A stretch of 64,000 nt of DNA from Clostridium sp. DL-VIII. Lineage in GTDB: Bacteria; Bacillota; Clostridia; Clostridiales; Clostridiaceae. The notes under the pieces are model-generated. The model was not told the origin of the DNA. It saw only the letters and a list, made by a program, of their open reading frames with translations, and searched no databases. The stretch lies in contig NZ_CM001240.1 of NCBI RefSeq assembly GCF_000230835.1, forward strand, positions 3,545,779 to 3,609,778, given 5' to 3'. The translations under genes and the position numbers were made by a program. Below, piece after piece: positions 1-64,000 of the stretch. Position 1 is the stretch's first letter, and the number at the start of each line of letters is the position of its first letter.

Positions 1-2
1 AC

Positions 3-740
3 ATAACTTGTAATACTGAGTATAAATACATATACCCAAGTGAACCTTGGAAAATTAATAGCTCAAGGCTTGGAACATATCATTCCTTTCAATTAGCCAA
101 GAGAGGTGATGCGTGGATAATCACTAAAGAATGGTATACGGATCCTTTTGCAGACTCATTAAGCCTAGAATCAATTAAGGCTGATGCAATTAAGGAATAT
201 ATAAAAGCTCAACCATCAAGAGATATATCTGATATCAGTGAAAGAAGAAAAGGCGCTAAAGAATATGCAGAAAAATATTGTGGAGCTGCATCAATTGAAG
301 AATATGGATTTAAGTATAACAATAAATATAGAAATTTTAATTCTCAAGGAGGTGATTGCGCGAATTTTGCTTCACAAGTATTACATGAAGGAGCTAAGTT
401 TAAGGAAACTTCTGTATGGAATTATGATAAGGGAGATGCCACAGGACCATGGGTTAATGCGGATAAATTTACTTATTATATGATAAATAGCGGAAGAGCT
501 TCAGTTATAGCTAAAGGAAGTTATGAAAAGGTATATAAAGCCTCTTATAAATTGCTTCCGGGAGATTTTGTGGCATATGAGAAAAAAGGAGATATAACGC
601 ATGTTTCAGTAGTTACAGGTGTTGATTCAAAAGGTTATACGTTAGTGACATGTCATAATTCTGATAGAAATAATGTTCCATGGGACTTGGGGTGGAGTGA
701 CAAAAAAATAAAATTTTGGTTAATTAAAGTAAATTGTTAA
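3..740 (+). CDS. Amidase-domain protein, C-terminal part (5' end outside window)
   Basis: The frame is open from the first bases and ends at TAA 738-740, so this is the C-terminal 245 residues of a larger protein. The last 140 or so residues resemble the clostridial putative amidase domain (Amidase_6, papain/NlpC-like): a Gly-Gly-Asp-Cys-Ala-Asn-Phe block carries the likely nucleophile Cys, and an Ile-Thr-His-Val-Ser block near the end carries the likely His. Such proteins are usually exported and often attached to cell-wall targeting modules. No signal peptide can be judged because the N-terminus is missing. A hairpin follows the stop. The substrate is unknown. Confidence 0.75.
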   Translation: MTCNTEYKYIYPSEPWKINSSRLGTYHSFQLAKRGDAWIITKEWYTDPFADSLSLESIKADAIKEYIKAQPSRDISDISERRKGAKEYAEKYCGAASIEEYGFKYNNKYRNFNSQGGDCANFASQVLHEGAKFKETSVWNYDKGDATGPWVNADKFTYYMINSGRASVIAKGSYEKVYKASYKLLPGDFVAYEKKGDITHVSVVTGVDSKGYTLVTCHNSDRNNVPWDLGWSDKKIKFWLIKVNC

Positions 741-747
741 TTATAAT

Positions 748-778
748 AAGCTTTAGGAAAGATATATTCCTAAAGCTT
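748..778 (+). terminator. Hairpin after the amidase gene
   Basis: Twelve-base perfect inverted repeat AAGCTTTAGGAA / TTCCTAAAGCTT with a 7-nt loop, eight bases after the stop codon. There is no clear T-run on the right, so termination is inferred from position. Confidence 0.5.
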
Positions 779-890
779 TACTAATATTAGCATAATCATC
801 TTTACCTATTTTATAATAATATAGTATAATACAATTCAAAGATTAATTTACAATAGGGGGAGGCAGGAATAAATCCTAAATATTCTTGCT

Positions 891-1454
891 ATGATACATA
901 TGGAAAAGATGATTTTAAAGCGAAAAGATGGAAAGAATATAGAGGCTGAATTAAAAGAATTAGACTTAAGTCACGTAAATAAGATAATGAAGCTTCAAGA
1001 TGAAATTTACGAAGGATTGGTTAATAAAGATTTTTATTCTTGTTCTAAACAAGAAGAATTTGAAGATATCATAAATGAAAAGGGAAAGATTATAGGATTA
1101 TTTACTCATGATAATAATGAGTTGATAGCTATAGGTGTTTATGTTGAATATGGTTTAGAGGAAGAAAACTATGGGTATGATATTCAAATTAAAGGTGAGG
1201 AACTCTTAAAAGTTGGGCAAATTGAATCAACATTAGTTGCTGAAAATTATAGAGGAAATAAGCTTCAAAAGAAAATATGTGAACATCTTGAAAAAATAAG
1301 TAAAGCTAAAGATATTAAGTATATTTGTGCAACTGTTGCACCTGATAATAAGTATAGTTTAAATACATTTATTGAACTCGGATATAAAATCTTAATTGAA
1401 AAACTAAAATATGGTGGATTAAAAAGATATGTTTTAATGAAAAAATATTTATAA
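891..1454 (+). CDS. GNAT-family N-acetyltransferase
   Basis: A 187-residue protein with a GNAT layout. The segment around residues 105-130 (Val-Gly-Gln-Ile-Glu-Ser-Thr-Leu-Val, then Tyr-Arg-Gly-Asn-Lys-Leu-Gln) matches the acetyl-CoA pyrophosphate-binding strand and loop in degenerate form, and a typical C-terminal Asn-x-x-x-x-Phe-x-x-x-Gly-Tyr follows. It probably acetylates a small molecule or protein N-terminus; the substrate cannot be read. The start is uncertain: the purine-rich GGGGGAGG at 856-863 lies too far from ATG 891 or the in-frame ATG 900 for a normal ribosome site. Monocistronic in appearance. Confidence 0.7.
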   Translation: MIHMEKMILKRKDGKNIEAELKELDLSHVNKIMKLQDEIYEGLVNKDFYSCSKQEEFEDIINEKGKIIGLFTHDNNELIAIGVYVEYGLEEENYGYDIQIKGEELLKVGQIESTLVAENYRGNKLQKKICEHLEKISKAKDIKYICATVAPDNKYSLNTFIELGYKILIEKLKYGGLKRYVLMKKYL

Positions 1455-1664
1455 CATAATTTATAATTTTATTAATATACCATAATAAGAATAAATTTAT
1501 ATTTGAGGAAATATATAAGCCGAAATGAATTATTTGAAAATAAATAATATATTTTTAAAAAAAGTATTGATTTATGGATAATTTTGAAATATAATAAAGC
1601 ACATAAGATAGTTAGTAACAAATTAATAGGAATTTAATATTTTATATATAGATTTATAAATGCA

Positions 1665-1973
1665 ATGATGAAGAAAAGTAAATTCAAATAGGTGATTTTT
1701 AGAGAGCAGATGATGGTGGAATATCTGTATGAGTCTTGAATTGAAAGAACACTTCGGAGTAATTAACTGAAATTTTAAGTGACTAATCTAAGTGATTGTA
1801 GTGCATAATAAAGAGTAGGCTTAATCGGGTCCACACCGTTAAAAGTGGAGGGTATAAAATTATGTGTTATATATTTTTGTACTTGTTTGAGGTGAGTTTT
1901 TATATAAACTAACTAGGGTGGTACCGCGAAGTATTCTCGTCCCTATGCATAAGCATAGAGACGAGTTTTTTTT
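1665..1973 (+). ncRNA. T-box leader of aspS-gatCAB (candidate dual Asn/Glu specifier)
   Basis: A T-box riboswitch precedes aspS. The T-box core AGGGTGGTACCGCG is at 1915-1928 and the leader ends in an intrinsic terminator at 1936-1973. The 5' half has Stem I features: an AGAGAG element near 1701 and the AGATGATGGTGG hairpin at 1707-1725. The likely specifier region reads GAAC at 1747-1750, followed by ACTTCGGAGT. This contains overlapping GAA (Glu) and AAC (Asn) codons. A C. acetobutylicum T-box ahead of the transamidation operon is known to read two overlapping codons in this way. The 5' boundary is approximate. Transcription is expected to rise when Asn-tRNA (or Glu-tRNA) is uncharged. Confidence 0.9.
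1936..1973 (+). terminator. T-box terminator
   Basis: CTCGTC (1936-1941) pairs with GACGAG (1960-1965) and CTATGC (1943-1948) with GCATAG (1953-1958), loop ATAA, followed by eight T. It directly follows the T-box core, as expected for the competing terminator. Confidence 0.9.
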
Positions 1974-2063
1974 ATAAATTTATATTTAAAGTAGCTAAAA
2001 TAGGAAATTATTATAAATATGTCCTGTAAAAATAAGCAATAAATGTAAAAAGGAGTAATAATA

Positions 2064-3353
2064 ATGAAAAGAATATTTATTAAAGATTTAGCAGTTAATG
2101 ATGAAGAAAAAGTATTACTTAAAGGATGGGTTCATAAAATTCGTGATCTTTCACATGTCTCATTTATCCTACTTAGAGATAAATCAGGAATAATTCAATT
2201 GGTATGTAATAAAGAGCAAATAAAAGGTTTAAGACTTGAAAATGCAATAGAAGTAACTGGAATAGTTCGTATAAATGAAAAAGCACCACAAGGAATGGAA
2301 ATAGAAGTATCGGATATTAAAATAGCAGGTACTGTTTATTATGATAAATTACCATTTGAGATTCAAAGTTATAAAGAAAAAGCATCTCTTGAAACACAAT
2401 TAGATTACAGAACAATTAGCCTAAGAATTCCTAAGAAAAAGGCAATATTTAAAATTCAAAATGAAATTGAAGAAGCATTTAGAACATTTTTTAAGGGTAA
2501 TGATTTTGAAGAAATTCATACTCCAAAGATAACACACTCCGGAACAGAAGGCGGTTCTGAAATGTTCACCGTTAACTACTTTAACAGAAGAGCCTTCCTT
2601 GCACAAAGTCCACAATTTTGGAAACAAATGATGGTAGGAGCAGGTTTTGAAAGAGTTTTTGAAGTTGGATATGCATATAGAGCAGAGCTTCATAATACAT
2701 GGAGGCATTTAAATGAATATGTCAGCTTAGATGTTGAAATGGGATTTATTAAAGATGAAACTGATCTTATGGATATGGAAGAAAGCTTTATGAGATATTT
2801 ATATAAGCATTTAAAAGAGAAATGCAGCGAAGAGTTAAAAATGTTTGATGTAGAGCTTCCAGAAGAAATAAATATTCCAAGAATTCCACTAGCAAAGGCT
2901 CAAGAAATTTTACTTCAAGAATTCGGCAAGAAATCTCCAGTTGGAAATATTGATAATGAAGGTGAAGCATTATTCCACAAGTATGTAAAAGAAAAATACA
3001 ACAGTGATTTTGTGTTTTTAACAGAATATCCAACAGCAAAAAGACCAATGTACGCAATGGAATGTGAAGAGAATCCAGAAATGACAAAGAGCTTTGACTT
3101 AATATTTAAAGGTGTTGAAATTACAACAGGAGGTCAAAGAATTCATGATTATGAGATGTTAAAAGCTAAAATGCTCAGACTAGGATTGAAGCTTGAAGAT
3201 TTTGCTTTCTACTTAGATACATTTAAATATGGAATGCCACCACATGGAGGATTTGCTATTGGACTTGAAAGAATAACAATGCAGATTTTAAATCTTGGAA
3301 ATATCAGAGAAGCATCACTATTCCCAAGAGATATGAAGAGACTAACACCTTAA
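2064..3353 (+). CDS. aspS: Aspartyl-tRNA synthetase, archaeal-type (likely non-discriminating)
   Basis: 429 residues, the short archaeal/eukaryal-like AspRS without the bacterial GAD insertion (bacterial AspRS is near 590). An N-terminal OB-fold anticodon domain (about residues 1-105) is followed by the class II catalytic core, with motif 2 around Tyr-Ala-Tyr-Arg-Ala-Glu and motif 3 Gly-Leu-Glu-Arg near the C-terminus. It charges tRNA-Asp. Because it sits ahead of gatCAB and behind a T-box with an Asn codon, it probably also makes Asp-tRNA-Asn, the GatCAB substrate; this discrimination state is an inference. AAAAGGAGT lies just before ATG 2064. About 370 bases separate it from gatC. Confidence 0.93.
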   Translation: MKRIFIKDLAVNDEEKVLLKGWVHKIRDLSHVSFILLRDKSGIIQLVCNKEQIKGLRLENAIEVTGIVRINEKAPQGMEIEVSDIKIAGTVYYDKLPFEIQSYKEKASLETQLDYRTISLRIPKKKAIFKIQNEIEEAFRTFFKGNDFEEIHTPKITHSGTEGGSEMFTVNYFNRRAFLAQSPQFWKQMMVGAGFERVFEVGYAYRAELHNTWRHLNEYVSLDVEMGFIKDETDLMDMEESFMRYLYKHLKEKCSEELKMFDVELPEEINIPRIPLAKAQEILLQEFGKKSPVGNIDNEGEALFHKYVKEKYNSDFVFLTEYPTAKRPMYAMECEENPEMTKSFDLIFKGVEITTGGQRIHDYEMLKAKMLRLGLKLEDFAFYLDTFKYGMPPHGGFAIGLERITMQILNLGNIREASLFPRDMKRLTP

Positions 3354-3722
3354 GTATAAGTGATAAGTGAGAATCTAAAAGTGATGCTCCAAATTTTATA
3401 TTTGGCTAGCAGAACTTTCTCTATGCGCATTTTATATTTAGTTATTCGAACTTAGCTAACAACCAGAGGGAGTTAGCTACATTAATAAAAAGCATTTGGC
3501 AAGTCGAACTTACCCAGCGAACGAATGTGAGTGGGGTTTCCTTAAGAGTTAAGAGTTTTGAATTAAATCTCTTGAAGAGTCTAAAAATAATTTACGTAAT
3601 AGAAACTTATATAAATTTTCGATTACGTAAAATTACTTAACTATAAGTGAAAATTATGAATTTCACTTATAGTAAGTTTAGAAAACAGTATTAAATGACA
3701 AAAATTTAATGAGGTGAAAGTA
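3354..3722 (+). other. Non-coding spacer inside the aspS-gat operon, with inverted repeats
   Basis: No credible gene. It holds two clear inverted repeats: TTTACGTAAT (3591-3600) with ATTACGTAAA (3622-3631), and ACTATAAGTGAAA (3640-3652) with TTTCACTTATAGT (3661-3673). The first half carries low-complexity pieces resembling each other (GCATTTTATATTTAG, ATTTTATATTTGG). The hairpins could process or stabilise the operon mRNA; no T-run is present. gatC's ribosome site GAGGTG begins at 3711. Confidence 0.6.
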
Positions 3723-4007
3723 ATGAAAGTTAGTATTGATGAAGTAAAATATATAGCAAAGCTTTCTAAATTAAAATTTTCTGATGAAGAAGCGGCTAAG
3801 TTTGCAAAAGAATTTGAAGGCATTTTAGAGAATTTTCAATATTTAAATGAATTAGATTTAAATATTAAAGAAGATGTAGATAATAAAGCTGGATTAAAGC
3901 CAGTAGTTAGAAAAGATGAAGTTAAGTCATTTGAATGTAATGACCTTTTTAGAAATGTTAAAGATATGCAAGGAACATATATTAGAGTACCAAAGATTAT
4001 TGAATAG
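3723..4007 (+). CDS. gatC: Asp/Glu-tRNA amidotransferase subunit C
   Basis: 94 residues, normal for GatC, with the family start of a short helix (Val-Ser-Ile-Asp-Glu-Val-Lys-Tyr-Ile-Ala-Lys-Leu) and the C-terminal Arg-Val-Pro-Lys-Ile-Ile-Glu. GatC wraps around and stabilises GatA in the GatCAB transamidosome. The ATG at 3723 is preferred over the in-frame GTG at 3714 because GAGGTG at 3711-3716 sits at the right distance and overlaps that GTG. gatA follows after 15 bases. Confidence 0.92.
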   Translation: MKVSIDEVKYIAKLSKLKFSDEEAAKFAKEFEGILENFQYLNELDLNIKEDVDNKAGLKPVVRKDEVKSFECNDLFRNVKDMQGTYIRVPKIIE

Positions 4008-4022
4008 GGTGGTGAGAGCAAG

Positions 4023-5462
4023 ATGAAAATGAATATAAAAGAAATGGTAGAAAAAATTAAAACTGGGGACTTAACTAGTGAAGCTCTAGTTCAATCATAT
4101 ATAGACGAAATTACTAAGACTGAAGGAACAGTTAATGCATTTTTATCATTACAATGTGATGAAGCTTTAGCTAAAGCAAAAGAAATAGACGCAAAAGTTA
4201 AGGCTGGAGAGACTTTAGGAAAACTTGCAGGTATTCCAATAGCAATAAAGGATAATATTTGTACAGAAGGTGTAAAAACTACCTGTGCTTCAAAAATGCT
4301 TGAAGATTTTGTACCTCCATACGATGCAACTGTAGTAAAAAAATTATTAGCTGAAGATGCAATAATTATTGGTAAAACAAATATGGATGAATTTGCAATG
4401 GGATCATCTACTGAAAATTCAGCATTTAAAAAGACATTAAACCCAAGAGATACATCAAGAGTTCCAGGTGGATCATCTGGTGGATCTGCTGCGGCAGTAG
4501 CAGGAAAAATGTCTCCAGTATCCCTTGGATCTGATACAGGTGGATCAATTAGACAGCCAGCAGCTTTTTGTGGAGTTGTAGGGCTTAAGCCAACTTATGG
4601 TTTGGTTTCAAGATTTGGACTTATTGCTTTCGGATCATCTTTAGACCAAATAGGACCATTTTCTAATTCAGTGGAAGATAGTGCATATATATTAAACATT
4701 ATATCAGGAACTGATGAATATGATTCTACAAGCATAAGAGACTTAAAAGAAATAGATTATACATCAAATCTTAAAGATGGGATTAAGGGAATGAAGATTG
4801 GTGTTCCAGAAGAATTCTTTGGCGAAGGTTTAGATGAAGAAATCAAAGCTTCAGTTAATAATAGCTTAGAAAAATTAAAAGAATTAGGAGCAGAAGTAGA
4901 AATATTCTCTTTCCCTATAATAAAGGATGGATTAGCAGCTTATTATATAATGTCATCTGCTGAAGCAAGTACTAATTTAGACAGATATGATGGAATAAGA
5001 TATGGTCATAGAACTTCAAATTATACAAATGTAGATGAATTAATGGAAAACAGCAGAACTGAAGGCTTTGGACCAGAAGTTAAAAGAAGAATTATGATGG
5101 GAACATATGCATTGGCATCAGGATATTACGATGCTTATTACAAGAAAGCAGATGCATTTAGATTAAAGTTAAGACATGATCTTAAAAAGACTTTTGAGAA
5201 ATATGATTTAATCGTAGGACCAGTTTCTCCAATATTACCATTTAAAATTGGTGAGAAAAATGCTGACCCATTAGCAATGTATTTAGCTGATATTTACACT
5301 ATTAATGTTAATTTAGCTGGAAATCCTGCAATATCAATTCCATCAGGGGTTAGTAAAGAAGGCTTACCAATTGGAATTCAATTAATGGGTGATATGCTAT
5401 GTGAAGAAAAAATATTCAAAGCAGCATATAGTTTAGAGCAAGCTTTAGCTATTGAATTATAG
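4023..5462 (+). CDS. gatA: Asp/Glu-tRNA amidotransferase subunit A (glutamine amidase)
   Basis: 479 residues, full length for GatA. It has the amidase-signature catalytic Ser-cisSer-Lys set: Lys76 in Ile-Ala-Ile-Lys-Asp-Asn, the Gly-Gly-Ser-Ser-Gly-Gly-Ser block near residue 150, and the nucleophile Ser in Asp-Thr-Gly-Gly-Ser-Ile-Arg near 175. It hydrolyses glutamine and channels ammonia to GatB. ATG 4023 is followed by a second in-frame ATG at 4029. The preceding GGTGGTGAGAG is a modest ribosome site. The stop is immediately followed by the gatB ribosome site. Confidence 0.95.
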   Translation: MKMNIKEMVEKIKTGDLTSEALVQSYIDEITKTEGTVNAFLSLQCDEALAKAKEIDAKVKAGETLGKLAGIPIAIKDNICTEGVKTTCASKMLEDFVPPYDATVVKKLLAEDAIIIGKTNMDEFAMGSSTENSAFKKTLNPRDTSRVPGGSSGGSAAAVAGKMSPVSLGSDTGGSIRQPAAFCGVVGLKPTYGLVSRFGLIAFGSSLDQIGPFSNSVEDSAYILNIISGTDEYDSTSIRDLKEIDYTSNLKDGIKGMKIGVPEEFFGEGLDEEIKASVNNSLEKLKELGAEVEIFSFPIIKDGLAAYYIMSSAEASTNLDRYDGIRYGHRTSNYTNVDELMENSRTEGFGPEVKRRIMMGTYALASGYYDAYYKKADAFRLKLRHDLKKTFEKYDLIVGPVSPILPFKIGEKNADPLAMYLADIYTINVNLAGNPAISIPSGVSKEGLPIGIQLMGDMLCEEKIFKAAYSLEQALAIEL

Positions 5463-5475
5463 GAGGGGAATTACG

Positions 5476-6915
5476 ATGAATTTTGAAACAGTAATAGGAC
5501 TTGAAATACATGCAGAGCTAAAATCAAAAACTAAGATTTTCTGCTCTTGTTCAACTAAATTTGGGGCAGAACCTAATGCCAATACATGCCCAATATGCAC
5601 AGGAGTACCTGGAACACTCCCAGTGCTTAATGAAGAAGTTGTAAATTTAGCAATAAAAGCAGGTACTGCACTAGGATGTACAATAAATAAATATAATAAA
5701 ATGGATAGAAAAAATTATTTTTATCCTGATCTTCCTAAGAATTATCAAACTTCACAATTTGATTTACCAATATGTTCAGGTGGACTTGTAGAATTTGAAC
5801 ATGAAGGAAAGCAAGTAAAGGTTAGATTAAATAGAATTCATATAGAAGAAGATGCCGGTAAATTAGTTCACGTAGAAGGAGAACCGGTTTCTTTAATTGA
5901 CTATAACAGAGTTGGTGTTCCGCTTGCAGAAATAGTTACAGAACCTGATATGAGAAGCGTTGGAGAAGCTGTAACATTTATGAAAAAACTTAAGTCAATT
6001 TTAGAATATGGCGAAATTTCAGATTGCCGTATGGAGCAGGGGTCACTTAGATGTGATGCCAATATTTCATTAAGACCAGTAGGACAACAAGAATTTGGTA
6101 CTAAGGTTGAGCTTAAAAACATAAACTCTTTTAGAGAACTTCAAAAAGCCTTAGAAAAAGAAGAAAGAAGACAAAGAGAACTGTACACCTATGGAGAAGG
6201 TCATAAAGTAGTTCAAGAAACAAGAAGATGGGATGCTGCAAAAGGTAAGACAATTTCAATGAGATCTAAAGAAGAAGCGGATGATTATAGATACGTTGTG
6301 GAACCAGATTTACCACCAATTATCATATATGATGAGCAAATTGAAGCTATGAAAAAATCTTTACCTGAAATGCCAGACGAAAAGAAAGAAAGATTCCTAA
6401 CTTCATACAAGTTAGTAGAAAAGGATGTAGAAATCTTAATAGGTGATAAAGGACTTGCAACTTTCTTTGAAAAAGTTGTAGCTTTAGGAGTTACACCTAA
6501 AATAGCGTCAAACTGGATACTAAGTGATATTTTAAGGATATTAAATGATAGAAAAATTGAATCAGAAGATATGACTCTAGAAGCTGAAAATTTTGCAAAA
6601 CTTCTTAAAGTAGTTGAAGAAGGGAAGATAAGCAATAATATTGGTAGAGAAGTGCTTGAAGATATCTTTAACGAAAATAAAGATCCAATGAAAGTAATTG
6701 AAGAAAGGGGACTTATGCAAATAAGTTCATCTGATGAAATAGAAAAAATAGTTGATGAAGTAATTGCAAATAATCCTCAATCTGTTGAAGATTATAAAGC
6801 AGGTAAAACTCAAAGTGCAGGCTTCCTAATGGGGCAAGTAATGAAAATATCAAAGGGAAAAGCAAATCCAAAGGTAGCAAAAGAGCTAGTAGACAAGAAG
6901 CTTAGTGAATTATAA
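5476..6915 (+). CDS. gatB: Asp/Glu-tRNA amidotransferase subunit B
   Basis: 479 residues. It carries the GatB start Glu-Thr-Val-Ile-Gly-Leu-Glu-Ile-His, the zinc-type cysteines (Cys-Ser-Cys and Cys-Pro-Ile-Cys near residues 25-43), the PET112-like kinase core and the C-terminal tail/YqeY-like helical domain. It phosphorylates the misacylated Asp/Glu on tRNA and accepts ammonia from GatA. The frame can be opened at 5452, but ATG 5476 is chosen because AGGAGGGG at 5461-5468 lies seven bases upstream. A hairpin 22 bases downstream probably ends the operon. Confidence 0.95.
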   Translation: MNFETVIGLEIHAELKSKTKIFCSCSTKFGAEPNANTCPICTGVPGTLPVLNEEVVNLAIKAGTALGCTINKYNKMDRKNYFYPDLPKNYQTSQFDLPICSGGLVEFEHEGKQVKVRLNRIHIEEDAGKLVHVEGEPVSLIDYNRVGVPLAEIVTEPDMRSVGEAVTFMKKLKSILEYGEISDCRMEQGSLRCDANISLRPVGQQEFGTKVELKNINSFRELQKALEKEERRQRELYTYGEGHKVVQETRRWDAAKGKTISMRSKEEADDYRYVVEPDLPPIIIYDEQIEAMKKSLPEMPDEKKERFLTSYKLVEKDVEILIGDKGLATFFEKVVALGVTPKIASNWILSDILRILNDRKIESEDMTLEAENFAKLLKVVEEGKISNNIGREVLEDIFNENKDPMKVIEERGLMQISSSDEIEKIVDEVIANNPQSVEDYKAGKTQSAGFLMGQVMKISKGKANPKVAKELVDKKLSEL

Positions 6916-6936
6916 AAATTCGGATAAAGTTTATAT

Positions 6937-6972
6937 AGAGATCATGCATTAAATTTTAAGAGCATGATCTCT
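6937..6972 (+). terminator. Terminator-like hairpin after gatB
   Basis: Perfect 11-base inverted repeat AGAGATCATGC / GCATGATCTCT followed by the T-rich TACTTAATTATTTTAG. Confidence 0.65.
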
Positions 6973-7113
6973 TACTTAATTATTTTAGAAAAATTTCTCT
7001 AACTTTTTCATAATTAGGTTATATAAATAATATTTCTAGATGAAAATAATAATTGTACATGCTATAATTAAATTATTAAAACGCAAGATTTAGAAAGACA
7101 GAGGATTAAGTTT

Positions 7114-7209
7114 ATGGAAATAAAAATTGAAATTCCAATATTTAAAATATTAGCTATATTATGTTCAGGAGTATTAGGTTATTTAGTTGGATTATTTGTA
7201 TATAGTTAA
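7114..7209 (+). CDS. Small single-pass membrane protein (31 aa)
   Basis: An ORF of 31 codons from ATG 7114 to TAA 7207-7209. Residues 1-9 are mixed polar; residues 10-30 form one hydrophobic helix containing Cys-Ser-Gly-Val-Leu-Gly-Tyr. GAGG at 7101-7104 is nine bases ahead of the start, and an intrinsic terminator follows at 7293. The function is unknown; a small membrane regulator or toxin-like peptide are both possible. Confidence is limited by length. Confidence 0.45.
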   Translation: MEIKIEIPIFKILAILCSGVLGYLVGLFVYS

Positions 7210-7292
7210 GATCAAGAATAAGATTTAACATTAAATGCAGTTGTATAAAACTATAAGTAATAATTAAATATGAATGAATATGATTGTTGATA

Positions 7293-7328
7293 GACTAAGT
7301 AGTTGTACGGCTGCTTAGTCTTATTTTT
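7293..7328 (+). terminator. Intrinsic terminator
   Basis: GACTAAG (7293-7299) pairs with CTTAGTC (7314-7320), extended by a wobble and AG/CT pairs, followed by TTATTTTT. Confidence 0.75.
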
Positions 7329-7442
7329 GATGTGGATTTATTTGCTTAAATAATTAGTAAGAATTATATAAATAGAGTTTTTTCTTATTTACATAATCAT
7401 GTCAGTTTTGTATAATTTATTATATGAAAGGGGTAGATATTA

Positions 7443-7709
7443 ATGGAAGAGATAAACATAAGGAATATACTAAACACTTATAAGAAGTTTAGTAAAAGGC
7501 AGAGTGAGATATTAGGGAATCTTGCTAAGAAAAAAGAATATTATACATTTGATGACCTTCAGAAACAACTTCAAGAAGATGAGGAAGCGAAAAAGTTATT
7601 AGAAAAGATATTATTAATTGTAAATGGAGAGTATGAAAAAGCAGGTGTATACAAACCTAAACCTGCGTCAAATGATAATAATATAGAAGAAGTAGAACTG
7701 TATATGTAA
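7443..7709 (+). CDS. Conserved-looking small helical protein, unknown
   Basis: 88 residues, charged and predicted mostly helical (Lys/Glu-rich, Asp-Asp-Leu-Gln-Lys-Gln-Leu segment), with a low-complexity Lys-Pro-Lys-Pro-Ala tail and no membrane segment. A strong AAAGGGG site lies 8-9 bases before ATG 7443, and a terminator follows within 12 bases of the stop, so it is a genuine single-gene unit. I do not recognise the family. Confidence 0.6.
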   Translation: MEEINIRNILNTYKKFSKRQSEILGNLAKKKEYYTFDDLQKQLQEDEEAKKLLEKILLIVNGEYEKAGVYKPKPASNDNNIEEVELYM

Positions 7710-7719
7710 AAAGCTGATT

Positions 7720-7746
7720 GAACTCTATTAATTTAGGGTTCTTTTA
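7720..7746 (+). terminator. Intrinsic terminator
   Basis: GAACTCTA (7720-7727) pairs with TAGGGTTC (7734-7741), one G-U, followed by TTTTATT. Confidence 0.6.
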
Positions 7747-7811
7747 TTATCTATATAATTATGCTTTTTTTTGAATAATTAGTTATGCACATGAATGCCT
7801 AATGGAAATAA

Positions 7812-7922
7812 GAGAGCGTTGAGTGGTGGTATTCAGAAGGTAACGCATATGATACAGGATGGCAATACAGAAATAGAAATTGGTACGTGGATATCAGCCA
7901 GATAGTAGACCTTGGGGTATAA
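7812..7922 (+). pseudogene. Remnant of a cell-wall-binding repeat protein
   Basis: An open stretch of 36 codons without a start encodes Trp-Trp-Tyr-Ser-Glu-Gly-Asn then Gly-Trp-Gln-Tyr-Arg-Asn-Arg-Asn-Trp-Tyr, the aromatic pattern of choline/cell-wall-binding repeats seen in clostridial surface proteins. It is preceded by an in-frame stop and followed by a terminator, so it is read as the surviving tail of a deleted surface-protein gene. Confidence 0.45.
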
Positions 7923-7965
7923 AGGATAACTAGTATAAAAAAGAATATATAATGAGATAGGCAAT

Positions 7966-8009
7966 AAATACAGGTTCTTTAGTTATTTGTTAGAGAACCT
8001 GTATTTTTT
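7966..8009 (+). terminator. Strong intrinsic terminator
   Basis: AAATACAGGTTCT pairs with AGAACCTGTATTT and is followed by a T-run ending near 8009. It probably belonged to the lost cell-wall-binding gene. It lies about 150 bases past the 3' end of ilvN, which is on the other strand. Confidence 0.8.
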
Positions 8010-8159
8010 ATAATCTAATCTTTAATACAATACTAATGGGCATTCTTAAGTCTATTAAAAAAATATATATAGGATATTGATAGAGTTTTTTACACACCAT
8101 TAGATTACGTTTTATATCATAATTTTATATTAAAATAGAGAGGTATTTTCAGACATTTC

Positions 8160-8477
8160 CTAATTATCTTCGTCCTTAAGTTTTAATACCTTATCTAAGT
8201 TTTCAAAGACAGATTGATCATAGTCTTGATGTATAGAAACTTCAAGAACATCATATAATTTTTCCAATTGTTTAATTATTTGATCTAAAACAGAATCATT
8301 TTTTACGAGTAGAAACATCTTACTTGTTGAACCATCACCGATTTGTGCACATAAAATTCCTTCAAGATTAAAAGCACGACGTGCAAAAAGTCCTGTAATA
8401 TGGCTCATCACTCCAGCATGATTTCTAACATGCAGTTCAATAAGGTAGAAATTAGTATTAATCATTTTAATTTTCAC
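8160..8477 (-). CDS. ilvN: Acetolactate synthase small (regulatory) subunit
   Basis: 105 residues with an N-terminal ACT domain (Leu-His-Val-Arg-Asn-His-Ala-Gly-Val-Met-Ser-His-Ile-Thr-Gly-Leu-Phe). It is shorter than the usual 160-residue IlvH and close to the short IlvN form, so only the valine-binding/regulatory half is present. It activates IlvB and confers feedback control by branched-chain amino acids. The gene overlaps the end of ilvB by 11 bases, implying translational coupling. A purine-rich GGAAGTGAAAAT stretch within ilvB precedes the start. Confidence 0.85.
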   Translation of the reverse strand: MKIKMINTNFYLIELHVRNHAGVMSHITGLFARRAFNLEGILCAQIGDGSTSKMFLLVKNDSVLDQIIKQLEKLYDVLEVSIHQDYDQSVFENLDKVLKLKDEDN

Positions 8478-10146
8478 TTCCTATCATCTCTATATTTGAT
8501 TTACCTGGAGGAACCATTGGAAGAATATTTTCTGTTTCTTCTATGGGAATGTTGATTAAGCATGGACCTTCAATTGATAATAGTTCTTCTAATTTCTCTA
8601 ATGGACTTTCTTCAATGCCTAAATCACATGATTTTATTCCAAAACCATCACCAATAATTTTAAAATTTGGATTTGAAATAAAATTTGAAGCTATATAATG
8701 CTCATTGTAAAATAATTGCTGCTGTTGACGAACTAATCCTAAGTGATGATTATTTAATATTATTACTTTTACATTGAGATTAAAATCTGAAAGTGTAGCG
8801 AGTTCTTGAATATTCATTAGAATCGAACCGTCTCCAGAAAAACATACTATTGTTTTGTTTCTATTAATTAATGCGGCACCTATGGCTACAGGAAGTCCAA
8901 AGCCCATAGTTCCAAGTCCGCTAGATGTTAAATAGGTTTTGGGATGAGTAAAAGGATATCTTTGAGCAACCCACATTTGATGCTCACCAACATCTGTTGT
9001 GATAATAGTATCTTTTGAAACTACAGTACTTATAAAAGGAATTATATTAGCAGGATGCAAGTCATTCGTATACGATGGAAGCGGATATTTTTCCTTAAAA
9101 CATTTAATTCTATCAATCCACGAATTTCTATTTTTTGCCTCAATGTGAGATAATATATCCTCTAGAAAATCATTAACGTCTGCAGCCATAGATAAGCTAG
9201 CGGTTTTAACTTTATTTAACTCTGAAGGATCAATATCGATGTGGATTATAGATGCATTAGGACAGAATTTCTCTATATTACCTGTAGCTCTATCATCAAA
9301 TCTAACACCTAATGCTAGAATTAGGTCAGATTCGTTTAATAGGTAATTAGTAAATGGAGCCCCATGCATTCCTAGCATTCCAAGGTTTAATTCATCATCG
9401 TATGGAAAAGCACCAAGTCCCATAAGACTCAAACACACAGGAATATTACTTCTTTTAGCAAATTTATATAAATTCTGCGAAGCATTGGAGTTTATTATAC
9501 CTCCACCTGCGTAAATTATAGGCCTTTTTGAATTATTAATTAATTCTGCCATGCAGTATAAAGTAGAGCCCTTCAGAGTTTTTCGGATAGGATGAATATT
9601 ATCTTCAGCTTCAGAAGGAAAAACGTCTAATTCTATAACTTCTGTCTGAATATTTTTTGGAATGTCAATTAAAACTGGACCTGGCCTACCTTCTGAGGCA
9701 ATTTTGAAAGCCTCTGATATTACTGTGAAGAGTTCCTTTATATTTCTAACAAGAAAATTATGTTTTGTAATAGGTATAGTTAATCCATATGCATCCACTT
9801 CTTGAAATGCATCTGTTCCAATTGCTGATAAAGGAACTTGACCTGTTATTGCAACAAGTGGAATGGAATCAAGTTTAGCATCTGCGATAGCAGTCAATAA
9901 ATTTGTTGCACCAGGACCTGAAGTTGCAAAGCATACACCAACTTTATTCGTACTTCTGGAGATTCCTTGTGCTATGAAACCTGCACCCTGTTCATGACGC
10001 GCTAATATATGTTTTATTTTACTTTTATATAACGCGTCATAAAGTGGAAGATTAAAGCCACCTGGAATGCCAGATATATATTCTACACCCTGATTTTCTA
10101 ATAATTTAATAACAATTTCAGCACCATTATATTTCAAAATAATCAC
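8467..10146 (-). CDS. ilvB: Acetolactate synthase large subunit
   Basis: 559 residues, full length. It contains the catalytic Glu52 (Arg-His-Glu-Gln-Gly-Ala-Gly), the N-terminal pyrimidine-binding domain, a central FAD/Rossmann-like domain and the C-terminal thiamine diphosphate motif (Gly-Asp-Gly-Ser followed about 25 residues later by Asn-Asn). It condenses two pyruvates to acetolactate, or pyruvate with 2-oxobutyrate, the first common step to valine, leucine and isoleucine. A minus-strand T-box leader and promoter lie upstream, so this is the biosynthetic rather than the butanediol enzyme. AAGGAGTGATT precedes the start. Confidence 0.93.
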   Translation of the reverse strand: MIILKYNGAEIVIKLLENQGVEYISGIPGGFNLPLYDALYKSKIKHILARHEQGAGFIAQGISRSTNKVGVCFATSGPGATNLLTAIADAKLDSIPLVAITGQVPLSAIGTDAFQEVDAYGLTIPITKHNFLVRNIKELFTVISEAFKIASEGRPGPVLIDIPKNIQTEVIELDVFPSEAEDNIHPIRKTLKGSTLYCMAELINNSKRPIIYAGGGIINSNASQNLYKFAKRSNIPVCLSLMGLGAFPYDDELNLGMLGMHGAPFTNYLLNESDLILALGVRFDDRATGNIEKFCPNASIIHIDIDPSELNKVKTASLSMAADVNDFLEDILSHIEAKNRNSWIDRIKCFKEKYPLPSYTNDLHPANIIPFISTVVSKDTIITTDVGEHQMWVAQRYPFTHPKTYLTSSGLGTMGFGLPVAIGAALINRNKTIVCFSGDGSILMNIQELATLSDFNLNVKVIILNNHHLGLVRQQQQLFYNEHYIASNFISNPNFKIIGDGFGIKSCDLGIEESPLEKLEELLSIEGPCLINIPIEETENILPMVPPGKSNIEMIGSEN

Positions 10147-10227
10147 TCCTTATAAATACAAAATAATTCAAACAATAATAACTTATGAAATAGATTTAAT
10201 AATTAGTTGCTAAATTCAGTATGATGA

Positions 10228-10520
10228 ATAAAAAAACTCTTCATCCTAATATTAATAGGACGAAGAGATAATCACCGCGGTACCACCTAATTTTGTAAAT
10301 TAAATACACACTTATTTATAATACAGGCTAAGGGATAGCCGATATTATTGCTTTTGTAACGGTAAGCATCCGTTTAAGTCTACTCTCAAATAGATTTCGA
10401 TTAAAAACTCCAAGGCTACATTCCATATATAAATCATGAGAATTTACAGCAAACATTCTCTCTCTTTGTTTCAATAATATATGTACTCTTCCTTTTCACA
10501 GTTTTTAGCTATTGCGTTTG
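10228..10520 (-). ncRNA. T-box leader of ilvBN (candidate Val specifier)
   Basis: On the minus strand the T-box core AGGTGGTACCGCGG lies at 10275-10288 and the terminator stem CTCTTCGTCCTA / TAGGATGAAGAG at 10237-10267, with the U-run ending near 10228. Aligned to the aspS leader on the shared GGAGT that follows the specifier loop by five bases, the specifier triplet is GTA at complement 10417-10419, a valine codon. That assignment is an alignment-based inference; the T-box itself is certain. A matching promoter lies just upstream. Confidence 0.9.
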
Positions 10521-10525
10521 TATTT

Positions 10526-10555
10526 ATTATATTCAAAAAAACATCTCTTTGTCAA
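10526..10555 (-). promoter_or_regulatory. Sigma-A promoter of the ilvBN T-box transcript
   Basis: TTGACA at complement 10550-10555 and TATAAT at complement 10526-10531, spacer 18. The transcript would start near 10518, just ahead of the leader. Confidence 0.75.
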
Positions 10556-10627
10556 TAAAATTTTAAAAATTCTGATAAATCAAACAATAATCAAATGTGG
10601 AAAAAGAAAAGGGGGAATTAATGAAAT

Positions 10628-10720
10628 ATATATGTTGCAATTGATTTTTTACATTTAACATTTAGATATTTACTTAGCAGATAAACATCCTAAATGTAAT
10701 TTTATTATTGCAACATATAT
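10628..10720. repeat. 93-bp imperfect palindrome in the ilvB-ABC-F spacer
   Basis: The outer arms ATATATGTTGCAAT (10628-10641) and ATTGCAACATATAT (10707-10720) are perfect inverted repeats. Nested inside are TTACATTTA (10649-10657) and TAAATGTAA (10691-10699). The rest of 10560-11055 shows no gene. It could be a MITE-like relic or a structured RNA; neither flank has a T-run. Confidence 0.6.
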
Positions 10721-11055
10721 AAGGATTTAACATATAGCATATGTATAAAATAGTTTAAATAATAATTATTATGTAAAGTAAAGTTATATAATAATGTAAA
10801 TTTAAGTGTAGATATTAAATTTAAAAAACTAAAAAAATTATAGTTTCCTTTAAAAGCTGATTAAAAACATATTATTAGATTATAAAGTATCTATAGATAT
10901 CTGTATCCTTTTGGAAAATATTTCCTGAGAAATATATATCAAGAAAAATAAGCGCCTCGGTAAGCTGGTTATGTATATTTTATTTTTAATTTTGGATTGT
11001 AAGCTTACTATGTTAAAATATAGAGTATACAATTGCAAGAAGGAGTTTAAAATAA

Positions 11056-12993
11056 ATGAATATAATTACTTTAGAAAAAATTAGCAAAAGCTATAGCGAT
11101 AAGGTATTACTAAAAGATGTATCTTTAGGAATCAATGATGGCGATAAAATAGGATTAATAGGAATAAATGGTGCTGGAAAATCCACATTTTTGAAAATAG
11201 TTTCTGGTAAAGAGGAATTTTACGATGGAACAATAACAAAAGGTAAAAATGTAAGAATTGAATACTTAGATCAGAATCCTTATTTTGATAAAGATGCAAC
11301 TATTTTAGAACAAGTATTTAAAGGCGATACAAAAGAAATGAAGCTCCTTAGAAATTATGAGGAGCTATTAGATAGAATTAATTTATGTGCAAGCGAAGAG
11401 TTTGATTCATTAAATAACGAGTTGATTAAACTTCAAAGTGAAATTGATTTGTTAAATCTATGGGATATGGAAAGTGAAGCAAAAACTATTCTTACAAAGC
11501 TTGGAATAAAAAATTATTCTGAGAAGATAGGCAACTTATCTGGAGGGCAGAAGAAGAGAATTGCTCTTGCATGTGCTCTTATTACTTCATGTGATCTTCT
11601 TATATTAGATGAACCTACTAACCATTTAGATTCTGATTCTATTGAGTGGCTTGAAGAATATCTTAATGGGCGAAAAGGTGCTCTTTTAATGATTACTCAC
11701 GATAGATATTTTTTAGATAGAGTTACAAATAGGATTATTGAACTAGATAGAGGATTATTATATTCATATCCTGGAAATTATACTGCATTTCTTGAAAAGA
11801 AAATTGAGAGACTTGAAACTGAGCAAGTACAAGAAGAAAAGAAAAATGCATTAATAAGAAATGAATTGAAATGGGTTAGACGTGGTGCAAAGGCAAGAAG
11901 TACTAAGCAAAAGGCCAGACTTCAGAGATTTGATGAACTTGTGAACAGCGAGAGCATAAAGATGCAAGAAGATGTCGATATTTCTTTTGTTGGATCAAGA
12001 CTTGGTAAAAAAGTTGTTGAACTATATGATGTATGCAAGGGCTTTGGTGATAAAGTGTTAATCAAAGATTTTAGTTATACATTTCTTAGAAGTGATAGAG
12101 TTGGAGTTATTGGAAAAAATGGAGTTGGTAAGACAACTTTAGTCAATTTACTTAGGGGAAACATAGAATTAGATAGTGGAACAATAGAAATTGGTGACAC
12201 TGTTAAAATAAGCTGCTTTGCTCAAGATAATAGTAATATGGATCCAAAACTCAGAGTGATTGATTATGTTAAGGAAGGTGGAGAATACATTCCAGTAGAG
12301 GATGGCACAAAAATAACTGCCTCCACCATGTGTGAAAGGTTTTTATTTGATAGCACAATGCAGTATACACCAATTGAAAAATTATCTGGTGGTGAAAGAA
12401 GAAGACTGCATTTGCTTAGAGTGCTTATGGAATCACCTAACTTTTTAATACTTGATGAGCCAACAAATGATTTAGATATAGAGACCCTTAAAATATTAGA
12501 GGATTTCTTAGATAAATTTATGGGAGTTATTATTGTTGTATCTCATGATAGATATTTTTTAGACAGGATATGTAATAAAATATTTTCCTATGAAGGCGAT
12601 GGCTGCATAAGAGAATATAATGGTAATTATAGTGATTTTCTAATTTCAAAAGAAATTGAGAAAGCTAAAGATATAATCGATAATAATAATAGTGCTAATG
12701 CAAAGAACGACGATAAAAATAAAAACTATAAAGAGAAAACTAGGGACAATAAACCTAAGTTTACTTTTAAGGAAAAAAAGGAATATGAAACAATAGATGA
12801 GGATATTTCAAAATTAGAGGAGAATATAAAAGAATTAGATAAAGAAATGAGCAAAAATTCTTCGAGTTATGGTAAGCTTAATGAACTTATGAAGGAAAAA
12901 GAAGAAGTACAAAAGGAATTAGATAGTAAATATGAGAGATGGGAATATTTAAGCGGAATAGCCGAAGCAATTGAAGCATATGAAGGAAAATAA
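11056..12993 (+). CDS. ABC-F family ATPase (Uup/YfmR-like)
   Basis: 645 residues with two ATP-binding cassettes and no membrane domain. Walker A motifs are at about 36-44 (Gly-Ile-Asn-Gly-Ala-Gly-Lys-Ser-Thr) and 353-361; signatures Leu-Ser-Gly-Gly-Gln near 161 and Leu-Ser-Gly-Gly-Glu near 442; the linker (about 235-310) is rich in Arg/Lys with Arg-Arg-Gly-Ala-Lys-Ala-Arg-Ser-Thr-Lys. A C-terminal coiled coil (about 565-640) is typical of Uup. Such proteins act on the ribosome E-site to resolve stalls; some relatives give antibiotic resistance, but nothing here points specifically to that. AGAAGGAG precedes ATG 11056. Confidence 0.9.
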   Translation: MNIITLEKISKSYSDKVLLKDVSLGINDGDKIGLIGINGAGKSTFLKIVSGKEEFYDGTITKGKNVRIEYLDQNPYFDKDATILEQVFKGDTKEMKLLRNYEELLDRINLCASEEFDSLNNELIKLQSEIDLLNLWDMESEAKTILTKLGIKNYSEKIGNLSGGQKKRIALACALITSCDLLILDEPTNHLDSDSIEWLEEYLNGRKGALLMITHDRYFLDRVTNRIIELDRGLLYSYPGNYTAFLEKKIERLETEQVQEEKKNALIRNELKWVRRGAKARSTKQKARLQRFDELVNSESIKMQEDVDISFVGSRLGKKVVELYDVCKGFGDKVLIKDFSYTFLRSDRVGVIGKNGVGKTTLVNLLRGNIELDSGTIEIGDTVKISCFAQDNSNMDPKLRVIDYVKEGGEYIPVEDGTKITASTMCERFLFDSTMQYTPIEKLSGGERRRLHLLRVLMESPNFLILDEPTNDLDIETLKILEDFLDKFMGVIIVVSHDRYFLDRICNKIFSYEGDGCIREYNGNYSDFLISKEIEKAKDIIDNNNSANAKNDDKNKNYKEKTRDNKPKFTFKEKKEYETIDEDISKLEENIKELDKEMSKNSSSYGKLNELMKEKEEVQKELDSKYERWEYLSGIAEAIEAYEGK

Positions 12994-13063
12994 GATATTT
13001 TACATATTTTGAGTAAAAAGGAGGAATAAGAGAATATTTTTATATTATTCTCTTTTATGCAAG

Positions 13064-13252
13064 GTGGAAATACATGTTTTTTTAAAAGGAAAATTGGAAC
13101 CTACTATTTTTAAAGGTGAGCGTATAGATATTTTAGATATTGAGCTTCAAGGAAAAAAGTATAAACAAATAAGATATTTTAGAAAGGGAGTTTCTAAGTC
13201 GCAATATATTAGTATAGATTTGATAAAACACATTAAAGAAGTTACAAAATAA
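13064..13252 (+). CDS. Small conserved-type protein ahead of the SNF2 helicase
   Basis: A basic protein of about 62 residues (Ile-His-Val-Phe-Leu-Lys-Gly-Lys-Leu-Glu-Pro-Thr), likely a small beta-rich fold. The start is unclear: a strong AAGGAGG at 13018-13024 points to about 13032-13036, where only non-standard codons (ATA at 13034) occur in frame. GTG 13064 is the first standard start but has AAGG directly abutting it. The helicase gene begins two bases after the stop, so the two are probably co-transcribed. Function unknown. Confidence 0.5.
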   Translation: MEIHVFLKGKLEPTIFKGERIDILDIELQGKKYKQIRYFRKGVSKSQYISIDLIKHIKEVTK

Positions 13253-13254
13253 AA

Positions 13255-16200
13255 ATGCAGGTGGTAAAATTGATAAAACAAATATTGCTAGAAGGTTTTA
13301 ATAAAAATATATCAAATTCAGCTCTTATTAAAGGTCAAAGAGTATTAAAAAATGATCTGGTAAGAGAGATAAATGTTAATGTGGATAAGGACTACATTAA
13401 GATTAGCTCTGATGTAGTATCAGAAAGCCTTCTAAGTGAATATTCATGTAAACTTGAAATTGATAATATAACAAAAGAAGTTATAGGTACTCATTGTAGT
13501 TGTTTGGAATTTGAAAAAAATGAATTCTTAAAAGATAATTATTGCTGCAAACATCTAATAGCTGCTTTTTATACATTCTTACAAAATATTGATGAGGATG
13601 CAGAGTTAAGAAATAGAATTACAAATAATCTTAAAGAAAATAAAGTTAAAAGTAGTAAGGATAATGGAGAAGATTTATTATCTGTACTTATAGGAGATAC
13701 TGGAAAGGATAAACTTAAATTTGAGATTACTATTAATAAAAATAATTGGTCTTCAAAACTTCAAGTAGAATTTAAAATCGGATTGAAAAGCAGAAGTAAT
13801 AAGATGTATATCATTAAAGACATAAATCAATTTTTAATAGCTCTATATAATAGAGTCCCAATAAAATATGGGAAGGAATTTAGTTTTGATATAAAAACAC
13901 AATGCTTTTCTTATGAGGATAAGAGATTAATAAAATTTATTAATAACATAAAAAACTTAGAGCAGCATGATAGAAATTTTAGGCGTTCTCAAGATAAATT
14001 AATAGATGGCAAGTTTTTAACACTTCCAGACATGATGGTCAAAGAATTTTTATATATTGTGAAGAAGAATAGGATATTTTTAGGTGATGGTTTCTTCTAT
14101 AGGATATTAGAGTCAGAAGTAATAGAAGAGGATATCCCTATTCCTCTTAGCTTAAAAAGTCAAAAGGATGCTATAGTTTTAGAGGCGGCAAGTGGTATGC
14201 CAGAGACTTTAACCCAAAATGAGGATGTATTTTTATATGGAACTTCTATTTATATTCCATCAGTAGAACAATGTGAAAGATTAGCACCTTATTTAAAAAT
14301 TTTTAAGGCTACAAATAAAATAAGTTTCAATAAAAATAAAGAAAGTAAAGTATTAAACGAATTAATACCATCAATTCAAAAAGTTACAAGCAATTTTTCA
14401 TTGTCTAAAGAAATTCGAAACAAAGTAGTTATTGCTCCAGTCAATTTCAAATTCTATTTTGATAGAGATAAGGATATTGCTTTAATATTTAAAGTATCTT
14501 ATGAAGGTCATGAATTTAATTATTTTGAAGAATATAAAGGAAAGATTATTTATAGAGATACTAATAAAGAGCATGAAGTATTTGGCCTATTAAAAAGTCT
14601 CGGATTTGAAGAAGTTAATGGAAAATTGTATTTTCTAAGGGATGATGAGGATGCTTTTAAATTCTTTAAGTATGAAGTAGAAAAACTTCAAAGATATGGA
14701 GAAGTTTTCTATTCTGAAAGATTTAAAGGAATAAAAGATATAAGTAAATCTGACTTTAAAGGTGAAGTTAGAAAAGGAAAATTTAATTATTTTGAGTTTG
14801 AATTTAATATTTCGGATATATCTGAAGAAGAAACTGCAAAAATACTTAGAAGTTTTAGAGATAATTTAAGATATTATAAGCTTGAAAATGGAGAATTTTT
14901 AGATTTAGAAGAAGCCTCTATAAAAGAGGCCTTAACATTAATGGACAATCTGCTTTTAGAAGAAGAATTAGTTAATAATAGAATTAATGTACCTATGAAT
15001 AAAGGAGCTTATCTTGAAGATTATTTAGATGAAAAAGGCTTAAGATTTATACAAAGCTGCGATGAAATTAAGGAACTTAAAAACAGGCTTGGAAACTTAG
15101 AAGGAAAAACATTTCAACTGCCACATGGACTTCAAGCTAAGCTTAGAGAATATCAAAAGGAAGGATATAATTGGCTTAGAACGCTGGATTACTTGAACTT
15201 TGGAGGAATACTAAGTGATGAAATGGGGCTTGGAAAAACTCTTCAGACAATAACACTTTTACTTTCAAAATCAAATTCTAAAACACTAATAGTAGCACCT
15301 ACTTCTTTAATTTATAATTGGAAGAGTGAATTTAAAAAATTTGCACCATCAATGAAAATAGGAATATCAAATGGCAATAAAGAAGACCGAGAAGTACTAA
15401 TTAAAAATTATGAGAACTATGATGTGATTTTAACAACTTATAATTTATTAAGGCGTGATATTGAGTTATATGATATGGAATTTGATTATTGTATTTTAGA
15501 TGAAGCTCAAAATATAAAAAATCAGACATCATTAAGTGCCAAATCTGTTAAAGATATTAAAGCGAAGAATAGGTTTGCCCTTACAGGTACTCCAATAGAA
15601 AATTCTCTGATGGAGCTTTGGTCAATATTTGATTTTATAATGCCTGGATATTTATATAATGAAAAGAAGTTTACAACACGATATTATAGAAGACTTGAAG
15701 AAGGCCCTGAAATATTAGAGGAATTAAATAGACTTGTGAAGCCATTCATATTAAGAAGATATAAGAAAAATGTTATTAAGGAATTGCCAGATAAAATAGA
15801 AAAGAGATTATTAGTACCGTTAAGTGATGAGCAAAAAGTAATTTATGAGACTTATGCAAATTATGTTAAAGATTTAATTCAGAAAAAAGTAGAAGATTTT
15901 GAATTCACTAAGAGTAAAATTGAAATTTTATCTTATATAACAAAGTTAAGACAAATCTGCCTAGATCCTTCAGTTACAATGGATAATTATTTAGGAACAA
16001 GTGGAAAAATAGATGCTCTTATTGAATTATTGGAACAAAGTGCAGGAGAGGGACATAAAATACTAGTATTCTCTCAATTTACATCTGTTCTTAAAAATAT
16101 AGGTAGAATATTAAGAGAAAAGAACTTCATGTTCTCTTATTTAGATGGAGCAGTTCCATCGATTAATAGAATGAAAATGGTAGAAGAATTTAATAATGGA

Positions 16201-16527
16201 GAAAATACAGTATTTTTAGTATCGTTAAAAGCTGGAGGTACAGGGCTCAATTTAACAAGTGCTGATGTTGTAATACACTTTGATCCATGGTGGAATCCAG
16301 CTGTTGAAGATCAAGCTACAGATAGAGCTCATAGAATTGGACAAAAGCATGTGGTAGAAGTTATTAAATTAATAGCAAGTGGTACAATAGAAGAAAAAAT
16401 AGTTGAATTACAAGATTCTAAAAGAGAATTGATAAGCAAAATTTTAGGAGATGATTTAGGTGTAGGAGCTTTTATAAATTCATTGGATGAAGATGAAATT
16501 TTGAATTTATTTAGCTATAGCAACTAA
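13255..16527 (+). CDS. SWIM zinc-finger SNF2-family helicase/ATPase
   Basis: 1090 residues. An N-terminal SWIM zinc finger (Cys81-x-Cys83 ... Cys98-x-His100) is followed by a long middle region with a bacterial SNF2-associated domain, then the SNF2 ATPase: Asp-Glu-Met-Gly-Leu-Gly-Lys-Thr near 655, Asp-Glu-Ala-Gln near 749, and helicase C-terminal motifs including Asp-Arg-Ala-His-Arg-Ile-Gly-Gln near 1025. It is a double-stranded-DNA translocase that likely remodels protein-DNA or transcription complexes, like RapA. A TTG start at 13270, with GGTGG ten bases upstream, is an alternative to ATG 13255 and would shorten it by five residues. Confidence 0.9.
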   Translation: MQVVKLIKQILLEGFNKNISNSALIKGQRVLKNDLVREINVNVDKDYIKISSDVVSESLLSEYSCKLEIDNITKEVIGTHCSCLEFEKNEFLKDNYCCKHLIAAFYTFLQNIDEDAELRNRITNNLKENKVKSSKDNGEDLLSVLIGDTGKDKLKFEITINKNNWSSKLQVEFKIGLKSRSNKMYIIKDINQFLIALYNRVPIKYGKEFSFDIKTQCFSYEDKRLIKFINNIKNLEQHDRNFRRSQDKLIDGKFLTLPDMMVKEFLYIVKKNRIFLGDGFFYRILESEVIEEDIPIPLSLKSQKDAIVLEAASGMPETLTQNEDVFLYGTSIYIPSVEQCERLAPYLKIFKATNKISFNKNKESKVLNELIPSIQKVTSNFSLSKEIRNKVVIAPVNFKFYFDRDKDIALIFKVSYEGHEFNYFEEYKGKIIYRDTNKEHEVFGLLKSLGFEEVNGKLYFLRDDEDAFKFFKYEVEKLQRYGEVFYSERFKGIKDISKSDFKGEVRKGKFNYFEFEFNISDISEEETAKILRSFRDNLRYYKLENGEFLDLEEASIKEALTLMDNLLLEEELVNNRINVPMNKGAYLEDYLDEKGLRFIQSCDEIKELKNRLGNLEGKTFQLPHGLQAKLREYQKEGYNWLRTLDYLNFGGILSDEMGLGKTLQTITLLLSKSNSKTLIVAPTSLIYNWKSEFKKFAPSMKIGISNGNKEDREVLIKNYENYDVILTTYNLLRRDIELYDMEFDYCILDEAQNIKNQTSLSAKSVKDIKAKNRFALTGTPIENSLMELWSIFDFIMPGYLYNEKKFTTRYYRRLEEGPEILEELNRLVKPFILRRYKKNVIKELPDKIEKRLLVPLSDEQKVIYETYANYVKDLIQKKVEDFEFTKSKIEILSYITKLRQICLDPSVTMDNYLGTSGKIDALIELLEQSAGEGHKILVFSQFTSVLKNIGRILREKNFMFSYLDGAVPSINRMKMVEEFNNGENTVFLVSLKAGGTGLNLTSADVVIHFDPWWNPAVEDQATDRAHRIGQKHVVEVIKLIASGTIEEKIVELQDSKRELISKILGDDLGVGAFINSLDEDEILNLFSYSN

Positions 16528-16563
16528 TAGGAGATTTTATAAAAATTACAATCAGGTGATTAT

Positions 16564-17271
16564 ATGATAAGTTTTATGAATGATTTAAGCATTTATTTAA
16601 GGGAAGTAAATACAGCATCTATTATTTTACGATTAACTTTAGCTACCATCTGCGGAGGAATTCTCGGAGCTGAAAGAGGAAGAAAGAAGAGACCAGCAGG
16701 TTTTAGAACTCATATACTAGTGTGTATTGGTGCAGCTATGGTCATGATAACAAGCCAATATATGACTGATATTCTTCATATGGCTGGGGATGCCAGCAGA
16801 ATGGGCGCACAAGTTATAAGTGGGATTGGATTCTTAGGTGCTGGAACAATTATTGTAGTTGGAAGAAATGAAATTAAAGGACTTACTACGGCAGCAGGTC
16901 TATGGTCATGTGCATGTATGGGGCTTGCTATAGGCATAGGCTTTTATGAAGGTGCTATTATATCCTGTGTATTTTTATTTGGTGTGTTAACAGTACTTCA
17001 TAAATTAGATCTATACTCAAGAACTCATTCTAAAATATTAGATGTATATGCTGAACTCAAGGATATATCTGGTGTTACGAACTTTCTTGATGTTGTAAAA
17101 TCTGATGGAACTAAAATTTCAAATATAGAAGTTAGGAAATCAAATGAAATGGACAGACACATTATTGGTCTATCAATGACTTTAACATTGGATAAGAAAA
17201 TTGACCATTCAGAATATATTTTGAAGCTTCATACCATTGAAAATGTATCTTCTATTGAAGAAATAATGTAG
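16564..17271 (+). CDS. MgtC/SapB-family membrane protein
   Basis: 235 residues. About five membrane segments occupy the first 140 residues, with the family blocks Gly-Ala-Glu-Arg-Gly-Arg, Arg-Thr-His-Ile-Leu-Val, Gly-Ala-Gly-Thr-Ile and Lys-Gly-Leu-Thr-Thr-Ala-Ala. A soluble ACT-like C-terminal domain follows. MgtC-family proteins influence Mg2+ homeostasis and F-ATPase activity in other bacteria. CAGGTGAT precedes ATG 16564, which lies 36 bases past the helicase stop. A long terminator follows. Confidence 0.88.
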   Translation: MISFMNDLSIYLREVNTASIILRLTLATICGGILGAERGRKKRPAGFRTHILVCIGAAMVMITSQYMTDILHMAGDASRMGAQVISGIGFLGAGTIIVVGRNEIKGLTTAAGLWSCACMGLAIGIGFYEGAIISCVFLFGVLTVLHKLDLYSRTHSKILDVYAELKDISGVTNFLDVVKSDGTKISNIEVRKSNEMDRHIIGLSMTLTLDKKIDHSEYILKLHTIENVSSIEEIM

Positions 17272-17278
17272 CTTTTTA

Positions 17279-17334
17279 TGGGGAAAAATACAAGAGGAAA
17301 TTTAGTCTTTTTTAAATTTTCCCTTGTATTTTCC
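17279..17334 (+). terminator. Terminator after mgtC-like gene
   Basis: A long hairpin: GGGGAAAAATACAAG pairs with CTTGTATTTTCCC, with further AAATTT pairing inside, ending in a T/C-rich tract. Confidence 0.7.
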
Positions 17335-17583
17335 CTTGTTAATAGTAAAAAAAATAATAAGCTCATAATCTAATGTATATAAATGTTAATGTGATATTCA
17401 GATCCAAATAATAATTTGTTTTCCGACTGGGGCTGTTGCGAGAATAGAGAGGAAGTGACTTAGGTTAAAGGCTTGCGGTATGAGTAAATTGAAATATTAC
17501 TATTTCAAACGTGACATGGTACCTTCCAATGTCACATATCATTGCTAGGCTAATAGTTTAAATTTGGTGTTTATGACATACAC
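17335..17583. other. Spacer with two inverted repeats at the foreign-island border
   Basis: No gene seen. TTGAAAT / ATTTCAA (about 17489-17508) and GTGACAT (17511-17517) / ATGTCAC (17529-17535) form adjacent small palindromes, a pattern seen at operators or decayed element ends. Base composition becomes less A+T-rich from here to about 22.6 kb. Confidence 0.4.
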
Positions 17584-18962
17584 CTATTCTACCTGATCCG
17601 TTCTCATTTTATGGATAACGGAGCTATATCCACGTATAAACAGGAATAGTGTCAAAGCGCTGCCAATGATATCCGTTATAGGCCGCGAGTACCAAAGTCC
17701 GTCCATACCAAGGATTAGTGGCAGTGAATAAATCATAACTGCGAATAAACCTATTTGATAAAAAATGCTTAGAAATATGGAGCTTTTCTCATTGCCTGTC
17801 ATCATCATGAAACCCAGACTAGTCGGAACAACGGTAGCCAAGGGTAATAGAATAGTGAATTTACGCAAGCCATCCAAAGTAAGTGGGACCAAAGATGGGT
17901 CGTTGATAAAAAGGGAAGCCCAAAAATGTGGAAATATTTGAATCAGAATAAGTCCGACCAATAAGATTACCGCATTCCATGCTAATGCTATCTTAAATAC
18001 GGTAAATGTTCTACTATAATTTTTTTTTGCAAAGTTAAATCCTGCAATTGGTTGTAAACCTTGCCCGACACCGTGTATAGGCATTAAAAATATCACTAGA
18101 ATAGAATTTATCGCAGTCATCGCACCTACGGACAATTCTCCCCCATGTAGTGCCAGTGAGTAATTTTCCACCAGTTGCGCAATGCTTATTGAAAGCTGGT
18201 TAGTAAAAGGAACAATCCCTATTTTTATAATTGATTTGAGTATTGATAGAACTGGGCGAAACATGGCTCTTGACAGTCTTAAATATGCCTTCCTGCTTAT
18301 AAAATATCCAAAACCAATTGAGGTAACAACACCCTAAGATATGACGCTAGCAATTGCTGTACCGGCAATTCCAATGTGCAAGCCTAATATCAAAATTGTA
18401 TCTAAAATGAATTTACAATACACCCGGTCAATGTAATTACGGCAGATAAAGTTGGTCGTCCATCGGCCCTTATGAGGGTCGGTAATGCGAAGCTGAACAT
18501 ATTAAAAATGGTTCCTAAGACTATGATTGAAATAAAGCTGTCAGCATAAGGACGGGATTCGCCTGTGATACCAAGCAATCCAAAAATTTGTTGCTTAAAG
18601 ATAAAAAACATAACGGTGATTATCAAACTAATAATGGTAACATAAGTGAAGGCATTTCCTGCCGTTTTCTCTGCCGCCTCTTTTTGCCTTTCTCCAAGTC
18701 GAATAGATATGCTTGAACTGGCACCAACGGCAATTAAGGCCGTTATTGCCAGAATGATTGTCGATATTGGCATCGTATACCCTATACCGGTTAAAGCTAA
18801 CGCTCCAATCCCTTCTATATGGCCGATATAAATTCGATCAACTATCTGATATAGTGAATTCACAATCAATCTAAGTATAGTAGGAATAGAATACTGTGCC
18901 AGCAGTATTCCAATTGGTTTTTGTTCCAGTTCATCGATTTTTCCTGTTTTTTTTGTTTCCAT
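17584..18962 (-). pseudogene. MATE-family multidrug/Na+ antiporter, broken by frameshift and nonsense
   Basis: Reading from ATG 18962, the first 186 residues are a normal MATE N-terminus (Leu-Ala-Gln-Tyr-Ser-Ile-Pro ... Gly-Ala-Ser-Ser-Ser-Ile-Ser-Ile-Arg-Leu-Gly). After Ile-Val-Asn the frame is lost by one missing base in a T-rich stretch (about 18405). The restored frame meets TAG near 18337 where Gln (CAG) is expected. From there about 240 residues of good MATE sequence continue to 17584. The summed length (about 458 residues) equals a full transporter, so decay is recent. AAGGAG precedes the start. The G+C is visibly above the neighbouring core genes, suggesting transfer. Confidence 0.88.
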
Positions 18963-19021
18963 AATTCATTTCTCCTTTTTACTTAGCTTTATGTCCTACA
19001 ATGCTGAGAAGGTATAAGATT

Positions 19022-19062
19022 TTATAAAATACAATGTAGACTGTAATTATCCATAATTGTTT
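19022..19062 (-). promoter_or_regulatory. Promoter/operator repeat upstream of the MATE gene
   Basis: On the minus strand this reads AATTACAGTCTACATTGTA followed by TTTTATAAA. It is nearly identical to 19501-19546 ahead of the methyltransferase (AATTACAGTCTGTATTGTA). The shared core TACAGTCTGTA is an 11-base palindrome around one base, as in TetR-type operators. No matching regulator gene is adjacent. Confidence 0.5.
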
Positions 19063-19086
19063 TAAAAAATCAGCAGCTAAAACTAT

Positions 19087-19487
19087 CTACTTTTTAACTG
19101 CGAGTACAGTATATACAGCATCATTAATTTTAGTCTTTTTCACAATTTTAAAGCCAATTGATGACAATGCTTTCTCAAGTTCCTTTGATCCAATACGAAT
19201 GGACATTGGAGGTCCTTCCACTATTTGGTCGTCCTTTTGATACTCCAGACATAACGGGTGTCCTCCTGATTTTAGTACATTAAATATATTTGACAGTGCT
19301 TTTGTCAGTGAACTTACTTCGTGGAGTATTAAGGATGCCATAACAAAATCAATACTGTGATCTTCAATACTTAAGTTTTCAATAAAACCTTGCATTAATT
19401 CAATATTAGTAAGTCCTTTTTCCTTTGCCTACTATCTAAAAAGGCAATTTTGCTTAAAAATTTTTGATCCATGTGGTTGTGATTCAT
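19087..19487 (-). pseudogene. SAM-dependent methyltransferase, internally deleted
   Basis: ATG at complement 19487 follows GGAGGTTTTATT and encodes Met-Asn-His-Asn-His-Met-Asp-Gln-Lys-Phe-Leu-Ser-Lys-Ile-Ala-Phe-Leu-Asp-Ser, the usual start of a small UbiE-like methyltransferase. It soon runs out of frame. A second frame from about 19395 supplies the C-terminal half (Phe-Val-Met-Ala-Ser-Leu-Ile-Leu-His-Glu-Val, then Leu-Lys-Ser-Gly-Gly). The segment with the SAM-binding Gly-x-Gly motif is missing, so no activity is expected. It shares its promoter-like repeat with the MATE gene. Confidence 0.75.
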
Positions 19488-19500
19488 AATAAAACCTCCT

Positions 19501-19546
19501 ATAAAATACAATACAGACTGTAATTATCTATAATTATGTTAAAATC
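19501..19546 (-). promoter_or_regulatory. Promoter/operator repeat upstream of the methyltransferase
   Basis: Second copy of the repeat at 19022-19062; contains TACAGTCTGTA and the following TTGTATTTTAT. Located just before the GGAGG ribosome site of the broken methyltransferase. The remaining sequence to 19897 shows no recognisable gene. Confidence 0.5.
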
Positions 19547-19897
19547 GGTATCCTAAAGCGAAAACTGATTTTCTTGGATCAGCGTTTTGAACTATTAAAT
19601 AGTAAGCATATTTCTAGATTTGTTTCAGCATCAAATGTATTTTCAAACTAAATGAAAATTTTTGGAGCAAATATTGCACTTTCTGTTCTAATAATACGCA
19701 ACGCCAATCTATTATCATACCTGAAGGAATTACCTTTATCTTCCGAAATGAAATGCTTGTGAACATGCAGCAACAAATATGCCCTTCTGCATAAACTTTT
19801 AGTTTTAGCGGTTATAACAGATATGTACTTCAATGCTAGGGGATGGAACTGTATAATAATTTTAGTGAGGAAGGAGGCGCTGAATAATAAAAAAGGT

Positions 19898-20224
19898 CTA
19901 TCCGCAAATCCAGGTCTTTTTTCTGGCGATATACTCTGTAATATGTAATCTATGGTGTGTTAGCCTTTGAAGAGCCAGATACTGTGAAACTCGCCAGGGT
20001 TGAATGTTGATACGCCCAACGCGTGCAAAGTCAGCAATGACAACTGAGTCAATACCATGATTTTTATCTAAAGAATTAAAGGAATTCTTATAATTAGCTA
20101 ATTCCTTCGGATTTAAACAGTACACATGAATAGAAAAAGGTGCAAGATTGCTAAAGAAGACAGATGGTTTGTGATATATGTCCCATAAAAGATAGTAGAT
20201 TCCAGACCTGGGAACCGGCTTCAT
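19898..20224 (-). mobile_element. IS110-family transposase fragment
   Basis: The last 100 or so residues of a minus-strand frame match the N-terminal DEDD RuvC-like domain of IS110 transposases: Asn-Pro-Lys-Glu-Leu-Ala-Asn-Tyr-Lys, Gly-Ile-Asp-Ser-Val-Val-Ile-Ala-Asp and Leu-Ala-Leu-Gln-Arg-Leu-Thr. The extreme N-terminus and the whole C-terminal Tnp_20 half are absent, so it is a relic. It adjoins TnpB debris on the opposite strand. Confidence 0.65.
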
Positions 20225-20261
20225 CTTAATGAAAAGCTCTTTATTGATGATGATTGTGGTT

Positions 20262-20474
20262 CTAATTGATAAACCATTTGAAAATATTAATGAAACTAAA
20301 ACAGTAAGAAAATTAGTAAAGAAATTAAAATGAGAACAAAGAAAGCTTTCAAGGAAATATGAAAGTTTAAAATTAAGAAATAAAAAGAAAGGAGAAGCTA
20401 CTAGACAAAATATCCGCAAACAAGTAATTAAGGAAAAATCTCGATATGGGTATATTTGTCCATATTTTAAGTAG
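20262..20474 (+). pseudogene. TnpB (IS200/IS605 family) internal fragment
   Basis: The frame encodes Glu-Asn-Ile-Asn-Glu-Thr-Lys-Thr-Val-Arg-Lys-Leu, Gln-Arg-Lys-Leu-Ser-Arg-Lys-Tyr-Glu-Ser-Leu-Lys and Gly-Glu-Ala-Thr-Arg-Gln-Asn-Ile, the helical middle part of TnpB. A TGA interrupts it at 20331-20333. Both ends of the gene are missing. It ends 12 bases before the SDR start codon, so this debris lies where the SDR promoter should be. Confidence 0.7.
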
Positions 20475-20485
20475 CAGTATATTAT

Positions 20486-21466
20486 ATGACTACTAAACAA
20501 CAGCCTATTGGAACTGGATTTACTGCCTCATCAACCGCAAGCGAGGTTCTTGCAGGTATTGATCTTTCTGGCAAAAACATTATCATCACAGGAGGGCATA
20601 GTGGCCTCGGTCTGGAGGCGACTCGAGTGTTAAGCGAGGCAGGGGCCTCCGTCACCGTGGGTAGTCGGTATCCAGAGCGTGCTGCCGCATCGCTGAAAGG
20701 GATTGAGAGAGTCGAGATTAGCCAGCTCGACCTCATGGATCCTTTGTCGATTAAATCATTCGCCGCACGGTGGATTGATTCGAACAGGCCACTCCACATC
20801 CTAATTAATTGTGCCGGCCTTCCTGGGCCTGCCGAACGGGTAGTTGATGCTCGTGGCTACGAAAGTCAGTTCTCGACAAACTATTTGGGACATTTTCAGC
20901 TCTCATTGGAATTGTTTCCTGCACTCAGGGATGCGCATGGCGCTCGTATTGTCAATGTTTCGTCTGGCGCTCAGCGGTTTGCGGAAATACGCTGGGACGA
21001 TCCAAACTTCACCACTGGCTATAACCGAGATGTAGCTTACGCTCAGTCGAAAAGGGCGGTAGTTTTGTTAGCAGTGGAGCTTGACCGCCGCTGGGCAGAA
21101 TTTGGTATCCGCGCCTATGCGGTTCATCCAGGTGTCATAGTTGGTACGCCACTAAACAGCGCCGTAGGCGAAGAAGCACTTAGGGCAATGGGACTTGTCG
21201 GCGAGGACGGAAAACCCATTATTGATCCCGAACACGGCAAAAAAAATATCCAACAGGGTGCCAGCACGATTGTATTTGCAGCATCCAGCCCTCTACTTGC
21301 GGAAATTGGTGGAGTATACCTTAAGGACAACGATATCTCGGCGTTGAACGACGAACCGATTCCCGTGACTGCACAGAATGTTCCTTCGGACATCACATCG
21401 GCATCAATTGACCCTGATTCGGCACGACGCCTTTGGGACTTGGGCGAGAAGATGCTACAAAAGTAG
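20486..21466 (+). CDS. Short-chain dehydrogenase/reductase, horizontally acquired
   Basis: 326 residues. Classical SDR signals: Thr-Gly-Gly-His-Ser-Gly-Leu-Gly (35-42) for NAD(P) binding, Asn-Cys-Ala-Gly near 112, and catalytic Tyr-Ala-Gln-Ser-Lys near 187. It resembles the retinol-dehydrogenase/protochlorophyllide-reductase-like branch; the substrate is unknown. By eye its base composition is about half G+C, with GC-rich third positions, unlike almost everything else here, so recent transfer is very likely. No Shine-Dalgarno is visible before ATG 20486 (GTAGCAGTATATTAT), and a TnpB fragment ends just upstream, so expression is doubtful. A terminator follows the gene. Confidence 0.9.
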   Translation: MTTKQQPIGTGFTASSTASEVLAGIDLSGKNIIITGGHSGLGLEATRVLSEAGASVTVGSRYPERAAASLKGIERVEISQLDLMDPLSIKSFAARWIDSNRPLHILINCAGLPGPAERVVDARGYESQFSTNYLGHFQLSLELFPALRDAHGARIVNVSSGAQRFAEIRWDDPNFTTGYNRDVAYAQSKRAVVLLAVELDRRWAEFGIRAYAVHPGVIVGTPLNSAVGEEALRAMGLVGEDGKPIIDPEHGKKNIQQGASTIVFAASSPLLAEIGGVYLKDNDISALNDEPIPVTAQNVPSDITSASIDPDSARRLWDLGEKMLQK

Positions 21467-21516
21467 GGGATTGGCAACATATTCATTAGAACCATTTTGT
21501 CGGATTATCGGAAATT

Positions 21517-21555
21517 AAAAAATGAGCCATGTGGTTGATCATATGGCTCATTTTT
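21517..21555. terminator. Bidirectional terminator between SDR and lysR
   Basis: AAAAAATGAGCCAT pairs with ATGGCTCATTTTT around a 10-12 nt loop; A-run left and T-run right serve both convergent genes. Confidence 0.85.
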
Positions 21556-21739
21556 ACAATAATTTGTTATTGTTGAGTACCTGAAGGACTTCTGCATTAT
21601 ATGATGTCCAGATTTCCAGCTATTCACAACCGGGAGACTTCCATAGCAACTTATTAATTCGTGAACCATTCGCTGCATTGAAGAAAGAAACATATTAGTA
21701 TCCCCTTGTGGGCTGGTCTTATAAAAATGCTCATAACAC

Positions 21740-22639
21740 TTATTTAAGGGCTTCAAACTTAGCGGTTTTAAGGATATTTATAAATTCAAGAACTGCGGAT
21801 GTTGGTTCTGCAGGATAAAGAAGCCCGTATGGACAGACGAAATTCAAATCGCTGGGGATGGTTAACAAAGACGGATGAACGGAATCCCAGGCATCTAACG
21901 TGAGTAGAATCTCATTTCCCTGCTCGCATCTGTTAAATACATCGATGGAATAGTGGGGCGGTCCTTCTATAATTTGAATTTCCGGGTGATGTGTCATTAT
22001 GAAATCACGAATGCTGTCGATCAACCCACTGGTGCCGCGTCTTGTGATAATCAATTTCTCGCCATGTAAATCTGTCAAAGAAAGTACCTTCTTCTGCGAT
22101 AAATGATGCCTGATTGACACCGCAAAACAAAAACGATACTCACCGAGCTTCAGTGCCTGAACGGTCCCTATCCAGTTCCCTATAACTTTAGGAACGACGA
22201 AAACGTCAAAATTTTTTCCCAAATAGCGGGTTGCTTCGTTTTGAGCATCTGGCTCGTCCTCAAACGGGACGATTTTTATTTTAAATTGCGGATATTGTTC
22301 GCGTATCTCATTCCAAATATCCAGTAATACCTTACACGGGCTCAGCAAAGAAGTTCCCAAATGGATGACGTGTGTATTTTCTTGTACGGTTTTCTGTGCA
22401 TGTAAGATAGCAGCTGCGGTGTAATTCAAAATTTTCTTTGAGTCTTGATAAAATGACTTCCCAGCTTCTGATAAATGTATACCATGGTTTGTGCGATACA
22501 AAAGAGGCACACCAACGATTGACTCCAATATATTTATTTGCTTTATCACTGCTGTCGGCGAAATAAACAGCTTTTCGGCAGCCTTGGAAAAGCTGCCATT
22601 ATCCGCAACTTGAATAAATGTTTTCATTTGATTTATCAT
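21740..22639 (-). CDS. LysR-family transcriptional regulator
   Basis: 299 residues. The N-terminal winged helix (residues 1-60, Phe-Ser-Lys-Ala-Ala-Glu-Lys-Leu-Phe-Ile-Ser-Pro-Thr-Ala-Val) and the two-lobed effector domain are complete. It is convergent with the SDR gene and of intermediate G+C, so it belongs to the acquired island. A plausible GGAGTGTCACAAT site lies before the start. A small frame between it and the terminator (21505-21738) shows nothing recognisable. Its target is unknown; the usual divergent partner gene is absent. Confidence 0.88.
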   Translation of the reverse strand: MINQMKTFIQVADNGSFSKAAEKLFISPTAVIKQINILESIVGVPLLYRTNHGIHLSEAGKSFYQDSKKILNYTAAAILHAQKTVQENTHVIHLGTSLLSPCKVLLDIWNEIREQYPQFKIKIVPFEDEPDAQNEATRYLGKNFDVFVVPKVIGNWIGTVQALKLGEYRFCFAVSIRHHLSQKKVLSLTDLHGEKLIITRRGTSGLIDSIRDFIMTHHPEIQIIEGPPHYSIDVFNRCEQGNEILLTLDAWDSVHPSLLTIPSDLNFVCPYGLLYPAEPTSAVLEFINILKTAKFEALK

Positions 22640-22884
22640 ATTGTGACACTCCTATTAGTATAAACTTTTTGTTTATGCAATCATAACTGATATGCATTTC
22701 ATTGTCAAGATACGAGGAAATATCCGCTTTATTTATAGAATTAGATAATTTATAGTATATGAAAGTACCAAAAAGGAAGTTTTAAACAGGCTCTATTGAT
22801 AAAGAGAATTTTAATAAGTTAGATATAGTAGAATAAATAGGTGCTTTGTTTTTAGATTGTAATGATAGAGCTTTTTTAAAATAA

Positions 22885-22981
22885 TGTTTTTTGGGAGAGC
22901 AATTATACCAATATAAAATAAATATTGTAAAGGGGAAATTCGCACGCTCTGAACTGCCCCCTGTACAACATTTGTTTTCAA
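22885..22981 (+). repeat. Dispersed repeat, copy A
   Basis: About 95 bases aligning with 25212-25303 at roughly 80 percent by eye; shared blocks include GCAATTATACCAAT / ACAATTATACCAAT, AAATAAATATTGTAAA and ACAACATTT. No coding role was identified. The rest of 22640-23046 shows no gene. Confidence 0.6.
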
Positions 22982-23046
22982 TAGTAAATAATTGTGTAAT
23001 AGACAAATTATAATTTCTAGGTGCATACCCATTTTTGAAAGCCGCC

Positions 23047-23090
23047 TTGACAAAAAAATAAGAATGAGATAATATAGTTGATAATATCAA
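23047..23090 (+). promoter_or_regulatory. Promoter and candidate operator of the MarR-GNAT gene
   Basis: TTGACA (23047-23052), 17-base spacer, TAATAT (23070-23075). The palindrome TTGATAATATCAA (23078-23090) overlies the expected transcription start, which suits autorepression by a MarR-type protein. Confidence 0.7.
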
Positions 23091-23108
23091 TAAATTTGGA
23101 GGCGCGGT

Positions 23109-24005
23109 ATGAATAAAGAGGAAATGATTAGAAAAGAGATAAGATTAATTGTGAGGGAATTGGGTTTATTAAATTACAATTGCTTTAATTCAGGCTTGAC
23201 ACTTGCACAAGCACACATATTAAACTACCTAAGGCAAAACGGAAAGACTCCTTTTAATGAATTGTTGATAAACCTTGGTATTGATAAGGCTTCACTTAGT
23301 AGAATAGTTAGTAATATGGAAGCAAAAAATTACTTAGAATTGAAAAAGTCTGAAAATGATAAGAGAATGAAAGATATTTGTCTTTTACCATTGGGTTTGA
23401 CAACTATTAATGATGGGGATTATAACGCAAATACATTTATGAATGAAATTTTAGATTTAGGAGATAGCGAGGATATAGACAATATTGTTAGGGCATTTAA
23501 AGTATTTCGTATTCTTGCATTAAAAAACAATCTTAGAAAGAATGATTCTAGAATTTTGATTGAAAAAATTCCAGAAAATTATATGGATGATGCAATAAAA
23601 TTAGCAACAGAAGTATTTACTAATGAGCAGGGTATCCCAGCAGAATCAATTGCAATTGATGCTAATTTAAAACCAATCTGGTGGTGTGCAAGAGTAGGTG
23701 AAGATGTTATTGGGGTTGTTGCAACATGGAAAGAAAAAGATAAATGGAAATGGGGAAGATTTGCTATTGATAAGAGACTGCGAGGTTTAGGTCTTGGTCA
23801 AAAAATGGCTATCCATTCATTAAAAGAGATTTTTAGACAATATACGGACGAGTTATATATTGAGGCAAGAGAAGTAACTGTAAATATGCTAATAAAATTT
23901 GGATGTAAAGTTATTGGAGAAACAGAAGATTTTTATGGCGAGCCCATAACACCAATATTATTAAATAAAGAATTGTTTGATGAACATTTGAAAAGTTATA
24001 TCTAA
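23109..24005 (+). CDS. MarR-type regulator fused to GNAT acetyltransferase
   Basis: 298 residues. Residues 1-140 form a MarR winged helix (Leu-Gly-Ile-Asp-Lys-Ala-Ser-Leu-Ser-Arg-Ile-Val-Ser-Asn-Met-Glu); residues 150-290 a GNAT domain (Arg-Leu-Arg-Gly-Leu-Gly-Leu-Gly-Gln-Lys acetyl-CoA loop). MarR-GNAT fusions are a known architecture, thought to couple sensing or modification to DNA binding. GGAGGCG precedes ATG 23109. A strong promoter with an overlapping palindrome lies upstream. A small membrane protein gene follows 50 bases later and may be co-transcribed. Confidence 0.88.
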   Translation: MNKEEMIRKEIRLIVRELGLLNYNCFNSGLTLAQAHILNYLRQNGKTPFNELLINLGIDKASLSRIVSNMEAKNYLELKKSENDKRMKDICLLPLGLTTINDGDYNANTFMNEILDLGDSEDIDNIVRAFKVFRILALKNNLRKNDSRILIEKIPENYMDDAIKLATEVFTNEQGIPAESIAIDANLKPIWWCARVGEDVIGVVATWKEKDKWKWGRFAIDKRLRGLGLGQKMAIHSLKEIFRQYTDELYIEAREVTVNMLIKFGCKVIGETEDFYGEPITPILLNKELFDEHLKSYI

Positions 24006-24055
24006 CGTATAAAATTATTGGAAATAGAATCAAAATAAGAATAGAGGTGTTTTAT

Positions 24056-24340
24056 ATGAAAACAGAAAAAATTATACTTACTCTTGTTTTAGTTGTTATT
24101 TGTATTTTGATAACACAGATTTTTCTTGCTATGGCAGTTCTCATGCTTTGTGAAAATACTAATAGCAGAATAGAAATTATTGCATACGTGTCAAGTTTGG
24201 CTCCTGGAATTATATTAGGTTTATTTTTAGGTAACTTATTTGAATTGCTCACCGGAAGAAGTTTTAGAGAAATGTATTATAGATTCTATTCTTTTGATAA
24301 ATCTAATAATTTTGATAATGATAATAAAAATGTAGATTAA
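24056..24340 (+). CDS. Small two-helix membrane protein
   Basis: 94 residues with two strong hydrophobic helices (about 5-32 and 43-65) and a polar Asn/Asp-rich tail. ATG 24056 is preferred over the overlapping GTG at 24047 because GAGGTG (24044-24049) is at correct spacing for the ATG. No family recognised. Confidence 0.6.
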   Translation: MKTEKIILTLVLVVICILITQIFLAMAVLMLCENTNSRIEIIAYVSSLAPGIILGLFLGNLFELLTGRSFREMYYRFYSFDKSNNFDNDNKNVD

Positions 24341-24485
24341 AATTCAATTAAATTTAAGATATATAAATGTGCTTTATTAATGTAGTGAAATAGATATTAA
24401 TTAGTTAGATAAATTCAAATTTATCGTTGAGGTAATTCGTAATGTTCTTATATCATGAATCAATAAAAATAAATAGCAAATTGTA

Positions 24486-24524
24486 AAATCGTATTATTCA
24501 AGAGATTGAATTTACGATTTTTTT
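24486..24524 (+). terminator. Intrinsic terminator
   Basis: AAATCGTA (24486-24493) pairs with TACGATTT (24513-24520), with inner ATTCAA/TTGAAT pairing, then a T-run. Confidence 0.75.
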
Positions 24525-24662
24525 AATACGTCATTCTAAGACAGGGTGAGGATAAAGAGAATTATATATTGCCATATTACTGACATAATGATTTAGTAAT
24601 ATATAAGTATAAAGTAGTTAAACATTATTTATCCCTTATTATATATAAATATCTAGTATTCA

Positions 24663-24698
24663 GAATGGTCTATTCACCCTAGTAGATCATTCTTTTTT
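24663..24698 (+). terminator. Intrinsic terminator
   Basis: GAATGGTCTA pairs with TAGATCATTC (one wobble) and is followed by TTTTTTG. No plus-strand gene lies directly before it, so it may be a relic or end a small RNA. Confidence 0.65.
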
Positions 24699-24749
24699 GT
24701 TTGAGTTATGATGAATGAATACTATAGATGTTAATTAAATTGTCTTAGA

Positions 24750-25106
24750 TTAGCTGAAAATAAAAATAGGCAATATAGCAACCCAAACAATATGGAAAAT
24801 GTTTATTAATATATATAATATAACAGCACCGGTAATAAAAATATTAGATAACATAAGCTGTTTATCTGTTGCTTTTTTCATTCTAAAAAATAAAATTATA
24901 AAAAGAATTGCTGGCAATAGAATTTTTAAGAAAAAGCTAGCTATATAGCTTTTTACAGTGTTAGACATTAAAGCATTTGCTTCCATATAGAAACCAGTGT
25001 TTAAAAGAAAAAGAGTAAATATTATATCTGTAACATTAAGTATATATAGAATTAAAAGTTTATTTCTTAAATTCGTAAGTGCATGGCTTTTTATAAAGTA
25101 TATCAA
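24750..25106 (-). CDS. DUF5658-like integral membrane protein
   Basis: About 118 residues with four hydrophobic helices. The segment Leu-Asn-Val-Thr-Asp-Ile-Ile-Phe-Thr-Leu-Phe-Leu-Leu-Asn-Thr-Gly, then Glu-Ala-Asn, fits the DUF5658 pattern (Asp in helix 1, Glu-x-Asn at the loop). The TTG at complement 25106 is chosen because GAGGTG lies directly upstream and overlaps the alternative GTG at 25115. Function unknown. Confidence 0.7.
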   Translation of the reverse strand: MIYFIKSHALTNLRNKLLILYILNVTDIIFTLFLLNTGFYMEANALMSNTVKSYIASFFLKILLPAILFIILFFRMKKATDKQLMLSNIFITGAVILYILINIFHIVWVAILPIFIFS

Positions 25107-25211
25107 TTTAAACACCTCTAATATAAATTTTTGCCATAAACTAAAAGAGCTAATCTAAAAAGTGCGATTATGAGTTTGAATAATGTAGAATATTATTGTA
25201 TAAGTGCAATG

Positions 25212-25303
25212 CTGTTTTGGGGGAGAACAATTATACCAATAGGAAATAAATATTGTAAAAGGAAATTTGATATGCGCTCACCCATTGACAACATTTATTT
25301 TCT
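25212..25303 (+). repeat. Dispersed repeat, copy B
   Basis: Homologous to copy A at 22885-22981, 2.3 kb away in the same orientation. No gene is evident in 25107-25507; the plus-strand open frame over the repeat has no ribosome site and is not conserved in copy A. Confidence 0.6.
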
Positions 25304-25507
25304 ATGGAGCTTAGTATTTACCCCAAAAACAATGGAGGCTCTTCCTACAATTTTAGTAGTTGATTCCACATTTTGTGGATATTTTAATTTTGCTTTTGTT
25401 CTAGATTTCTTCTGAAGTTTTGCCATACAATTGATAAATAGGATTTGATTATACTTAATTAATATTCTTACGAAAATAAAGTAATTCTGGAGATGACCTC
25501 TTCAGGA

Positions 25508-25684
25508 TTATTTTATTTCAATTTCAAGTTGTATATGCCTTGTATCAAGGAAATGATTATACTCTATTTTATAGTATAGAACTAATTTTCTTCGACTTTC
25601 GTAAGGCAATTTATTTACAAGTGAATTGTATTGTTCCAGTGAAGAAAAGCCTTTTTCTTTTATAAGCCATGTTGTAAATGTCAT
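25508..25684 (-). CDS. Small hypothetical protein (58 aa)
   Basis: Starting at complement 25684, the protein begins Met-Thr-Phe-Thr-Thr-Trp-Leu-Ile-Lys-Glu-Lys-Gly-Phe and is helical and charged, with no membrane helix. AAAGGATG sits about six to eight bases upstream. The longer frame from 25750 lacks a site. No family recognised; small proteins starting in this way occur in clostridial phage-like regions. Confidence 0.5.
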   Translation of the reverse strand: MTFTTWLIKEKGFSSLEQYNSLVNKLPYESRRKLVLYYKIEYNHFLDTRHIQLEIEIK

Positions 25685-25796
25685 TAGATTCATCCTTTCA
25701 TATATGGATTTGTAAACAGGAGCAAGCAGGCAATATGCTGCTAATCCCATTCAGTTTGCAGGTAATCTAAAAAATACTGGTATTTCTCGTGATAAT

Positions 25797-25945
25797 ATCA
25801 AGTGAAACTTGATTCTGGTGGGGTATCCAAATCGGAATCTTAGTTGAACTTATCTAGGGTCGTGCCGCTGTTAGCTCCAACTTAAAGAAGTTGGAGTGTT
25901 ACAGAGGCTAGACCTCAGATAAATCAGTTTTTCTAGCCTCTTCTT
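25797..25945 (+). mobile_element. Solitary IS200/IS605-like right end (omega-RNA-like)
   Basis: Shares long blocks with the minus-strand element at 49915-50071: CAAGTGAAACTTGATTC, GAATCTTAGTTGAACTTAT, CTAGGGTCGTGCC and GGCTAGAC-TCAGATAAAT. A short frame ending at the TAG in GAATCTTAG (Val-Lys-Leu-Asp-Ser-Gly-Gly-Val-Ser-Lys) looks like a residual TnpB C-terminus. Downstream, CTCCAAC/GTTGGAG and GAGGCTAGA/TCTAGCCTC form two hairpins, the last with a T-rich tail. No tnpB is attached. In IS605-type elements this region encodes the guide scaffold of TnpB; assignment to that role is an inference. Confidence 0.6.
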
Positions 25946-26095
25946 TTGATAAAATAGAAAGCCATGATTTATAGTGGCCATATGAATTAAATACTTCTTT
26001 AGTAGTAAGCTATTTAGTAAAAGAAAAGTATCTCATATATGTAAAATCCTTTCTTAAGTTGATATTATAATTATTGCCTAAATTACGAACAAATA

Positions 26096-26109
26096 TTCGC
26101 GAGAGCTTG
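26096..26109. promoter_or_regulatory. LexA/DinR-like box
   Basis: CGAACAAATATTCG is one conserved base from the Gram-positive SOS box pattern CGAAC-N4-GTTCG. It lies 88 bases before the start of the small RHH gene. Confidence 0.35.
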
Positions 26110-26196
26110 TACTTATTTGTATATTTTTTAAGTAATTTAAGTATAAGAATTTAAATTATTGGCTAGAATATTTTACAGAGAAGGAGTGGAATAATA

Positions 26197-26361
26197 ATGG
26201 AAAATATGAAGAGGATTAAAAAATTAAAATCACAAACAAAGCAGCTACATGTGGAATGTGAAATTAAGTTATATGAAGACTTTGAGGCATATTGTCATAG
26301 GAATGGAAAAGACGTTAGTAAGGCAATAAGAGGTTACATGAAATTATGTATTGGAGAATAA
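26197..26361 (+). CDS. Ribbon-helix-helix-type small protein (54 aa)
   Basis: 54 residues from ATG 26197, which follows AAGGAGTGG. A basic N-terminus (Lys-Lys-Leu-Lys-Ser) leads into a beta strand (Leu-His-Val-Glu-Cys-Glu-Ile) and two helices (Leu-Tyr-Glu-Asp-Phe-Glu-Ala-Tyr; Ser-Lys-Ala-Ile-Arg-Gly-Tyr-Met), the size and order of Arc/CopG DNA-binding dimers. It is probably a phage- or element-type repressor. A perfect terminator follows 15 bases after the stop and a LexA-like box lies upstream. Assignment is by pattern only. Confidence 0.6.
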   Translation: MENMKRIKKLKSQTKQLHVECEIKLYEDFEAYCHRNGKDVSKAIRGYMKLCIGE

Positions 26362-26375
26362 ATTATAAAAAATAG

Positions 26376-26399
26376 AAGTGCCTAAAAGGCACTTTTTTT
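26376..26399 (+). terminator. Intrinsic terminator
   Basis: AAGTGCCT / AGGCACTT, 3-nt loop, then T-run. Confidence 0.9.
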
Positions 26400-26485
26400 A
26401 TACATAAATAATGTCTAATATTTCTATAAGTGGGCATAATAAAATATGGGAGAAGAGGAACTAAAAAGAAAAGGTGGTCATAAAA

Positions 26486-26665
26486 GTGGAAAAGAGAAGA
26501 TATGAATCAAAAACGCTAATTGCAGAGTACAGATATTTAAGTGAACATGAAGAATTTAGATTTTCAGAAATAGCTTATAGGTTAAAGGATGGCTCAGTAA
26601 TTATTGAGTATGATGGTGCTTCTTTAAGTCTTTATGGGTTGAAATTAAGCTATAAAAAGGAATAA
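26486..26665 (+). CDS. Small hypothetical protein (59 aa)
   Basis: GTG 26486 start with AAAGGTGG (26471-26478) at proper spacing; the longer frame from GTG 26474 overlaps that site. The protein is basic, with predicted alternating strands (Phe-Arg-Phe-Ser-Glu-Ile; Ser-Val-Ile-Ile-Glu-Tyr-Asp). A 21-codon frame (26670-26735) and a terminator follow. No family recognised; it resembles accessory-element small proteins. Confidence 0.5.
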   Translation: MEKRRYESKTLIAEYRYLSEHEEFRFSEIAYRLKDGSVIIEYDGASLSLYGLKLSYKKE

Positions 26666-26743
26666 ACAAATGAATGAAAAGTTGGATACCATTTTAGATG
26701 AACTAGAAAAAACAAGAGGTGAGTTAGTAATTTAATGCGAACT

Positions 26744-26768
26744 AAAAAGCACTTTACTAGTGCTTTTT
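26744..26768 (+). terminator. Intrinsic terminator
   Basis: AAAAAGCACT / AGTGCTTTTT with a 5-nt loop, ending in a T-run; symmetric enough to work for both strands. Confidence 0.85.
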
Positions 26769-26829
26769 ATGATATGTCATATTGAATATTTAGTCTATTA
26801 TCATCTGCTTAAAATACCGTTTTAATTCA

Positions 26830-27999
26830 TTACTTATTATTTTCAGAATAAAATTTTAGAGATTCTCCAATAAATTTAGCTGCACCCTTACTATATTTCA
26901 TATCTACAACATTCATATCTTTATTGGCACTTGATAAATAAATATCAGCCATATTGGATAATAAAGCCTTATAGTTTATTCCTGCATCCATTCTATAATG
27001 TTCATAATTCCTTTTAGTTGTATCCTCTATTTCTTCAACAATTTGTTGAATCTCTTCTGAAGTAGGATCTTTACTTAAGTCTGATGCAAGCTTTTCATAT
27101 AATTTATCTAATTTAGGCTTCTTATCCCTCAAATAAATTTTAAAAACTTCTTTAATAAACTTAGCTGCACCTTTTCCGTAGTTATTATCTGCTGCTTCTA
27201 TCCACTTAGGATCTGTCATGGACATCATATGGTACCAATGATTATCCCCTCTATCCATTTTAAAAACTTCATAGTCTTTTTTAACAATATCTGTTATTTC
27301 CTTAGCAATTTGCTGTATTTCATTTGAAGAAGGTTCTTTACTTAAATCTGCTGTAAGCTTTTTATACAATTCATTTAATTTAGGATTCTTATGGTAAAGA
27401 AAATCATTTTCAAACTTATCATATTTTTCTCCCATAGTTATTAACCTTTCATTAGTAAAATCTTTCCTCATGGCTTCAGCACATTTTTCTATACTGCCAT
27501 AAAGTTTTATAGCGTTTTTAGCAATTTTAGTTTCATTAGCTTTCATGTGTTCAATCATCTTATCAAATTTATCTATACTTCCCCAAGTTTTAATTACTCT
27601 ATCTTTATTTTCTTTCTTAAATTCTTCCCATACATTATAATATTCGGTCATATCAAATTCTTTAAAACTCATAGTATTCGCTCCTTTTAAGGTTTTATTT
27701 ATAAGCTCTATCAAATCATTCAATCTATCTCGTTTTAAAATCAGCAGCTTTTTTTGATTTTCCAGAGCCTGCATTTTATCAAAATAAGGACTAACCATGA
27801 TTTCTTTAACTTCTTTTAATGGTATATCAAGTTCTTTAAAAAATAAAATTTGCTGTAAGGTTTCAAGCGCTTCATTGTCATAAAGCCTGTAACCTGATTC
27901 TGTAATTGCACTTGGCTTTAACAATCCTATTTCATCATAGTAATGCAGCATGCGCACACTTATTCCTGTCAGATCCGAAACTTGTTTTACTGTTCTCAT
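26830..27999 (-). CDS. MerR-family regulator with tandem TipAS-like domains
   Basis: 389 residues. Residues 1-70 are a MerR winged helix (Val-Lys-Gln-Val-Ser-Asp-Leu-Thr-Gly-Ile-Ser-Val-Arg-Met-Leu-His-Tyr-Tyr-Asp); a linker helix follows; the C-terminal part is all-helical. Two halves repeat one another: Leu-Tyr-Lys-Lys-Leu-Thr-Ala-Asp-Leu-Ser-Lys-Glu-Pro and Leu-Tyr-Glu-Lys-Leu-Ala-Ser-Asp-Leu-Ser-Lys-Asp-Pro, each ending in Lys-Gly-Ala-Ala-Lys-Phe-Ile. This suggests duplicated TipAS-type ligand-binding domains; TipAS binds antibiotics and activates efflux genes. ATG at complement 27999 is chosen because GGAGGGAATAGCC precedes it. No pump gene is adjacent. Confidence 0.85.
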   Translation of the reverse strand: MRTVKQVSDLTGISVRMLHYYDEIGLLKPSAITESGYRLYDNEALETLQQILFFKELDIPLKEVKEIMVSPYFDKMQALENQKKLLILKRDRLNDLIELINKTLKGANTMSFKEFDMTEYYNVWEEFKKENKDRVIKTWGSIDKFDKMIEHMKANETKIAKNAIKLYGSIEKCAEAMRKDFTNERLITMGEKYDKFENDFLYHKNPKLNELYKKLTADLSKEPSSNEIQQIAKEITDIVKKDYEVFKMDRGDNHWYHMMSMTDPKWIEAADNNYGKGAAKFIKEVFKIYLRDKKPKLDKLYEKLASDLSKDPTSEEIQQIVEEIEDTTKRNYEHYRMDAGINYKALLSNMADIYLSSANKDMNVVDMKYSKGAAKFIGESLKFYSENNK

Positions 28000-28282
28000 G
28001 GCTATTCCCTCCAAATATGAATTTAGAGCTATCAATACTCCTAATACTCTGCCGGCTATGAGTTTTAATTTATATCTTCAAACTCTATTTTTATATTACA
28101 CTATGACATGATGTTAGGGTCAACATTTTTTTAAAACTATTATTGGTATTTGGGACGTATAGTTCTTAACTTATGTATCACTTTATAATCAAAATTCAAA
28201 TTGAATTACTTAATTTTGGCGTTCGTATATAAGCAAATTTAAAGGCAATAAACACCCACTTCAAAATGTTTATTGCCTTTAT

Positions 28283-28480
28283 TCAAGCTACTTTATGAGA
28301 ATCATCACTAGAATCTACATCTAGAGGAACCCCAAGTTTTGCTGATATTATGGTATTTAATTTGTTAATGGAACTTGATAAGCTAATAATTTGTTTCTCT
28401 AAGCGTATTAGCAAATATGCAGATACTGCTACTGGAAACCCATTATTAATAATAAGATTCATTAATTCATTTACCTCCAT
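28283..28480 (-). CDS. YvrJ-family small membrane protein
   Basis: 65 residues: a hydrophobic helix (Phe-Pro-Val-Ala-Val-Ser-Ala-Tyr-Leu-Leu-Ile-Arg-Leu-Glu) followed by an amphipathic coiled segment, the YvrJ layout that also resembles BhlA-type holin-like peptides. GGAGGTGATAAATTT precedes the start. It follows the RHH-like gene on the same strand by about 95 bases. Role unknown; holin-like activity is only a possibility. Confidence 0.7.
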   Translation of the reverse strand: MEVNELMNLIINNGFPVAVSAYLLIRLEKQIISLSSSINKLNTIISAKLGVPLDVDSSDDSHKVA

Positions 28481-28574
28481 AAATTTATCACCTCCTATAA
28501 AGGATATATGATGGAAAATTGATGATTCTATTTTTAGAAAAAATAATCAGTTGAAAGTAATTGGATTAGGATAA

Positions 28575-29102
28575 TTATTGAGTGCCGCCTTCATTTACAA
28601 TGTAGTTGTGATAATGGTCTATAGCAATATCAACTATGGTGCTGACACATACACTTATATCAGGATGCAGATGTTTTAATTCATTTATTTTTCTTATTGT
28701 AGAGTTTCTAAGAGTATAGCTTCGCTTAATAGTTGGAGTTTCCCCATCAATAGCAGGAGCAGCACCATTAGGAAGAGGAGTTCTTCTATTATCAAATATA
28801 TCTTTTGTAGAGCTTAGCGTATTTTTTGTTTCTGCACGATCTGTTGTATTATCTTTAGTATTGTCACTATTACCAAAAGTAATAGTTGATTTTGTATTAG
28901 TTTTAGGAGATTCGTGAATAGCAGTTTTATTATTTGATTCAAATTTAGAATCAGCTTGAATCTTATCAGCATCAGAATCATCAAAAGAAAAGGAAGATAT
29001 ACAGTCACCAGCTATAGGAGCTTCGTTAGTAAATCCATATACTTCACCTTCATCATATTCAAAATCATTTTTAGGAACTTTTGATGTTTTTTTTCTAGCC
29101 AT
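28575..29102 (-). CDS. Disordered-arm protein with C-terminal ribbon-helix-helix-like domain
   Basis: 175 residues. The first 120 are polar and low-complexity (Asn/Ser/Thr/Asp/Lys), clearly disordered. The last 50 (Lys-Arg-Ser-Tyr-Thr-Leu-Arg then two helices, Thr-Ile-Arg-Lys-Ile-Asn-Glu-Leu and Val-Ser-Thr-Ile-Val-Asp-Ile-Ala-Ile) fit a ribbon-helix-helix dimer. Partition proteins such as ParG combine a flexible arm with an RHH domain. AAAGGAGGGC precedes ATG at complement 29102. An array of five 16-bp-spaced repeats lies 88-164 bases upstream. No ParA-type ATPase is nearby. Partition or autoregulation is inferred. Confidence 0.6.
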   Translation of the reverse strand: MARKKTSKVPKNDFEYDEGEVYGFTNEAPIAGDCISSFSFDDSDADKIQADSKFESNNKTAIHESPKTNTKSTITFGNSDNTKDNTTDRAETKNTLSSTKDIFDNRRTPLPNGAAPAIDGETPTIKRSYTLRNSTIRKINELKHLHPDISVCVSTIVDIAIDHYHNYIVNEGGTQ

Positions 29103-29189
29103 AAATTATATGCCCTCCTTTTTGGCAGTAATAACAGCATTTTTATGTATTCTCTTAAAGGATATATGGCTATTTATTAGAGATTCTAA

Positions 29190-29266
29190 AATTCTAAAGA
29201 ATTTAGGAATATGAATTTTTTAGAATATAAGAATAAAAGAATATTAGAACTTAAGAATATAAGAAT
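29190..29266. repeat. Five 13-mers in exact 16-bp register (iteron-like array)
   Basis: AGAATATAAGAAT at 29222 and 29254, AGAATATTAGAAC at 29238, and two degenerate copies at 29206 (GGAATATGAATTT) and 29190 (AATTCTAAAGAAT). The start-to-start distance is 16 bases each time. It lies between the divergent RHH-like gene (minus) and the small Cys protein gene (plus). Such arrays are typical binding sites of RHH or replication proteins. Confidence 0.7.
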
Positions 29267-29408
29267 TTGCTTGTGAAATGCGGGTTAAGAAACTAAGTAT
29301 ACAAATTTAATGATGAATTTAATGTTATGGTACAGTATAAAACATATATCCATAATAGCAGCTGTTAAATTTTTAGATCTGCAGATAAATTATTGGAGGT
29401 GCTTAAAT

Positions 29409-29651
29409 ATGATTAGAGATGAAATTAGACTTAACTCAGAAGTAGGAGAAGTTTTTGATAAAAAGCAAATAGCATTGGCAATTAGAAATTCTACTTTTGA
29501 TGATGCTTTGAAATGTTCTTTGTTAGAGGATGGTATATTAGATAAATGCCTAGGATGCAGCTTAAAATATATTTGTGATGGAATAGATCAGGTGGTTGAT
29601 AATTATGAGGAAAAAACTACAGAGGTTTTGAATAATTTTAATTTTGAGTAG
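29409..29651 (+). CDS. Small Cys-containing protein (80 aa)
   Basis: ATG 29409 follows TTGGAGGTGC. Acidic protein with a Cys-Leu-Gly-Cys-Ser-Leu-Lys-Tyr-Ile-Cys cluster near residue 48, possibly a metal site, and no membrane helix. It is transcribed divergently from the RHH-like gene across the repeat array and ends at a strong terminator. Family not recognised. Confidence 0.6.
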   Translation: MIRDEIRLNSEVGEVFDKKQIALAIRNSTFDDALKCSLLEDGILDKCLGCSLKYICDGIDQVVDNYEEKTTEVLNNFNFE

Positions 29652-29685
29652 GCAAATGAAATATTGATATTATTATGAGAAATAG

Positions 29686-29727
29686 TAACAGCTCCAAGGA
29701 TAAAATTAACCTTGGAGCTGTTATACT
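29686..29727 (+). terminator. Strong terminator
   Basis: TAACAGCTCCAAGG / CCTTGGAGCTGTTA, 10-nt loop, then TACTTTA. The rest of 29728-30000 has no gene. Confidence 0.8.
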
Positions 29728-30000
29728 TTATGTTTAATAATACAATGAAATATTATTAAGGATTTTTATTAAAATAGTTTTCTTTTTGAGAATAGCAGTA
29801 GAGTAACACATATTTTTTATATAAGCATATTCTTTAACAGTGCTGGACAGTCAAAAGTTTTATAAAAAAAGTTAACCCTTTTGGGTAAATTTATAGTATC
29901 CTTTTAATTGCTTAAGAAAAAAAGGAGATAACCTCTATCAAAAGAATTAACTAAAATTAGTTTATCACAATATTGGTAGAGTAACTATAGATTTATGTGA

Positions 30001-30343
30001 AATTTATTAAATAAAATTTTAGCTAACTTTAAAGAATGTTTTTCAAGGCAAGCTTCATTTAACTGGTTTGTCATTATTATAATTGGCCTTATGCTACGTT
30101 CAGATTCATTTGGATTAACATCAATAATTCGCGATTTGAATCTTTCGCATAGTAGATATGCTACGATGATACATTTTTTTCATGCTTCTTCATGGACACT
30201 CGAAACTATTGCAAACAAGTGGTGTGAAATTGTTAAAAGCTTCGCTCCGATTTATACAGAAGATGGAATGATAATTCTTGTGGGGGATGGTGTTAAAGCT
30301 TCAAAAGAGGCTCGTAAGATGTCTGGCGTAAAAAAACTACACC
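30001..30343 (+). pseudogene. DDE transposase N-terminal fragment (IS4-like group)
   Basis: An open frame from just after TGA 29998-30000 encodes Phe-Ser-Arg-Gln-Ala-Ser-Phe-Asn-Trp-Phe, Met-Leu-Arg-Ser-Asp-Ser-Phe-Gly-Leu-Thr-Ser and Gly-Asp-Gly-Val-Lys-Ala-Ser-Lys-Glu-Ala-Arg-Lys-Met, the first catalytic-Asp region of a clostridial transposase. It is cut at Lys-Lys-Leu-His, where homology to the 36.3-kb block begins. No start codon and no C-terminal catalytic residues remain. Confidence 0.6.
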
Positions 30344-31335
30344 TCAAACATATTGTCAGGCTGGTGCAGTTAAATTCATAACTAAAGGATTAATATCTAA
30401 GTTAAAGTTACATTCTTAGAACACAACCCAGCAATTCAAATGAGGATTTACTATAAAATAAAAAGGATGGGAGTGTTGAAATATGAATTTAGATAATCCG
30501 ATTTTCAAGAAGCCAATTATAGAGGTTATAAAAGCAAGAACATCTATGAGGTCATATAATGGAGTGCCTTTAGACAAAACAATAGGCGATAGCATAATAG
30601 ATGTCATAAATCATGTTAAAGCGCCTTTTGGCACAAATATACGAGTTAAGCTGATAAACTCTAAAGATTCAGATACAAAGCTTGGAACCTATGGTGTTAT
30701 AAAAGGAACTTCTACCTTTATAGTCTCATCAATTTCAAAATCAGATAATGCATTAGTTGATTTAGGATGTTCATTGGAAAGAGCAGTATTGTATGCAACT
30801 GATTTGAATTTGGGTACATGTTGGTTAGGTGGTACCTTTAATAAAGGTCAATTTGCAGAGGTTATGGAGGTTATGGAGCTTAAAGATAATGAAATCCTTC
30901 TAATAGTTATACCTGTAGGGTATCCTAGTGAATCAAGAAGATGCATGGATACTTTCGTTAGGTTTATGGCAGGTTCTAAAAATAGAAAAGCCTGGTCTAA
31001 ACTATTCTTTGATGTAGATTTTAATACTCCTTTAAAGGAGATGGAAAGCTTAGAGTATTTTATTCCCCTTCAAATGGTAAGGCTTGCACCTTCAGCAGCA
31101 AACAAGCAACCTTGGAGAATAATTAAAAGTTCTAATTCGTACGATTTCTATTTAGAACAAAGTAAAGACTCAAAAAGTGATAGTTATAATGATATGCATA
31201 AAATAGATATTGGCATAGCTATGTGCCATTTTGAGTTAACTTCAGCAGAATTAGGGTTAGAGGGACATTGGGAGAAACTTAAGCTTTCCTCTCAAGATAA
31301 TAAAAAATATATTATTTCTTGGGTTAGAAAATAGG
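30344..31335 (+). repeat. Duplicated block, copy 1
   Basis: From TCAAACATATTGTCAGG (30344) onward this matches 36307-37289 nearly base for base: the last third of a small Cys-rich gene, the spacer and the whole nitroreductase gene. Copy 1 has lost the front of the Cys-rich gene, replaced by transposase sequence. Confidence 0.9.
30483..31334 (+). CDS. Nitroreductase-family protein (TM1586-like), copy 1
   Basis: 283 residues, with the family start (Pro-Ile-x-Glu-Val-Ile-Lys-Ala-Arg-Thr-Ser-Met-Arg-Ser-Tyr) and the FMN-site Leu-Ala-Pro-Ser-Ala-Ala-Asn-Lys-Gln-Pro-Trp near residue 200. This is the putative TM-nitroreductase type with two half-domains in one chain. FMN-dependent reduction is expected; the substrate is unknown. 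It is about 94 percent identical by eye to the 36446-37288 gene and carries a 3-residue in-frame duplication (Val-Met-Glu repeated). GGATGGGAG precedes the start. Confidence 0.88.
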   Translation: MNLDNPIFKKPIIEVIKARTSMRSYNGVPLDKTIGDSIIDVINHVKAPFGTNIRVKLINSKDSDTKLGTYGVIKGTSTFIVSSISKSDNALVDLGCSLERAVLYATDLNLGTCWLGGTFNKGQFAEVMEVMELKDNEILLIVIPVGYPSESRRCMDTFVRFMAGSKNRKAWSKLFFDVDFNTPLKEMESLEYFIPLQMVRLAPSAANKQPWRIIKSSNSYDFYLEQSKDSKSDSYNDMHKIDIGIAMCHFELTSAELGLEGHWEKLKLSSQDNKKYIISWVRK

Positions 31336-31621
31336 AAAGATAAAGATACAAAAAGAATTGGAAAGCAATATTTAATAAATAATAAATAAGGAGAATCCTC
31401 AGATGAAGGGGCTTCTTTTTTTTCTATTTTACTATATAGATATAGTTTTGCTTTAGAAATATATTAAGATATTCGTCTCGAATTACTTTCTCAATGTTGA
31501 TAATGAAATTACATCTTGCTATGATGGATTAAAAGATTAAACCATTATATAAAAATTAATTAAGTTTGTGAAAAGAGCTAATAAATTAGTATTAAATATC
31601 TTTAGTTAAAGGAGTTTTACA

Positions 31622-31966
31622 ATGAATGAAGTAGTGGATTTAAAACAATTAGAAAATGAGTTTAAAGAATGCAAAGCAGTACTATCTGCTATTGGAGATG
31701 AGACAAGACAATTAATTATATTATGTTTAATGAAGGGCACATTTCCTGGAATGAGAGTAGGAGAAATAACTAAAGGAGTAAATTTGTCCCCTCCAGCCGT
31801 TTCACATCATTTAAAAGTACTAAAAGAAGCAAAAGTTGTGAATATGGTAAAGCAAGGTACAATGAATTTTTATCATATTAATCCAGCTACAAGCGATTTA
31901 AATCTACTAAAGAAGCTATTTTCACATATAGAGGAATCTATGTTTGAGTGCTGGAAGAGGGAATGA
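31622..31966 (+). CDS. ArsR-family regulator
   Basis: 114 residues with an ArsR winged helix (Leu-Ser-Pro-Pro-Ala-Val-Ser-His-His-Leu-Lys-Val-Leu-Lys). The metal-binding Cys-Val-Cys of arsenic/cadmium sensors is absent, so it probably senses something else. AAAGGAG precedes ATG 31622. It lies 56 bases ahead of an aldo/keto reductase, likely an operon in which it regulates that enzyme. Confidence 0.85.
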   Translation: MNEVVDLKQLENEFKECKAVLSAIGDETRQLIILCLMKGTFPGMRVGEITKGVNLSPPAVSHHLKVLKEAKVVNMVKQGTMNFYHINPATSDLNLLKKLFSHIEESMFECWKRE

Positions 31967-32022
31967 AATAAATTAAGAATCAAGAGAGAGTTTAAATAAT
32001 CCATTTTGAAGGGAGAAAGTAA

Positions 32023-32892
32023 ATGAATTTGATTAATAATGAAATGGAAGCAGCAAATGGTGTGAAAATTCCACAAATAGGTTTCGGAGTATACAAACTA
32101 ACAAAAGGCGAAGATTTCGAAAGTGCAGTGGGAGAGGCTATAAGGGTTGGTTATCGACATTTTGATACTGCTAAAATTTATGGGAATGAGGAAAGCTTAG
32201 GGAAGGAAATTCAAAAAAGCCAGATAGCGCGAGAAGAATTTTTTATCACTTCAAAGGTATGGAATACGGATCTTGGTTATAAATCTACTAAAAGGGCTTT
32301 TGAACAAACCTGCAAAAACCTGAAAGTAGAATACCTTGATATGTACCTCATCCATTTTGCAGCACCACATTATGTAGAGGCGTGGAGGGCCATGGAGGAA
32401 TTGTATGTAGAAGGTAAAGTTAAGGTGATTGGAGTTGCAAATTTTGAAATACAGCATTTGGAAAAGCTGATGAAATATTCGAAGATTATGCCAATGGTTA
32501 ATCAAATAGAGACTCATCCAGAGTTTCAGCAAAATGAACTGCATGATTATCTTATTGAACATCAAATTCTGCATGAGGCATGGGCTCCATTAGGTCAAGG
32601 GAATATAGAATTGCTTAAAAATCCTGAGCTTAAGAAGATTGCAATGAATCATAATAAAACAGTAGCTCAAGTGATTTTACGCTGGCATATACAACGGAAT
32701 ATTATTATCATTCCTAAATCATCAAACCCAAAAAGAATTAAAGAAAACTTTCAGTTATTCGATTTTGAATTAACTAGTGAAGAAATGGATAGAATTAACC
32801 AACTAAATACAGGAAAAAGATATTCACATAGTCCTACAGGTTATATGATTAATCCAATTTATAACAAACTAATGAAAGTTTTTATTAAATAA
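32023..32892 (+). CDS. Aldo/keto reductase
   Basis: 289 residues, AKR TIM barrel with the catalytic set Asp48, Tyr53, Lys78 and His111 and the C-terminal Ile-Pro-Lys-Ser-Ser-Asn-Pro-Lys-Arg NADPH-binding block. The first helix motif His-Phe-Asp-Thr-Ala-Lys-Ile-Tyr-Gly-Asn-Glu is canonical. It should reduce aldehydes or ketones with NADPH. Ribosome site GAAGGGAG at correct spacing. Preceded by an ArsR regulator; followed by an inverted repeat. Confidence 0.9.
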   Translation: MNLINNEMEAANGVKIPQIGFGVYKLTKGEDFESAVGEAIRVGYRHFDTAKIYGNEESLGKEIQKSQIAREEFFITSKVWNTDLGYKSTKRAFEQTCKNLKVEYLDMYLIHFAAPHYVEAWRAMEELYVEGKVKVIGVANFEIQHLEKLMKYSKIMPMVNQIETHPEFQQNELHDYLIEHQILHEAWAPLGQGNIELLKNPELKKIAMNHNKTVAQVILRWHIQRNIIIIPKSSNPKRIKENFQLFDFELTSEEMDRINQLNTGKRYSHSPTGYMINPIYNKLMKVFIK

Positions 32893-32913
32893 AATATATA
32901 GTAATATGATATG

Positions 32914-32961
32914 CAGCAGTTAGCACTATATTCCAATAACTGCACCAAATACTAACTGCTG
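32914..32961 (+). terminator. Hairpin after the aldo/keto reductase
   Basis: CAGCAGTTAG / CTAACTGCTG with a 28-nt loop that itself contains GCAGTTATTGG-like pairing to the stem. No T-run follows, so termination is uncertain. Confidence 0.4.
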
Positions 32962-32967
32962 TGGGAG

Positions 32968-33190
32968 ATTAAACAAAACAGGTATTCACTTTTACCTTGC
33001 TCTGGATAGTAGTGAGATTGATGATTTAAAATCACTACTTAAAATTGTTAAGCAATTGGTTCAGACTTTTACGGACAGAAGTATTAAATCGATAGAGGGG
33101 TGGATAAGAGTTATCAGTCTTTGTAAACAAACAGGATTAAAATATAGAGGCGTTATCGTGCAAACCATATCAGAAATAGGAGGTATCGGA
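32968..33190 (+). pseudogene. In-frame remnant upstream of the EFR1 gene
   Basis: An open frame of about 74 codons (Asn-Lys-Thr-Gly-Ile-His-Phe-Tyr-Leu-Ala-Leu-Asp ... Lys-Gln-Thr-Gly-Leu-Lys-Tyr-Arg-Gly-Val-Ile-Val) runs into the flavodoxin frame with no start or ribosome site of its own. It looks protein-like and helical, possibly the tail of a lost regulator or of a longer fused protein. Not recognised. Confidence 0.35.
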
Positions 33191-33946
33191 ATGATTTTTT
33201 ATTTTTCAGCAACTGGAAACAGTAAGTATGTTGCAGAGAGTGTGGCAAAGGAATTAAGCACTTGTACTGTAGATATTGTGAAGTGTATTGATGATAACAG
33301 TTTTGAGTATAATTTTGAGGAAAATGAGGCCGTAGGCATTGTTGCTCCCACATATTTTTGGGGCATTCCTAAAAATGTGAAAGAATTTTTGACAAAAGTT
33401 GCGATGCAGGGGCATATTTATCTGTTTTACATTTCAACTTATGGGACAACAACAGGACAATCAGGAAATATGGCAGATAAGTTTCTTAAAGAAAGTGGGC
33501 AGCACATTGATGCAATGTTCAGTATTAGAATGCCGGATGTATGGACACCTCATTTTGATTTGTCTGATAAAGAGAAAGTAAAAGCTAGAAATAACAGTGC
33601 AGAAGATGAGATTGTGGAAGTAATTAATAAGGTAAAAAGGCGCGTGACAGGTAATCATATGCGCCATAAAATGCCTATGCTTGCTGCAAGAATATCTTAT
33701 AGTATGTATGGAAATCAAAGCAAGACATCACATTTTGTGTTGGAGGACAGTTGTGTAGGCTGTGGCTATTGTGCAAAAAAATGCCCTGCCAATGCCATTG
33801 AAATGAAGGAGAATAAACCTGTGTGGGTAAAGAAGCAGTGTATCATGTGCCTTGGATGTCTGCACAGATGTCCGAAATTTGCTATTCAGTATGGAAAGAA
33901 TACAAAGAAACATGGTCAATACTTAAACCCTAATACAAAAGTTTAA
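33191..33946 (+). CDS. EFR1-family flavodoxin-ferredoxin protein
   Basis: 252 residues. The N-terminal flavodoxin domain has the FMN phosphate loop Ser-Ala-Thr-Gly-Asn-Ser-Lys (residues 6-12). The C-terminal 70 residues carry two 4Fe-4S motifs, Cys-x2-Cys-x2-Cys-x3-Cys-Pro and Cys-x2-Cys-x2-Cys-x3-Cys-Pro. Such proteins are cytosolic electron carriers in anaerobes. ATG 33191 is chosen since AGGAGGTAT lies just before it, although the frame stays open upstream. Confidence 0.9.
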   Translation: MIFYFSATGNSKYVAESVAKELSTCTVDIVKCIDDNSFEYNFEENEAVGIVAPTYFWGIPKNVKEFLTKVAMQGHIYLFYISTYGTTTGQSGNMADKFLKESGQHIDAMFSIRMPDVWTPHFDLSDKEKVKARNNSAEDEIVEVINKVKRRVTGNHMRHKMPMLAARISYSMYGNQSKTSHFVLEDSCVGCGYCAKKCPANAIEMKENKPVWVKKQCIMCLGCLHRCPKFAIQYGKNTKKHGQYLNPNTKV

Positions 33947-34039
33947 AAAGCAATTAAATAAGTTATCAGTGCGTCCAGTCTGCTTTTTAGTATATAAATT
34001 CATATCTTGACATTTAGCAAATAGTGTATTACTATAAAT

Positions 34040-34070
34040 ATAGTTAAATGTTTAACTATTAAATATTTAA
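34040..34070. promoter_or_regulatory. Tandem palindromes upstream of marR
   Basis: ATAGTTAAA-TG-TTTAACTAT (34040-34059) overlaps a second palindrome TTAAATATTTAA (34059-34070). A TATAAAT element precedes at 34033-34039. This fits MarR-type autoregulation of the gene at 34239, though 170 bases away. No gene is seen in 33947-34238. Confidence 0.5.
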
Positions 34071-34238
34071 CTATATATGATGAGGAGCAAGTATAATATT
34101 ATTAATGTATATAAGTTCTAATTAATAAAATTCATAACATGAAAAATCAACCTATCTTCACTAATTAAAATACAGATTGATTTGAATGAATAGAATTTAT
34201 TAGAATATATATATTTAAAAATCTAAGGGAGTGATAAG

Positions 34239-34688
34239 TTGCAAAATGATGAAATGTTGTTAATGATTAGGGAATTTTCAAATGTTCTTAATGAATTTAA
34301 CAGTAAAGCATTTAAATTTATTGATGAGCAATTAAATAAGACAGGACTGGGCAGAACACATTTTGGGATTTTACATGCACTGGTGGACGGAAAAGAACTT
34401 CCAATGAGTGATTTGAGTGAAATTCTCCATGTTACAAAACCAAACATAACAGTGTTAATTGATAAGCTTACTAAGATGAACTATGTTGAACGGATAAGTA
34501 GCAGCAGCGACAGGAGAGTATTCTTGATCCGACTTACTGATGAAGGAAAAAATTTTTTAGATGAGTCAGCAGCAGAACTAATTAAGTCATCTATCAGTAT
34601 ATTAAATAACCTTACTAACGAGGATGTAGGACTCATAAAACAAACAACACAAACTCTGAAAAATCTCATGATCAAATTTAATAAGTAA
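34239..34688 (+). CDS. MarR-family regulator
   Basis: 149 residues, MarR winged helix (Leu-His-Val-Thr-Lys-Pro-Asn-Ile-Thr-Val-Leu-Ile-Asp-Lys-Leu) with the wing Asp-Arg-Arg-Val-Phe. TTG 34239 is the chosen start, with AAGGGAG about seven bases upstream. An antibiotic-biosynthesis-monooxygenase-like gene follows after 150 bases and is a likely target. Confidence 0.86.
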   Translation: MQNDEMLLMIREFSNVLNEFNSKAFKFIDEQLNKTGLGRTHFGILHALVDGKELPMSDLSEILHVTKPNITVLIDKLTKMNYVERISSSSDRRVFLIRLTDEGKNFLDESAAELIKSSISILNNLTNEDVGLIKQTTQTLKNLMIKFNK

Positions 34689-34842
34689 ATATAAATAATG
34701 ATTAATAATATATATACTTAAAAGAAATAAATTGGATTTAATTAGTGACATGTGGTATGAGGAATATCTTGATTTTTATGTGAACCCAGCAAGATAATAG
34801 TTCAGCCAAATTAGAAAAACCAGAAAAAGAGGAGGAAGCAGT

Positions 34843-35166
34843 ATGAACATATCGGAAAATAGCAAAAACTATAACAGCGTAACAATATTCATTGAAATTC
34901 ATGCAAAAGATGGTCAAGAAGAGGTTGCACGAAAGGTGTTCATGACAACGATAGCAACAACGGAAAAGCCTGGACTTTTGAGCTATGAAATTTTTGAAGA
35001 CAGTAGTGATAAAGGTACATTATACTCAATTCAAGAATGGGAAAATGTAGAAGCCTTTCAAGCTCACATGAGTGCTGCGAAATCAGGTCTTAAAGAGGCA
35101 ACTGAGATGTTGCGGGATATGCCTAGGATCAGTATCCTTAATCAAATCGGAAGATCAGCCCTGTAG
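34843..35166 (+). CDS. Antibiotic biosynthesis monooxygenase (ABM) domain protein
   Basis: 107 residues with the dimeric alpha/beta barrel pattern (Val-Thr-Ile-Phe-Ile-Glu-Ile-His-Ala-Lys; Pro-Gly-Leu-Leu-Ser-Tyr-Glu-Ile-Phe-Glu; Trp-Glu-Asn-Val-Glu-Ala-Phe-Gln-Ala-His). ABM proteins oxidise quinone-like small molecules without cofactors, or degrade heme in some branches. AGAGGAGGAAG precedes ATG. Downstream of a MarR gene, consistent with a quinone or electrophile response. Confidence 0.85.
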   Translation: MNISENSKNYNSVTIFIEIHAKDGQEEVARKVFMTTIATTEKPGLLSYEIFEDSSDKGTLYSIQEWENVEAFQAHMSAAKSGLKEATEMLRDMPRISILNQIGRSAL

Positions 35167-35391
35167 ATATGGGGACACTATACATAAAATAGCTGGAATT
35201 CATTGATTGTTGACTTATTAGAAGTTTTAATTATAAAATTATAAATTACGTTTGCTACTGATACGGAGAACCGTACCACAAATGACGCAGACTATTTTTA
35301 GAATAAGCATTTAAGAACTTGATGTTTAGTATAATCAAAATACAGCGAATATTATTGAAAAAAGTTTAATAAAATTGGCATAATAAATAAT

Positions 35392-35424
35392 GAAAAGAAC
35401 ACTATTTGATATAGTGCTCTTTTC
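35392..35424 (-). terminator. Terminator overlapping the tetR stop
   Basis: GAAAAGAACACTAT (35392-35405) pairs with ATAGTGCTCTTTTC (35411-35424) with one mismatch; on the minus strand the hairpin begins at the tetR stop codon. Confidence 0.65.
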
Positions 35425-36004
35425 ATCCTTTTAAAGTATTCATACCGGTAAAAACAAATCCAATAATCTCAGAAATTAGAAGTTCTTGAGGTATTGGTCT
35501 CTTCTGAACTTCCCATTTGTAAATTACATTATAAATAGAAGTGCTCATCATTGTTGCAACTAATTGGGCTCGTATTTTTTCATTTTCAGCTAAGTCATTG
35601 TCTTTTATTAGCAATGCATAAATCGTAGAATATAGCTCACAAACTATTTTATCTCCTATTAAAGGTAAAATAGAGTCAAAACCGCATTTGCAGATGTTTT
35701 TTACCATTTCAAAGTACTCACAAACGCAAAGAATGAGGATTCGTATAGTATTCTCATTTAGACGCATCTCGCTCTGTAGCTTATTAGAAAAGATCTCAGA
35801 GAATTTCTCTACTATGACGGTGTCCAGTAGTGCATATTTATCTGTAAAATGTGCATAGAAGGTTGCACGGTTTATGGTGGCTGCTGTAGTAATATCCTTG
35901 ACTGTAATGGAGTCAAAGCCTTTTTTAGTAACTAGTGAAATAAAAGCATTGATAATAAGATCACGGGTTCTTTTTACTCTAGGATTATTTATATTTACTG
36001 ACAT
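35423..36004 (-). CDS. TetR/AcrR-family regulator
   Basis: 193 residues with a TetR helix-turn-helix (Ile-Thr-Val-Lys-Asp-Ile-Thr-Thr-Ala-Ala-Thr-Ile-Asn-Arg-Ala-Thr-Phe-Tyr-Ala-His-Phe) and a helical ligand domain with several Cys. A palindrome with TAAAGTGTT arms lies about 50 bases upstream and is its likely operator. Divergent from the Cys-rich/nitroreductase pair at 36203-37288, which it may control. The ribosome site is weak (AATGATATG context). Confidence 0.86.
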   Translation of the reverse strand: MSVNINNPRVKRTRDLIINAFISLVTKKGFDSITVKDITTAATINRATFYAHFTDKYALLDTVIVEKFSEIFSNKLQSEMRLNENTIRILILCVCEYFEMVKNICKCGFDSILPLIGDKIVCELYSTIYALLIKDNDLAENEKIRAQLVATMMSTSIYNVIYKWEVQKRPIPQELLISEIIGFVFTGMNTLKG

Positions 36005-36050
36005 ATCATTACCTCATTTAAAATAATTTTAGTTAAACTCATATTGTAAA

Positions 36051-36076
36051 TAAAGTGTTTTATAAGCAACACTTTA
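36051..36076. promoter_or_regulatory. Candidate TetR operator
   Basis: TAAAGTGTT (36051-36059) and AACACTTTA (36068-36076), 9-base perfect arms with an 8-base spacer, between divergent tetR and the Cys-rich gene. Confidence 0.6.
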
Positions 36077-36202
36077 TGAATTTTGTTGGTTGAAAAATAT
36101 ATAAGCTAATTTTATAATCATTATAAGCAACACGAGTTGTTTTTGCAATATAGGTTGCTAGAATAATTGGTTTAAATAAATATTTATTACTAGGAGGTAA
36201 AT

Positions 36203-36382
36203 ATGTCAACTATAAATCCGAACTGTAAATGTATTAATAAAAGCTGTAAAAATCACGGGAATTGTAAAGCATGTCGAGAGGCTCACAAATCACAATCATA
36301 TCTTAATCAAACATATTGTCAGGCTGGTGCAGTTAAATTCATAACTAAAGGATTAATATCTAAGTTAAAGTTACATTCTTAG
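36203..36382 (+). CDS. Small Cys-rich protein (59 aa)
   Basis: ATG 36203 follows TAGGAGGTAA. The protein has Cys8, Cys10, Cys15, Cys21, Cys24 and Cys39 in a Cys-x-Cys ... Cys ... Cys-x2-Cys pattern, as in small clostridial Cys-rich (DUF6485-like) proteins, probably a zinc or Fe-S site. It is 60 bases before the nitroreductase and likely co-transcribed. Its last 25 codons are duplicated at 30344-30419. Confidence 0.65.
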   Translation: MSTINPNCKCINKSCKNHGNCKACREAHKSQSYLNQTYCQAGAVKFITKGLISKLKLHS

Positions 36383-37289
36383 CACGCAAATTAGCAATTC
36401 AAATGCGGACTTACTATAAAATAAAAAGGGTGGGAGTTTTGAAATATGAATTTAGATAATCCGATTTTCAAGAAGCCAATTACAGAAGTTATTAAAGCAA
36501 GAACATCTATGAGGTCATATAATGGAGTGGCTTTGGACAAAACAACAGGAGATAGCATAATAGATGTTATAAATCAGGTTAAAGCACCTTTTGGCACAAA
36601 TATACGAGTTAAGCTGATAAACTCTAAAGATTCAGATTTAAAGCTTGGAACCTATGGTGTTATAAAAGGAACTTCTACTTTCATAGTCTCATCAATTTCA
36701 AAATCAGATAATGCATTAGTTGATTTAGGATATTCATTGGAAAGAGCAGTATTGTATGCAACTGATTTAAATTTGGGTACATGTTGGCTAGGTGGTACCT
36801 TTAATAAAGGTCAATTTGCAGAGGTTATGGAGCTTAAAGATAATGAAATCCTTCCAATAGTTATACCTGTAGGGTATCCTAGTGAAGCAAGAAGAGGCAT
36901 GGATACTTTCGTTAGGTTTATGGTAGGTTCTAAAAATAGAAAAGCCTGGTCTAAACTATTCTTTGATGTAGATTTCAATACACCGTTAAAGGAGCTGGAA
37001 AGCTTAGAGTATTTTATTCCTCTTCAAATGGTAAGGCTTGCACCTTCAGCAGCAAACAAGCAACCTTGGAGAATAATTAAAAGTTCTAATTCATACGATT
37101 TTTATTTAGAACAAAGTAAAGACTCAAAAAGTGATAGTTATAATGATATGCACAAAATAGATATGGGCATAGCTATGTGTCATTTTGAGTTAACTTCAGC
37201 AGAATTAGGGTTAGAGGGGCATTGGGAGAAACTTAAGCTTTCCTCTCAAGATAATAAAAAATATATTATTTCTTGGGTTAGAAAATAGG
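36307..37289 (+). repeat. Duplicated block, copy 2
   Basis: Partner of 30344-31335. This copy keeps the intact Cys-rich gene, so it is likely the original arrangement. Confidence 0.9.
36446..37288 (+). CDS. Nitroreductase-family protein (TM1586-like), copy 2
   Basis: 280 residues, same architecture as the 30483 gene. It lacks that copy's Val-Met-Glu insertion and keeps Gly where copy 1 has Cys after Arg-Arg. GGGTGGGAG lies upstream. It follows the Cys-rich gene, with a TetR regulator divergent. Preserved reading frames in both copies suggest both are functional. Confidence 0.88.
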   Translation: MNLDNPIFKKPITEVIKARTSMRSYNGVALDKTTGDSIIDVINQVKAPFGTNIRVKLINSKDSDLKLGTYGVIKGTSTFIVSSISKSDNALVDLGYSLERAVLYATDLNLGTCWLGGTFNKGQFAEVMELKDNEILPIVIPVGYPSEARRGMDTFVRFMVGSKNRKAWSKLFFDVDFNTPLKELESLEYFIPLQMVRLAPSAANKQPWRIIKSSNSYDFYLEQSKDSKSDSYNDMHKIDMGIAMCHFELTSAELGLEGHWEKLKLSSQDNKKYIISWVRK

Positions 37290-37389
37290 GAAGGAAATTG
37301 ACTTGACGGAGCTCAAGTCCCTAAGTTTATCTAATTATATTATTCCAAATTCAAATTATTAACTTTATTAAGTCTACGTTAAACACGTT

Positions 37390-37470
37390 ATGGTAAACCG
37401 TATTATAAATAAATGGGGTTTTTGTGTATTTCCACATACAACTCACGTGGAGACGGTAATTTTGATGCCG
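37390..37470 (+). pseudogene. Fragment of a 23S rRNA uracil methyltransferase (RlmD-like) C-terminus
   Basis: Val-Phe-Pro-His-Thr-Thr-His-Val-Glu-Thr-Val-Ile-Leu-Met matches the conserved C-terminal motif of RlmD/RumA enzymes. No upstream catalytic part exists, and the downstream residues are unrelated. A terminator follows. The rest of 37290-37698 shows no gene. Confidence 0.5.
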
Positions 37471-37540
37471 AATAGTGGCTATAAGGTCAAGCGAGACAGG
37501 TCAATCACAATATGTAGTGGTTTTAAAGTGAAAAATGAGA

Positions 37541-37584
37541 AAAAATCGGGACTGAAAAATGCGTTTTTCAGCCCGATTTTTTTT
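37541..37584 (+). terminator. Strong intrinsic terminator
   Basis: AAAAATCGGG / CCCGATTTTT with inner TGAAAAA / TTTTTCA and a T-run; A-run on the left allows bidirectional use. Confidence 0.9.
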
Positions 37585-37698
37585 GCCCTGTTTATAGATG
37601 ACATCCGAGATTTTCATTGGTTTCTAATTAATGCCTCAATGGAATAAGACGGTATAAAATTCTATTGTGCGAATATTTATCTAACTTGTTGGGGCACT

Positions 37699-38667
37699 TC
37701 ATTTCTTGAGAATAACTTTTTTACTCAAAATATGAATTCCAATCCAGCATAGCAATAATAACACCTGTGCCAGAACAACAAGCCATAGTACCTGCATGTA
37801 TCCACCTATAATGCAAAATATGGTATTAACCAGTGGAAAACCCAGGAATGTAAACATGATAGGAAAATCTTTTTTGTAATCCATAGAACTAATGACCTTA
37901 CGATCCCAGAACTTGACGAAGGCTAACACTAAAACTCCCGCTGAAATTACAGAAAGAGATATCAACATTACCCATTGCATATTAGAAGCTCTGGAGAAAA
38001 ATGGTCCCATATAATTAAAAAAGTTGGATAAAGGTGAAACTAAACAGGCTAGAGAAAGAATTGCAGCCAAAAACGGATATATGTATCCAATTAGATTACT
38101 ATAGTTTTTCTTTTTATGCCACCATTCACCTAGTAATATGAATACAGTCCAGTACCCACCTATGTAAATCCATCCTGTAAAATTCATGACAGGTTCACCA
38201 TATATTAAAGGTTCACCAGGAAGAGGAATAAAGCTCCACCTTCCGATAACTCCTTCCGCTGTATGAAAAATCTGTTTAATAGCCACTGGATCCATGGAAA
38301 AGTCAAAAATCATAGCCATGAGTCCAACAATAAATGGTTTACTCCATGACGGTATATTGACCATCTTTAAAACACGCAACGTTGAGTAAACTATAAGAAA
38401 CTCGATAATTGGAACAGTTATTGGTATATTGAATATCATTAGGATACTGTGCCCATATGAGTAAAACCCCTCTTTCCCCATAACTCCCATAGTTGCCGAA
38501 ACATTTTCAAAGGCTGAGGCGTAGAAAAAGACAAAACATATGAATTGCATTAATACAACATTTGGACGTTCTTCGTTTTTAAGTATATAGAAGACCATTA
38601 ATGTGGCGATGATTAGAACTAAAATATCTTGAATAATCCATACAGGTACTATAGTTATATTTCCCAT
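37699..38667 (-). CDS. Polytopic membrane protein, CruF/carotenoid-biosynthesis-like
   Basis: 322 residues with about eight membrane helices. The block Ile-Phe-Asp-Phe-Ser-Met-Asp-Pro-Val-Ala, then Gly-Arg-Trp-Ser-Phe and Tyr-Gly-Glu-Pro-Val-Met-Asn-Phe-Thr-Gly-Trp, resembles the CruF (DUF422) hydratase family (Asp-x4-Pro-Val-Ala ... Gly-x-Trp ... Gly-Val-Pro-x-x-Asn-x-x-Gly-Trp). No other carotenoid gene is present, so the substrate is unknown. GGAGGTAAC precedes the start. The palindrome TTTGAACGTTCAAA sits about 30 bases upstream, suggesting TetR-type control. Confidence 0.6.
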   Translation of the reverse strand: MGNITIVPVWIIQDILVLIIATLMVFYILKNEERPNVVLMQFICFVFFYASAFENVSATMGVMGKEGFYSYGHSILMIFNIPITVPIIEFLIVYSTLRVLKMVNIPSWSKPFIVGLMAMIFDFSMDPVAIKQIFHTAEGVIGRWSFIPLPGEPLIYGEPVMNFTGWIYIGGYWTVFILLGEWWHKKKNYSNLIGYIYPFLAAILSLACLVSPLSNFFNYMGPFFSRASNMQWVMLISLSVISAGVLVLAFVKFWDRKVISSMDYKKDFPIMFTFLGFPLVNTIFCIIGGYMQVLWLVVLAQVLLLLCWIGIHILSKKVILKK

Positions 38668-38697
38668 TGTGTTACCTCCATTTAAAATTATAATTTA

Positions 38698-38711
38698 TTT
38701 GAACGTTCAAA
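38698..38711. promoter_or_regulatory. Palindromic operator TTTGAACGTTCAAA
   Basis: Perfect 14-base palindrome in the 5' region of the CruF-like gene. Nearby TetR at 39245 is the obvious candidate binder. Confidence 0.6.
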
Positions 38712-38960
38712 TATGTTAGCTGTTAAATATATTATAAGTACACAGTGCTACTTAATCAACAGGCAGTTCGATAACATTACGTTCGATATCTTACAAATCA
38801 GATAAGTGTTGTTCGTTCACTGAATTATTTAGGCAGGGTAAATAAGAACAACTCAATCATTTTTTTAGTTTAAGGCAAGAAAATATTTTGGGATTTGAAA
38901 TTATAGAAAATCTATGTAGTAAATGTGGAATTATTACTGAGATTATAGTTAATACTTAAA

Positions 38961-39149
38961 ATGAAGAAGATTAAGAATTATAGGGATTCTAATATAAATA
39001 AAACACGATTAGTTAAGAAATTAGAAAAAAGATTACGTAGGTTGCAGTGCAAAATATCAAGAAAATATGAGTTAAATAAAGAAGGGAGGAAGGTTGTCAA
39101 AACTAGCAAAATTATAAAACTTGAAAAGCAGATTAGATTACTTCAATAA
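38961..39149 (+). pseudogene. TnpB fragment (IS200/IS605)
   Basis: Encodes Leu-Val-Lys-Lys-Leu-Glu-Lys-Arg-Leu-Arg-Arg-Leu-Gln, Ile-Ser-Arg-Lys-Tyr-Glu and Lys-Ile-Ile-Lys-Leu-Glu-Lys-Gln-Ile-Arg-Leu, the basic helical segment of TnpB. Both the N-terminal part and the RuvC/zinc-finger part are missing. Upstream (38876-38960) a Cys-Ser-Lys-Cys-Gly reading may be another scrap. Confidence 0.6.
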
Positions 39150-39244
39150 AAGTAGTATATTCTTTTAGAATTACAAAATCGGACACATTGAACAGGGAAT
39201 TAAACAAGTTTTATAAAGTTTTATAAGGTTTTGGCAACGGTATT

Positions 39245-39811
39245 ATGGCATACGAAAAAGCAGACCGCCGGGTGAGATATACAAAGAGGGTTATAAAAAA
39301 CAGTTTACTGGAACTTATGAAAGAGCGTCCTATCAGCAAAGTTACAGTGACAGATATATGCAAAAAAGCGGATATCAATCGCAATACTTTTTATTCACAT
39401 TATGCGAATCAGTTTGAACTTCTTTCAAATATTGAAGGTGAGTTATATGAAGAAATCAGACAGGTTGCGGAACGTACTTTGAACCTTGAAACTTATGAAA
39501 AACTATCATATGAAATTTGCAAGTATATAAAAGCAAATAGCAATATATGTGGAGTATTATTTTCAGAGAACGGGGATAAAGAATTATTAGAACGTATTCT
39601 TTATATCAGCCACGAATTAAATATTGAGAAATGGAAGAAGGAAGAAAAATATATTGATCAAAAACTATTTGATAATTGGTACACATTTACCGCATATGGC
39701 ACTATAGCCGTAATAGAGAAGTGGGTAAATAGTGGTATGAAGGAAAGTCCAAGTAAAATTGCTGATTTTATTAATAAAGCGACAGAAGCAGTATCGAAAG
39801 ATTTTTATTGA
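39245..39811 (+). CDS. TetR/AcrR-family regulator
   Basis: 188 residues, helix-turn-helix at 30-60 (Val-Thr-Val-Thr-Asp-Ile-Cys-Lys-Lys-Ala-Asp-Ile-Asn-Arg-Asn-Thr-Phe-Tyr-Ser-His-Tyr) and a TetR_C-type helical domain. No clear ribosome site (GGTTTTGGCAACGGT before ATG 39245). It is divergent from the CruF-like gene with the TTTGAACGTTCAAA palindrome between them, which it likely binds. Confidence 0.85.
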   Translation: MAYEKADRRVRYTKRVIKNSLLELMKERPISKVTVTDICKKADINRNTFYSHYANQFELLSNIEGELYEEIRQVAERTLNLETYEKLSYEICKYIKANSNICGVLFSENGDKELLERILYISHELNIEKWKKEEKYIDQKLFDNWYTFTAYGTIAVIEKWVNSGMKESPSKIADFINKATEAVSKDFY

Positions 39812-39952
39812 TACTCCCTTTCATTATGATAACCGATAAATTGTACAATAACGAAAGAACAAAAGGGCGTTTGCTTGGATCTATAAACACAGTGAAGATA
39901 AGCATGGGACTATTGTTAAAAAGGGAGCATTAACATAAATTAGTATTTATTG

Positions 39953-39992
39953 AAATACCGTATTATTCAGATGAATTTGCGGTATTTTTTTG
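39953..39992 (+). terminator. Intrinsic terminator
   Basis: AAATACCG (39953-39960) / CGGTATTT (39980-39987) with an inner ATTCA/TGAAT pairing and a T-run. No gene lies in 39812-40298 apart from this and the next terminator. Confidence 0.75.
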
Positions 39993-40143
39993 TACAAGTA
40001 ATGCGTAACTATAATATAATATCAAATGCTGAGCAATTAATTATTAAATGTCTGAAAAATAGAAGAGTATAGCATATTCATGAACTGATTTATGAACAAA
40101 GTAGTACTAATTGAAAGGCTTACTATATTTCTAAGAATATAGT

Positions 40144-40187
40144 AAAGGGGCAAGGTCGGTTAAAAAACTGACCTTGCCCCTTTTTTT
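40144..40187 (+). terminator. Very strong orphan terminator
   Basis: AAAGGGGCAAGGTC / GACCTTGCCCCTTT (about 18 pairs in all) and a T-run, with no plus-strand gene within 300 bases upstream. It is followed after a few bases by the repeated 14-mer ACATATCCACTGGT. Confidence 0.85.
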
Positions 40188-40193
40188 ATGTAG

Positions 40194-40207
40194 ACATATC
40201 CACTGGT
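40194..40207 (+). repeat. 14-mer ACATATCCACTGGT, copy 1
   Basis: The same 14-mer starts the longer repeats at 53315 and 55541; all three follow a terminator-like hairpin within about 35 bases. Here only the first 14 bases match. Confidence 0.55.
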
Positions 40208-40298
40208 AGGAAGTGTGGATGATTTATAGTTCAGTAGTTAGTGGAAACATATGAGCAGTAAAATTTATGCATTTTGGTGGCTTGCAGGAATATGCCCA

Positions 40299-40862
40299 TT
40301 ATTTTTTAGAATAAGGCGTTATCCCATTTTTATATAGGGTATCTACTAACTTGAAAAATTCTTCTGAGGATAAATCCTTTTCTTGCTTGATCCAAAGGCG
40401 AAATAAGGAAAGGGATGTTGATATGTAAAATTCAATCAAGTATGGCTTTAAGAAATCATATTCTTGAAAGTTCAAGTCCAATCCATCAAAGGGGATTTCT
40501 CTTTTCAAGCGCTCTAAAAAATGAACACTCCCATAGTCACCCAAGAGAGCCTTGAGAACTGAGATATGCTTGCTATTTTCTATACAATTAAGTGCATTTT
40601 GGATAGAAGCCGTAGATTTTTTCATATTTGTCAATTCCTCTTTCATGTAGGTCAATAAATCGCTTTCAACAGAGTCTAATAATTCGTAAATATCAGGAAA
40701 GTGTTGATAAAATGTGCTACGGTTATATCCCGCTTTGTTGGCAATATCTTGAACAGATATTTTTTCAATGGGCTTTTGACTATATAACTCACAAAAAACA
40801 TCTATAAACGCTTGCCTTGTTTTTTCTGTAATTTCAGTTGCACTGTTGGGTAGTTTATATTT
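40299..40862 (-). pseudogene. TetR-family regulator, start lost
   Basis: From complement 40862 the frame gives Lys-Tyr-Lys-Leu-Pro-Asn-Ser-Ala-Thr-Glu-Ile-Thr, the usual first residues of a clostridial TetR group, then a normal helix-turn-helix (Ile-Ser-Val-Gln-Asp-Ile-Ala-Asn-Lys-Ala-Gly-Tyr-Asn-Arg-Ser-Thr-Phe-Tyr-Gln-His-Phe) and full ligand domain. No start codon exists where expected; the frame simply runs on into unrelated hydrophobic sequence up to 41018. The 5' end was probably replaced by rearrangement; alternatively a fusion protein of 239 residues is made. Confidence 0.65.
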
Positions 40863-41166
40863 TAAAAATAAGATAATTGATGAAGAAACAGTTAGAATCA
40901 GAAAAACGGCACACAAAATAACAATCACTTTAAAAGCATATTTAAGGGCAATACAAAAGGCTGGAGTTGCTATTAACCCATCTGCATTTAAAATTGTGCT
41001 TAAATGTCCAAATTTCATTCTAGATTTTTTCTTTATGATGTGACTTCGGACTAAAATGGTAAAGGATATGATGTTGCCGGATTATGCCAGTAGTGCAAAC
41101 AACGAAATTGTGCAGCTGAATAATGATTTATTAAAATTTTTAAATCAAAATGATGTCACAATGTAA
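40863..41166 (+). other. Rearranged coding debris
   Basis: The plus strand holds two protein-like scraps: 40873-41000 (Ile-Ile-Asp-Glu-Glu-Thr-Val-Arg-Ile-Arg-Lys, Ala-Gly-Val-Ala-Ile-Asn-Pro-Ser-Ala) and 41056-41166 (Met-Val-Lys-Asp-Met-Met-Leu-Pro-Asp-Tyr-Ala-Ser-Ser-Ala). Neither has a ribosome site or recognisable family. They may be pieces of one lost gene. Nothing else is seen up to 41318. Confidence 0.35.
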
Positions 41167-41318
41167 GAATGGGAAAATGGTAAAGAAGTGTAATTGAGAG
41201 TTTATATTTCTCTGCCCATTCGAAAAAATAGCTGAAGAGCATCATAATGTTGTACTATTTCATATGAATCCAGAAAATTACATAAGCATTGAAAGACTCT
41301 AGTTTTATAGAAAAGATA

Positions 41319-41500
41319 CTATACTTGATTATCTAATCCTAACATTATTACTGTATTTTCAAGATTTTTTGCATCTTTTAAATTGGATATAGGTGATTCT
41401 ATATTATCAACAACTATTCCATCTTTTCTTATCTCCATTGAATTACCAATGGTATTATCATCATATATGTATTCGTATTCATTATGTTTATAAATAAGCA
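41319..41500 (-). CDS. Small hypothetical protein (60 aa)
   Basis: ATG at complement 41500 follows AAGGAGTTTTTTAT, a clear ribosome site; the frame can extend to 41534 but that part lacks one. The protein is polar with predicted beta strands (Tyr-Glu-Tyr-Ile-Tyr-Asp-Asp-Asn-Thr-Ile-Gly). No family recognised. Confidence 0.55.
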
Positions 41501-41703
41501 TATAAAAAACTCCTTTTATATTTAAAATTACCACTATTAATAAATTTTATACATCAAGATTGAAAAAAACAAGGTCATAAAATGATCTTTACACCATGAA
41601 ATTATTAGGAATATGCAAAATCAATCACGTAAAGAATCATAAAGCTACAGCATATTCACTTTCACAGAGTGTTGGATGAAATTAATAACGTTAATTAAGA
41701 AAC

Positions 41704-41739
41704 GGTGCTAATCTTGGTTAGATGGAGCACTTTTTTTGC
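41704..41739 (+). terminator. Intrinsic terminator, orphan
   Basis: GTGCT / AGCAC with inner ATC/GAT pairing and a run of seven T. No gene is evident in 41535-41703. Confidence 0.65.
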
Positions 41740-41984
41740 TTTTAACTTCTATGTCAAAATCAAGAAAGAGAATATTTTTAATTATTCAGTGCGATAACTC
41801 TATATAATACTATGAGTTATTTATGCAAAATGTAATATTGTATTTCGGCATTTATAAAGAAAACTCATATTTCAACTGAAATATAGTATAATGTTTGTTA
41901 GAACAAAAGAATAACAATATATTTTATAATTATAAATTCGCAATTATTTTTACAATATATATGAAGAAAGACAGAGAGGGAAAA

Positions 41985-42764
41985 ATGAAGATTGCAGTTA
42001 CTACTACAAGAGATGCAGATGAGAGTTTAAATTATAAAGCAAAAGATGTATCTAAAGATTTAAACATATCATATATAAAAAGAGGTACTTTTAGTATCAA
42101 GGAAACAATCTTGAAAGATGGCTTTGACTATTTATTAGTAGTTGAAAGAGATAAGATTGTTATAAAGGGAGAAGATAGTGCACTGTTTTGGCATCCTAAT
42201 ATGTCAGAACTTAAGGTTAAATCAATAAGACAAGGAAATAAGGAAGCTATAATAAAGGCAACAAAATTAGAAGAAGGAAATAGTATATTGGATTGTACAT
42301 TAGGTCTTGCAGGTGATTCTCTTGTCTTTTCAGCAGTTGTTGGAGAAAAGGGATATGTAGTAGGGACGGAAATTAATAAGTATATAGCTTATTTAAGTAA
42401 ATGTGGATTAGAAAACTATAATGGTGTTAATGGTAAAGCTATAGATAATATAAAGGTTGTTAATGAATCATATGAAGATTATATTTTAAAGCAAAGAGAT
42501 AATAGTTTTGATGTAGTATATTTTGATCCTATGTTTAAAGAACCAAATAGAAAGTCAACATCAATAAACTCCTTTAGAGATTTTGCAGATCACAAAGGGT
42601 TAACAAAAAATATTTTAATGGAAGCACTTAGAGTATGTGCAAAAAGAGTTGTTATTAAAGAAAGACAAGGCTCTAATGAGTTTGAAAAGCTAGGAATAGA
42701 AAAATATTATGGCGGCAAAAAAAGCGGTTCAATTATTTATGGAGTAATTGAAAAAACTATATAA
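41985..42764 (+). CDS. RsmJ-like class I methyltransferase
   Basis: 259 residues. The SAM-binding region is Ile-Leu-Asp-Cys-Thr-Leu-Gly-Leu-Ala-Gly-Asp-Ser, and the later Val-Tyr-Phe-Asp-Pro-Met-Phe matches the Asp-Pro-Met-Phe/Tyr block of the RsmJ/DUF548 family, which methylates a guanine N2 in 16S rRNA. The clostridial members carry the extra N-terminal domain (residues 1-75) seen here. ATG 41985 is chosen because GAGAGGG lies eight bases upstream. RNA target by family inference. Confidence 0.78.
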   Translation: MKIAVTTTRDADESLNYKAKDVSKDLNISYIKRGTFSIKETILKDGFDYLLVVERDKIVIKGEDSALFWHPNMSELKVKSIRQGNKEAIIKATKLEEGNSILDCTLGLAGDSLVFSAVVGEKGYVVGTEINKYIAYLSKCGLENYNGVNGKAIDNIKVVNESYEDYILKQRDNSFDVVYFDPMFKEPNRKSTSINSFRDFADHKGLTKNILMEALRVCAKRVVIKERQGSNEFEKLGIEKYYGGKKSGSIIYGVIEKTI

Positions 42765-42870
42765 AAAATTTAGATGTGCTAAGGTAAGAAGTTTTATATG
42801 AAAGGTTTAAATAATAATTAGTTTAGTGTACAATGGGATAAATATTAATCATAGATGAGAGGAAATTGAA

Positions 42871-43062
42871 ATGAACGGAACAAAGAGAAGTAATATTAAA
42901 ATAGGAGCAACTGTTTTAGTTGTTCAAAAGCAGGATCAACGTACAGGAAAATTGACAGAAGGAATAGTGGGAAAGATACTTACTAATTCACCAGAGCATC
43001 ATCGTGGCATAAAAGTGATGCTTGAAAGCGGCATTGTGGGCAGGGTGAAAGAGATAAAGTAA
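42871..43062 (+). CDS. YwbE-family protein
   Basis: 63 residues, full length: Asn-Ile-Lys-Ile-Gly-Ala-Thr-Val-Leu-Val-Val-Gln-Lys-Gln-Asp-Gln-Arg-Thr-Gly, then Val-Gly-x-Ile-Leu-Thr-Asn-Ser. This is the DUF2196/YwbE pattern, a small KOW/SH3-like barrel of unknown role. GAGAGGAAATTGAA precedes ATG. Confidence 0.85.
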   Translation: MNGTKRSNIKIGATVLVVQKQDQRTGKLTEGIVGKILTNSPEHHRGIKVMLESGIVGRVKEIK

Positions 43063-43091
43063 CAATTATTATAAATTGGCTTACTTAGATT

Positions 43092-43285
43092 TCATTTGCT
43101 CGCCAGCGAGTCTGATAAAAGCTTACCACCAAGTGCAAGATTATCTAGGCTATTTTCTTTAATTATAGTAGCAATAGGACTTTGGTTTATTTCCAAAATA
43201 TCACTTGCTTTTTTGTAAGAACCTCAGCAAGTTTAGTCTTATCCCATTTTGGGTCTTTACTGCATTCAACTGTAATAAATGGCAT
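43092..43285 (-). pseudogene. 4-oxalocrotonate tautomerase-family gene with -1 frameshift
   Basis: ATG at complement 43285 follows GGAGGTAATATT and encodes Met-Pro-Phe-Ile-Thr-Val-Glu-Cys, giving the N-terminal Pro nucleophile after Met removal. After Val-Leu-Thr the frame breaks in a run of six A (complement 43209-43214); adding one A restores Lys-Lys-Ala-Ser-Asp-Ile-Leu ... Leu-Gly-Gly-Lys-Leu-Leu to a normal end at 43092. The total is about 64 residues, the 4-OT size. Only the A-run length separates it from an intact gene, so a sequencing error or slippage should be excluded. Confidence 0.75.
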
Positions 43286-43428
43286 AATATTACCTCCTCA
43301 TATTGTTTTTTATTATAAATTATTCTGTGTTTTTAGTTGTAGTAATGAACGAGACAAGTATATCCTAATGGTTTAATTAGAGCAATTTTTACAATCTCTC
43401 CACAAATATATTAAAATCAGCAAATTCT

Positions 43429-43860
43429 TTAATCTAGTAGCTGAATTTCTTCCTTAATTAAATTAGCAAAATCCTGATTTTGTTCTGAAACTTTAATAAT
43501 ATATGTTAGTATATTACCTGGATAATGAATTATTTCCTTTAAAATTATACTTTCAATAGACCTCCTAACTAATGAAACGGTGCAATTTTCATTATGGCCT
43601 TTCATACACTGCTTACATGATTTACATATGGATGCTATACATCGTGCCACCATTCTATTATCATAATGTTTCATATCTTCTTTGGGAATAAGTTGCAAAC
43701 CATCATTGATGAATGTTATTCCATTTTTTTGTATTGAATTTGCAACACTTAAAGCAAACCCAATATTACATTTGGATATAATGCACTGGTCTGTTCCATA
43801 ATTTTTACATTCCACACATATTTTTTGTAAATCTTTTATTGTATTATCAATATAATTCAT
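43429..43860 (-). CDS. Cys-rich protein of unknown function
   Basis: 143 residues. Cysteines cluster at the N-terminus (Cys-Val-Glu-Cys ... Cys-Ile-Ile-Ser-Lys-Cys) and in the middle (Cys-Ile-Ala-Ser-Ile-Cys-Lys-Ser-Cys-Lys-Gln-Cys, then Cys), suggesting Fe-S or zinc binding; helices otherwise. GAGAATATA before the start is a weak site. It lies among redox genes and pseudogenes. Not recognised. Confidence 0.6.
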   Translation of the reverse strand: MNYIDNTIKDLQKICVECKNYGTDQCIISKCNIGFALSVANSIQKNGITFINDGLQLIPKEDMKHYDNRMVARCIASICKSCKQCMKGHNENCTVSLVRRSIESIILKEIIHYPGNILTYIIKVSEQNQDFANLIKEEIQLLD

Positions 43861-43980
43861 TATATTCTCATCTTTCCGCTCAAGGACTCAACTGATCTCT
43901 GCAAGTATTCACTCTATCTTGGAACAATGTGTATTGCTTTCTTTACTTGGCATAGTCTAGCTGAACCCTTAGCAATATAT

Positions 43981-44409
43981 TTAGATCAAGGATTTTACAA
44001 TATTTTTTGCAAATACTTTAGCTGCTTCAATATCATTTTTGTTGGGATAGTTTTTGTTAATAAAAACCCATGCTTTCCCCCTGGATGAAAAACTTTCAGT
44101 TTTTGTATTTATTTCTCTTTCTCTCAGTAGATTTATCATATCTTTTATTGCTTTATCAAGTCCGCCCATTGTTCCGAAAACCACAGCATTCTTAACAATT
44201 GATCTGTCTAATGTTTCAATAAATCTTTTAGTTGTTTTATCCATGTTCCACCAATATATTCCGCCGCCAATAAATAAAAGGTCAACTGGTTCTAACAATG
44301 TGGTTTTATTATCTATGGCCTCCGCTTTAACGTTAACTGAAGATGCTATGGCTTCTGCAATTTTTTTAGTGTTACCTGTCCTTTAATGATACATAACTTT
44401 GATATTTAT
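43981..44409 (-). pseudogene. Flavodoxin-type protein with nonsense codon in the FMN loop
   Basis: The C-terminal 105 residues are a good flavodoxin (Leu-Leu-Phe-Ile-Gly-Gly-Gly-Ile-Tyr-Trp-Trp; Val-Val-Phe-Gly-Thr-Met-Gly-Gly). Upstream in frame the sequence gives Lys-Val-Met-Tyr-His-stop-Arg-Thr-Gly-Asn-Thr-Lys: TAA at complement 44383-44385 replaces the Ser (TCA) of the FMN phosphate loop. The expected start also reads ATA (complement 44409), eight bases after GGGGTG. Two lesions make it inactive. Confidence 0.7.
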
Positions 44410-44442
44410 TTTAAGTCACCCCACTTTCTTTATAGTCATTAA

Positions 44443-44970
44443 TTATAATATATAACTAACATTTGTATCATCAAATTCTCTAGTTTTAACAGATGTGTCG
44501 TCAGTATTTCCAACTGCTATTGAAATATAAGGTGTATAACCTTCAGGAATATTTAACTTACTTTTTAACTCTTCACTAGCATTAAATGCATATACAGGAC
44601 CTGCCATGATTACAGAATTTAATCCCATACCTGTTGCTGCTATTGATACATTTTGTGCGGATAAAGCTACATCTAATTGTTCAGCTTTAAATTGATTGCT
44701 TGGAGCAGAAAAAACAATTAAAGTTTTAGTACCATATAAAGGATTTGGATTAGGTATAGGTACAAGTTTTGCAACTACATCTGATAAATCTTTTAAAACT
44801 TCAACCTTTTGAACAACTGCTATGTGTCTAGCTGAATCTGCATGTCCACCACCACTTATAGGTGCTGCATTTGCAGCCTGGATAAGTTTTTCTAATTGTT
44901 CCTTTGATATTTGCTCATTATTAAAACTACGAACGCTTTTTCTTTTGATAATTGAATCTAATGTATTCAT
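44443..44970 (-). CDS. Nitroreductase-family protein
   Basis: 175 residues: Ile-Ile-Lys-Arg-Lys-Ser-Val-Arg-Ser-Phe FMN-binding start, Ala-Ala-Asn-Ala-Ala-Pro-Ile-Ser-Gly-Gly-Gly and Ala-Ala-Thr-Gly-Met-Gly-Leu-Asn. ATG at complement 44970 is chosen, with AAGGAG eight bases upstream; the longer GTG start overlaps that site. Divergent from an HxlR regulator at 45160, a standard pairing for quinone/aldehyde-responsive reductases. FMN enzyme, cytosolic. Confidence 0.88.
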   Translation of the reverse strand: MNTLDSIIKRKSVRSFNNEQISKEQLEKLIQAANAAPISGGGHADSARHIAVVQKVEVLKDLSDVVAKLVPIPNPNPLYGTKTLIVFSAPSNQFKAEQLDVALSAQNVSIAATGMGLNSVIMAGPVYAFNASEELKSKLNIPEGYTPYISIAVGNTDDTSVKTREFDDTNVSYIL

Positions 44971-45044
44971 AATATACACTCCTTTATTAATTAGCTTGGG
45001 TATGCTATAATTCTAATCAATTAATATTCTTATGACAAGAATGC

Positions 45045-45076
45045 AGTTTTTTCTTAGTTACTAAGTTTTTTCTTAG
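45045..45076. promoter_or_regulatory. Two direct AGTTTTTTCTTAG repeats, candidate HxlR sites
   Basis: Identical 13-mers at 45045-45057 and 45064-45076 (19 bases apart) between the divergent nitroreductase and hxlR genes, in the nitroreductase promoter area. Confidence 0.6.
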
Positions 45077-45159
45077 CATAGATTATAATGAAATTAATAA
45101 AATAGTATTTATAGTATTTTATATAGATAATACACAAAATATTAGTATGGGGTGAGGAA

Positions 45160-45495
45160 ATGGATGATTCAAACAAAGAATGTAATTCAAAAAATGGAAT
45201 GGGGTGTCCTGTAAAAAATACCTTAGATATTATAGGTGGTAAATGGAAACCTTATATAATTAGAATATTAATGATAAATGAAGTTGTTAGGTATAATGAG
45301 TTAAAGCGTCAAGTTGATGGAATTACGGATATGATGCTTTCGCAATCATTAAAGGAATTAGAGCAAGATAATATAATAAAGCGTACACAATACAATGTAA
45401 TTCCCCCAAGAGTTGAATATTCATTAACTGAGAGAGGAAAGGAACTTTCGTCAGTGATGTCTGAATTATCTAAATGGGGAAGAACTCAAGAGTAA
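45160..45495 (+). CDS. HxlR-family regulator
   Basis: 111 residues with the HxlR winged helix (Gly-Gly-Lys-Trp-Lys-Pro-Tyr-Ile-Ile-Arg-Ile-Leu; Asp-Met-Met-Leu-Ser-Gln-Ser-Leu-Lys-Glu-Leu) and Cys8/Cys16 at the N-terminus; the Gly-Cys-Pro Cys is the sensor in some family members. GGGGTGAGG precedes ATG 45160. Likely regulates the divergent nitroreductase. An IS transposase end abuts its 3' side within nine bases. Confidence 0.9.
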   Translation: MDDSNKECNSKNGMGCPVKNTLDIIGGKWKPYIIRILMINEVVRYNELKRQVDGITDMMLSQSLKELEQDNIIKRTQYNVIPPRVEYSLTERGKELSSVMSELSKWGRTQE

Positions 45496-45503
45496 TATAT
45501 AAT

Positions 45504-46394
45504 TTATTGACACAAGGTCATCATGATGTTAGTAGATATATAGACTTCGACATTAAGATTTTTTTCATTCAATTTTCTTATAAATTGAATGAATGATAGT
45601 TTAACATATTTTAAATTTTTAGTCGTTTCAACATAAGTAAATTGAAGCAAAACATAAGCTATCAATGATATGAAGAGTTGATTATAGACCGCATTTTTAG
45701 TTGTTCCAAATATTCTTTTTATATTCAAGTTTTGTTTGATAAATTTAAAGAAGGTTTCAATTTTCCAACGTTCCTTATATATTTCTGCTATTTTTTCTGG
45801 AGTAATATCCATTAGGTCAGTGCACACTTTTACTGATTTACCATAATAATCAGTAAATTCAACTACTCTAAATCTATTTTGAGTTTTTTTAGTCTCTTTT
45901 CCTAAATAACATGTAACATCTCGAATTACAGAAGAATTTTCTACTACTCCTAAACTTCTCAATTTCTTTGTTTTTGAAAGTATTGTATTATTTTTTATTC
46001 TTATAACAAAAGATTGTTTTATTTCTTTAAACATATCAAATCTCTCATGATTTTCATAAGCCCTATCTTCAACTAAAATAGAATGTACATCTATTAAACC
46101 TTCACCTATCGGTCCATCATGCTTTTTAGCAATAGTTTCAATAACTTTTTTTGGTGTAAAGTCATTAATATTTAAAGATACATGAAGTTTTATCCCAGAT
46201 TTCTTGCCATTAAATTTTGCCCATTTAAGACGGTTTTCACCTACGGTCACAGTAGTTGAGTCAACTGCTATCAATTGTTTTGGTAAATTTAGAATCCTTC
46301 GCATTTGGCGATTGCACTTAGATATAATAATTTCAAATAAAACTTTAGAAATTTCATAATTTACATCAGTTGCTTTTTTAGAAATTAGAGCCAA
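45504..46394 (-). mobile_element. IS4-family transposase, 5' truncated
   Basis: 296 residues with the DDE core: Ile-Ala-Val-Asp-Ser-Thr-Thr (first Asp), Val-Glu-Asp-Arg-Ala-Tyr (second Asp), and Tyr-x-x-Arg-Trp-x-Ile-Glu-x-Phe-Phe-Lys (catalytic Glu). The N-terminal 70-90 residues usual in this family are missing; the frame starts abruptly at 46394, where an unrelated GyrI-like fragment begins on the other strand. The 3' end reaches to nine bases from hxlR. Terminal inverted repeats could not be identified, so the element is incomplete. Confidence 0.85.
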
Positions 46395-46561
46395 TGCCTA
46401 AGGCAGCACATAATCTTCTTAGAAGAATATATTCAGAGTGGATGCCTTCAATGGGATATGAGCATGATTGTGCACCAGACATGGATGTTTTACCTATAGG
46501 TGATACTTCTGCTAATGATTATAGGTGTGAAATCTGGATACCTATTAAGAGAACTAAGTAA
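46395..46561 (+). pseudogene. 3' fragment of a GyrI/AraC effector-binding-domain gene
   Basis: Encodes Arg-Ile-Tyr-Ser-Glu-Trp-Met-Pro-Ser-Met-Gly-Tyr-Glu-His, Met-Asp-Val-Leu-Pro-Ile-Gly-Asp, and Cys-Glu-Ile-Trp-Ile-Pro-Ile-Lys, the conserved end of the GyrI-like small-molecule-binding domain found in AraC/BltR-type regulators. The 5' portion was removed at the transposase junction. Confidence 0.7.
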
Positions 46562-46640
46562 TTTAAATGATAATTAGATTTTACATTATTATATATATAA
46601 CTAGTGTATGATAGTAATATTTTAAGAAGGGAAAAATAAT

Positions 46641-46981
46641 ATGTTAAGTTTTGAAGAAATTTTAAAAAAAGAGATAGTTTATAAAATTGATGATATTGAA
46701 AATGTTAATATACAAAAAAGTATAGTTTATAAATCTACAAATAAAGAAGAACTGATGCAAGTAGAAGTCCACCATTATTTATTGTAAGAGCAGGACTTGA
46801 TAATCAAATAATTAATGAATCAATAGATGGGTTTATTACAAAAGGATTGAAAAATAATTTAACTATTGATATCTTTAATCATTCTACAGGTGGACATGCA
46901 TTTGATTTATTTAATGATAATGATAGAACACATGAAATAATAGCAGAATCATTAGAATTTTTAAGAAAGCATTTGAAATAA
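46641..46981 (+). pseudogene. Alpha/beta hydrolase with internal deletion
   Basis: ATG 46641 follows GAAGGGAAA and gives Met-Leu-Ser-Phe-Glu-Glu-Ile-Leu, then Ile-Val-Tyr-Lys-Ser-Thr-Asn-Lys-Glu-Glu-Leu, a typical start. After about 45 codons the frame breaks, and another frame supplies the C-terminus (Pro-Leu-Phe-Ile-Val-Arg-Ala-Gly-Leu-Asp-Asn; His-Ser-Thr-Gly-Gly-His-Ala-Phe-Asp) with the catalytic Asp and His. The middle with the nucleophile elbow Gly-x-Ser-x-Gly is gone. Confidence 0.65.
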
Positions 46982-47013
46982 TAAATGAAATATTATTAAT
47001 AAGAACATAATTT

Positions 47014-47055
47014 ATGGTGGATTTCAAAGGTTACGCTTCGCCGACACCAAATAAG
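47014..47055 (+). repeat. GGTGG-element, partial copy 1
   Basis: Begins GGTGGATTTCAAAGG and continues through GCTTCGCCG-ACACCA like the copies at 47767 and 60024, then diverges. The next bases form a different AAAGCC/GGCTTT hairpin. No gene is seen in 46982-47428. Confidence 0.6.
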
Positions 47056-47175
47056 AACTAGAATTTTGATACAATGCAAAGCCACTTATTTCATTGGCTT
47101 TCAGTGTCTTGTAGGACAAACTGTGGTAAAAAATTTTAAGTTTTTAGCTTAGATTTATAGAATTTTATGTTGGAC

Positions 47176-47220
47176 ATGCATACCACCGATTCTTCTTGAG
47201 TTAGGGGGTGTGCATTTTTT
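47176..47220 (+). terminator. Terminator-like hairpin
   Basis: ATGCATACCACC pairs with GGGGGTGTGCAT (one G-U and one mismatch), followed by a T-run to 47220. Confidence 0.55.
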
Positions 47221-47428
47221 GTTGGGGGGAGATCTTTTGGAAGAAATGATATTTACAAAAAATATTGTTTTAAAATGCCATTAGTATTGATCCAAAGTGA
47301 AATTTTTATTTTAAGAAGTTATATGGCAAGTTATAATTAAAATAAAAGATGATAAGTACGGATTGTATAAAATAGAGATGCAAATCGAGAATAAGATTCT
47401 AGTATTTGATATAAAGGAGTTGATTCAA

Positions 47429-47674
47429 ATGAAATGGCAAGAAGTTATAGAAATGTATCCAAATCAATTTGTTAAATTTGAAATTGTGGAATATCATGAA
47501 GATGAGAAAACTACATATGTTGATGAAGTTGCAATTATAAAAGCAATAAAAGACGGCAGAGAAGCTATGAAGGAATTTACAAAATGTAAAAATGGTCAAC
47601 TAGTGTATAGTACAGAAAATGAAAGCATTATTATAGAGAAAATTAAACATATTGGAATTAGAAGGAGTATATAA
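47429..47674 (+). CDS. Small conserved-type protein, partner of a retropepsin-like gene
   Basis: 81 residues beginning Met-Lys-Trp-Gln-Glu-Val-Ile-Glu-Met-Tyr-Pro-Asn-Gln-Phe-Val-Lys-Phe. AAGGAG at 47415-47420 selects ATG 47429 over the upstream in-frame start. Comparable small genes precede retropepsin-like proteases in clostridia, and here the stop overlaps the next start by ATGA-type coupling (47671-47674 region). Function unknown; a regulator or inhibitor of the protease is speculation. Confidence 0.6.
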   Translation: MKWQEVIEMYPNQFVKFEIVEYHEDEKTTYVDEVAIIKAIKDGREAMKEFTKCKNGQLVYSTENESIIIEKIKHIGIRRSI

Positions 47675-47766
47675 TGAAAACAAAAATACAAATAAAAAAT
47701 GGATTACTATATACTTCTATAAAATTAATACATGAAGGAAATTATGTTATTTATAATATTAGTTAA
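47674..47766 (+). pseudogene. Retropepsin-like aspartic protease, 5' fragment
   Basis: A 30-codon frame, Met-Lys-Thr-Lys-Ile-Gln-Ile-Lys-Asn-Gly-Leu-Leu-Tyr-Thr-Ser-Ile, matches the first strand of small clostridial retropepsin-like proteins, but ends before the Asp-Thr-Gly active site. The stop codon is followed directly by the GGTGG-type repeat, which appears to have cut the gene. Confidence 0.5.
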
Positions 47767-47868
47767 TAGTGAATTTCAAAGCTCATACTTCGCCTGCACC
47801 ATAAAATCCACAACCGCCTGTAGGTGGCTTAAATAGTATTTACAGGCGGTTGTGTTTTTTATTAGGGT
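47767..47868 (+). repeat. GGTGG-element, complete copy 2 with terminator
   Basis: About 100 bases: leader GTGAATTTCAAAG ... CTTCGCC-GCACC, then CACAACCGCCTGTA paired perfectly with TACAGGCGGTTGTG around GTGGCTTAAATAGTATT-type loop sequence, then TTTTTTATTA. Homologous to 60024-60127. Works as a strong terminator; the conserved leader suggests more than that. Confidence 0.75.
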
Positions 47869-47884
47869 AGCATTGCAATCAAAA

Positions 47885-47926
47885 CCACAAAAATATAACT
47901 GGCAATCAAATTTCTAGTTATATTTT
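47885..47926 (-). terminator. Terminator of the apbE gene
   Basis: AAAAATATAACT / AGTTATATTTTT, 15-nt loop, located 11 bases past the apbE stop on the minus strand. Confidence 0.75.
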
Positions 47927-47936
47927 TGATAGTGCC

Positions 47937-48875
47937 TTACATTGTTAATGGAGATATTTTTCCTATAAGATTATTTGTATAGGCTAGTTTTCCGTCCACA
48001 GTTATTACAACAGCACCCATGCCCTTAATTTTATTAACTTTATGAATAATTGAAGCAGCATCTAATCCAAACAATTTTGTAGTATATATATCGCAGTCTA
48101 GAGATTTATCAGCAATAATAGTTAAAGAAGCTATATTACTTTCTATTGGGTAGCCTGTTTTGCTGTCAAATATATGGTGGTATTTACGTCCTTCCTTTTC
48201 AAATACTCTTTCATATATTCCGGAAGTTACAACTGATTGATCTTTTATTTTGACAAGTGCCACAGCATTTCCTCTTGGTAGAAACGGATTTTGTATTCCA
48301 ACATTCCAGTTACCACCGTTTGATGGTGAGTCTCCAAAAACGAGAACATTACCTCCCATATCTACCATAGCTGAAACAGCTCCATTTTCCTTAAATAATT
48401 CCATAACTTTATCAGCAAAATAGCCCTTAGCTATGGCTCCAAGGTCTATTTCAATGCCTTTTTTTAAGAAATACACGGTCTTTTTTTCATCATTTAGTTG
48501 TATATTTTCAGGATTTAAAAGTTCCAGTACCTTTGCTATAGTTTCTTTCTCTGGTACATGTGCCTCCTTAAAACCTATTCTCCATAATTTTATTAATGGC
48601 CCTATTGCAATATTTAAATATGTATTCTCACACAGACTATGTTTTTTCCCTATTTTTATCAGCTCATATAGCTCATCATCCACTTCTTGCGGAGCTAGTG
48701 TAGCTGTTTTTTTTAGCATGGCAAGCTGTGAGTTATCACTGTTAGCACTAAAGACTTCTTCATAATTAATCAGCATATCACAAGCTTTTTCTGCAAGCTT
48801 TTCAGCAGATTCTCCCTTTATATATAGTGAGATTTTTGTTCCCATAAGATATATTATCTTCGTATACTCATTCAT
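47937..48875 (-). CDS. apbE: FAD:protein FMN transferase (ApbE)
   Basis: 312 residues, full ApbE fold: Met-Gly-Thr near the N-terminus, Asp-Leu-Gly-Ala-Ile-Ala-Lys-Gly-Tyr near 160 and Asp-Met-Gly-Gly-Asn-Val near 187. It transfers FMN from FAD onto Ser/Thr of target proteins using Mg2+. No signal peptide or lipobox, so it acts in the cytosol. The likely target is the neighbouring 50818 protein, which has an FMN-binding domain with the attachment motif. Its start overlaps the end of the LysR gene by eight bases, implying coupling. Confidence 0.9.
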   Translation of the reverse strand: MNEYTKIIYLMGTKISLYIKGESAEKLAEKACDMLINYEEVFSANSDNSQLAMLKKTATLAPQEVDDELYELIKIGKKHSLCENTYLNIAIGPLIKLWRIGFKEAHVPEKETIAKVLELLNPENIQLNDEKKTVYFLKKGIEIDLGAIAKGYFADKVMELFKENGAVSAMVDMGGNVLVFGDSPSNGGNWNVGIQNPFLPRGNAVALVKIKDQSVVTSGIYERVFEKEGRKYHHIFDSKTGYPIESNIASLTIIADKSLDCDIYTTKLFGLDAASIIHKVNKIKGMGAVVITVDGKLAYTNNLIGKISPLTM

Positions 48876-49815
48876 TTTGTTCTCCTATAGTGTAATTATT
48901 TTGTCCATGAATTAGAAATGCATCTATAAGGTCTTTATCAATATCAGTTAGTTTTTTTTCACTGTGATATGATATAAAATAATCTAAATTCAGCTCATCA
49001 ATTGGAATTTGATATATATTGTATTCAGATGGACACTCCTTTACATAGACGCTTTCTGGTATAAAGGTCAGTCCTAAATTACTCGCTGCAAGGTTACGTG
49101 CAGTATTGATTTCGGTGCTTTCCATTATGATTTTTGGTTCCACCTTATAAATGCTTAATAACTGATCTATCTGCTTTCTTATAGCAGATCCTTTGGAAGT
49201 TAGTATCAGCTTTTGAGATAATATCTTGGTTATGTCGATAGTTCCTTCTGGAATAATGGCGATGTCTTTCCGATATAAATCACAGCAGCGAGGAATAATA
49301 GCACGGTATCCGTGTCTGCCCCAAGTAATCGAGTTTAAGCTCGGAGAAATATTTCTTGAATTTTGTCCAAGCCAAAAATCCAATTCACCATTCAGAATGA
49401 GTTTCTCGTTTTTTTCTGGTAAAGCCTCTGAAAGCTCTATTCTACAGTTTGGATGTATATCCAAAAACTTTGGTAAAAAAAGAGGTAAAAGGTAGGTTCC
49501 AAGGCTAGGAAGCACTCCTATCTTTATAACCTTGCTATCTATATCAGACACAGCTGATATTTCCCTAATGAGCCTCGCATAATTATTTTCTATTGAAGTT
49601 AAATACTGATAATATATCTTCCCCTGCTCGGTTAATCTATATGGCAGCTTGTTACGACTTATAAGCTCACAGTTTAACTGACTTTCTATCCTTTTAATAC
49701 TCTGTGTCAAGTGAGGTTGAGAAATATAAAGTGATTTGGCAGCCTTGCTATAATTACTGTACTTTAAAATGGCATCAATATAATACAAAATATCCTGAGA
49801 ATAGTATTTTGACAT
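48868..49815 (-). CDS. LysR-family regulator of the flavin cassette
   Basis: 315 residues: N-terminal winged helix (Tyr-Ser-Lys-Ala-Ala-Lys-Ser-Leu-Tyr-Ile-Ser-Gln-Pro-His-Leu-Thr-Gln-Ser-Ile) and a two-lobed effector domain. It overlaps apbE and is divergent from the reductase genes at 50204, the classic LysR arrangement. The intergenic region now holds an IS605-like end, which may have moved or split its binding site. The effector is unknown; a fumarate- or urocanate-like acid would fit the reductase. Confidence 0.88.
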   Translation of the reverse strand: MSKYYSQDILYYIDAILKYSNYSKAAKSLYISQPHLTQSIKRIESQLNCELISRNKLPYRLTEQGKIYYQYLTSIENNYARLIREISAVSDIDSKVIKIGVLPSLGTYLLPLFLPKFLDIHPNCRIELSEALPEKNEKLILNGELDFWLGQNSRNISPSLNSITWGRHGYRAIIPRCCDLYRKDIAIIPEGTIDITKILSQKLILTSKGSAIRKQIDQLLSIYKVEPKIIMESTEINTARNLAASNLGLTFIPESVYVKECPSEYNIYQIPIDELNLDYFISYHSEKKLTDIDKDLIDAFLIHGQNNYTIGEQNE

Positions 49816-49853
49816 TTAATTCATCCTTTTGTGAAATATTTAGGCATATGAAA

Positions 49854-49914
49854 ATAAATAACGAGTCCAAAATAGCCTTGCAAGTGGACTTGTTATTTAT
49901 GTGATAGTGCCTTA
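49854..49914. other. Hairpin plus TGATAGTGCCTTA 13-mer
   Basis: ATAAATAACGAGTCCA pairs with TGGACTTGTTATTTAT (one wobble). The 13-mer TGATAGTGCCTTA at 49902-49914 is identical to 47926-47938 at the apbE terminator; in both cases a hairpin precedes it on the plus strand. Confidence 0.5.
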
Positions 49915-50071
49915 ACTCATTTATCTGATGTCTAGCCACTGTAATACCCCCACTTCTTTAAACGGGGATAACAGTGGCACGACCCTAGACGAGGTACCCC
50001 TTGAGGGTATAAGTTCAACTAAGATTCAGATGGAGATCAAACTCCACCTGAATCAAGTTTCACTTGATTCT
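49915..50071 (-). mobile_element. Solitary IS200/IS605-like right end (omega-RNA-like), second copy
   Basis: On the minus strand this repeats the 25797-25945 element: CAAGTGAAACTTGATTC, GAATCTTAGTTGAACTTAT, CTAGGGTCGTGCC, AAAGAAGTGGGGGTATTAC-type hairpin and GGCTAGACATCAGATAAAT. It carries an extra hairpin insertion ACCCTCAAGGGGT. No tnpA or tnpB remains. It occupies the divergent promoter region of the LysR and reductase genes. Guide-RNA capacity is inferred from family knowledge only. Confidence 0.6.
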
Positions 50072-50203
50072 TGTGTTCGATTATAACAAATATGTTATCA
50101 AACTTCAATAAATAACTATTAGATATAATATACTTAACATGTTAAAATTATATCAAACAATTACTAATATTATGAAATTTTGAAATACAGAAAGGGGATT
50201 ACT

Positions 50204-50803
50204 ATGAAGTATTTAGCAATTGTAGGCACTAACTCAGACGTGTCAACTAATCGTATGCTGCTTCAATTTATGCAAAAGCATTTTTCGAGTGAGGCAGAGA
50301 TAGAACTATATGAAATTAAGGATTTACCTGCCTTTAATGAACCAGAGGATTCTGATGTTCCTGAAAAGGTAGCAGAATTATCAGATAAAATTTTAAAAGC
50401 AAATGGAGTAATAATAGCAACTCCAGAGTATGATCATGCCATACCTGCGGTTTTAAAGAGTGCTCTTGAATGGATTAGTTACACTAGTCAGGCACTTACT
50501 GACAAGCCTGTTTTAATAGTGGGGGCTTCTCTTGGTACACTTGGTTCTTCTCGTGCACAGGCACATCTTAGACAAATACTTGATTCACCTGAGCTTGCTG
50601 CTAGAATCATGCCAAGCAGTGAATTCCTTTTAGGAAAATCACAAGGGGCATTTGATAGCGAAGGAAATCTTATCTATTCAGATAAGCTATCAGAACTTGA
50701 TGAAATTTTTAGAGAGTTTCTTTTATTTACAGATATTACATCAAAACTTTTAGCAGAAAAAGTTTTACATAAAAAAGTTAAAAAATTCACATGGCAAGAG
50801 TAG
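50204..50803 (+). CDS. NAD(P)H-dependent FMN reductase
   Basis: 199 residues, FMN_red flavodoxin-like fold: Ile-Val-Gly-Thr-Asn-Ser-Asp phosphate loop at the N-terminus, Thr-Pro-Glu-Tyr-Asp-His-Ala-Ile-Pro near 79 and [13 protein letters not shown] near 110. AAAGGGG places the start at ATG 50204, not at the upstream TTG 50180. It supplies reduced FMN. It is 15 bases ahead of the larger gene, whose first domain is its paralogue. Confidence 0.88.
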
Positions 50804-50817
50804 GAGGATTAATATCA

Positions 50818-53241
50818 ATGAAATTTATAGCAATTGTTGGAACTAGTGCAAAAAGATCATATAATCGTAAACTACTTCAGTTTATGAAAAAATACTTTGA
50901 GTCGAAGGCAGAAATAGAAATACTTGAGATTACAGATGTTCCTATGTTTAATCAATCTGATAATCAGTCCTCAAGTGAAGTTATACAGATGTTCAATAAT
51001 AAGATTACAGCAAGTGATGGTGTTATTATAGCTACTCCTGAGTATAATCACTCAATCCCATCTAGTCTTAAAAGCTTAATTGAATGGCTAAGCTTTGATC
51101 TTCATCCACTTGCTGGCAAACCAGTAATGATCCTTGGTGCTTCTCTTGATAGTCAAGGTTCTTCTCGTGCACAACTACATCTTCGTCAAATCCTAGATGC
51201 ACCAGGTGTTGATGCAAATGTAATGCCAGGATATGAGTTTTTACTTGGAAGTGCAAATAAAGCATTTGATGAGGAAGGTAATCTAAACAATGAAAGAACT
51301 ATAGACTTCTTAGAAATATGCTTCCTACGTTTTATGCGTTTTGCAAATATTTCAAATCAACTTAACGAAGAAGAAGAGTTTACCTTTAACCCAGGAGTAT
51401 ATGAGGTAGATGCAATAGGTCACAGCGGAAGCCTTCCAATGAAAGTATCCTTTAGTGAAGACAGAATAGAAAGTATAGATATAAATACAGATGGCGAGAC
51501 AGAAGGACTTGCAGATGTAGTTTTTGTAAGAATACCAGATAAAATAATTGAAGGACAGACATTAAATGTTGATGCTCTTTCTGGTGCTTCCGAAACTAGT
51601 AATGCTGTATTAGACGGTGTAGCTAAAGCAGTTAAGCTTGCAGGAGTTAACCCTGACATACTTAAGAGACGTCCAAAGCCTGCTAGCAGTCTTATAAAAG
51701 AAGACGAAGAATATACTTGTGATGTAGTAGTTGTAGGCGGAGGCGGCGCTGGATTAAGTGCAGCTGCAACAGCGCTGCAAAATGGCAAAAGTGCTATTGT
51801 TCTTGAAAAATACCCAGCAGTAGGTGGAAATACCATACGTTCAGGTGGTCCTGTCAATGCTGCAGATCCAGAGTGGCAGATGCAGTTTGAAGAAAATAAA
51901 GGAGAAAGACATACAATTGAAGAACTACTAGATACAGATGAGAGCTTAATTCATCCAGAATACATAGATGATTTCCGTGCACTTAGAAAAGAGTTTTCAG
52001 AGTACAAGAAAAAGTTTGAAACACAAAAAGGACATCTGTTTGATTCGCCATTACTTCACAGAATGCAAACATATTTTGGTGGTAAAAGAACTGACCTTAA
52101 TGGTAACACAATATACGGCCAATATGACCTAGTAAAGATACTTACAGACAGAGCTTTAGAAAGTGTTAAATGGCTAGAAGATATAGGGGTTGAGTATGAT
52201 AAGAGCATAGTATTTGCTCCAGTTGGTGCACTTTGGCGTCGTGGTCATAAGCCTACAAAAAGCCATGGTTCATCATTTATACTTGCACTAACAAAATATG
52301 TACAAGATAACTCAGGAAAAATCATTACTGATAGTCCGGTAAAAGAATTTATCATAGAAGATGGTGAAATAAAAGGAGTTATAGCAACTGGTGTCAATGG
52401 CCAAAAGATAACTGTTCATGCAAAAGCAGTAGTCCTTGCAAGTGGTGGTTTTGGTGCAAACACAAAGATGCTGAAAGAATATAACACTTACTGGAATGAA
52501 ATAGCTGATGATATAAAAACTACAAATTCATATGCTATGACTGGTGATGGAATAGTACTTGGTAAAACTGTAGGTGCAGCACTTACAGGAATGGGCTTTA
52601 CTCAAATGATGCCTGTAGCTGATCCTGAAACTGGTGAATTATTCAGTGGAGTTCAAGTACCTCCTGAAAACTTTGTAATGGTAAATAAAGAAGGAAAAAG
52701 ATTTATTAATGAATTCTCTGGAAGAGATGTATTAACAAAAGCTGCAATTGAACAGGGTGGTTTATTCTACCTTATTGCTGATGATGAAATAAAGAAAACT
52801 GCAGCTAATACAAGTCAAGAAAAGCTAGACCGTCAAGTAGAAGCTGGTACTTTATTTAGAGCAGATACCCTAGAAGAGCTAGCAGTAAAAGTTGGAATGG
52901 ATCCTGCAGTTCTTGTAGACACTATTAATAAATATAATTCATATGTGGATGCTGGTTTTGATCCTGAATTCCATAAGGATACATTTAGCTTAAAAGTAGA
53001 GAAAGCACCGTTTTATGCTACTCCAAGAAAGCCAGCAGTTCATCATACAATGGGTGGGCTTAAGATAGACACTAAAGCTCATGTATTAGATGAAAATGAT
53101 AAACCAATTAAAAATCTTTATGCTGCTGGAGAAGTTGCTGGAGGTATCCATGCAGGTAACCGTCTTGGCGGTAATGCATTAACTGATATATTTACCTTCG
53201 GAAGAATTGCTGGTAAAACTGCAATTGATGAAATGAAATAG
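50818..53241 (+). CDS. Three-domain flavoprotein reductase: FMN reductase + FMN-binding + fumarate/urocanate-reductase-like FAD domain
   Basis: 807 residues. Residues 1-180 repeat the FMN_red fold of the preceding gene. Residues 190-285 are an FMN-binding domain with Asp252-Ala-Leu-Ser-Gly-Ala-Ser258, fitting the ApbE motif Asp-x-x-Ser/Thr-Gly-Ala-Ser/Thr, so Ser258 is the likely FMN-ester site. Residues 300-807 are a flavocytochrome-c-type FAD reductase: Gly-Gly-Gly-Gly-Ala-Gly 307-312, and the substrate/proton residues in His-His-Thr-Met-Gly-Gly and Gly-Asn-Arg-Leu-Gly-Gly-Asn. The chain NAD(P)H to FMN to bound FMN to FAD to an enoate is inferred. No signal peptide, so cytosolic. AGGAGG precedes ATG 50818. 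Confidence 0.92.
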
Positions 53242-53260
53242 TTAATCTTAACCCAATAAT

Positions 53261-53305
53261 AAATCATCTATTGATAAAATGAATTTTATCAATAGATGAT
53301 TTTTT
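53261..53305 (+). terminator. Very strong terminator after the flavin reductase
   Basis: 19-base perfect stem AAATCATCTATTGATAAAA / TTTTATCAATAGATGATTT, 4-nt loop, T-run. Confidence 0.92.
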
Positions 53306-53314
53306 GGCTTTCAA

Positions 53315-53381
53315 ACATATCCACTGGTGAAAATTTAAACCTTCGGGATCAGTGAAAGAATAAAGTTAACTAATCTTTAGA
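53315..53381 (+). repeat. ACATATCCACTGGT repeat, copy 2
   Basis: ACATATCCACTGGTGAAAA, TTTAAA-CTTCGGGAT, GAATAAAGTTAA and TAATCTTTAGA are shared in the same order with 55541-55623. It starts ten bases after the terminator. The rest of 53382-53583 has no gene. Confidence 0.7.
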
Positions 53382-53583
53382 AAATCCTTTGAAATATAAC
53401 AAGGTATTCTTTAAAAGTTATGTTTATTATTAGAATATAGCCGGTAAAAATAAGATTTTTAGAAGAAAAGATGGCATGGTATTTATATGATTGTAGAATA
53501 TCTATGATTTATTAAGAAACTAATACATAATTCTTTAAAACTGATCATATTTTTATCACAATATTTTAATAAAGGAGGATATC

Positions 53584-53979
53584 ATGAAATTAAATTCTTA
53601 TCAAAAATCTTTTGTATGCATTATACTTTTTGGATTAATTACATTATTATCATGTTACACAGTTATAAAAGAAAATAATAAAACAACATCAATAACTAGG
53701 CGTATGAGTACAAATAGAGAATGGACAGATTCTTCAAAAATTCCTTATACAACTACTTTTAATCAAGGAGATATTATACGATTTAATTATAAATCAACTA
53801 TTAAAGATGGAAAATTATCGCTAAGATTTGTTGATTCTCAAGGAAACTTAATTTATGAGTTTGATCCAGGGGAAAAGGGAGAAAAGGATATAAAAATAGA
53901 GAAAACCGACATATATGAGCTTTTTATAGAAGGAGATAAATTTGAAGGAAATTACGAGATAATATGTAAAAAATCTTGA
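53584..53979 (+). CDS. Small secreted lipoprotein, unknown
   Basis: 131 residues. Basic start, hydrophobic helix (residues 10-23) ending Ile-Thr-Leu-Leu-Ser-Cys24, a good lipobox, so it should be lipidated and anchored outside the membrane. The rest is polar with beta strands (Ile-Ile-Arg-Phe-Asn-Tyr-Lys-Ser; Leu-Ser-Leu-Arg-Phe-Val-Asp-Ser), like small jelly-roll or Ig-like stress lipoproteins. AAAGGAGGATATC precedes ATG 53584. Confidence 0.7.
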   Translation: MKLNSYQKSFVCIILFGLITLLSCYTVIKENNKTTSITRRMSTNREWTDSSKIPYTTTFNQGDIIRFNYKSTIKDGKLSLRFVDSQGNLIYEFDPGEKGEKDIKIEKTDIYELFIEGDKFEGNYEIICKKS

Positions 53980-54103
53980 ATAATAAAGTAGCAGCTTAGA
54001 ATCTGTTGCGGCAGCACCTGTTGACTTAAATTTAATTTATATATAAAATCAAATTTGTACTTAAGAATTAGCTTTATTTTATATACAGGGGAGATAGAAT
54101 TAT

Positions 54104-55423
54104 TTGAAGAAAAAGAATGATTATAATAAACAAATAAAAAATGGAAAAGAAAATACAGGTAAATGCATTGAGATGAAAAAGTGCAATGAAGAGGAAAAAG
54201 AAAATAATAAATGCAAAAACTGTGGAGAACAAGCAAGTTATTTTAGTGATGAAAATAATGGTTGGCTATGTGAGGATTGCAGGAGCATAGAAGATGGGTT
54301 AGATAAACTTGCTGATAAAATAGAGAAAAAGCTAAGCAAAAGAGTTTATTCTTTTGATTTAAATGAATTAATAAATTGTTTATCTAAAGATGAAATATAT
54401 AATATAGCAAGAAATCTTGGAGTAAATAAGATATCAGGTTTAAATAAAGAAAAATTGATTGAAACATTACTTAAAGAATATAAGAATTTGGTTGAAAAAA
54501 GAGCTTTACTCTTTGAAGAAGAAAGATATAAGATTTTAAGAAGTTATGTGGATAGCAAAGGTGTAAAACTTTTTGATGATATTGATGAAGAGGAAGCAGA
54601 TAAGAGCGTATATTTTATACAGCAAGGAATGCTCTTTCCAATTGTAAAAGATGGGATATCGATATTTTTAATGCCTGAAATAGTACAAGGATTAATCAAA
54701 GAAAGAAATAATATTGAATATAGACGTTTAATAAAATTCAATAGTGAAATTGTAAATATCTTTAGGGCAATGAATAAAGTATATGGTATTTTAAAACTAA
54801 AAGATGCTAAAGAGATAATAGAAAGATATTTGAATATAGAAAATTGTGAATTAGAAGAGTTAATTAGAGAGGCAACATATTACTACAATGAATATAGAGA
54901 AGAAGGAATGTTTATTGTTAATAATGAAATAGATAATTTTGGTGAACTATTAAAGGATATAGATACAGAAAAAGATTTAAGTTATGCCATGATTTCAAAA
55001 GAAGAATTATTAAATATGTTAGAAGAAAATTGGGTTTATAATAGTAAAGCAGGAAAAACTTTTTATAAAGAGTTTACTAATATGTTTAGGGTAGATAGAG
55101 ACATGTTAATAGCTATGATGGAAGACTTGATTTTTGATGTTCAAGAAAATGAACCTAAAGATGCAGTAGATAAAATGATAGAATTAATTAATATTGAAAA
55201 TGAAGAAGCCAGATACGTTGCATCTAGTATGATGAATAAATTTGTTAAGAAAATTAGGTTATGGAGATATAAGGGTTCAACCACTAATGATATTAAATCA
55301 AATGTAGTTAGCTTAAAGGCAAATAAGGATATAAAAAGAAATGATCCTTGTCCATGTGGTAGTGGGAAAAAATATAAAAAGTGTTGCGGTGAAGATGAGA
55401 AGGTTATTTATTTATTAGAATAA
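54104..55423 (+). CDS. SEC-C motif protein with N-terminal zinc ribbon
   Basis: 439 residues. Residues 37-59 carry Cys-Lys-Asn-Cys ... Cys-Glu-Asp-Cys (zinc ribbon); residues 80-130 look like a SAP/Rho-N-type helical domain; the middle is all-helical; the C-terminus has the SEC-C motif Asp-Pro-Cys-Pro-Cys-Gly-Ser-Gly-Lys-Lys-Tyr-Lys-Lys-Cys-Cys. SEC-C zinc hooks bind ribosome/SecB-type partners in SecA and appear in many accessory proteins. TTG 54104 is the start, with AGGGGAG about 11 bases upstream; a shorter start at ATG 54174 is possible. Function unknown. Confidence 0.78.
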   Translation: MKKKNDYNKQIKNGKENTGKCIEMKKCNEEEKENNKCKNCGEQASYFSDENNGWLCEDCRSIEDGLDKLADKIEKKLSKRVYSFDLNELINCLSKDEIYNIARNLGVNKISGLNKEKLIETLLKEYKNLVEKRALLFEEERYKILRSYVDSKGVKLFDDIDEEEADKSVYFIQQGMLFPIVKDGISIFLMPEIVQGLIKERNNIEYRRLIKFNSEIVNIFRAMNKVYGILKLKDAKEIIERYLNIENCELEELIREATYYYNEYREEGMFIVNNEIDNFGELLKDIDTEKDLSYAMISKEELLNMLEENWVYNSKAGKTFYKEFTNMFRVDRDMLIAMMEDLIFDVQENEPKDAVDKMIELINIENEEARYVASSMMNKFVKKIRLWRYKGSTTNDIKSNVVSLKANKDIKRNDPCPCGSGKKYKKCCGEDEKVIYLLE

Positions 55424-55436
55424 TTATTAGATTACT

Positions 55437-55525
55437 TTAATTAAGGAACCAGAAATAAAATAACAAGTTAAGTATACAAAATGTACAAGTATATTAGTTA
55501 TTTTTTTGACGGTTCCTTATTAATT
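55437..55525 (+). repeat. Long imperfect hairpin after the SEC-C gene
   Basis: TTAATTAAGGAACC and GGTTCCTTATTAA form outer arms about 60 bases apart, with AAATAAAATAAC / GTTATTTTTTT inside. It may be a terminator or a small MITE-like palindrome; the ACATATCCACTGGT repeat begins 16 bases later. Confidence 0.55.
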
Positions 55526-55540
55526 TTATTTTGCCTTGAA

Positions 55541-55872
55541 ACATATCCACTGGTGAAAATTTAAATCTTCGGGATATCTAGCTTAATAGTGGAAGAATAA
55601 AGTTAAGTTAAATAATCTTTAGATTAATCATGGAATTAGCATGTAAAGGTAGAATTACCTCTCTACACAGTAATTTAAAGAAATGGATGAATAGGTTTAA
55701 TGGTGTTGCAACAAAATATATCAACAACTATATTAAGTGGTTCAAATGGCTTCAAATATTTGATACAGATAAAGAAATAATAAAGGCTAAAAACTTTATA
55801 GTTCAAAGCAATGTGGTATATTCATATACCAAAGTAAAAGATTTAAAAAATAGAGAACCAATGTATGTGTGA
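55541..55872 (+). mobile_element. IS1595-family (ISXO2-like) transposase C-terminal remnant with ACATATCCACTGGT repeat
   Basis: 55541-55623 is the repeat shared with 53315. From 55630 a frame encodes Leu-His-Ser-Asn-Leu-Lys-Lys-Trp-Met-Asn-Arg-Phe-Asn-Gly-Val-Ala-Thr-Lys-Tyr and Asn-Tyr-Ile-Lys-Trp-Phe, the conserved C-terminal end of ISXO2-like transposases. The N-terminal two thirds with most of the DDE residues are missing. The repeat may therefore be sequence belonging to this IS. Confidence 0.7.
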
Positions 55873-55994
55873 TATTTTGTAAATTATGTTATAATAAGTA
55901 TTATACAGGACTATAATCTAATGAACAATAGTTAGAAAAGACGAATAACTAAAATAGAAATGTTATAGAGCAAAAAACTAAAAGGGAGGGTAAA

Positions 55995-56513
55995 ATGAAT
56001 GCATTTTTGACAGTAATACCACTAATACTTATTAGGTATGGGATTTTAAGTATAATAGACAAAGAATCACTTAAACGTGCAGGTTTCTTTGCTCCATTAA
56101 TCGGAAGAGAAAAAGTAGCATTCTGGGTTTATCAAATTACAACCGTCCTTATTTTACTATACCTATTATTACTCAAAATCAAAACTGACTCTGATTGGTT
56201 TTACATAGGTTTAGGAGTATATAGTTTAGGAATTATTTTATATGCTGTATCTATAGTAAATTATGCTAAGCCTAAAATGAATGGAATAAATTTAAATGGA
56301 TTATACCGAGTATCCCGCAATCCTATGTACATTGCATATTTTATTTATTTTTTAGGGTGTGCATTGCTAACACATTCCTTGATATTACTTGCGTTATTAA
56401 TCTGTTTTCAAGTAGCCGCACACTGGATTATTCTTTCAGAAGAAAGATGGTGTATTAAGAAATTCGGAGAAGAATATATAAAATATATGAATAAAGTGAG
56501 ACGTTATATTTAG
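55995..56513 (+). CDS. Isoprenylcysteine carboxyl methyltransferase-like membrane protein
   Basis: 172 residues with four to five membrane helices and the C-terminal ICMT/PEMT signature: Gly-Leu-Tyr-Arg-Val-Ser-Arg-Asn-Pro-Met-Tyr-Ile-Ala-Tyr, then Glu-Glu-Arg-Trp-Cys-Ile-Lys-Lys-Phe-Gly-Glu-Glu-Tyr. It likely methylates a lipid or small hydrophobic substrate with SAM at the membrane. GGGAGGGTAAA precedes ATG 55995. Confidence 0.85.
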   Translation: MNAFLTVIPLILIRYGILSIIDKESLKRAGFFAPLIGREKVAFWVYQITTVLILLYLLLLKIKTDSDWFYIGLGVYSLGIILYAVSIVNYAKPKMNGINLNGLYRVSRNPMYIAYFIYFLGCALLTHSLILLALLICFQVAAHWIILSEERWCIKKFGEEYIKYMNKVRRYI

Positions 56514-56604
56514 ACAGTTATGCTATAACTCTATTATTCAAGTTATGGTTTGTGATTATTCACCAAGGAGAATAATTGCAATGTAATAAGTTCCAACATT
56601 GAGC

Positions 56605-56636
56605 ATTATAGGTGGACAATCCACCTATAATTTTTT
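56605..56636 (+). terminator. Intrinsic terminator
   Basis: ATTATAGGTGG / CCACCTATAAT, 5-nt loop, T-run. Confidence 0.85.
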
Positions 56637-56805
56637 AAGGCTATATTTCAACATTATATTAAAACATATCCTAACAGAAAAGGAAAAAGATTTCGACAAT
56701 GTTTTATATGCAATGAGAATATGGGGAGAGAAGTGACTCTTGCCATATGCTTAAATGGGCTTGTAGCTAGTTTAGAATGCAATATTCTTAAATTCAATCC
56801 CTAAA

Positions 56806-56840
56806 AACACATTATTCTAAATGAATGATGTGTTTTTTTA
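56806..56840 (+). terminator. Second terminator, orphan
   Basis: AACACATTATTC / GAATGATGTGTT with one wobble and a T-run. The 56640-56800 stretch between terminators has no recognisable gene; a small RNA is possible. Confidence 0.75.
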
Positions 56841-56939
56841 TACCATAAATGAAATTTTACAATAAGAATATCATTTTGACATAAAGTAAAATAACTCAAT
56901 TATATATATACTAATGCTTTAGAATGAGGGATGATATTA

Positions 56940-57299
56940 ATGAAATTAAAACTAGTAACGATGATAATAAACAAACTTATATTTATTGCTGGCATAATTG
57001 GGTTTATAACTATACTTTTTAATGTGAGATTATCTGTAAAAATGGAGACAATACTTTCAATATTTTTAATTATTGGTAGTATGTCAGAGTTTATAGAGAC
57101 TCGAAAATTTAGAAAGTTAATTTATCCATTAATTATAATTTACTTTCTAATATTACTACCTATTATAGAAAATTTTATTTACAATAGGTTTTTATATATT
57201 GGAGTAGTTGTACTAAGTATTATTAGTGCTTTGATGATCCTATGTAATGAAGTGATAAATACTATCAAAGAAAAAAATACTAGGCTAAATAATAAATGA
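56940..57299 (+). CDS. Small polytopic membrane protein, unknown
   Basis: 119 residues, four hydrophobic helices (about 8-30, 38-52, 62-80, 83-103), charged tail. GAGGGATG places the start at ATG 56940 rather than the upstream in-frame ATT/ATG at 56931. No family recognised. Confidence 0.6.
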   Translation: MKLKLVTMIINKLIFIAGIIGFITILFNVRLSVKMETILSIFLIIGSMSEFIETRKFRKLIYPLIIIYFLILLPIIENFIYNRFLYIGVVVLSIISALMILCNEVINTIKEKNTRLNNK

Positions 57300-57340
57300 T
57301 AAATTCTAAACGAATTTTCAAGAAAGGATGGCGGATAATT

Positions 57341-57439
57341 TGGCACGACCATCAAAAAGTGTTGAAGTTATGAGTAGGAATCTTATAAAAGTAATTTCTA
57401 AAATTTCATTTTACAGATTTTTTGCATGTAGGATTTAAT
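57341..57439 (+). pseudogene. N-terminal scrap of a phage P27-type terminase small subunit
   Basis: TTG 57341 follows AAAGGATGG and encodes Leu/Met-Ala-Arg-Pro-Ser-Lys-Ser-Val-Glu-Val-Met-Ser-Arg-Asn-Leu, the characteristic start of P27 small terminases. It then degenerates and stops after 32 codons. No other phage structural gene remains here. The rest of 57440-57657 shows nothing. Confidence 0.5.
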
Positions 57440-57657
57440 AACGTCAATCTTAATGAAGAGCCACTAATATTTAATTTTAAAAGTTAAGTGATTCTTAAAG
57501 AAAAAATAAAATTTCAAGATATTATTCATTATAATTGCTCCTTTTATTTTATTGTGATAAAATTATCGCGTACCTGAATAATAATTTATTACAAATATTT
57601 TTACGAGTACAATTATTTTAATACATAGTATCTTAAAAGATACCAAGGAGTGTAAGC

Positions 57658-58266
57658 ATGGAAGAAAACTTAAGCTTAGAAAATTTAAATGCAGAAGAAA
57701 TATGGGAAAAGTTATATAAGAAAGAATTAAATTGTAAGAAGAACATTTTAGAATATATTGATATTGCTAAGATACTAAAAAAGGGTGAGGCTGACCCAGA
57801 AAAGATTCAAGATACTTATAATTTTATCTATGATAATATTGAGAAGATGTCAGATAAAGTTAAACCGAATACTGTTATGTATCTTCAAAATGAATTAAAA
57901 AATCAGTTTGGCAAATATGTAGTTGAAAAGGAGCCTAAAGAAGAAGATGCCTTTATAAAATTCTTTAAGGAGGCATACCCTGTAAAAGATAGAAGAAAAG
58001 ATTTCACTTGGGTTATGATGAATATTAACAACATAGTAGAAGAACAAATTTGGACTACATTAATTCACATTAACAGAGAATATATATGTCAAAGAATTAA
58101 ATTAGAAGCTGAAGAAAAAGAAGCTATAATTAAAATGATAAAAAAGGTAATTGAAAAAAATAATAAAAAATATATTAATCAAATAAAAAGTTTGGATAAA
58201 TTATTAAATAATTTAAATATTAAAATAATAAATGACAAGGATAAATTCAAGGTTAAAAAATTATAA
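57658..58266 (+). CDS. Helical protein of unknown function
   Basis: 202 residues, Lys/Glu/Asn-rich, predicted all-helical, no membrane segment, no clear motif. AAGGAGTGTAAGC lies before ATG 57658. The C-terminal third (Ile-Lys-Met-Ile-Lys-Lys-Val-Ile-Glu-Lys) could be a coiled coil. I do not recognise it. Confidence 0.6.
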   Translation: MEENLSLENLNAEEIWEKLYKKELNCKKNILEYIDIAKILKKGEADPEKIQDTYNFIYDNIEKMSDKVKPNTVMYLQNELKNQFGKYVVEKEPKEEDAFIKFFKEAYPVKDRRKDFTWVMMNINNIVEEQIWTTLIHINREYICQRIKLEAEEKEAIIKMIKKVIEKNNKKYINQIKSLDKLLNNLNIKIINDKDKFKVKKL

Positions 58267-58500
58267 TTATGAACCATCAAATAGATAATAATAAAATTAT
58301 TACAGAAGTCCATTGAAAATTAATTGCTGATGGATTTCTTATTTTTTCATAAGAAGATTTAATAAATTCAATTCCAACTAGTAAAACTAAAAAGGAAACT
58401 ATTAGGCCAGAAATGTATTCAATGTTTTATAGATTGCTGGAGGATTTAAGCATCATTATGATAATAAAATAATCATTTGTATTTTTAAATGTAAAAAATA

Positions 58501-58529
58501 TTGACAAAATTCCGTGAAAATAATATACT
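58501..58529 (+). promoter_or_regulatory. Promoter of the amt transcript
   Basis: TTGACA 58501-58506, 17-base spacer, TATACT 58524-58529. The start would fall near 58537, just before the leader hairpin. Confidence 0.75.
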
Positions 58530-58539
58530 ATGAAATAAG

Positions 58540-58597
58540 AACGACGATGTTCGACAAACATACTTAAAAAAGTATATTTTTCGGACGTCGTTTTTTT
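58540..58597 (+). terminator. Leader terminator/attenuator ahead of amt
   Basis: AACGACG (58540-58546) pairs with CGTCGTT (58586-58592), with inner CGA/TCG and AACATACTT/AAGTATATT pairing and a seven-T run. It lies between a strong promoter and the amt start, about 120 bases before it, so premature termination in the 5' UTR is likely. The control factor is not identifiable; ANTAR-type antitermination is known for clostridial nitrogen genes, but the expected hexaloops were not seen. Confidence 0.6.
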
Positions 58598-58714
58598 ATA
58601 CAAAAAAATAGGACATTATAATTAGTTGAGAAAAAGAATTCAAAAATTAAAAAAACTTATACATAAATAGCTGAAATTTTGTTTTGAGATTTAATATACT
58701 AAGGAGGATTTTAT

Positions 58715-59959
58715 ATGGAAATTAATTTAGGCGATAGCAGTTTTATGTTGATTTGTTCAGCACTTGTACTTTTAATGACACCAGGACTTGCATTTTTTTA
58801 TGGTGGAATGGTTCGTAGGAAAAATGTTTTAAATACATTGATGTCTTCCTTCTTTATTTGTGGATTAGCATCAATAATGTGGGTTTTAGTAGGTTATTCA
58901 TTGTCTTTTGGTAATGATTTTCATGGGATAATAGGTGGACTTAATTTCTTAGGTTTTAATGGGGTAGGAGCAGAGCCTTCAGCATATGCACCTACAATAC
59001 CTCAAGAACTTTTTGCTGCATTTCAAATGATGTTTGCAATAATTACTCCAGCGCTTATAACTGGAGCTTTAGTAGAAAGAATGAAGTTTTCAGCATTGTT
59101 CATATTTGTAGCTATATGGTCACTTTTAGTATATTATCCAATGGCACATATGGTATGGGGAGCTGGTGGATTAATAAGTTCTTTAGGTGCCGTTGATTTT
59201 GCTGGAGGAAATGTAGTTCATATAAGCTCAGGTATTTCAGGCCTTGTAGCTTGTATTATGTTAGGTAAGAGACGTGGACATGGAATGATGTCATATAGAC
59301 CACATAATATTCCATTTGTAGTTCTTGGAGTAGCATTACTTTGGTTTGGATGGTTTGGATTTAATGCAGGTAGTGCGCTCGGAGCTGGTCCACTTGCTGT
59401 ACATGCATTCATGACAACAAATACTGCAGCATCAGCAGCTATGCTTTCATGGATGTTAATTGAAAAAGTTAAACATGGTAAGCCAACATTACTTGGAGCA
59501 GCAACAGGAGCAGTATTAGGGTTAGTTGCAATTACACCAGGAGCAGGGTTTGTTCCACTTTGGTCATCAATTATAATTGGTATAGCAGTATCTCCAATTT
59601 ATTTCTTCTTTGTGGAAAAAGTAAAAGTTAAGTTTGGATATGATGATGCACTTGATGCTTTTGGATGTCATGGAATCGGAGGAATTTGGGGTGGTATTGC
59701 AACTGGAATTTTTGGACAAACTGCAATTAATCCTGTAGCACAATGGAATGGTCTTTTCTATGGAGATGTTAAACTTTTCATTGCACAAATAATGAGTATT
59801 GTAATAACAATAATATTTGCAGGTGGCATGACTTTCTTAATTATAAAAGTTATGAAAATGTTTATGGATATTAGAGTTGATAGCTCAGAAGAAGCTGATG
59901 GACTTGATGTAGCTGAACATGGGGAATCTGCTTATCCAGCATTTAACGGATTAGACTAG
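58715..59959 (+). CDS. amt: Ammonium transporter (Amt)
   Basis: 414 residues, eleven membrane helices. Twin His169 (Asn-Val-Val-His-Ile-Ser-Ser-Gly) and His319 (Asp-Ala-Phe-Gly-Cys-His-Gly-Ile-Gly-Gly) line the pore, and the start Met-Thr-Pro-Gly-Leu-Ala-Phe-Phe-Tyr-Gly-Gly-Met-Val-Arg is conserved. It imports ammonium. AAGGAGG precedes ATG 58715. No glnB/glnK PII gene follows, which is unusual; instead a two-hairpin repeat element ends the transcript. Confidence 0.94.
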   Translation: MEINLGDSSFMLICSALVLLMTPGLAFFYGGMVRRKNVLNTLMSSFFICGLASIMWVLVGYSLSFGNDFHGIIGGLNFLGFNGVGAEPSAYAPTIPQELFAAFQMMFAIITPALITGALVERMKFSALFIFVAIWSLLVYYPMAHMVWGAGGLISSLGAVDFAGGNVVHISSGISGLVACIMLGKRRGHGMMSYRPHNIPFVVLGVALLWFGWFGFNAGSALGAGPLAVHAFMTTNTAASAAMLSWMLIEKVKHGKPTLLGAATGAVLGLVAITPGAGFVPLWSSIIIGIAVSPIYFFFVEKVKVKFGYDDALDAFGCHGIGGIWGGIATGIFGQTAINPVAQWNGLFYGDVKLFIAQIMSIVITIIFAGGMTFLIIKVMKMFMDIRVDSSEEADGLDVAEHGESAYPAFNGLD

Positions 59960-60023
59960 GAATATAATGCATGAATGCATAAAATGGAGAAAGTATAATA
60001 TTAAAAAATAGAATTAAAAAATT

Positions 60024-60127
60024 CTATGGTGGATTTCAAAGGTCGTGCTTTGCCGCCACCATGAAACCCACGACCATTTGTATGTGGCTTAAATAGTTTG
60101 CTTACAGGTGGTCGTGGGTTTTTATTA
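60024..60127 (+). repeat. GGTGG-element, complete copy 3 with terminator
   Basis: GGTGGATTTCAAAGG ... GCTTTGCC-GCCACC folds by GGTGG/CCACC and CAAAG/CTTTG pairing. Then AACCCACGACCA pairs with TGGTCGTGGGTT around the conserved GTGGCTTAAATAGT, followed by TTTTTATTA. Compared with copy 2, the stem bases change on both sides, keeping pairing. It is the likely terminator of amt. Nothing else is seen in 60128-60342. Confidence 0.75.
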
Positions 60128-60342
60128 CTACTTTTATATTTTTTTCACAGTATTCTAATCTTTGCTCAACTTCTTTGGCTATTTTTATTAAGATAAACCT
60201 TATTATTCACTTTTAAATGATAAGATTTATCTTGATTTTGATATATTATATTAACAAAAAATATAATCATTTAGGAAAAAATGATTATATTTATGATAAA
60301 ATGATAATAATAAAATATAATATGATTGAGGGAGACTAGATA

Positions 60343-61386
60343 ATGATTTCTTTTGAAAATAATAAATTGAATAACTTAACATTACCTATGAGCATAGTTA
60401 GAATGTTAACTACTATAAATGAATATAAAGGGAAGCAAGATTTGTATAAAAAGCAATCACCTCAAATATTAAATACACTTAAAGATGTGGCAATTATACA
60501 AAGTGCGGAATCATCTAATAGAATAGAAGGTATTTATACTTCAAATAAAAGATTACGTGAAATAATGGATAATAAAATAGAACCAAGAGATAGAAGTGAA
60601 AGTGAGATAGCTGGGTATAGAGATGTATTAAATACTATTCATAGTGCTTTTGATGCTATACCTATAAAATCATCTGTGTTATTACAACTACATAGAGATT
60701 TGTACAAATTTTCATCAGCAAAGGGAGGAAACTATAAAAATACTGATAATGTAATTGAAGAAATATTACCTAATGGAACCAAATACATAAGATTTAAGCC
60801 TGTAGATTCCTTTAGTACTCCAAACTATATGGAGAGACTTTGCGAAGAATATAGAAAGGAAATTGCAAAAGAAGAAGTAGAGCCATTAGTTTTAATAGGG
60901 GCATTTATATTAGATTTTCTTTGTATCCATCCTTTTAATGATGGAAATGGAAGAATGTCTAGATTATTAACACTTTTACTTTTGTACCAAAGTGGCTTTG
61001 AAGTTGGAAGATTTATTAGTTTAGAAAAAATTATTGAGGATAGTAAAGAAACTTATTATGAGGCACTGAATAAAGCATCTATGCTATGGCATGATGGAAA
61101 AAATAATTTGCAAATATGGCTTGAGTACTTTCTTGGAGTTACCATAAAAGCATATAAGGAATTAGAGGACAGAGTAGGTTGTATTGAAAATACTAAGGGT
61201 AGTAAGAGTGACAGAATAGAAATGGCTATAGAAGGAAAGTTAGGGTATTTTACGAAGGATGAAATAAGAACTATATGCCCTGATGTAGGAGAAGCTACTA
61301 TAAATAGAGTGTTTGAGAGGATGAAAGTTGGAGGAAAGATAGAAGTTATAGGCAAAGGAAGAAATGCTAAATGGAAAAAATCATAA
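60343..61386 (+). CDS. Fic-domain AMP-transferase with self-inhibitory motif
   Basis: 347 residues. The Fic motif His196-Pro-Phe-Asn-Asp-Gly-Asn-Gly-Arg204 is complete. The N-terminal Ser58-x-x-x-Glu62-Gly63 is the class II inhibitory helix motif, so the enzyme should be autoinhibited until released. A C-terminal winged-helix-like segment (about 285-347) follows. It would AMPylate Tyr/Thr/Ser on target proteins. GAGGGAG precedes ATG 60343. It is separated from the prophage-like genes by a terminator and may be accessory cargo or a neighbouring host gene. Confidence 0.9.
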   Translation: MISFENNKLNNLTLPMSIVRMLTTINEYKGKQDLYKKQSPQILNTLKDVAIIQSAESSNRIEGIYTSNKRLREIMDNKIEPRDRSESEIAGYRDVLNTIHSAFDAIPIKSSVLLQLHRDLYKFSSAKGGNYKNTDNVIEEILPNGTKYIRFKPVDSFSTPNYMERLCEEYRKEIAKEEVEPLVLIGAFILDFLCIHPFNDGNGRMSRLLTLLLLYQSGFEVGRFISLEKIIEDSKETYYEALNKASMLWHDGKNNLQIWLEYFLGVTIKAYKELEDRVGCIENTKGSKSDRIEMAIEGKLGYFTKDEIRTICPDVGEATINRVFERMKVGGKIEVIGKGRNAKWKKS

Positions 61387-61444
61387 TAAAAAATCTTGAC
61401 TAGCTAGTTAAATTGTATCAAAATTTAGCCTAATCATCTCATGA

Positions 61445-61483
61445 AACCCGCAAAATCTAAAGTTTGGATTTTTGCGGGTTGTT
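61445..61483. terminator. Terminator after the fic gene
   Basis: AACCCGCAAAA pairs with TTTTGCGGGTT around a 14-nt loop; T-rich tail GTTGTTAATT. Confidence 0.75.
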
Positions 61484-61533
61484 GTTAATTATCAAATCAA
61501 GTTATTCAATCTCAAATTCAAAAATTCTCCCAG

Positions 61534-61977
61534 TTATTTAAATTTGAATTTTAGTCTCAATAATTCTATTGGTACATGGAGATGTGCGGCTATTTGCTCA
61601 ACAGTCATACTTTCGAAATTATCACTTCTAAAATCGTTTTCATCAATAGCTAAATTAGCTGAAAAATAGTCAGCTTCATTTTCCAGTTTGTTTTTAATGA
61701 CAAAAGTATTTTTCTCTAAAAACAATATGTTAAGTTTGCTATGAAAGAGAGCGTGTCCTAATTCATGTGAACATGTGAAGTATCTTGAAGATTCATCTAA
61801 ATTGATATTAATGTGAATTATTTTATTACGAGGAGCAGCTTGAAAAAATCCATTTATATTTTTACCAAGATTCTCATATAAAATTTTTATTCCAAGACAT
61901 TCACAAAGTTCAAATGGGTTTTTCGTATGATATTTCTTCTTTAGCTGGGTGACTTTTTTATCTATAATTTTATTCAA
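61534..61977 (-). CDS. ImmA/IrrE-family metallopeptidase
   Basis: 147 residues with the zinc motif His71-Glu-Leu-Gly-His75 and a downstream Glu in Asn-Glu-Ala-Asp-Tyr-Phe as third ligand. In ICEBs1 and phages, ImmA-type proteases cleave the partner repressor after DNA damage or cell signalling. It lies 41 bases past the repressor gene on the same strand, the standard pairing. The last 60 residues form the helical domain of the family. Confidence 0.88.
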   Translation of the reverse strand: MNKIIDKKVTQLKKKYHTKNPFELCECLGIKILYENLGKNINGFFQAAPRNKIIHININLDESSRYFTCSHELGHALFHSKLNILFLEKNTFVIKNKLENEADYFSANLAIDENDFRSDNFESMTVEQIAAHLHVPIELLRLKFKFK

Positions 61978-62018
61978 ATAAATACCCCCAATTATTGACC
62001 ATTACCATCATCATAATT

Positions 62019-62477
62019 TTATTTTTTTGATTGTGCCTTATATTTATTAGGCGTGAATTTCTTTTTATTTACCTTTTTAGCATACTCAAGCCCATTTTGA
62101 ATAGCTGCTTTAATTAATTCAAAGTCATCTTCGTCTATAAGTTCTCCTGAGAGCATTAGACCGTCTTGCTTTTCTAACATTTCAAGAGTTTTATTTAAAG
62201 TTTTTTCTATATCTTTCTCATCTTTTTTAGTTAATTCTAAATCTAATCCATCAACAGTAGGAGGTGTTACTATATCTGTTTTTCCTAAAAGATAATCAAC
62301 GGATGCTGAAAATAAATCACTTAGCTTAGAGAGTGTTTCAGCATCAGGGGTTCTATTTCCGTTTTCCCAGTTAGAAACAGTTTGCTTGCTGACATTCATT
62401 ATTTTAGCTAGTTCTGGTTGATTATATCCTAATAACAATCTTCTTTCTTTAATTCGTTCATTAAGAGTACTACTCAT
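62019..62477 (-). CDS. XRE-family phage-type repressor (ImmR-like)
   Basis: 152 residues from ATG at complement 62477. Residues 4-60 are a Cro/CI helix-turn-helix (Leu-Leu-Leu-Gly-Tyr-Asn-Gln-Pro-Glu-Leu-Ala-Lys-Ile-Met-Asn-Val-Ser-Lys-Gln-Thr-Val-Ser-Asn-Trp-Glu); the C-terminal acidic helical part probably dimerises and is the cleavage target. TTGGAGTGAATAAT precedes the start. It is divergent from DnaD/DnaB-type replication genes, with a palindrome in the intergenic region. Confidence 0.88.
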   Translation of the reverse strand: MSSTLNERIKERRLLLGYNQPELAKIMNVSKQTVSNWENGNRTPDAETLSKLSDLFSASVDYLLGKTDIVTPPTVDGLDLELTKKDEKDIEKTLNKTLEMLEKQDGLMLSGELIDEDDFELIKAAIQNGLEYAKKVNKKKFTPNKYKAQSKK

Positions 62478-62509
62478 ATTATTCACTCCAATATTTAACT
62501 TATATATAT

Positions 62510-62524
62510 ATTGTAATTTACAAT
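62510..62524. promoter_or_regulatory. Candidate repressor operator
   Basis: ATTGTAATTTACAAT is a 15-base palindrome around one base, 33 bases upstream of the repressor start and 83 before the divergent replication gene. Confidence 0.6.
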
Positions 62525-62606
62525 GCACATTTGAAAATCCGAAAGGATTTCCTTCATTATTCAAAAAGACAGATATAAGGAAACTGTTTATAGGGAAGAA
62601 AAATCT

Positions 62607-63071
62607 ATGCTGTCATTAAAAGAAAATAAAGCTTATACACTGGGGAAAATTAAGGCTTCAGAAAGTTGTATTCAATCTGTATACAAAACGGATACTCAGA
62701 TGAGATTAGATGAGATTAGTATAGATAAGAGTAATTTAGAGAGAGATAAGAGCAGTTTAGTTAGGGATAATATAAAAAGCCTGCCAGTAGTTGTCCATTC
62801 TAACAATGAAGTATTTAAACATTTTGAGAAATGTGGATTTATCATGTCGCCTAAGCTTATGGAATTTATAGCAGCAGATATTAAAGTATATTCAGCTAAA
62901 TGGCTGATAGATGCAGCCACAGAATCAATGAAAAGAGGAAAGATAAATTATAAATATTTATTGGCTATATTACAAAATTGGAAAGCAGATGGAAGAGATA
63001 AGAAAGCAGCACTGCAAAGAGCAAATGCTGGTGCCTATAAAGATTTTGGAGACAGCGTCCTAGATAATTAA
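62607..63071 (+). CDS. DnaD-domain replication protein (phage type)
   Basis: 154 residues. The last 90 fit the DnaD/DnaB_2 helical domain: Phe-Glu-Lys-Cys-Gly-Phe-Ile-Met-Ser-Pro, Trp-Leu-Ile-Asp-Ala-Ala-Thr-Glu, Asn-Tyr-Lys-Tyr-Leu-Leu-Ala-Ile-Leu-Gln-Asn-Trp. It would load the helicase encoded next at an origin. GGGAAGAAAAATCT before ATG 62607. The stop is 11 bases before the helicase start. Confidence 0.8.
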   Translation: MLSLKENKAYTLGKIKASESCIQSVYKTDTQMRLDEISIDKSNLERDKSSLVRDNIKSLPVVVHSNNEVFKHFEKCGFIMSPKLMEFIAADIKVYSAKWLIDAATESMKRGKINYKYLLAILQNWKADGRDKKAALQRANAGAYKDFGDSVLDN

Positions 63072-63082
63072 GGAGGGGTAGC

Positions 63083-64000
63083 ATGAACCTAGACCATATA
63101 CAAACACTTCCAAATGATATTAGGTGTGAACAGGAGATATTAAGTGGGATATTCTATAATAATAAAATATTGACTGAAGTGATTAATGAAGTTAAAGTAG
63201 AAGATTTTTATAAAACAACACATCAAATTATTTATGCTGCTATATGCAAGCTATTTGCTGAAGGAAAAGATATTGATATAACACTTTTAGTAAATGAGAT
63301 AGGCATAGATAATCTTAAAAATGCTGGAGGAATAACCTATATAACTGATATAGCTATAGGTGGGCTGCCAATAAAAGCAAAAGAGTATATAAAAATTTTA
63401 AAGGACAAGTCCTATAGAAGAAAAGCTATTAAAGAATTATCAAGAGTTATGCAATGTATGTATGATGAGAATTCAGCGCCTACAGATGTTATAAGTAAAA
63501 TGTCAGAAAATCTTGCAAATGATATGAAAAATAAAAGTTCAATATTCAGTGATAGTGACCTTATGGTTAAGACATTGACAGAAATAGAAAAAAGGTATCA
63601 AAAGGGTGGGGAAATACCTGGAATGCAAACCGGATTTACTGCTTTTGATAAGAGAACTGGAGGACTTAAAAAAGGAGAATTAGTCATAATAGCTGGCAGG
63701 CCATCTATGGGTAAAACATTAACTGCATTAAATATAATGGATGGACTAGGCAAAAATGGTTACACTGTGTATTTATCAGAATTAGAAATGACAGAGGAAT
63801 CCCTTGGAATAAGAAGATTGTCTTACAATGCAAATATTGAAGCCGAAAAACTAAGATTTGGGAAATTAAGCGATGATGATTTTTTAAAAATTACATTAAT
63901 ATCTAATGAATTAGCTAAGAGAAATAAAGTATTTACAGATTGCAGTTCAAACCAAGGATTACTTCAAATAAAGGCAAAAGCAAAAGCCATAAAGCAAGCT
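63083..64000 (+). CDS. DnaB-type replicative helicase (3' end outside window)
   Basis: 306 codons from ATG 63083 to the window edge with no stop. The N-terminal primase-interaction domain (Leu-Pro-Asn-Asp-Ile-Arg-Cys-Glu-Gln-Glu-Ile-Leu-Ser-Gly) is followed by the RecA-like core with Walker A Gly-Arg-Pro-Ser-Met-Gly-Lys-Thr and the preceding Thr-Gly-Phe. AAGGAGGGGTAGC precedes the start. Adjacent to DnaD-like and ImmR-like genes, so it is the element's own helicase rather than chromosomal dnaB. Confidence 0.92.
   Translation, partial: MNLDHIQTLPNDIRCEQEILSGIFYNNKILTEVINEVKVEDFYKTTHQIIYAAICKLFAEGKDIDITLLVNEIGIDNLKNAGGITYITDIAIGGLPIKAKEYIKILKDKSYRRKAIKELSRVMQCMYDENSAPTDVISKMSENLANDMKNKSSIFSDSDLMVKTLTEIEKRYQKGGEIPGMQTGFTAFDKRTGGLKKGELVIIAGRPSMGKTLTALNIMDGLGKNGYTVYLSELEMTEESLGIRRLSYNANIEAEKLRFGKLSDDDFLKITLISNELAKRNKVFTDCSSNQGLLQIKAKAKAIKQA

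Follow-up and report, generated by a model that had tools for sequence, protein, structure and literature searches.

The window analysed here (a 64,000-nucleotide stretch of the Clostridium sp. DL-VIII genome) carries three forward-strand copies of a short repeat, and each copy is a recombination junction. Its left 23 nt (GGTGGATTTCAAAGGTCACGCTT) correspond to the conserved end of a mobile cassette (hereafter the arm), its next 11 nt (CGCCTCCACCA) to the 3′ terminus of ssrA, the tmRNA gene (34 nt for arm and ssrA 3′-end core together), and its right part, a long hairpin with a T-run, to an ssrA terminator. Junction 1 (47016..47049) joins an arm (47016-47038) to an ssrA 3′-end copy with two changes (CGCCGACACCA, 47039-47049; R1 match, E 2.5e-8 in G000) and is followed on the same strand by a type C right half containing the ssrA terminator region (47050..47105); this copy, which the original prediction took for a partial one at 47014, is a full junction. 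Upstream of it, a DDE transposase gene (PF01609; 45504..46394, reverse strand) adjoins a hydrolase segment that is shorter in the window than in the genome G041. The 752-bp segment 47039-47791, found again in G030 (88%) where it starts at a junction, has a single ORF of at least 80 aa (47363..47674, forward strand, 103 aa) without a Pfam match. Junction 2 (47768..47801, forward; arm 47768-47790, ssrA 3′-end copy CGCCTGCACCA at 47791-47801; R1 E 4.0e-7) precedes a type A ssrA terminator (47809..47860, forward), a long hairpin with the loop GGTGGCTTAAATAGT and a T-run. The cassette 47791..53249 comprises four genes, for ApbE (47937-48875) and a LysR regulator (48868-49815) on the reverse strand and for an NADPH-dependent FMN reductase (50180-50803) and an FAD/FMN flavoprotein (50791-53241) on the forward strand, and this block recurs within the G069 ssrA array, where it has a junction on one side and, on the other, a right half whose arm is decayed. 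The further segment 53250..60027 encodes a SEC-C protein, a member of the phospholipid methyltransferase family, a 202-aa protein and an ammonium transporter; no junction was seen near 53250, and positions 57479-58271 are also present in the G069 array. Junction 3 (60028..60061, forward; arm 60028-60050, ssrA 3′-end copy TGCCGCCACCA at 60051-60061; R1 E 7.8e-9) is followed by a type A ssrA terminator (60063..60124, forward), and the segment behind it carries as cargo a Fic-domain protein (60343..61386, forward) with SoFic as best PADLOC model. The complete copies around junctions 2 and 3 extend over 47768-47868 and 60028-60127. Beyond the copies recognised at first, a type B right-half remnant of an ssrA terminator with a decayed core lies at 61440..61480 (forward).

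All three terminator types of the window were found directly behind true ssrA genes of other genomes, namely type A in G060, G080 and G072, type B in G041 and G028, and type C in G067 and G037. From the core on, the window copies are identical to such DNA at 60/66 (junction 3 with G080), 54/66 and 56/66 positions (junction 1 with G067). The comparison covered what stands behind 23 distinct ssrA genes (25 rows), and 22 of 30 ssrA loci matched the search pattern, which itself required CGCCNCCACCA. A copy of the ssrA 3′ end, as expected of an island end, is present at the junctions, together with an element-specific motif directly upstream of this repeat; over 40 ungapped sites, the mean column identity is 90%. 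Type A right halves are often followed, at about 83 nt, by another right half, which is of type B and decayed. ARAGORN found neither tmRNA nor tRNA in the window, and the plasmid collection gave no match.

The structural part of the original prediction was correct for one hairpin only. When folded as a whole, the copies are clearly more stable than shuffled sequences (z of -5.38 and -6.52, with 0 of 200 shuffles as good). In the long stem (hairpin 2), the 20 pairs are formed in 95.7% of the cells of an alignment of 36 selected type A copies, and nine pairs are changed on both sides compared with 3.0 in shuffles, a value reached by 0 of 500; the compensatory changes are therefore true and general, and selection on RNA structure holds for this hairpin. 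In contrast, the leader hairpin (hairpin 1), originally described as folding in all copies, is not supported as an RNA structure, and its covariation is no greater than in shuffles: in 40 aligned copies (36 distinct), 78.3% of cells are paired compared with 77.7% (reached by 64 of 500 shuffles), and two pairs are doubly changed compared with 1.2 (reached by 172 of 500). Its pairing does exceed that of versions displaced by 1-3 columns (24-50%), but its outermost pair is absent in 20 of 36 rows, it is not formed in the folded copy at 47768, and as an isolated sequence it is more stable than shuffles at 60028 (z -2.84) and not at 47016 (z -0.03). Note that its GTGG/CCAC complementarity may be a trace of recombinase half-sites. 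A family of small RNAs or intrinsic terminators, conserved by structural selection and without any role in mobility, would fit the compensatory changes and the terminal T-run of hairpin 2, yet the conservation of this hairpin is explained by its descent from ssrA terminators, hairpin 1 adds no covariation, and the ends of homology blocks coincide with the copies, so that we consider such a family hardly credible. In addition, Rfam (release 15) at gathering scores returned only two T-boxes for the window and nothing at the copies; a known RNA gene is nevertheless involved, since its 3′ end is contained in the element.

The two halves of the repeat have different sources and combine freely, right halves of at least three types (A, B and C) standing behind one left half, and the two-hairpin element is not supported as the moving unit. 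Moreover, homology runs from the junctions into the neighbouring genes, which identifies the segment between junctions as the unit that moves; both observations, along with the leader hairpin, also speak against the small-RNA family suggested originally. As an example, one 3.4-kb cassette occurs twice in G041 (93.4% identity over 3,396 bp), and the homology stops inside the junctions, about 30 nt short of the core at one end and 22 nt past it at the other. Of 160 homology-block ends, 11 were no more than 40 nt from a core in each of the two sequences compared, with 0.022 expected. At junction 60051, the left flank is common to the window and G041 and the right flank is not: the alignment stops inside the terminator, and within the 38 kb compared nothing further downstream matched. 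Since the right half is of type A in the window and in G041 alike, a boundary is seen there without any switch between types. Cassettes could also have been duplicated or moved by homologous recombination between junctions.

Where they were read, the junctions form head-to-tail arrays, often downstream of ssrA, with seven junctions on the same strand as this gene in G000, five in G041, 11 in G068 and 17 in G069 (at least 15 of them over 133 kb). Among 78 junctions in 15 arrays, none lies on the opposite strand and none within an ORF of at least 150 aa, even though such ORFs make up 72% of the DNA. The median spacing is 4.9 kb (n=63), and the DNA between junctions is operon-like cargo of a metabolic or defence-like nature, including sugar, vitamin, redox and defence genes. 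The intergenic position of these short, repeated sequences and the lone copies far from ssrA could suggest a non-autonomous, MITE- or REP-like element, about 100 bp long and equipped with an ssrA-derived terminator, which as a whole inserts downstream of genes. However, a short unit moving alone between two conserved flanks was not observed; one arm is combined with terminators of types A, B and C, homology between loci continues into adjoining genes, the G041 duplicate ends at the next junction, all 78 copies share their orientation, and the right halves are those of ssrA itself. We therefore regard an element of this kind as very improbable. The notion of a mobile terminator survives insofar as an ssrA terminator stands at the end of mobile cassettes, and not as a free-standing element.

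Of 68 genomes searched in the genus, 33 have the junction (E ≤ 0.01). Among 20 genomes read for at least 9 kb behind ssrA, which were chosen partly for having sites, a window-type junction lies within 15 kb in 11, only at 23-67 kb in four (G008, G034, G059 and G064), and nowhere in the stretch read in five (G026, G029, G035, G037 and G063). The window cluster lies about 2 Mb from the ssrA gene of its own genome, and the same remoteness is seen for the sites at 2.54, 1.61 and 3.16 Mb. The copies, originally described as dispersed, are clustered and not evenly spread. Because two segments of this cluster occur in the G069 ssrA array in the same order, inversion or translocation of part of an array is possible, and the remote cluster may be such a displaced piece. 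The expected polarity, with the newest cassettes near ssrA, is clear in only two of five arrays: a chronological order is apparent in G000 and G041 and not in G068 and G069, and in G008 even the DNA next to ssrA is common to another genome, probably G059.

No recombinase gene of the element was found among the window proteins scanned. Scanning with the Resolvase domain revealed serine recombinases abutting ssrA. An intact recombinase lies 1.3 kb (G003) or 9.5 kb (G008) upstream of a junction, and a decayed one 3 kb upstream in G042; these three proteins share 73-86% identity, and relatives known with other arms match the G003 protein at 48-66% identity. The matching arm is carried only by these two intact recombinases and the decayed one. 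In addition, recombinase fragments of 46-76% identity follow a junction or ssrA at no more than 2.5 kb in G000, G068, G069 (two), G075 (two) and G090; these account for seven of 13 fragment places in 20 genomes, the other six being separated by at least 4 kb or situated on contigs where no site was recorded. The most likely enzyme is an ssrA-specific large serine recombinase (Resolvase, Recombinase and zinc-ribbon domains) of the G003/G008/G042 subclade. The DNA conserved across all types to the right of the core is short, less than would be expected of a serine integrase attP half-site, and one exact pattern searched in IMG/VR gave no free attP copy, hence no phage or circular form. According to PMC4383910, integration at the 3′ ends of tRNA and tmRNA genes is usually catalysed by a tyrosine integrase, and an ssrA-specific enzyme of that class encoded elsewhere could have made the junctions instead. 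The shared block does extend as far as the CCA terminus of ssrA, G008 and G059 have a tyrosine recombinase about 1 kb ahead of an ssrA-type core that bears a different arm, and a tyrosine recombinase remnant lies about 3 kb from two sites in G037. However, no Phage_integrase hit was obtained inside the G000 ssrA array, the hits of nine genomes, compared by eye, showed no regular neighbourhood with window-type junctions, and it is the serine recombinase subclade that matches the arm type and leaves fragments behind junctions; a tyrosine integrase thus appears unlikely.

Altogether, we consider it highly probable that the copies are attR-like junctions left by site-specific integration of cassettes at the ssrA 3′ end. 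A small mobile cassette would integrate at this end, or at an existing junction, and bring along a copy of the ssrA 3′ end together with an ssrA terminator, which would keep the tmRNA whole and its termination correct. The previous 3′ end and its terminator, being displaced, would remain at the far side, joined to the conserved arm of the cassette. The serine recombinase would join the GGTGGATTTCAAAGG arm to the ssrA 3′ end precisely inside TCGCCTCCACCA, working in cis when encoded by the cassette and in trans afterwards, and repeated integration would build head-to-tail arrays of operon cassettes, mostly without a recombinase. No intact recombinase of the subclade was found in G000, G041, G068 or G069, and the enzyme would since have decayed in their arrays. 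The junction anatomy, the ssrA origin of the right halves, the orientation of the arrays, the cassette boundaries, the duplicated cassette and the recombinases or fragments near junctions are all read in the sequence, whereas we infer the chemistry, the action in trans and the circular intermediates. These junctions account for a family of intergenic ‘two-hairpin’ repeats and, as boundaries of mobile operon cassettes, make accessory pathways and defence genes findable in Clostridium.

Integrons have one anchor site, head-to-tail attC cassettes with a common junction and a recombinase able to act in trans, and the Clostridium arrays would work alike in anchor, cassette order and trans recombinase. 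Unlike in integrons, no tyrosine integrase such as IntI was found in the G000 array, the segments are operons with their own regulators, and the junctions are ssrA 3′ ends with terminators. We tentatively suggest, as a possibility on the weaker side, a serine-recombinase counterpart of the integron in many Clostridium genomes, in which ssrA would be the sole anchor, the 34-nt junction the cassette site, and each cassette a complete self-regulated operon with a replacement tmRNA terminator, orphan cassettes being moved in trans by occasional visiting elements that bear a recombinase. If so, the arrays would form an exchangeable operon library, the order of which partly records the history of acquisition. 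SCC cassettes with Ccr enzymes likewise use a large serine recombinase (the likeness here being one of general architecture) and insert at the end of one conserved gene, whereas the target here is ssrA and the junction bears a terminator. Enterobacterial ssrA, the subject of Williams' ‘Traffic at the tmRNA gene’ of 2003, is reportedly occupied by diverse elements in arrays, with a limited set of terminator-like sequences for each attachment site; arrays and terminator-like sequences would thus be shared with Clostridium, but those elements are said to be large and to use tyrosine integrases.

Among the titles listed in searches of a literature collection with only a minority of subscription journals, none reported such arrays in Clostridium. 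The closest known system is that of the ssrA-specific genomic islands of Dehalococcoides, for which McMurdie et al. 2011 (PMC3146451) describe a conserved motif that immediately precedes the repeat, some islands with a large serine recombinase next to one end, 15 of 31 islands without an integration module and no duplicate islands within a strain. Compared with that description, the Clostridium segments are small (median as above) and mostly lack a recombinase in the arrays read, the arm differs in sequence from the Dehalococcoides motif, the repeat measures about 12 nt compared with 20, the junctions bear ssrA terminators of several kinds (one per junction), one genome (G041) holds two copies of a cassette, further clusters lie megabases away, and the cargo of sugar, vitamin, redox and defence genes replaces reductive dehalogenases. 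Our findings extend this arrangement to the genus Clostridium, where roughly half of the 68 genomes searched have the junction, and name a candidate recombinase-site pair that might serve for operon insertion at ssrA.

All three copies of the original prediction, two complete (47767-47868 and 60024-60127) and one partial (47014-47055), were found in the sequence. With the 60-kb copy as BLAST query against 59 genomes, numerous clustered copies were recovered, and one match extended into the 3′ end of the tmRNA gene of C. beijerinckii HUN142 (G041), which solved the identity of the element. On sequence comparison, the central 11 nt of each junction, CGCCTCCACCA (cores at 47039, 47791 and 60051; 23-nt arms starting at 47016, 47768 and 60028), represent the ssrA 3′ end, and the ssrA terminator comes next. 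Three types of right half occur behind ssrA in relatives (G numbers): type A, with the loop GTGGCTTAAATAGY already noted in the original prediction, in G060, G080 and G072; type B (CCCACGAAAATC..GATTTTCGTGGG) in G041, G028 and others; and type C (AATAAGAACTAGAATTTTGATACAATG) in G067 and G037. This survey comprised 25 rows representing 23 distinct ssrA genes, and 22 of 30 ssrA loci matched its pattern, which itself demanded the CGCCNCCACCA end. Own cores included, 60 of 66 positions are identical between 60051 and the G080 ssrA flank, 54/66 between 47791 and G060, and 56/66 between 47039 and G067. The left half AGTGGATTTCAAAGGTCACGCTT was absent from the ssrA ends examined and is near-identical across 40 aligned sites. 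A second arm type, AGTGCAGGGGTTAGTTACGCTT, stands upstream of the same ssrA-derived core twice in one G069 cluster (2.31 Mb; fetched stretches L170 9563 and L171 8160). Note that ssrA of G007, G018, G023, G034 and G039 gave a short tmRNA-model match with the CGCCTCCACCA end ~300 nt further downstream, and that this end is likewise displaced in L217, L223 and L225, as if the T arm were split by an intron-like insert; a group I intron is known from tmRNA genes of Clostridium.

The long hairpin 2 and its compensatory stem changes were borne out: whole-copy folds gave z-scores of -5.38 and -6.52, 95.7% of stem cells were paired in 36 aligned type A copies, and changes were two-sided in 9 of 20 pairs versus 3.0 in shuffles (0/500). 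Since the right halves match ssrA terminators, these changes are those of the ssrA terminators. The predicted leader hairpin fared worse: over 40 aligned copies, its pairing and double changes were no higher than in shuffles, and it was not formed in the fold of the 47768 copy. It pairs better than slid versions in the same 40 copies, and its outermost pair is absent in 20 of the 36 distinct rows.

The 34-nt site (arm plus core) was present in 33 of the 68 genus genomes according to a sequence model with E up to 0.01 per genome, at which the weakest single matches may be chance and from which stricter filters can drop weak sites. The exact pattern was found in 31 stretches among GTDB representatives, all but three from Clostridium records (two in a Bacillota bacterium MAG, one in Inconstantimicrobium porci), and in none of the viral contigs scanned. 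In four genomes, the sites stand downstream of ssrA and on its strand, with at least 15 sites over about 133 kb (G069), 11 over about 66 kb (G068), seven over about 82 kb (G000, the genome of the window) and five in the 35 kb read (G041). Across 15 arrays, assembled from fetched stretches, none of the 78 sites over threshold lies on the opposite strand and none falls within an ORF of at least 150 aa, though such ORFs make up 72% of the DNA; the median spacing is 4.9 kb (quartiles 3.3 and 10.2, n=63). In 20 genomes, at least 9 kb was read behind ssrA: a window-type junction occurs within 15 kb of the gene in 11, first appears at 23-67 kb in four (G008, G034, G059 and G064), and is absent from the stretch read in five (G026, G029, G035, G037 and G063); G035, G037 and G029 have sites elsewhere in the genome. 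In G000, the window cluster is remote from ssrA, as are three other places, and these positions may result from array rearrangement or secondary integration. The array polarity test had a mixed outcome.

The moving unit is the segment between two junctions. A three-gene cassette of G041 (MarR-type regulator, FMN reductase and 400-aa hydrolase-fold protein) occurs both in its ssrA array and in its orthologue of the window cluster; the two copies are 93.4% identical over 3,396 bp, and homology stops ~30 nt before and ~22 nt after the cores. Of 160 homology-block ends in 14 arrays, 11 fall no more than 40 nt from a core in both partners (149 do not), versus 0.022 expected if ends were independent, a value that serves as a guide only because the junction sequence itself is shared and some pairs are orthologous. 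The window cassette 47791-53249 (ApbE, LysR, FMN reductase and flavoprotein) recurs in the G069 ssrA array, bounded there by a junction on one side and a decayed-arm right half on the other, and also inside one segment of the G068 array. At 60051, the alignment of the window with G041 spans the left half and stops within the terminator, and both right halves are type A. A DDE transposase (45504-46394, minus strand) adjoins the hydrolase segment upstream of junction 1, which is longer in G041 than in the window. A G008 array segment holds a perfect 1,821-bp tandem duplication (L061 9818-11638 and 11630-13450). The window also contains a ~1-kb direct repeat (30344-31339 and 36307-37293, 94.9% identical) and two T-box leaders over the Rfam gathering score (1656-1947, plus strand; 10253-10508, minus strand).

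The loci compared show how the junctions are built, how the arrays are laid out and where cassettes end, and the junctions are very probably products of site-specific cassette integration at the ssrA 3′ end; that cassettes form circles, that they are moved in trans and which enzyme does so are inferred. A cassette circle with arm, ssrA 3′ end and terminator would recombine with ssrA; its 3′-end copy and terminator would rebuild the tmRNA, and the old 3′ end and terminator would be displaced to the far side and joined to the arm. Repeated integration would yield arrays, and the recombinase would decay over time while cargo and junctions persist. More tentatively, the system could be a serine-recombinase counterpart of the integron, with ssrA as anchor and orphan cassettes moved in trans. 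Two observations weigh slightly against both readings: at 60051 there is a boundary but the terminator type stays the same, and in 5 of the 20 genomes no window-type junction was seen in the stretch read behind ssrA.

That a tyrosine integrase made the junctions is less likely, since among the matches in nine genomes tyrosine recombinases were not regular neighbours of window-type junctions. Regarding the serine recombinase that we favour, such enzymes abut ssrA, antiparallel, in G008, G034 and G059, and one also abuts ssrA in G063. Searching the genus with the G034 protein delimited a clade of at least 48% identity, the rest reaching at most 35% save one G026 C-terminal fragment, and within this clade the arm type goes with the recombinase subclade. 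The first subclade (G003, a decayed member in G042 and one of two in G008; mutual identity 73-86%) lies upstream of window-type-arm sites, at 1.3 kb, about 3 kb and 9.5 kb, respectively. The G064 and G026 recombinases (95% identical, 63-71% to the first subclade) have a different arm, and the ssrA-abutting type (45-51% to the first subclade) a third one (G008, G059 and G034). In genomes without an intact member, first-subclade fragments lie close behind junctions (about 115 nt in G000 at 1.607 Mb, about 130 nt in G068, about 120 nt and 1.1 kb in G075, 1.4-2.4 and 1.5 kb in G069) or ssrA (about 250 nt in G090); six more fragment places (G060, G037, G041, G072, G090 and G029) are at least 4 kb off or on a contig without a listed site. 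The G003 protein has Resolvase, Recombinase and zinc-ribbon domains, as in large serine integrases, and its PDB relatives include the phage A118 integrase. At ssrA of G026, the C-terminal 72 residues of the ssrA-abutting type (L292 6016-6231, plus strand; 90% identical to G034's) were found and the remainder was not seen there. In elements of ~38 kb at ssrA of G008 (L190-L191) and G059 (L201-L203), the ssrA side holds a serine recombinase and a tyrosine recombinase lies close to the opposite end, both enzymes being 99-100% identical between the two genomes.

PMC3146451 describes tandem islands behind ssrA in Dehalococcoides, with a 3′-end repeat, an upstream motif and a large serine recombinase that 15 of 31 islands lack. 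The Clostridium arrays share this logic (repeat and motif, in part of the genomes also the tandem arrangement behind ssrA, and in a few a large serine recombinase near a junction) and appear as a variant of an arrangement already described. The arrays read differ in their cargo, in having small segments with few recombinases and more than one terminator type, and in a cassette present twice.

Many segments resemble complete operons that bring regulators of their own, the cargo names being profile-library matches (predicted functions) from the part of the ORFs scanned. G069 carries BioB, BioD and BioA over curated cut-offs, with a BioY-like ORF ahead of them that itself had no match in the profile libraries. 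A malic enzyme with a KdgT-like transporter and a MalK/DcuS-like kinase, and a PTS permease with a glycosidase, were clear best models below NCBIfam curated cut-offs in the same genome, which also holds IclR, KDPG aldolase, MFS and a small AAA protein, as well as LacI, a solute-binding protein and an alpha-amylase family enzyme. Defence-like cargo comprises GmrSD_N with an AAA protein and NsnC (PADLOC NsnA and NsnC; PtuA models fit the AAA protein better than NsnB), a TOTE-type primase-helicase-PLD protein, an Mrr-type nuclease in the G068 segment adjoining ssrA, a LeoA/LeoBC-like pair in the segment after it, McrBC in G000 and SoFic in the window.
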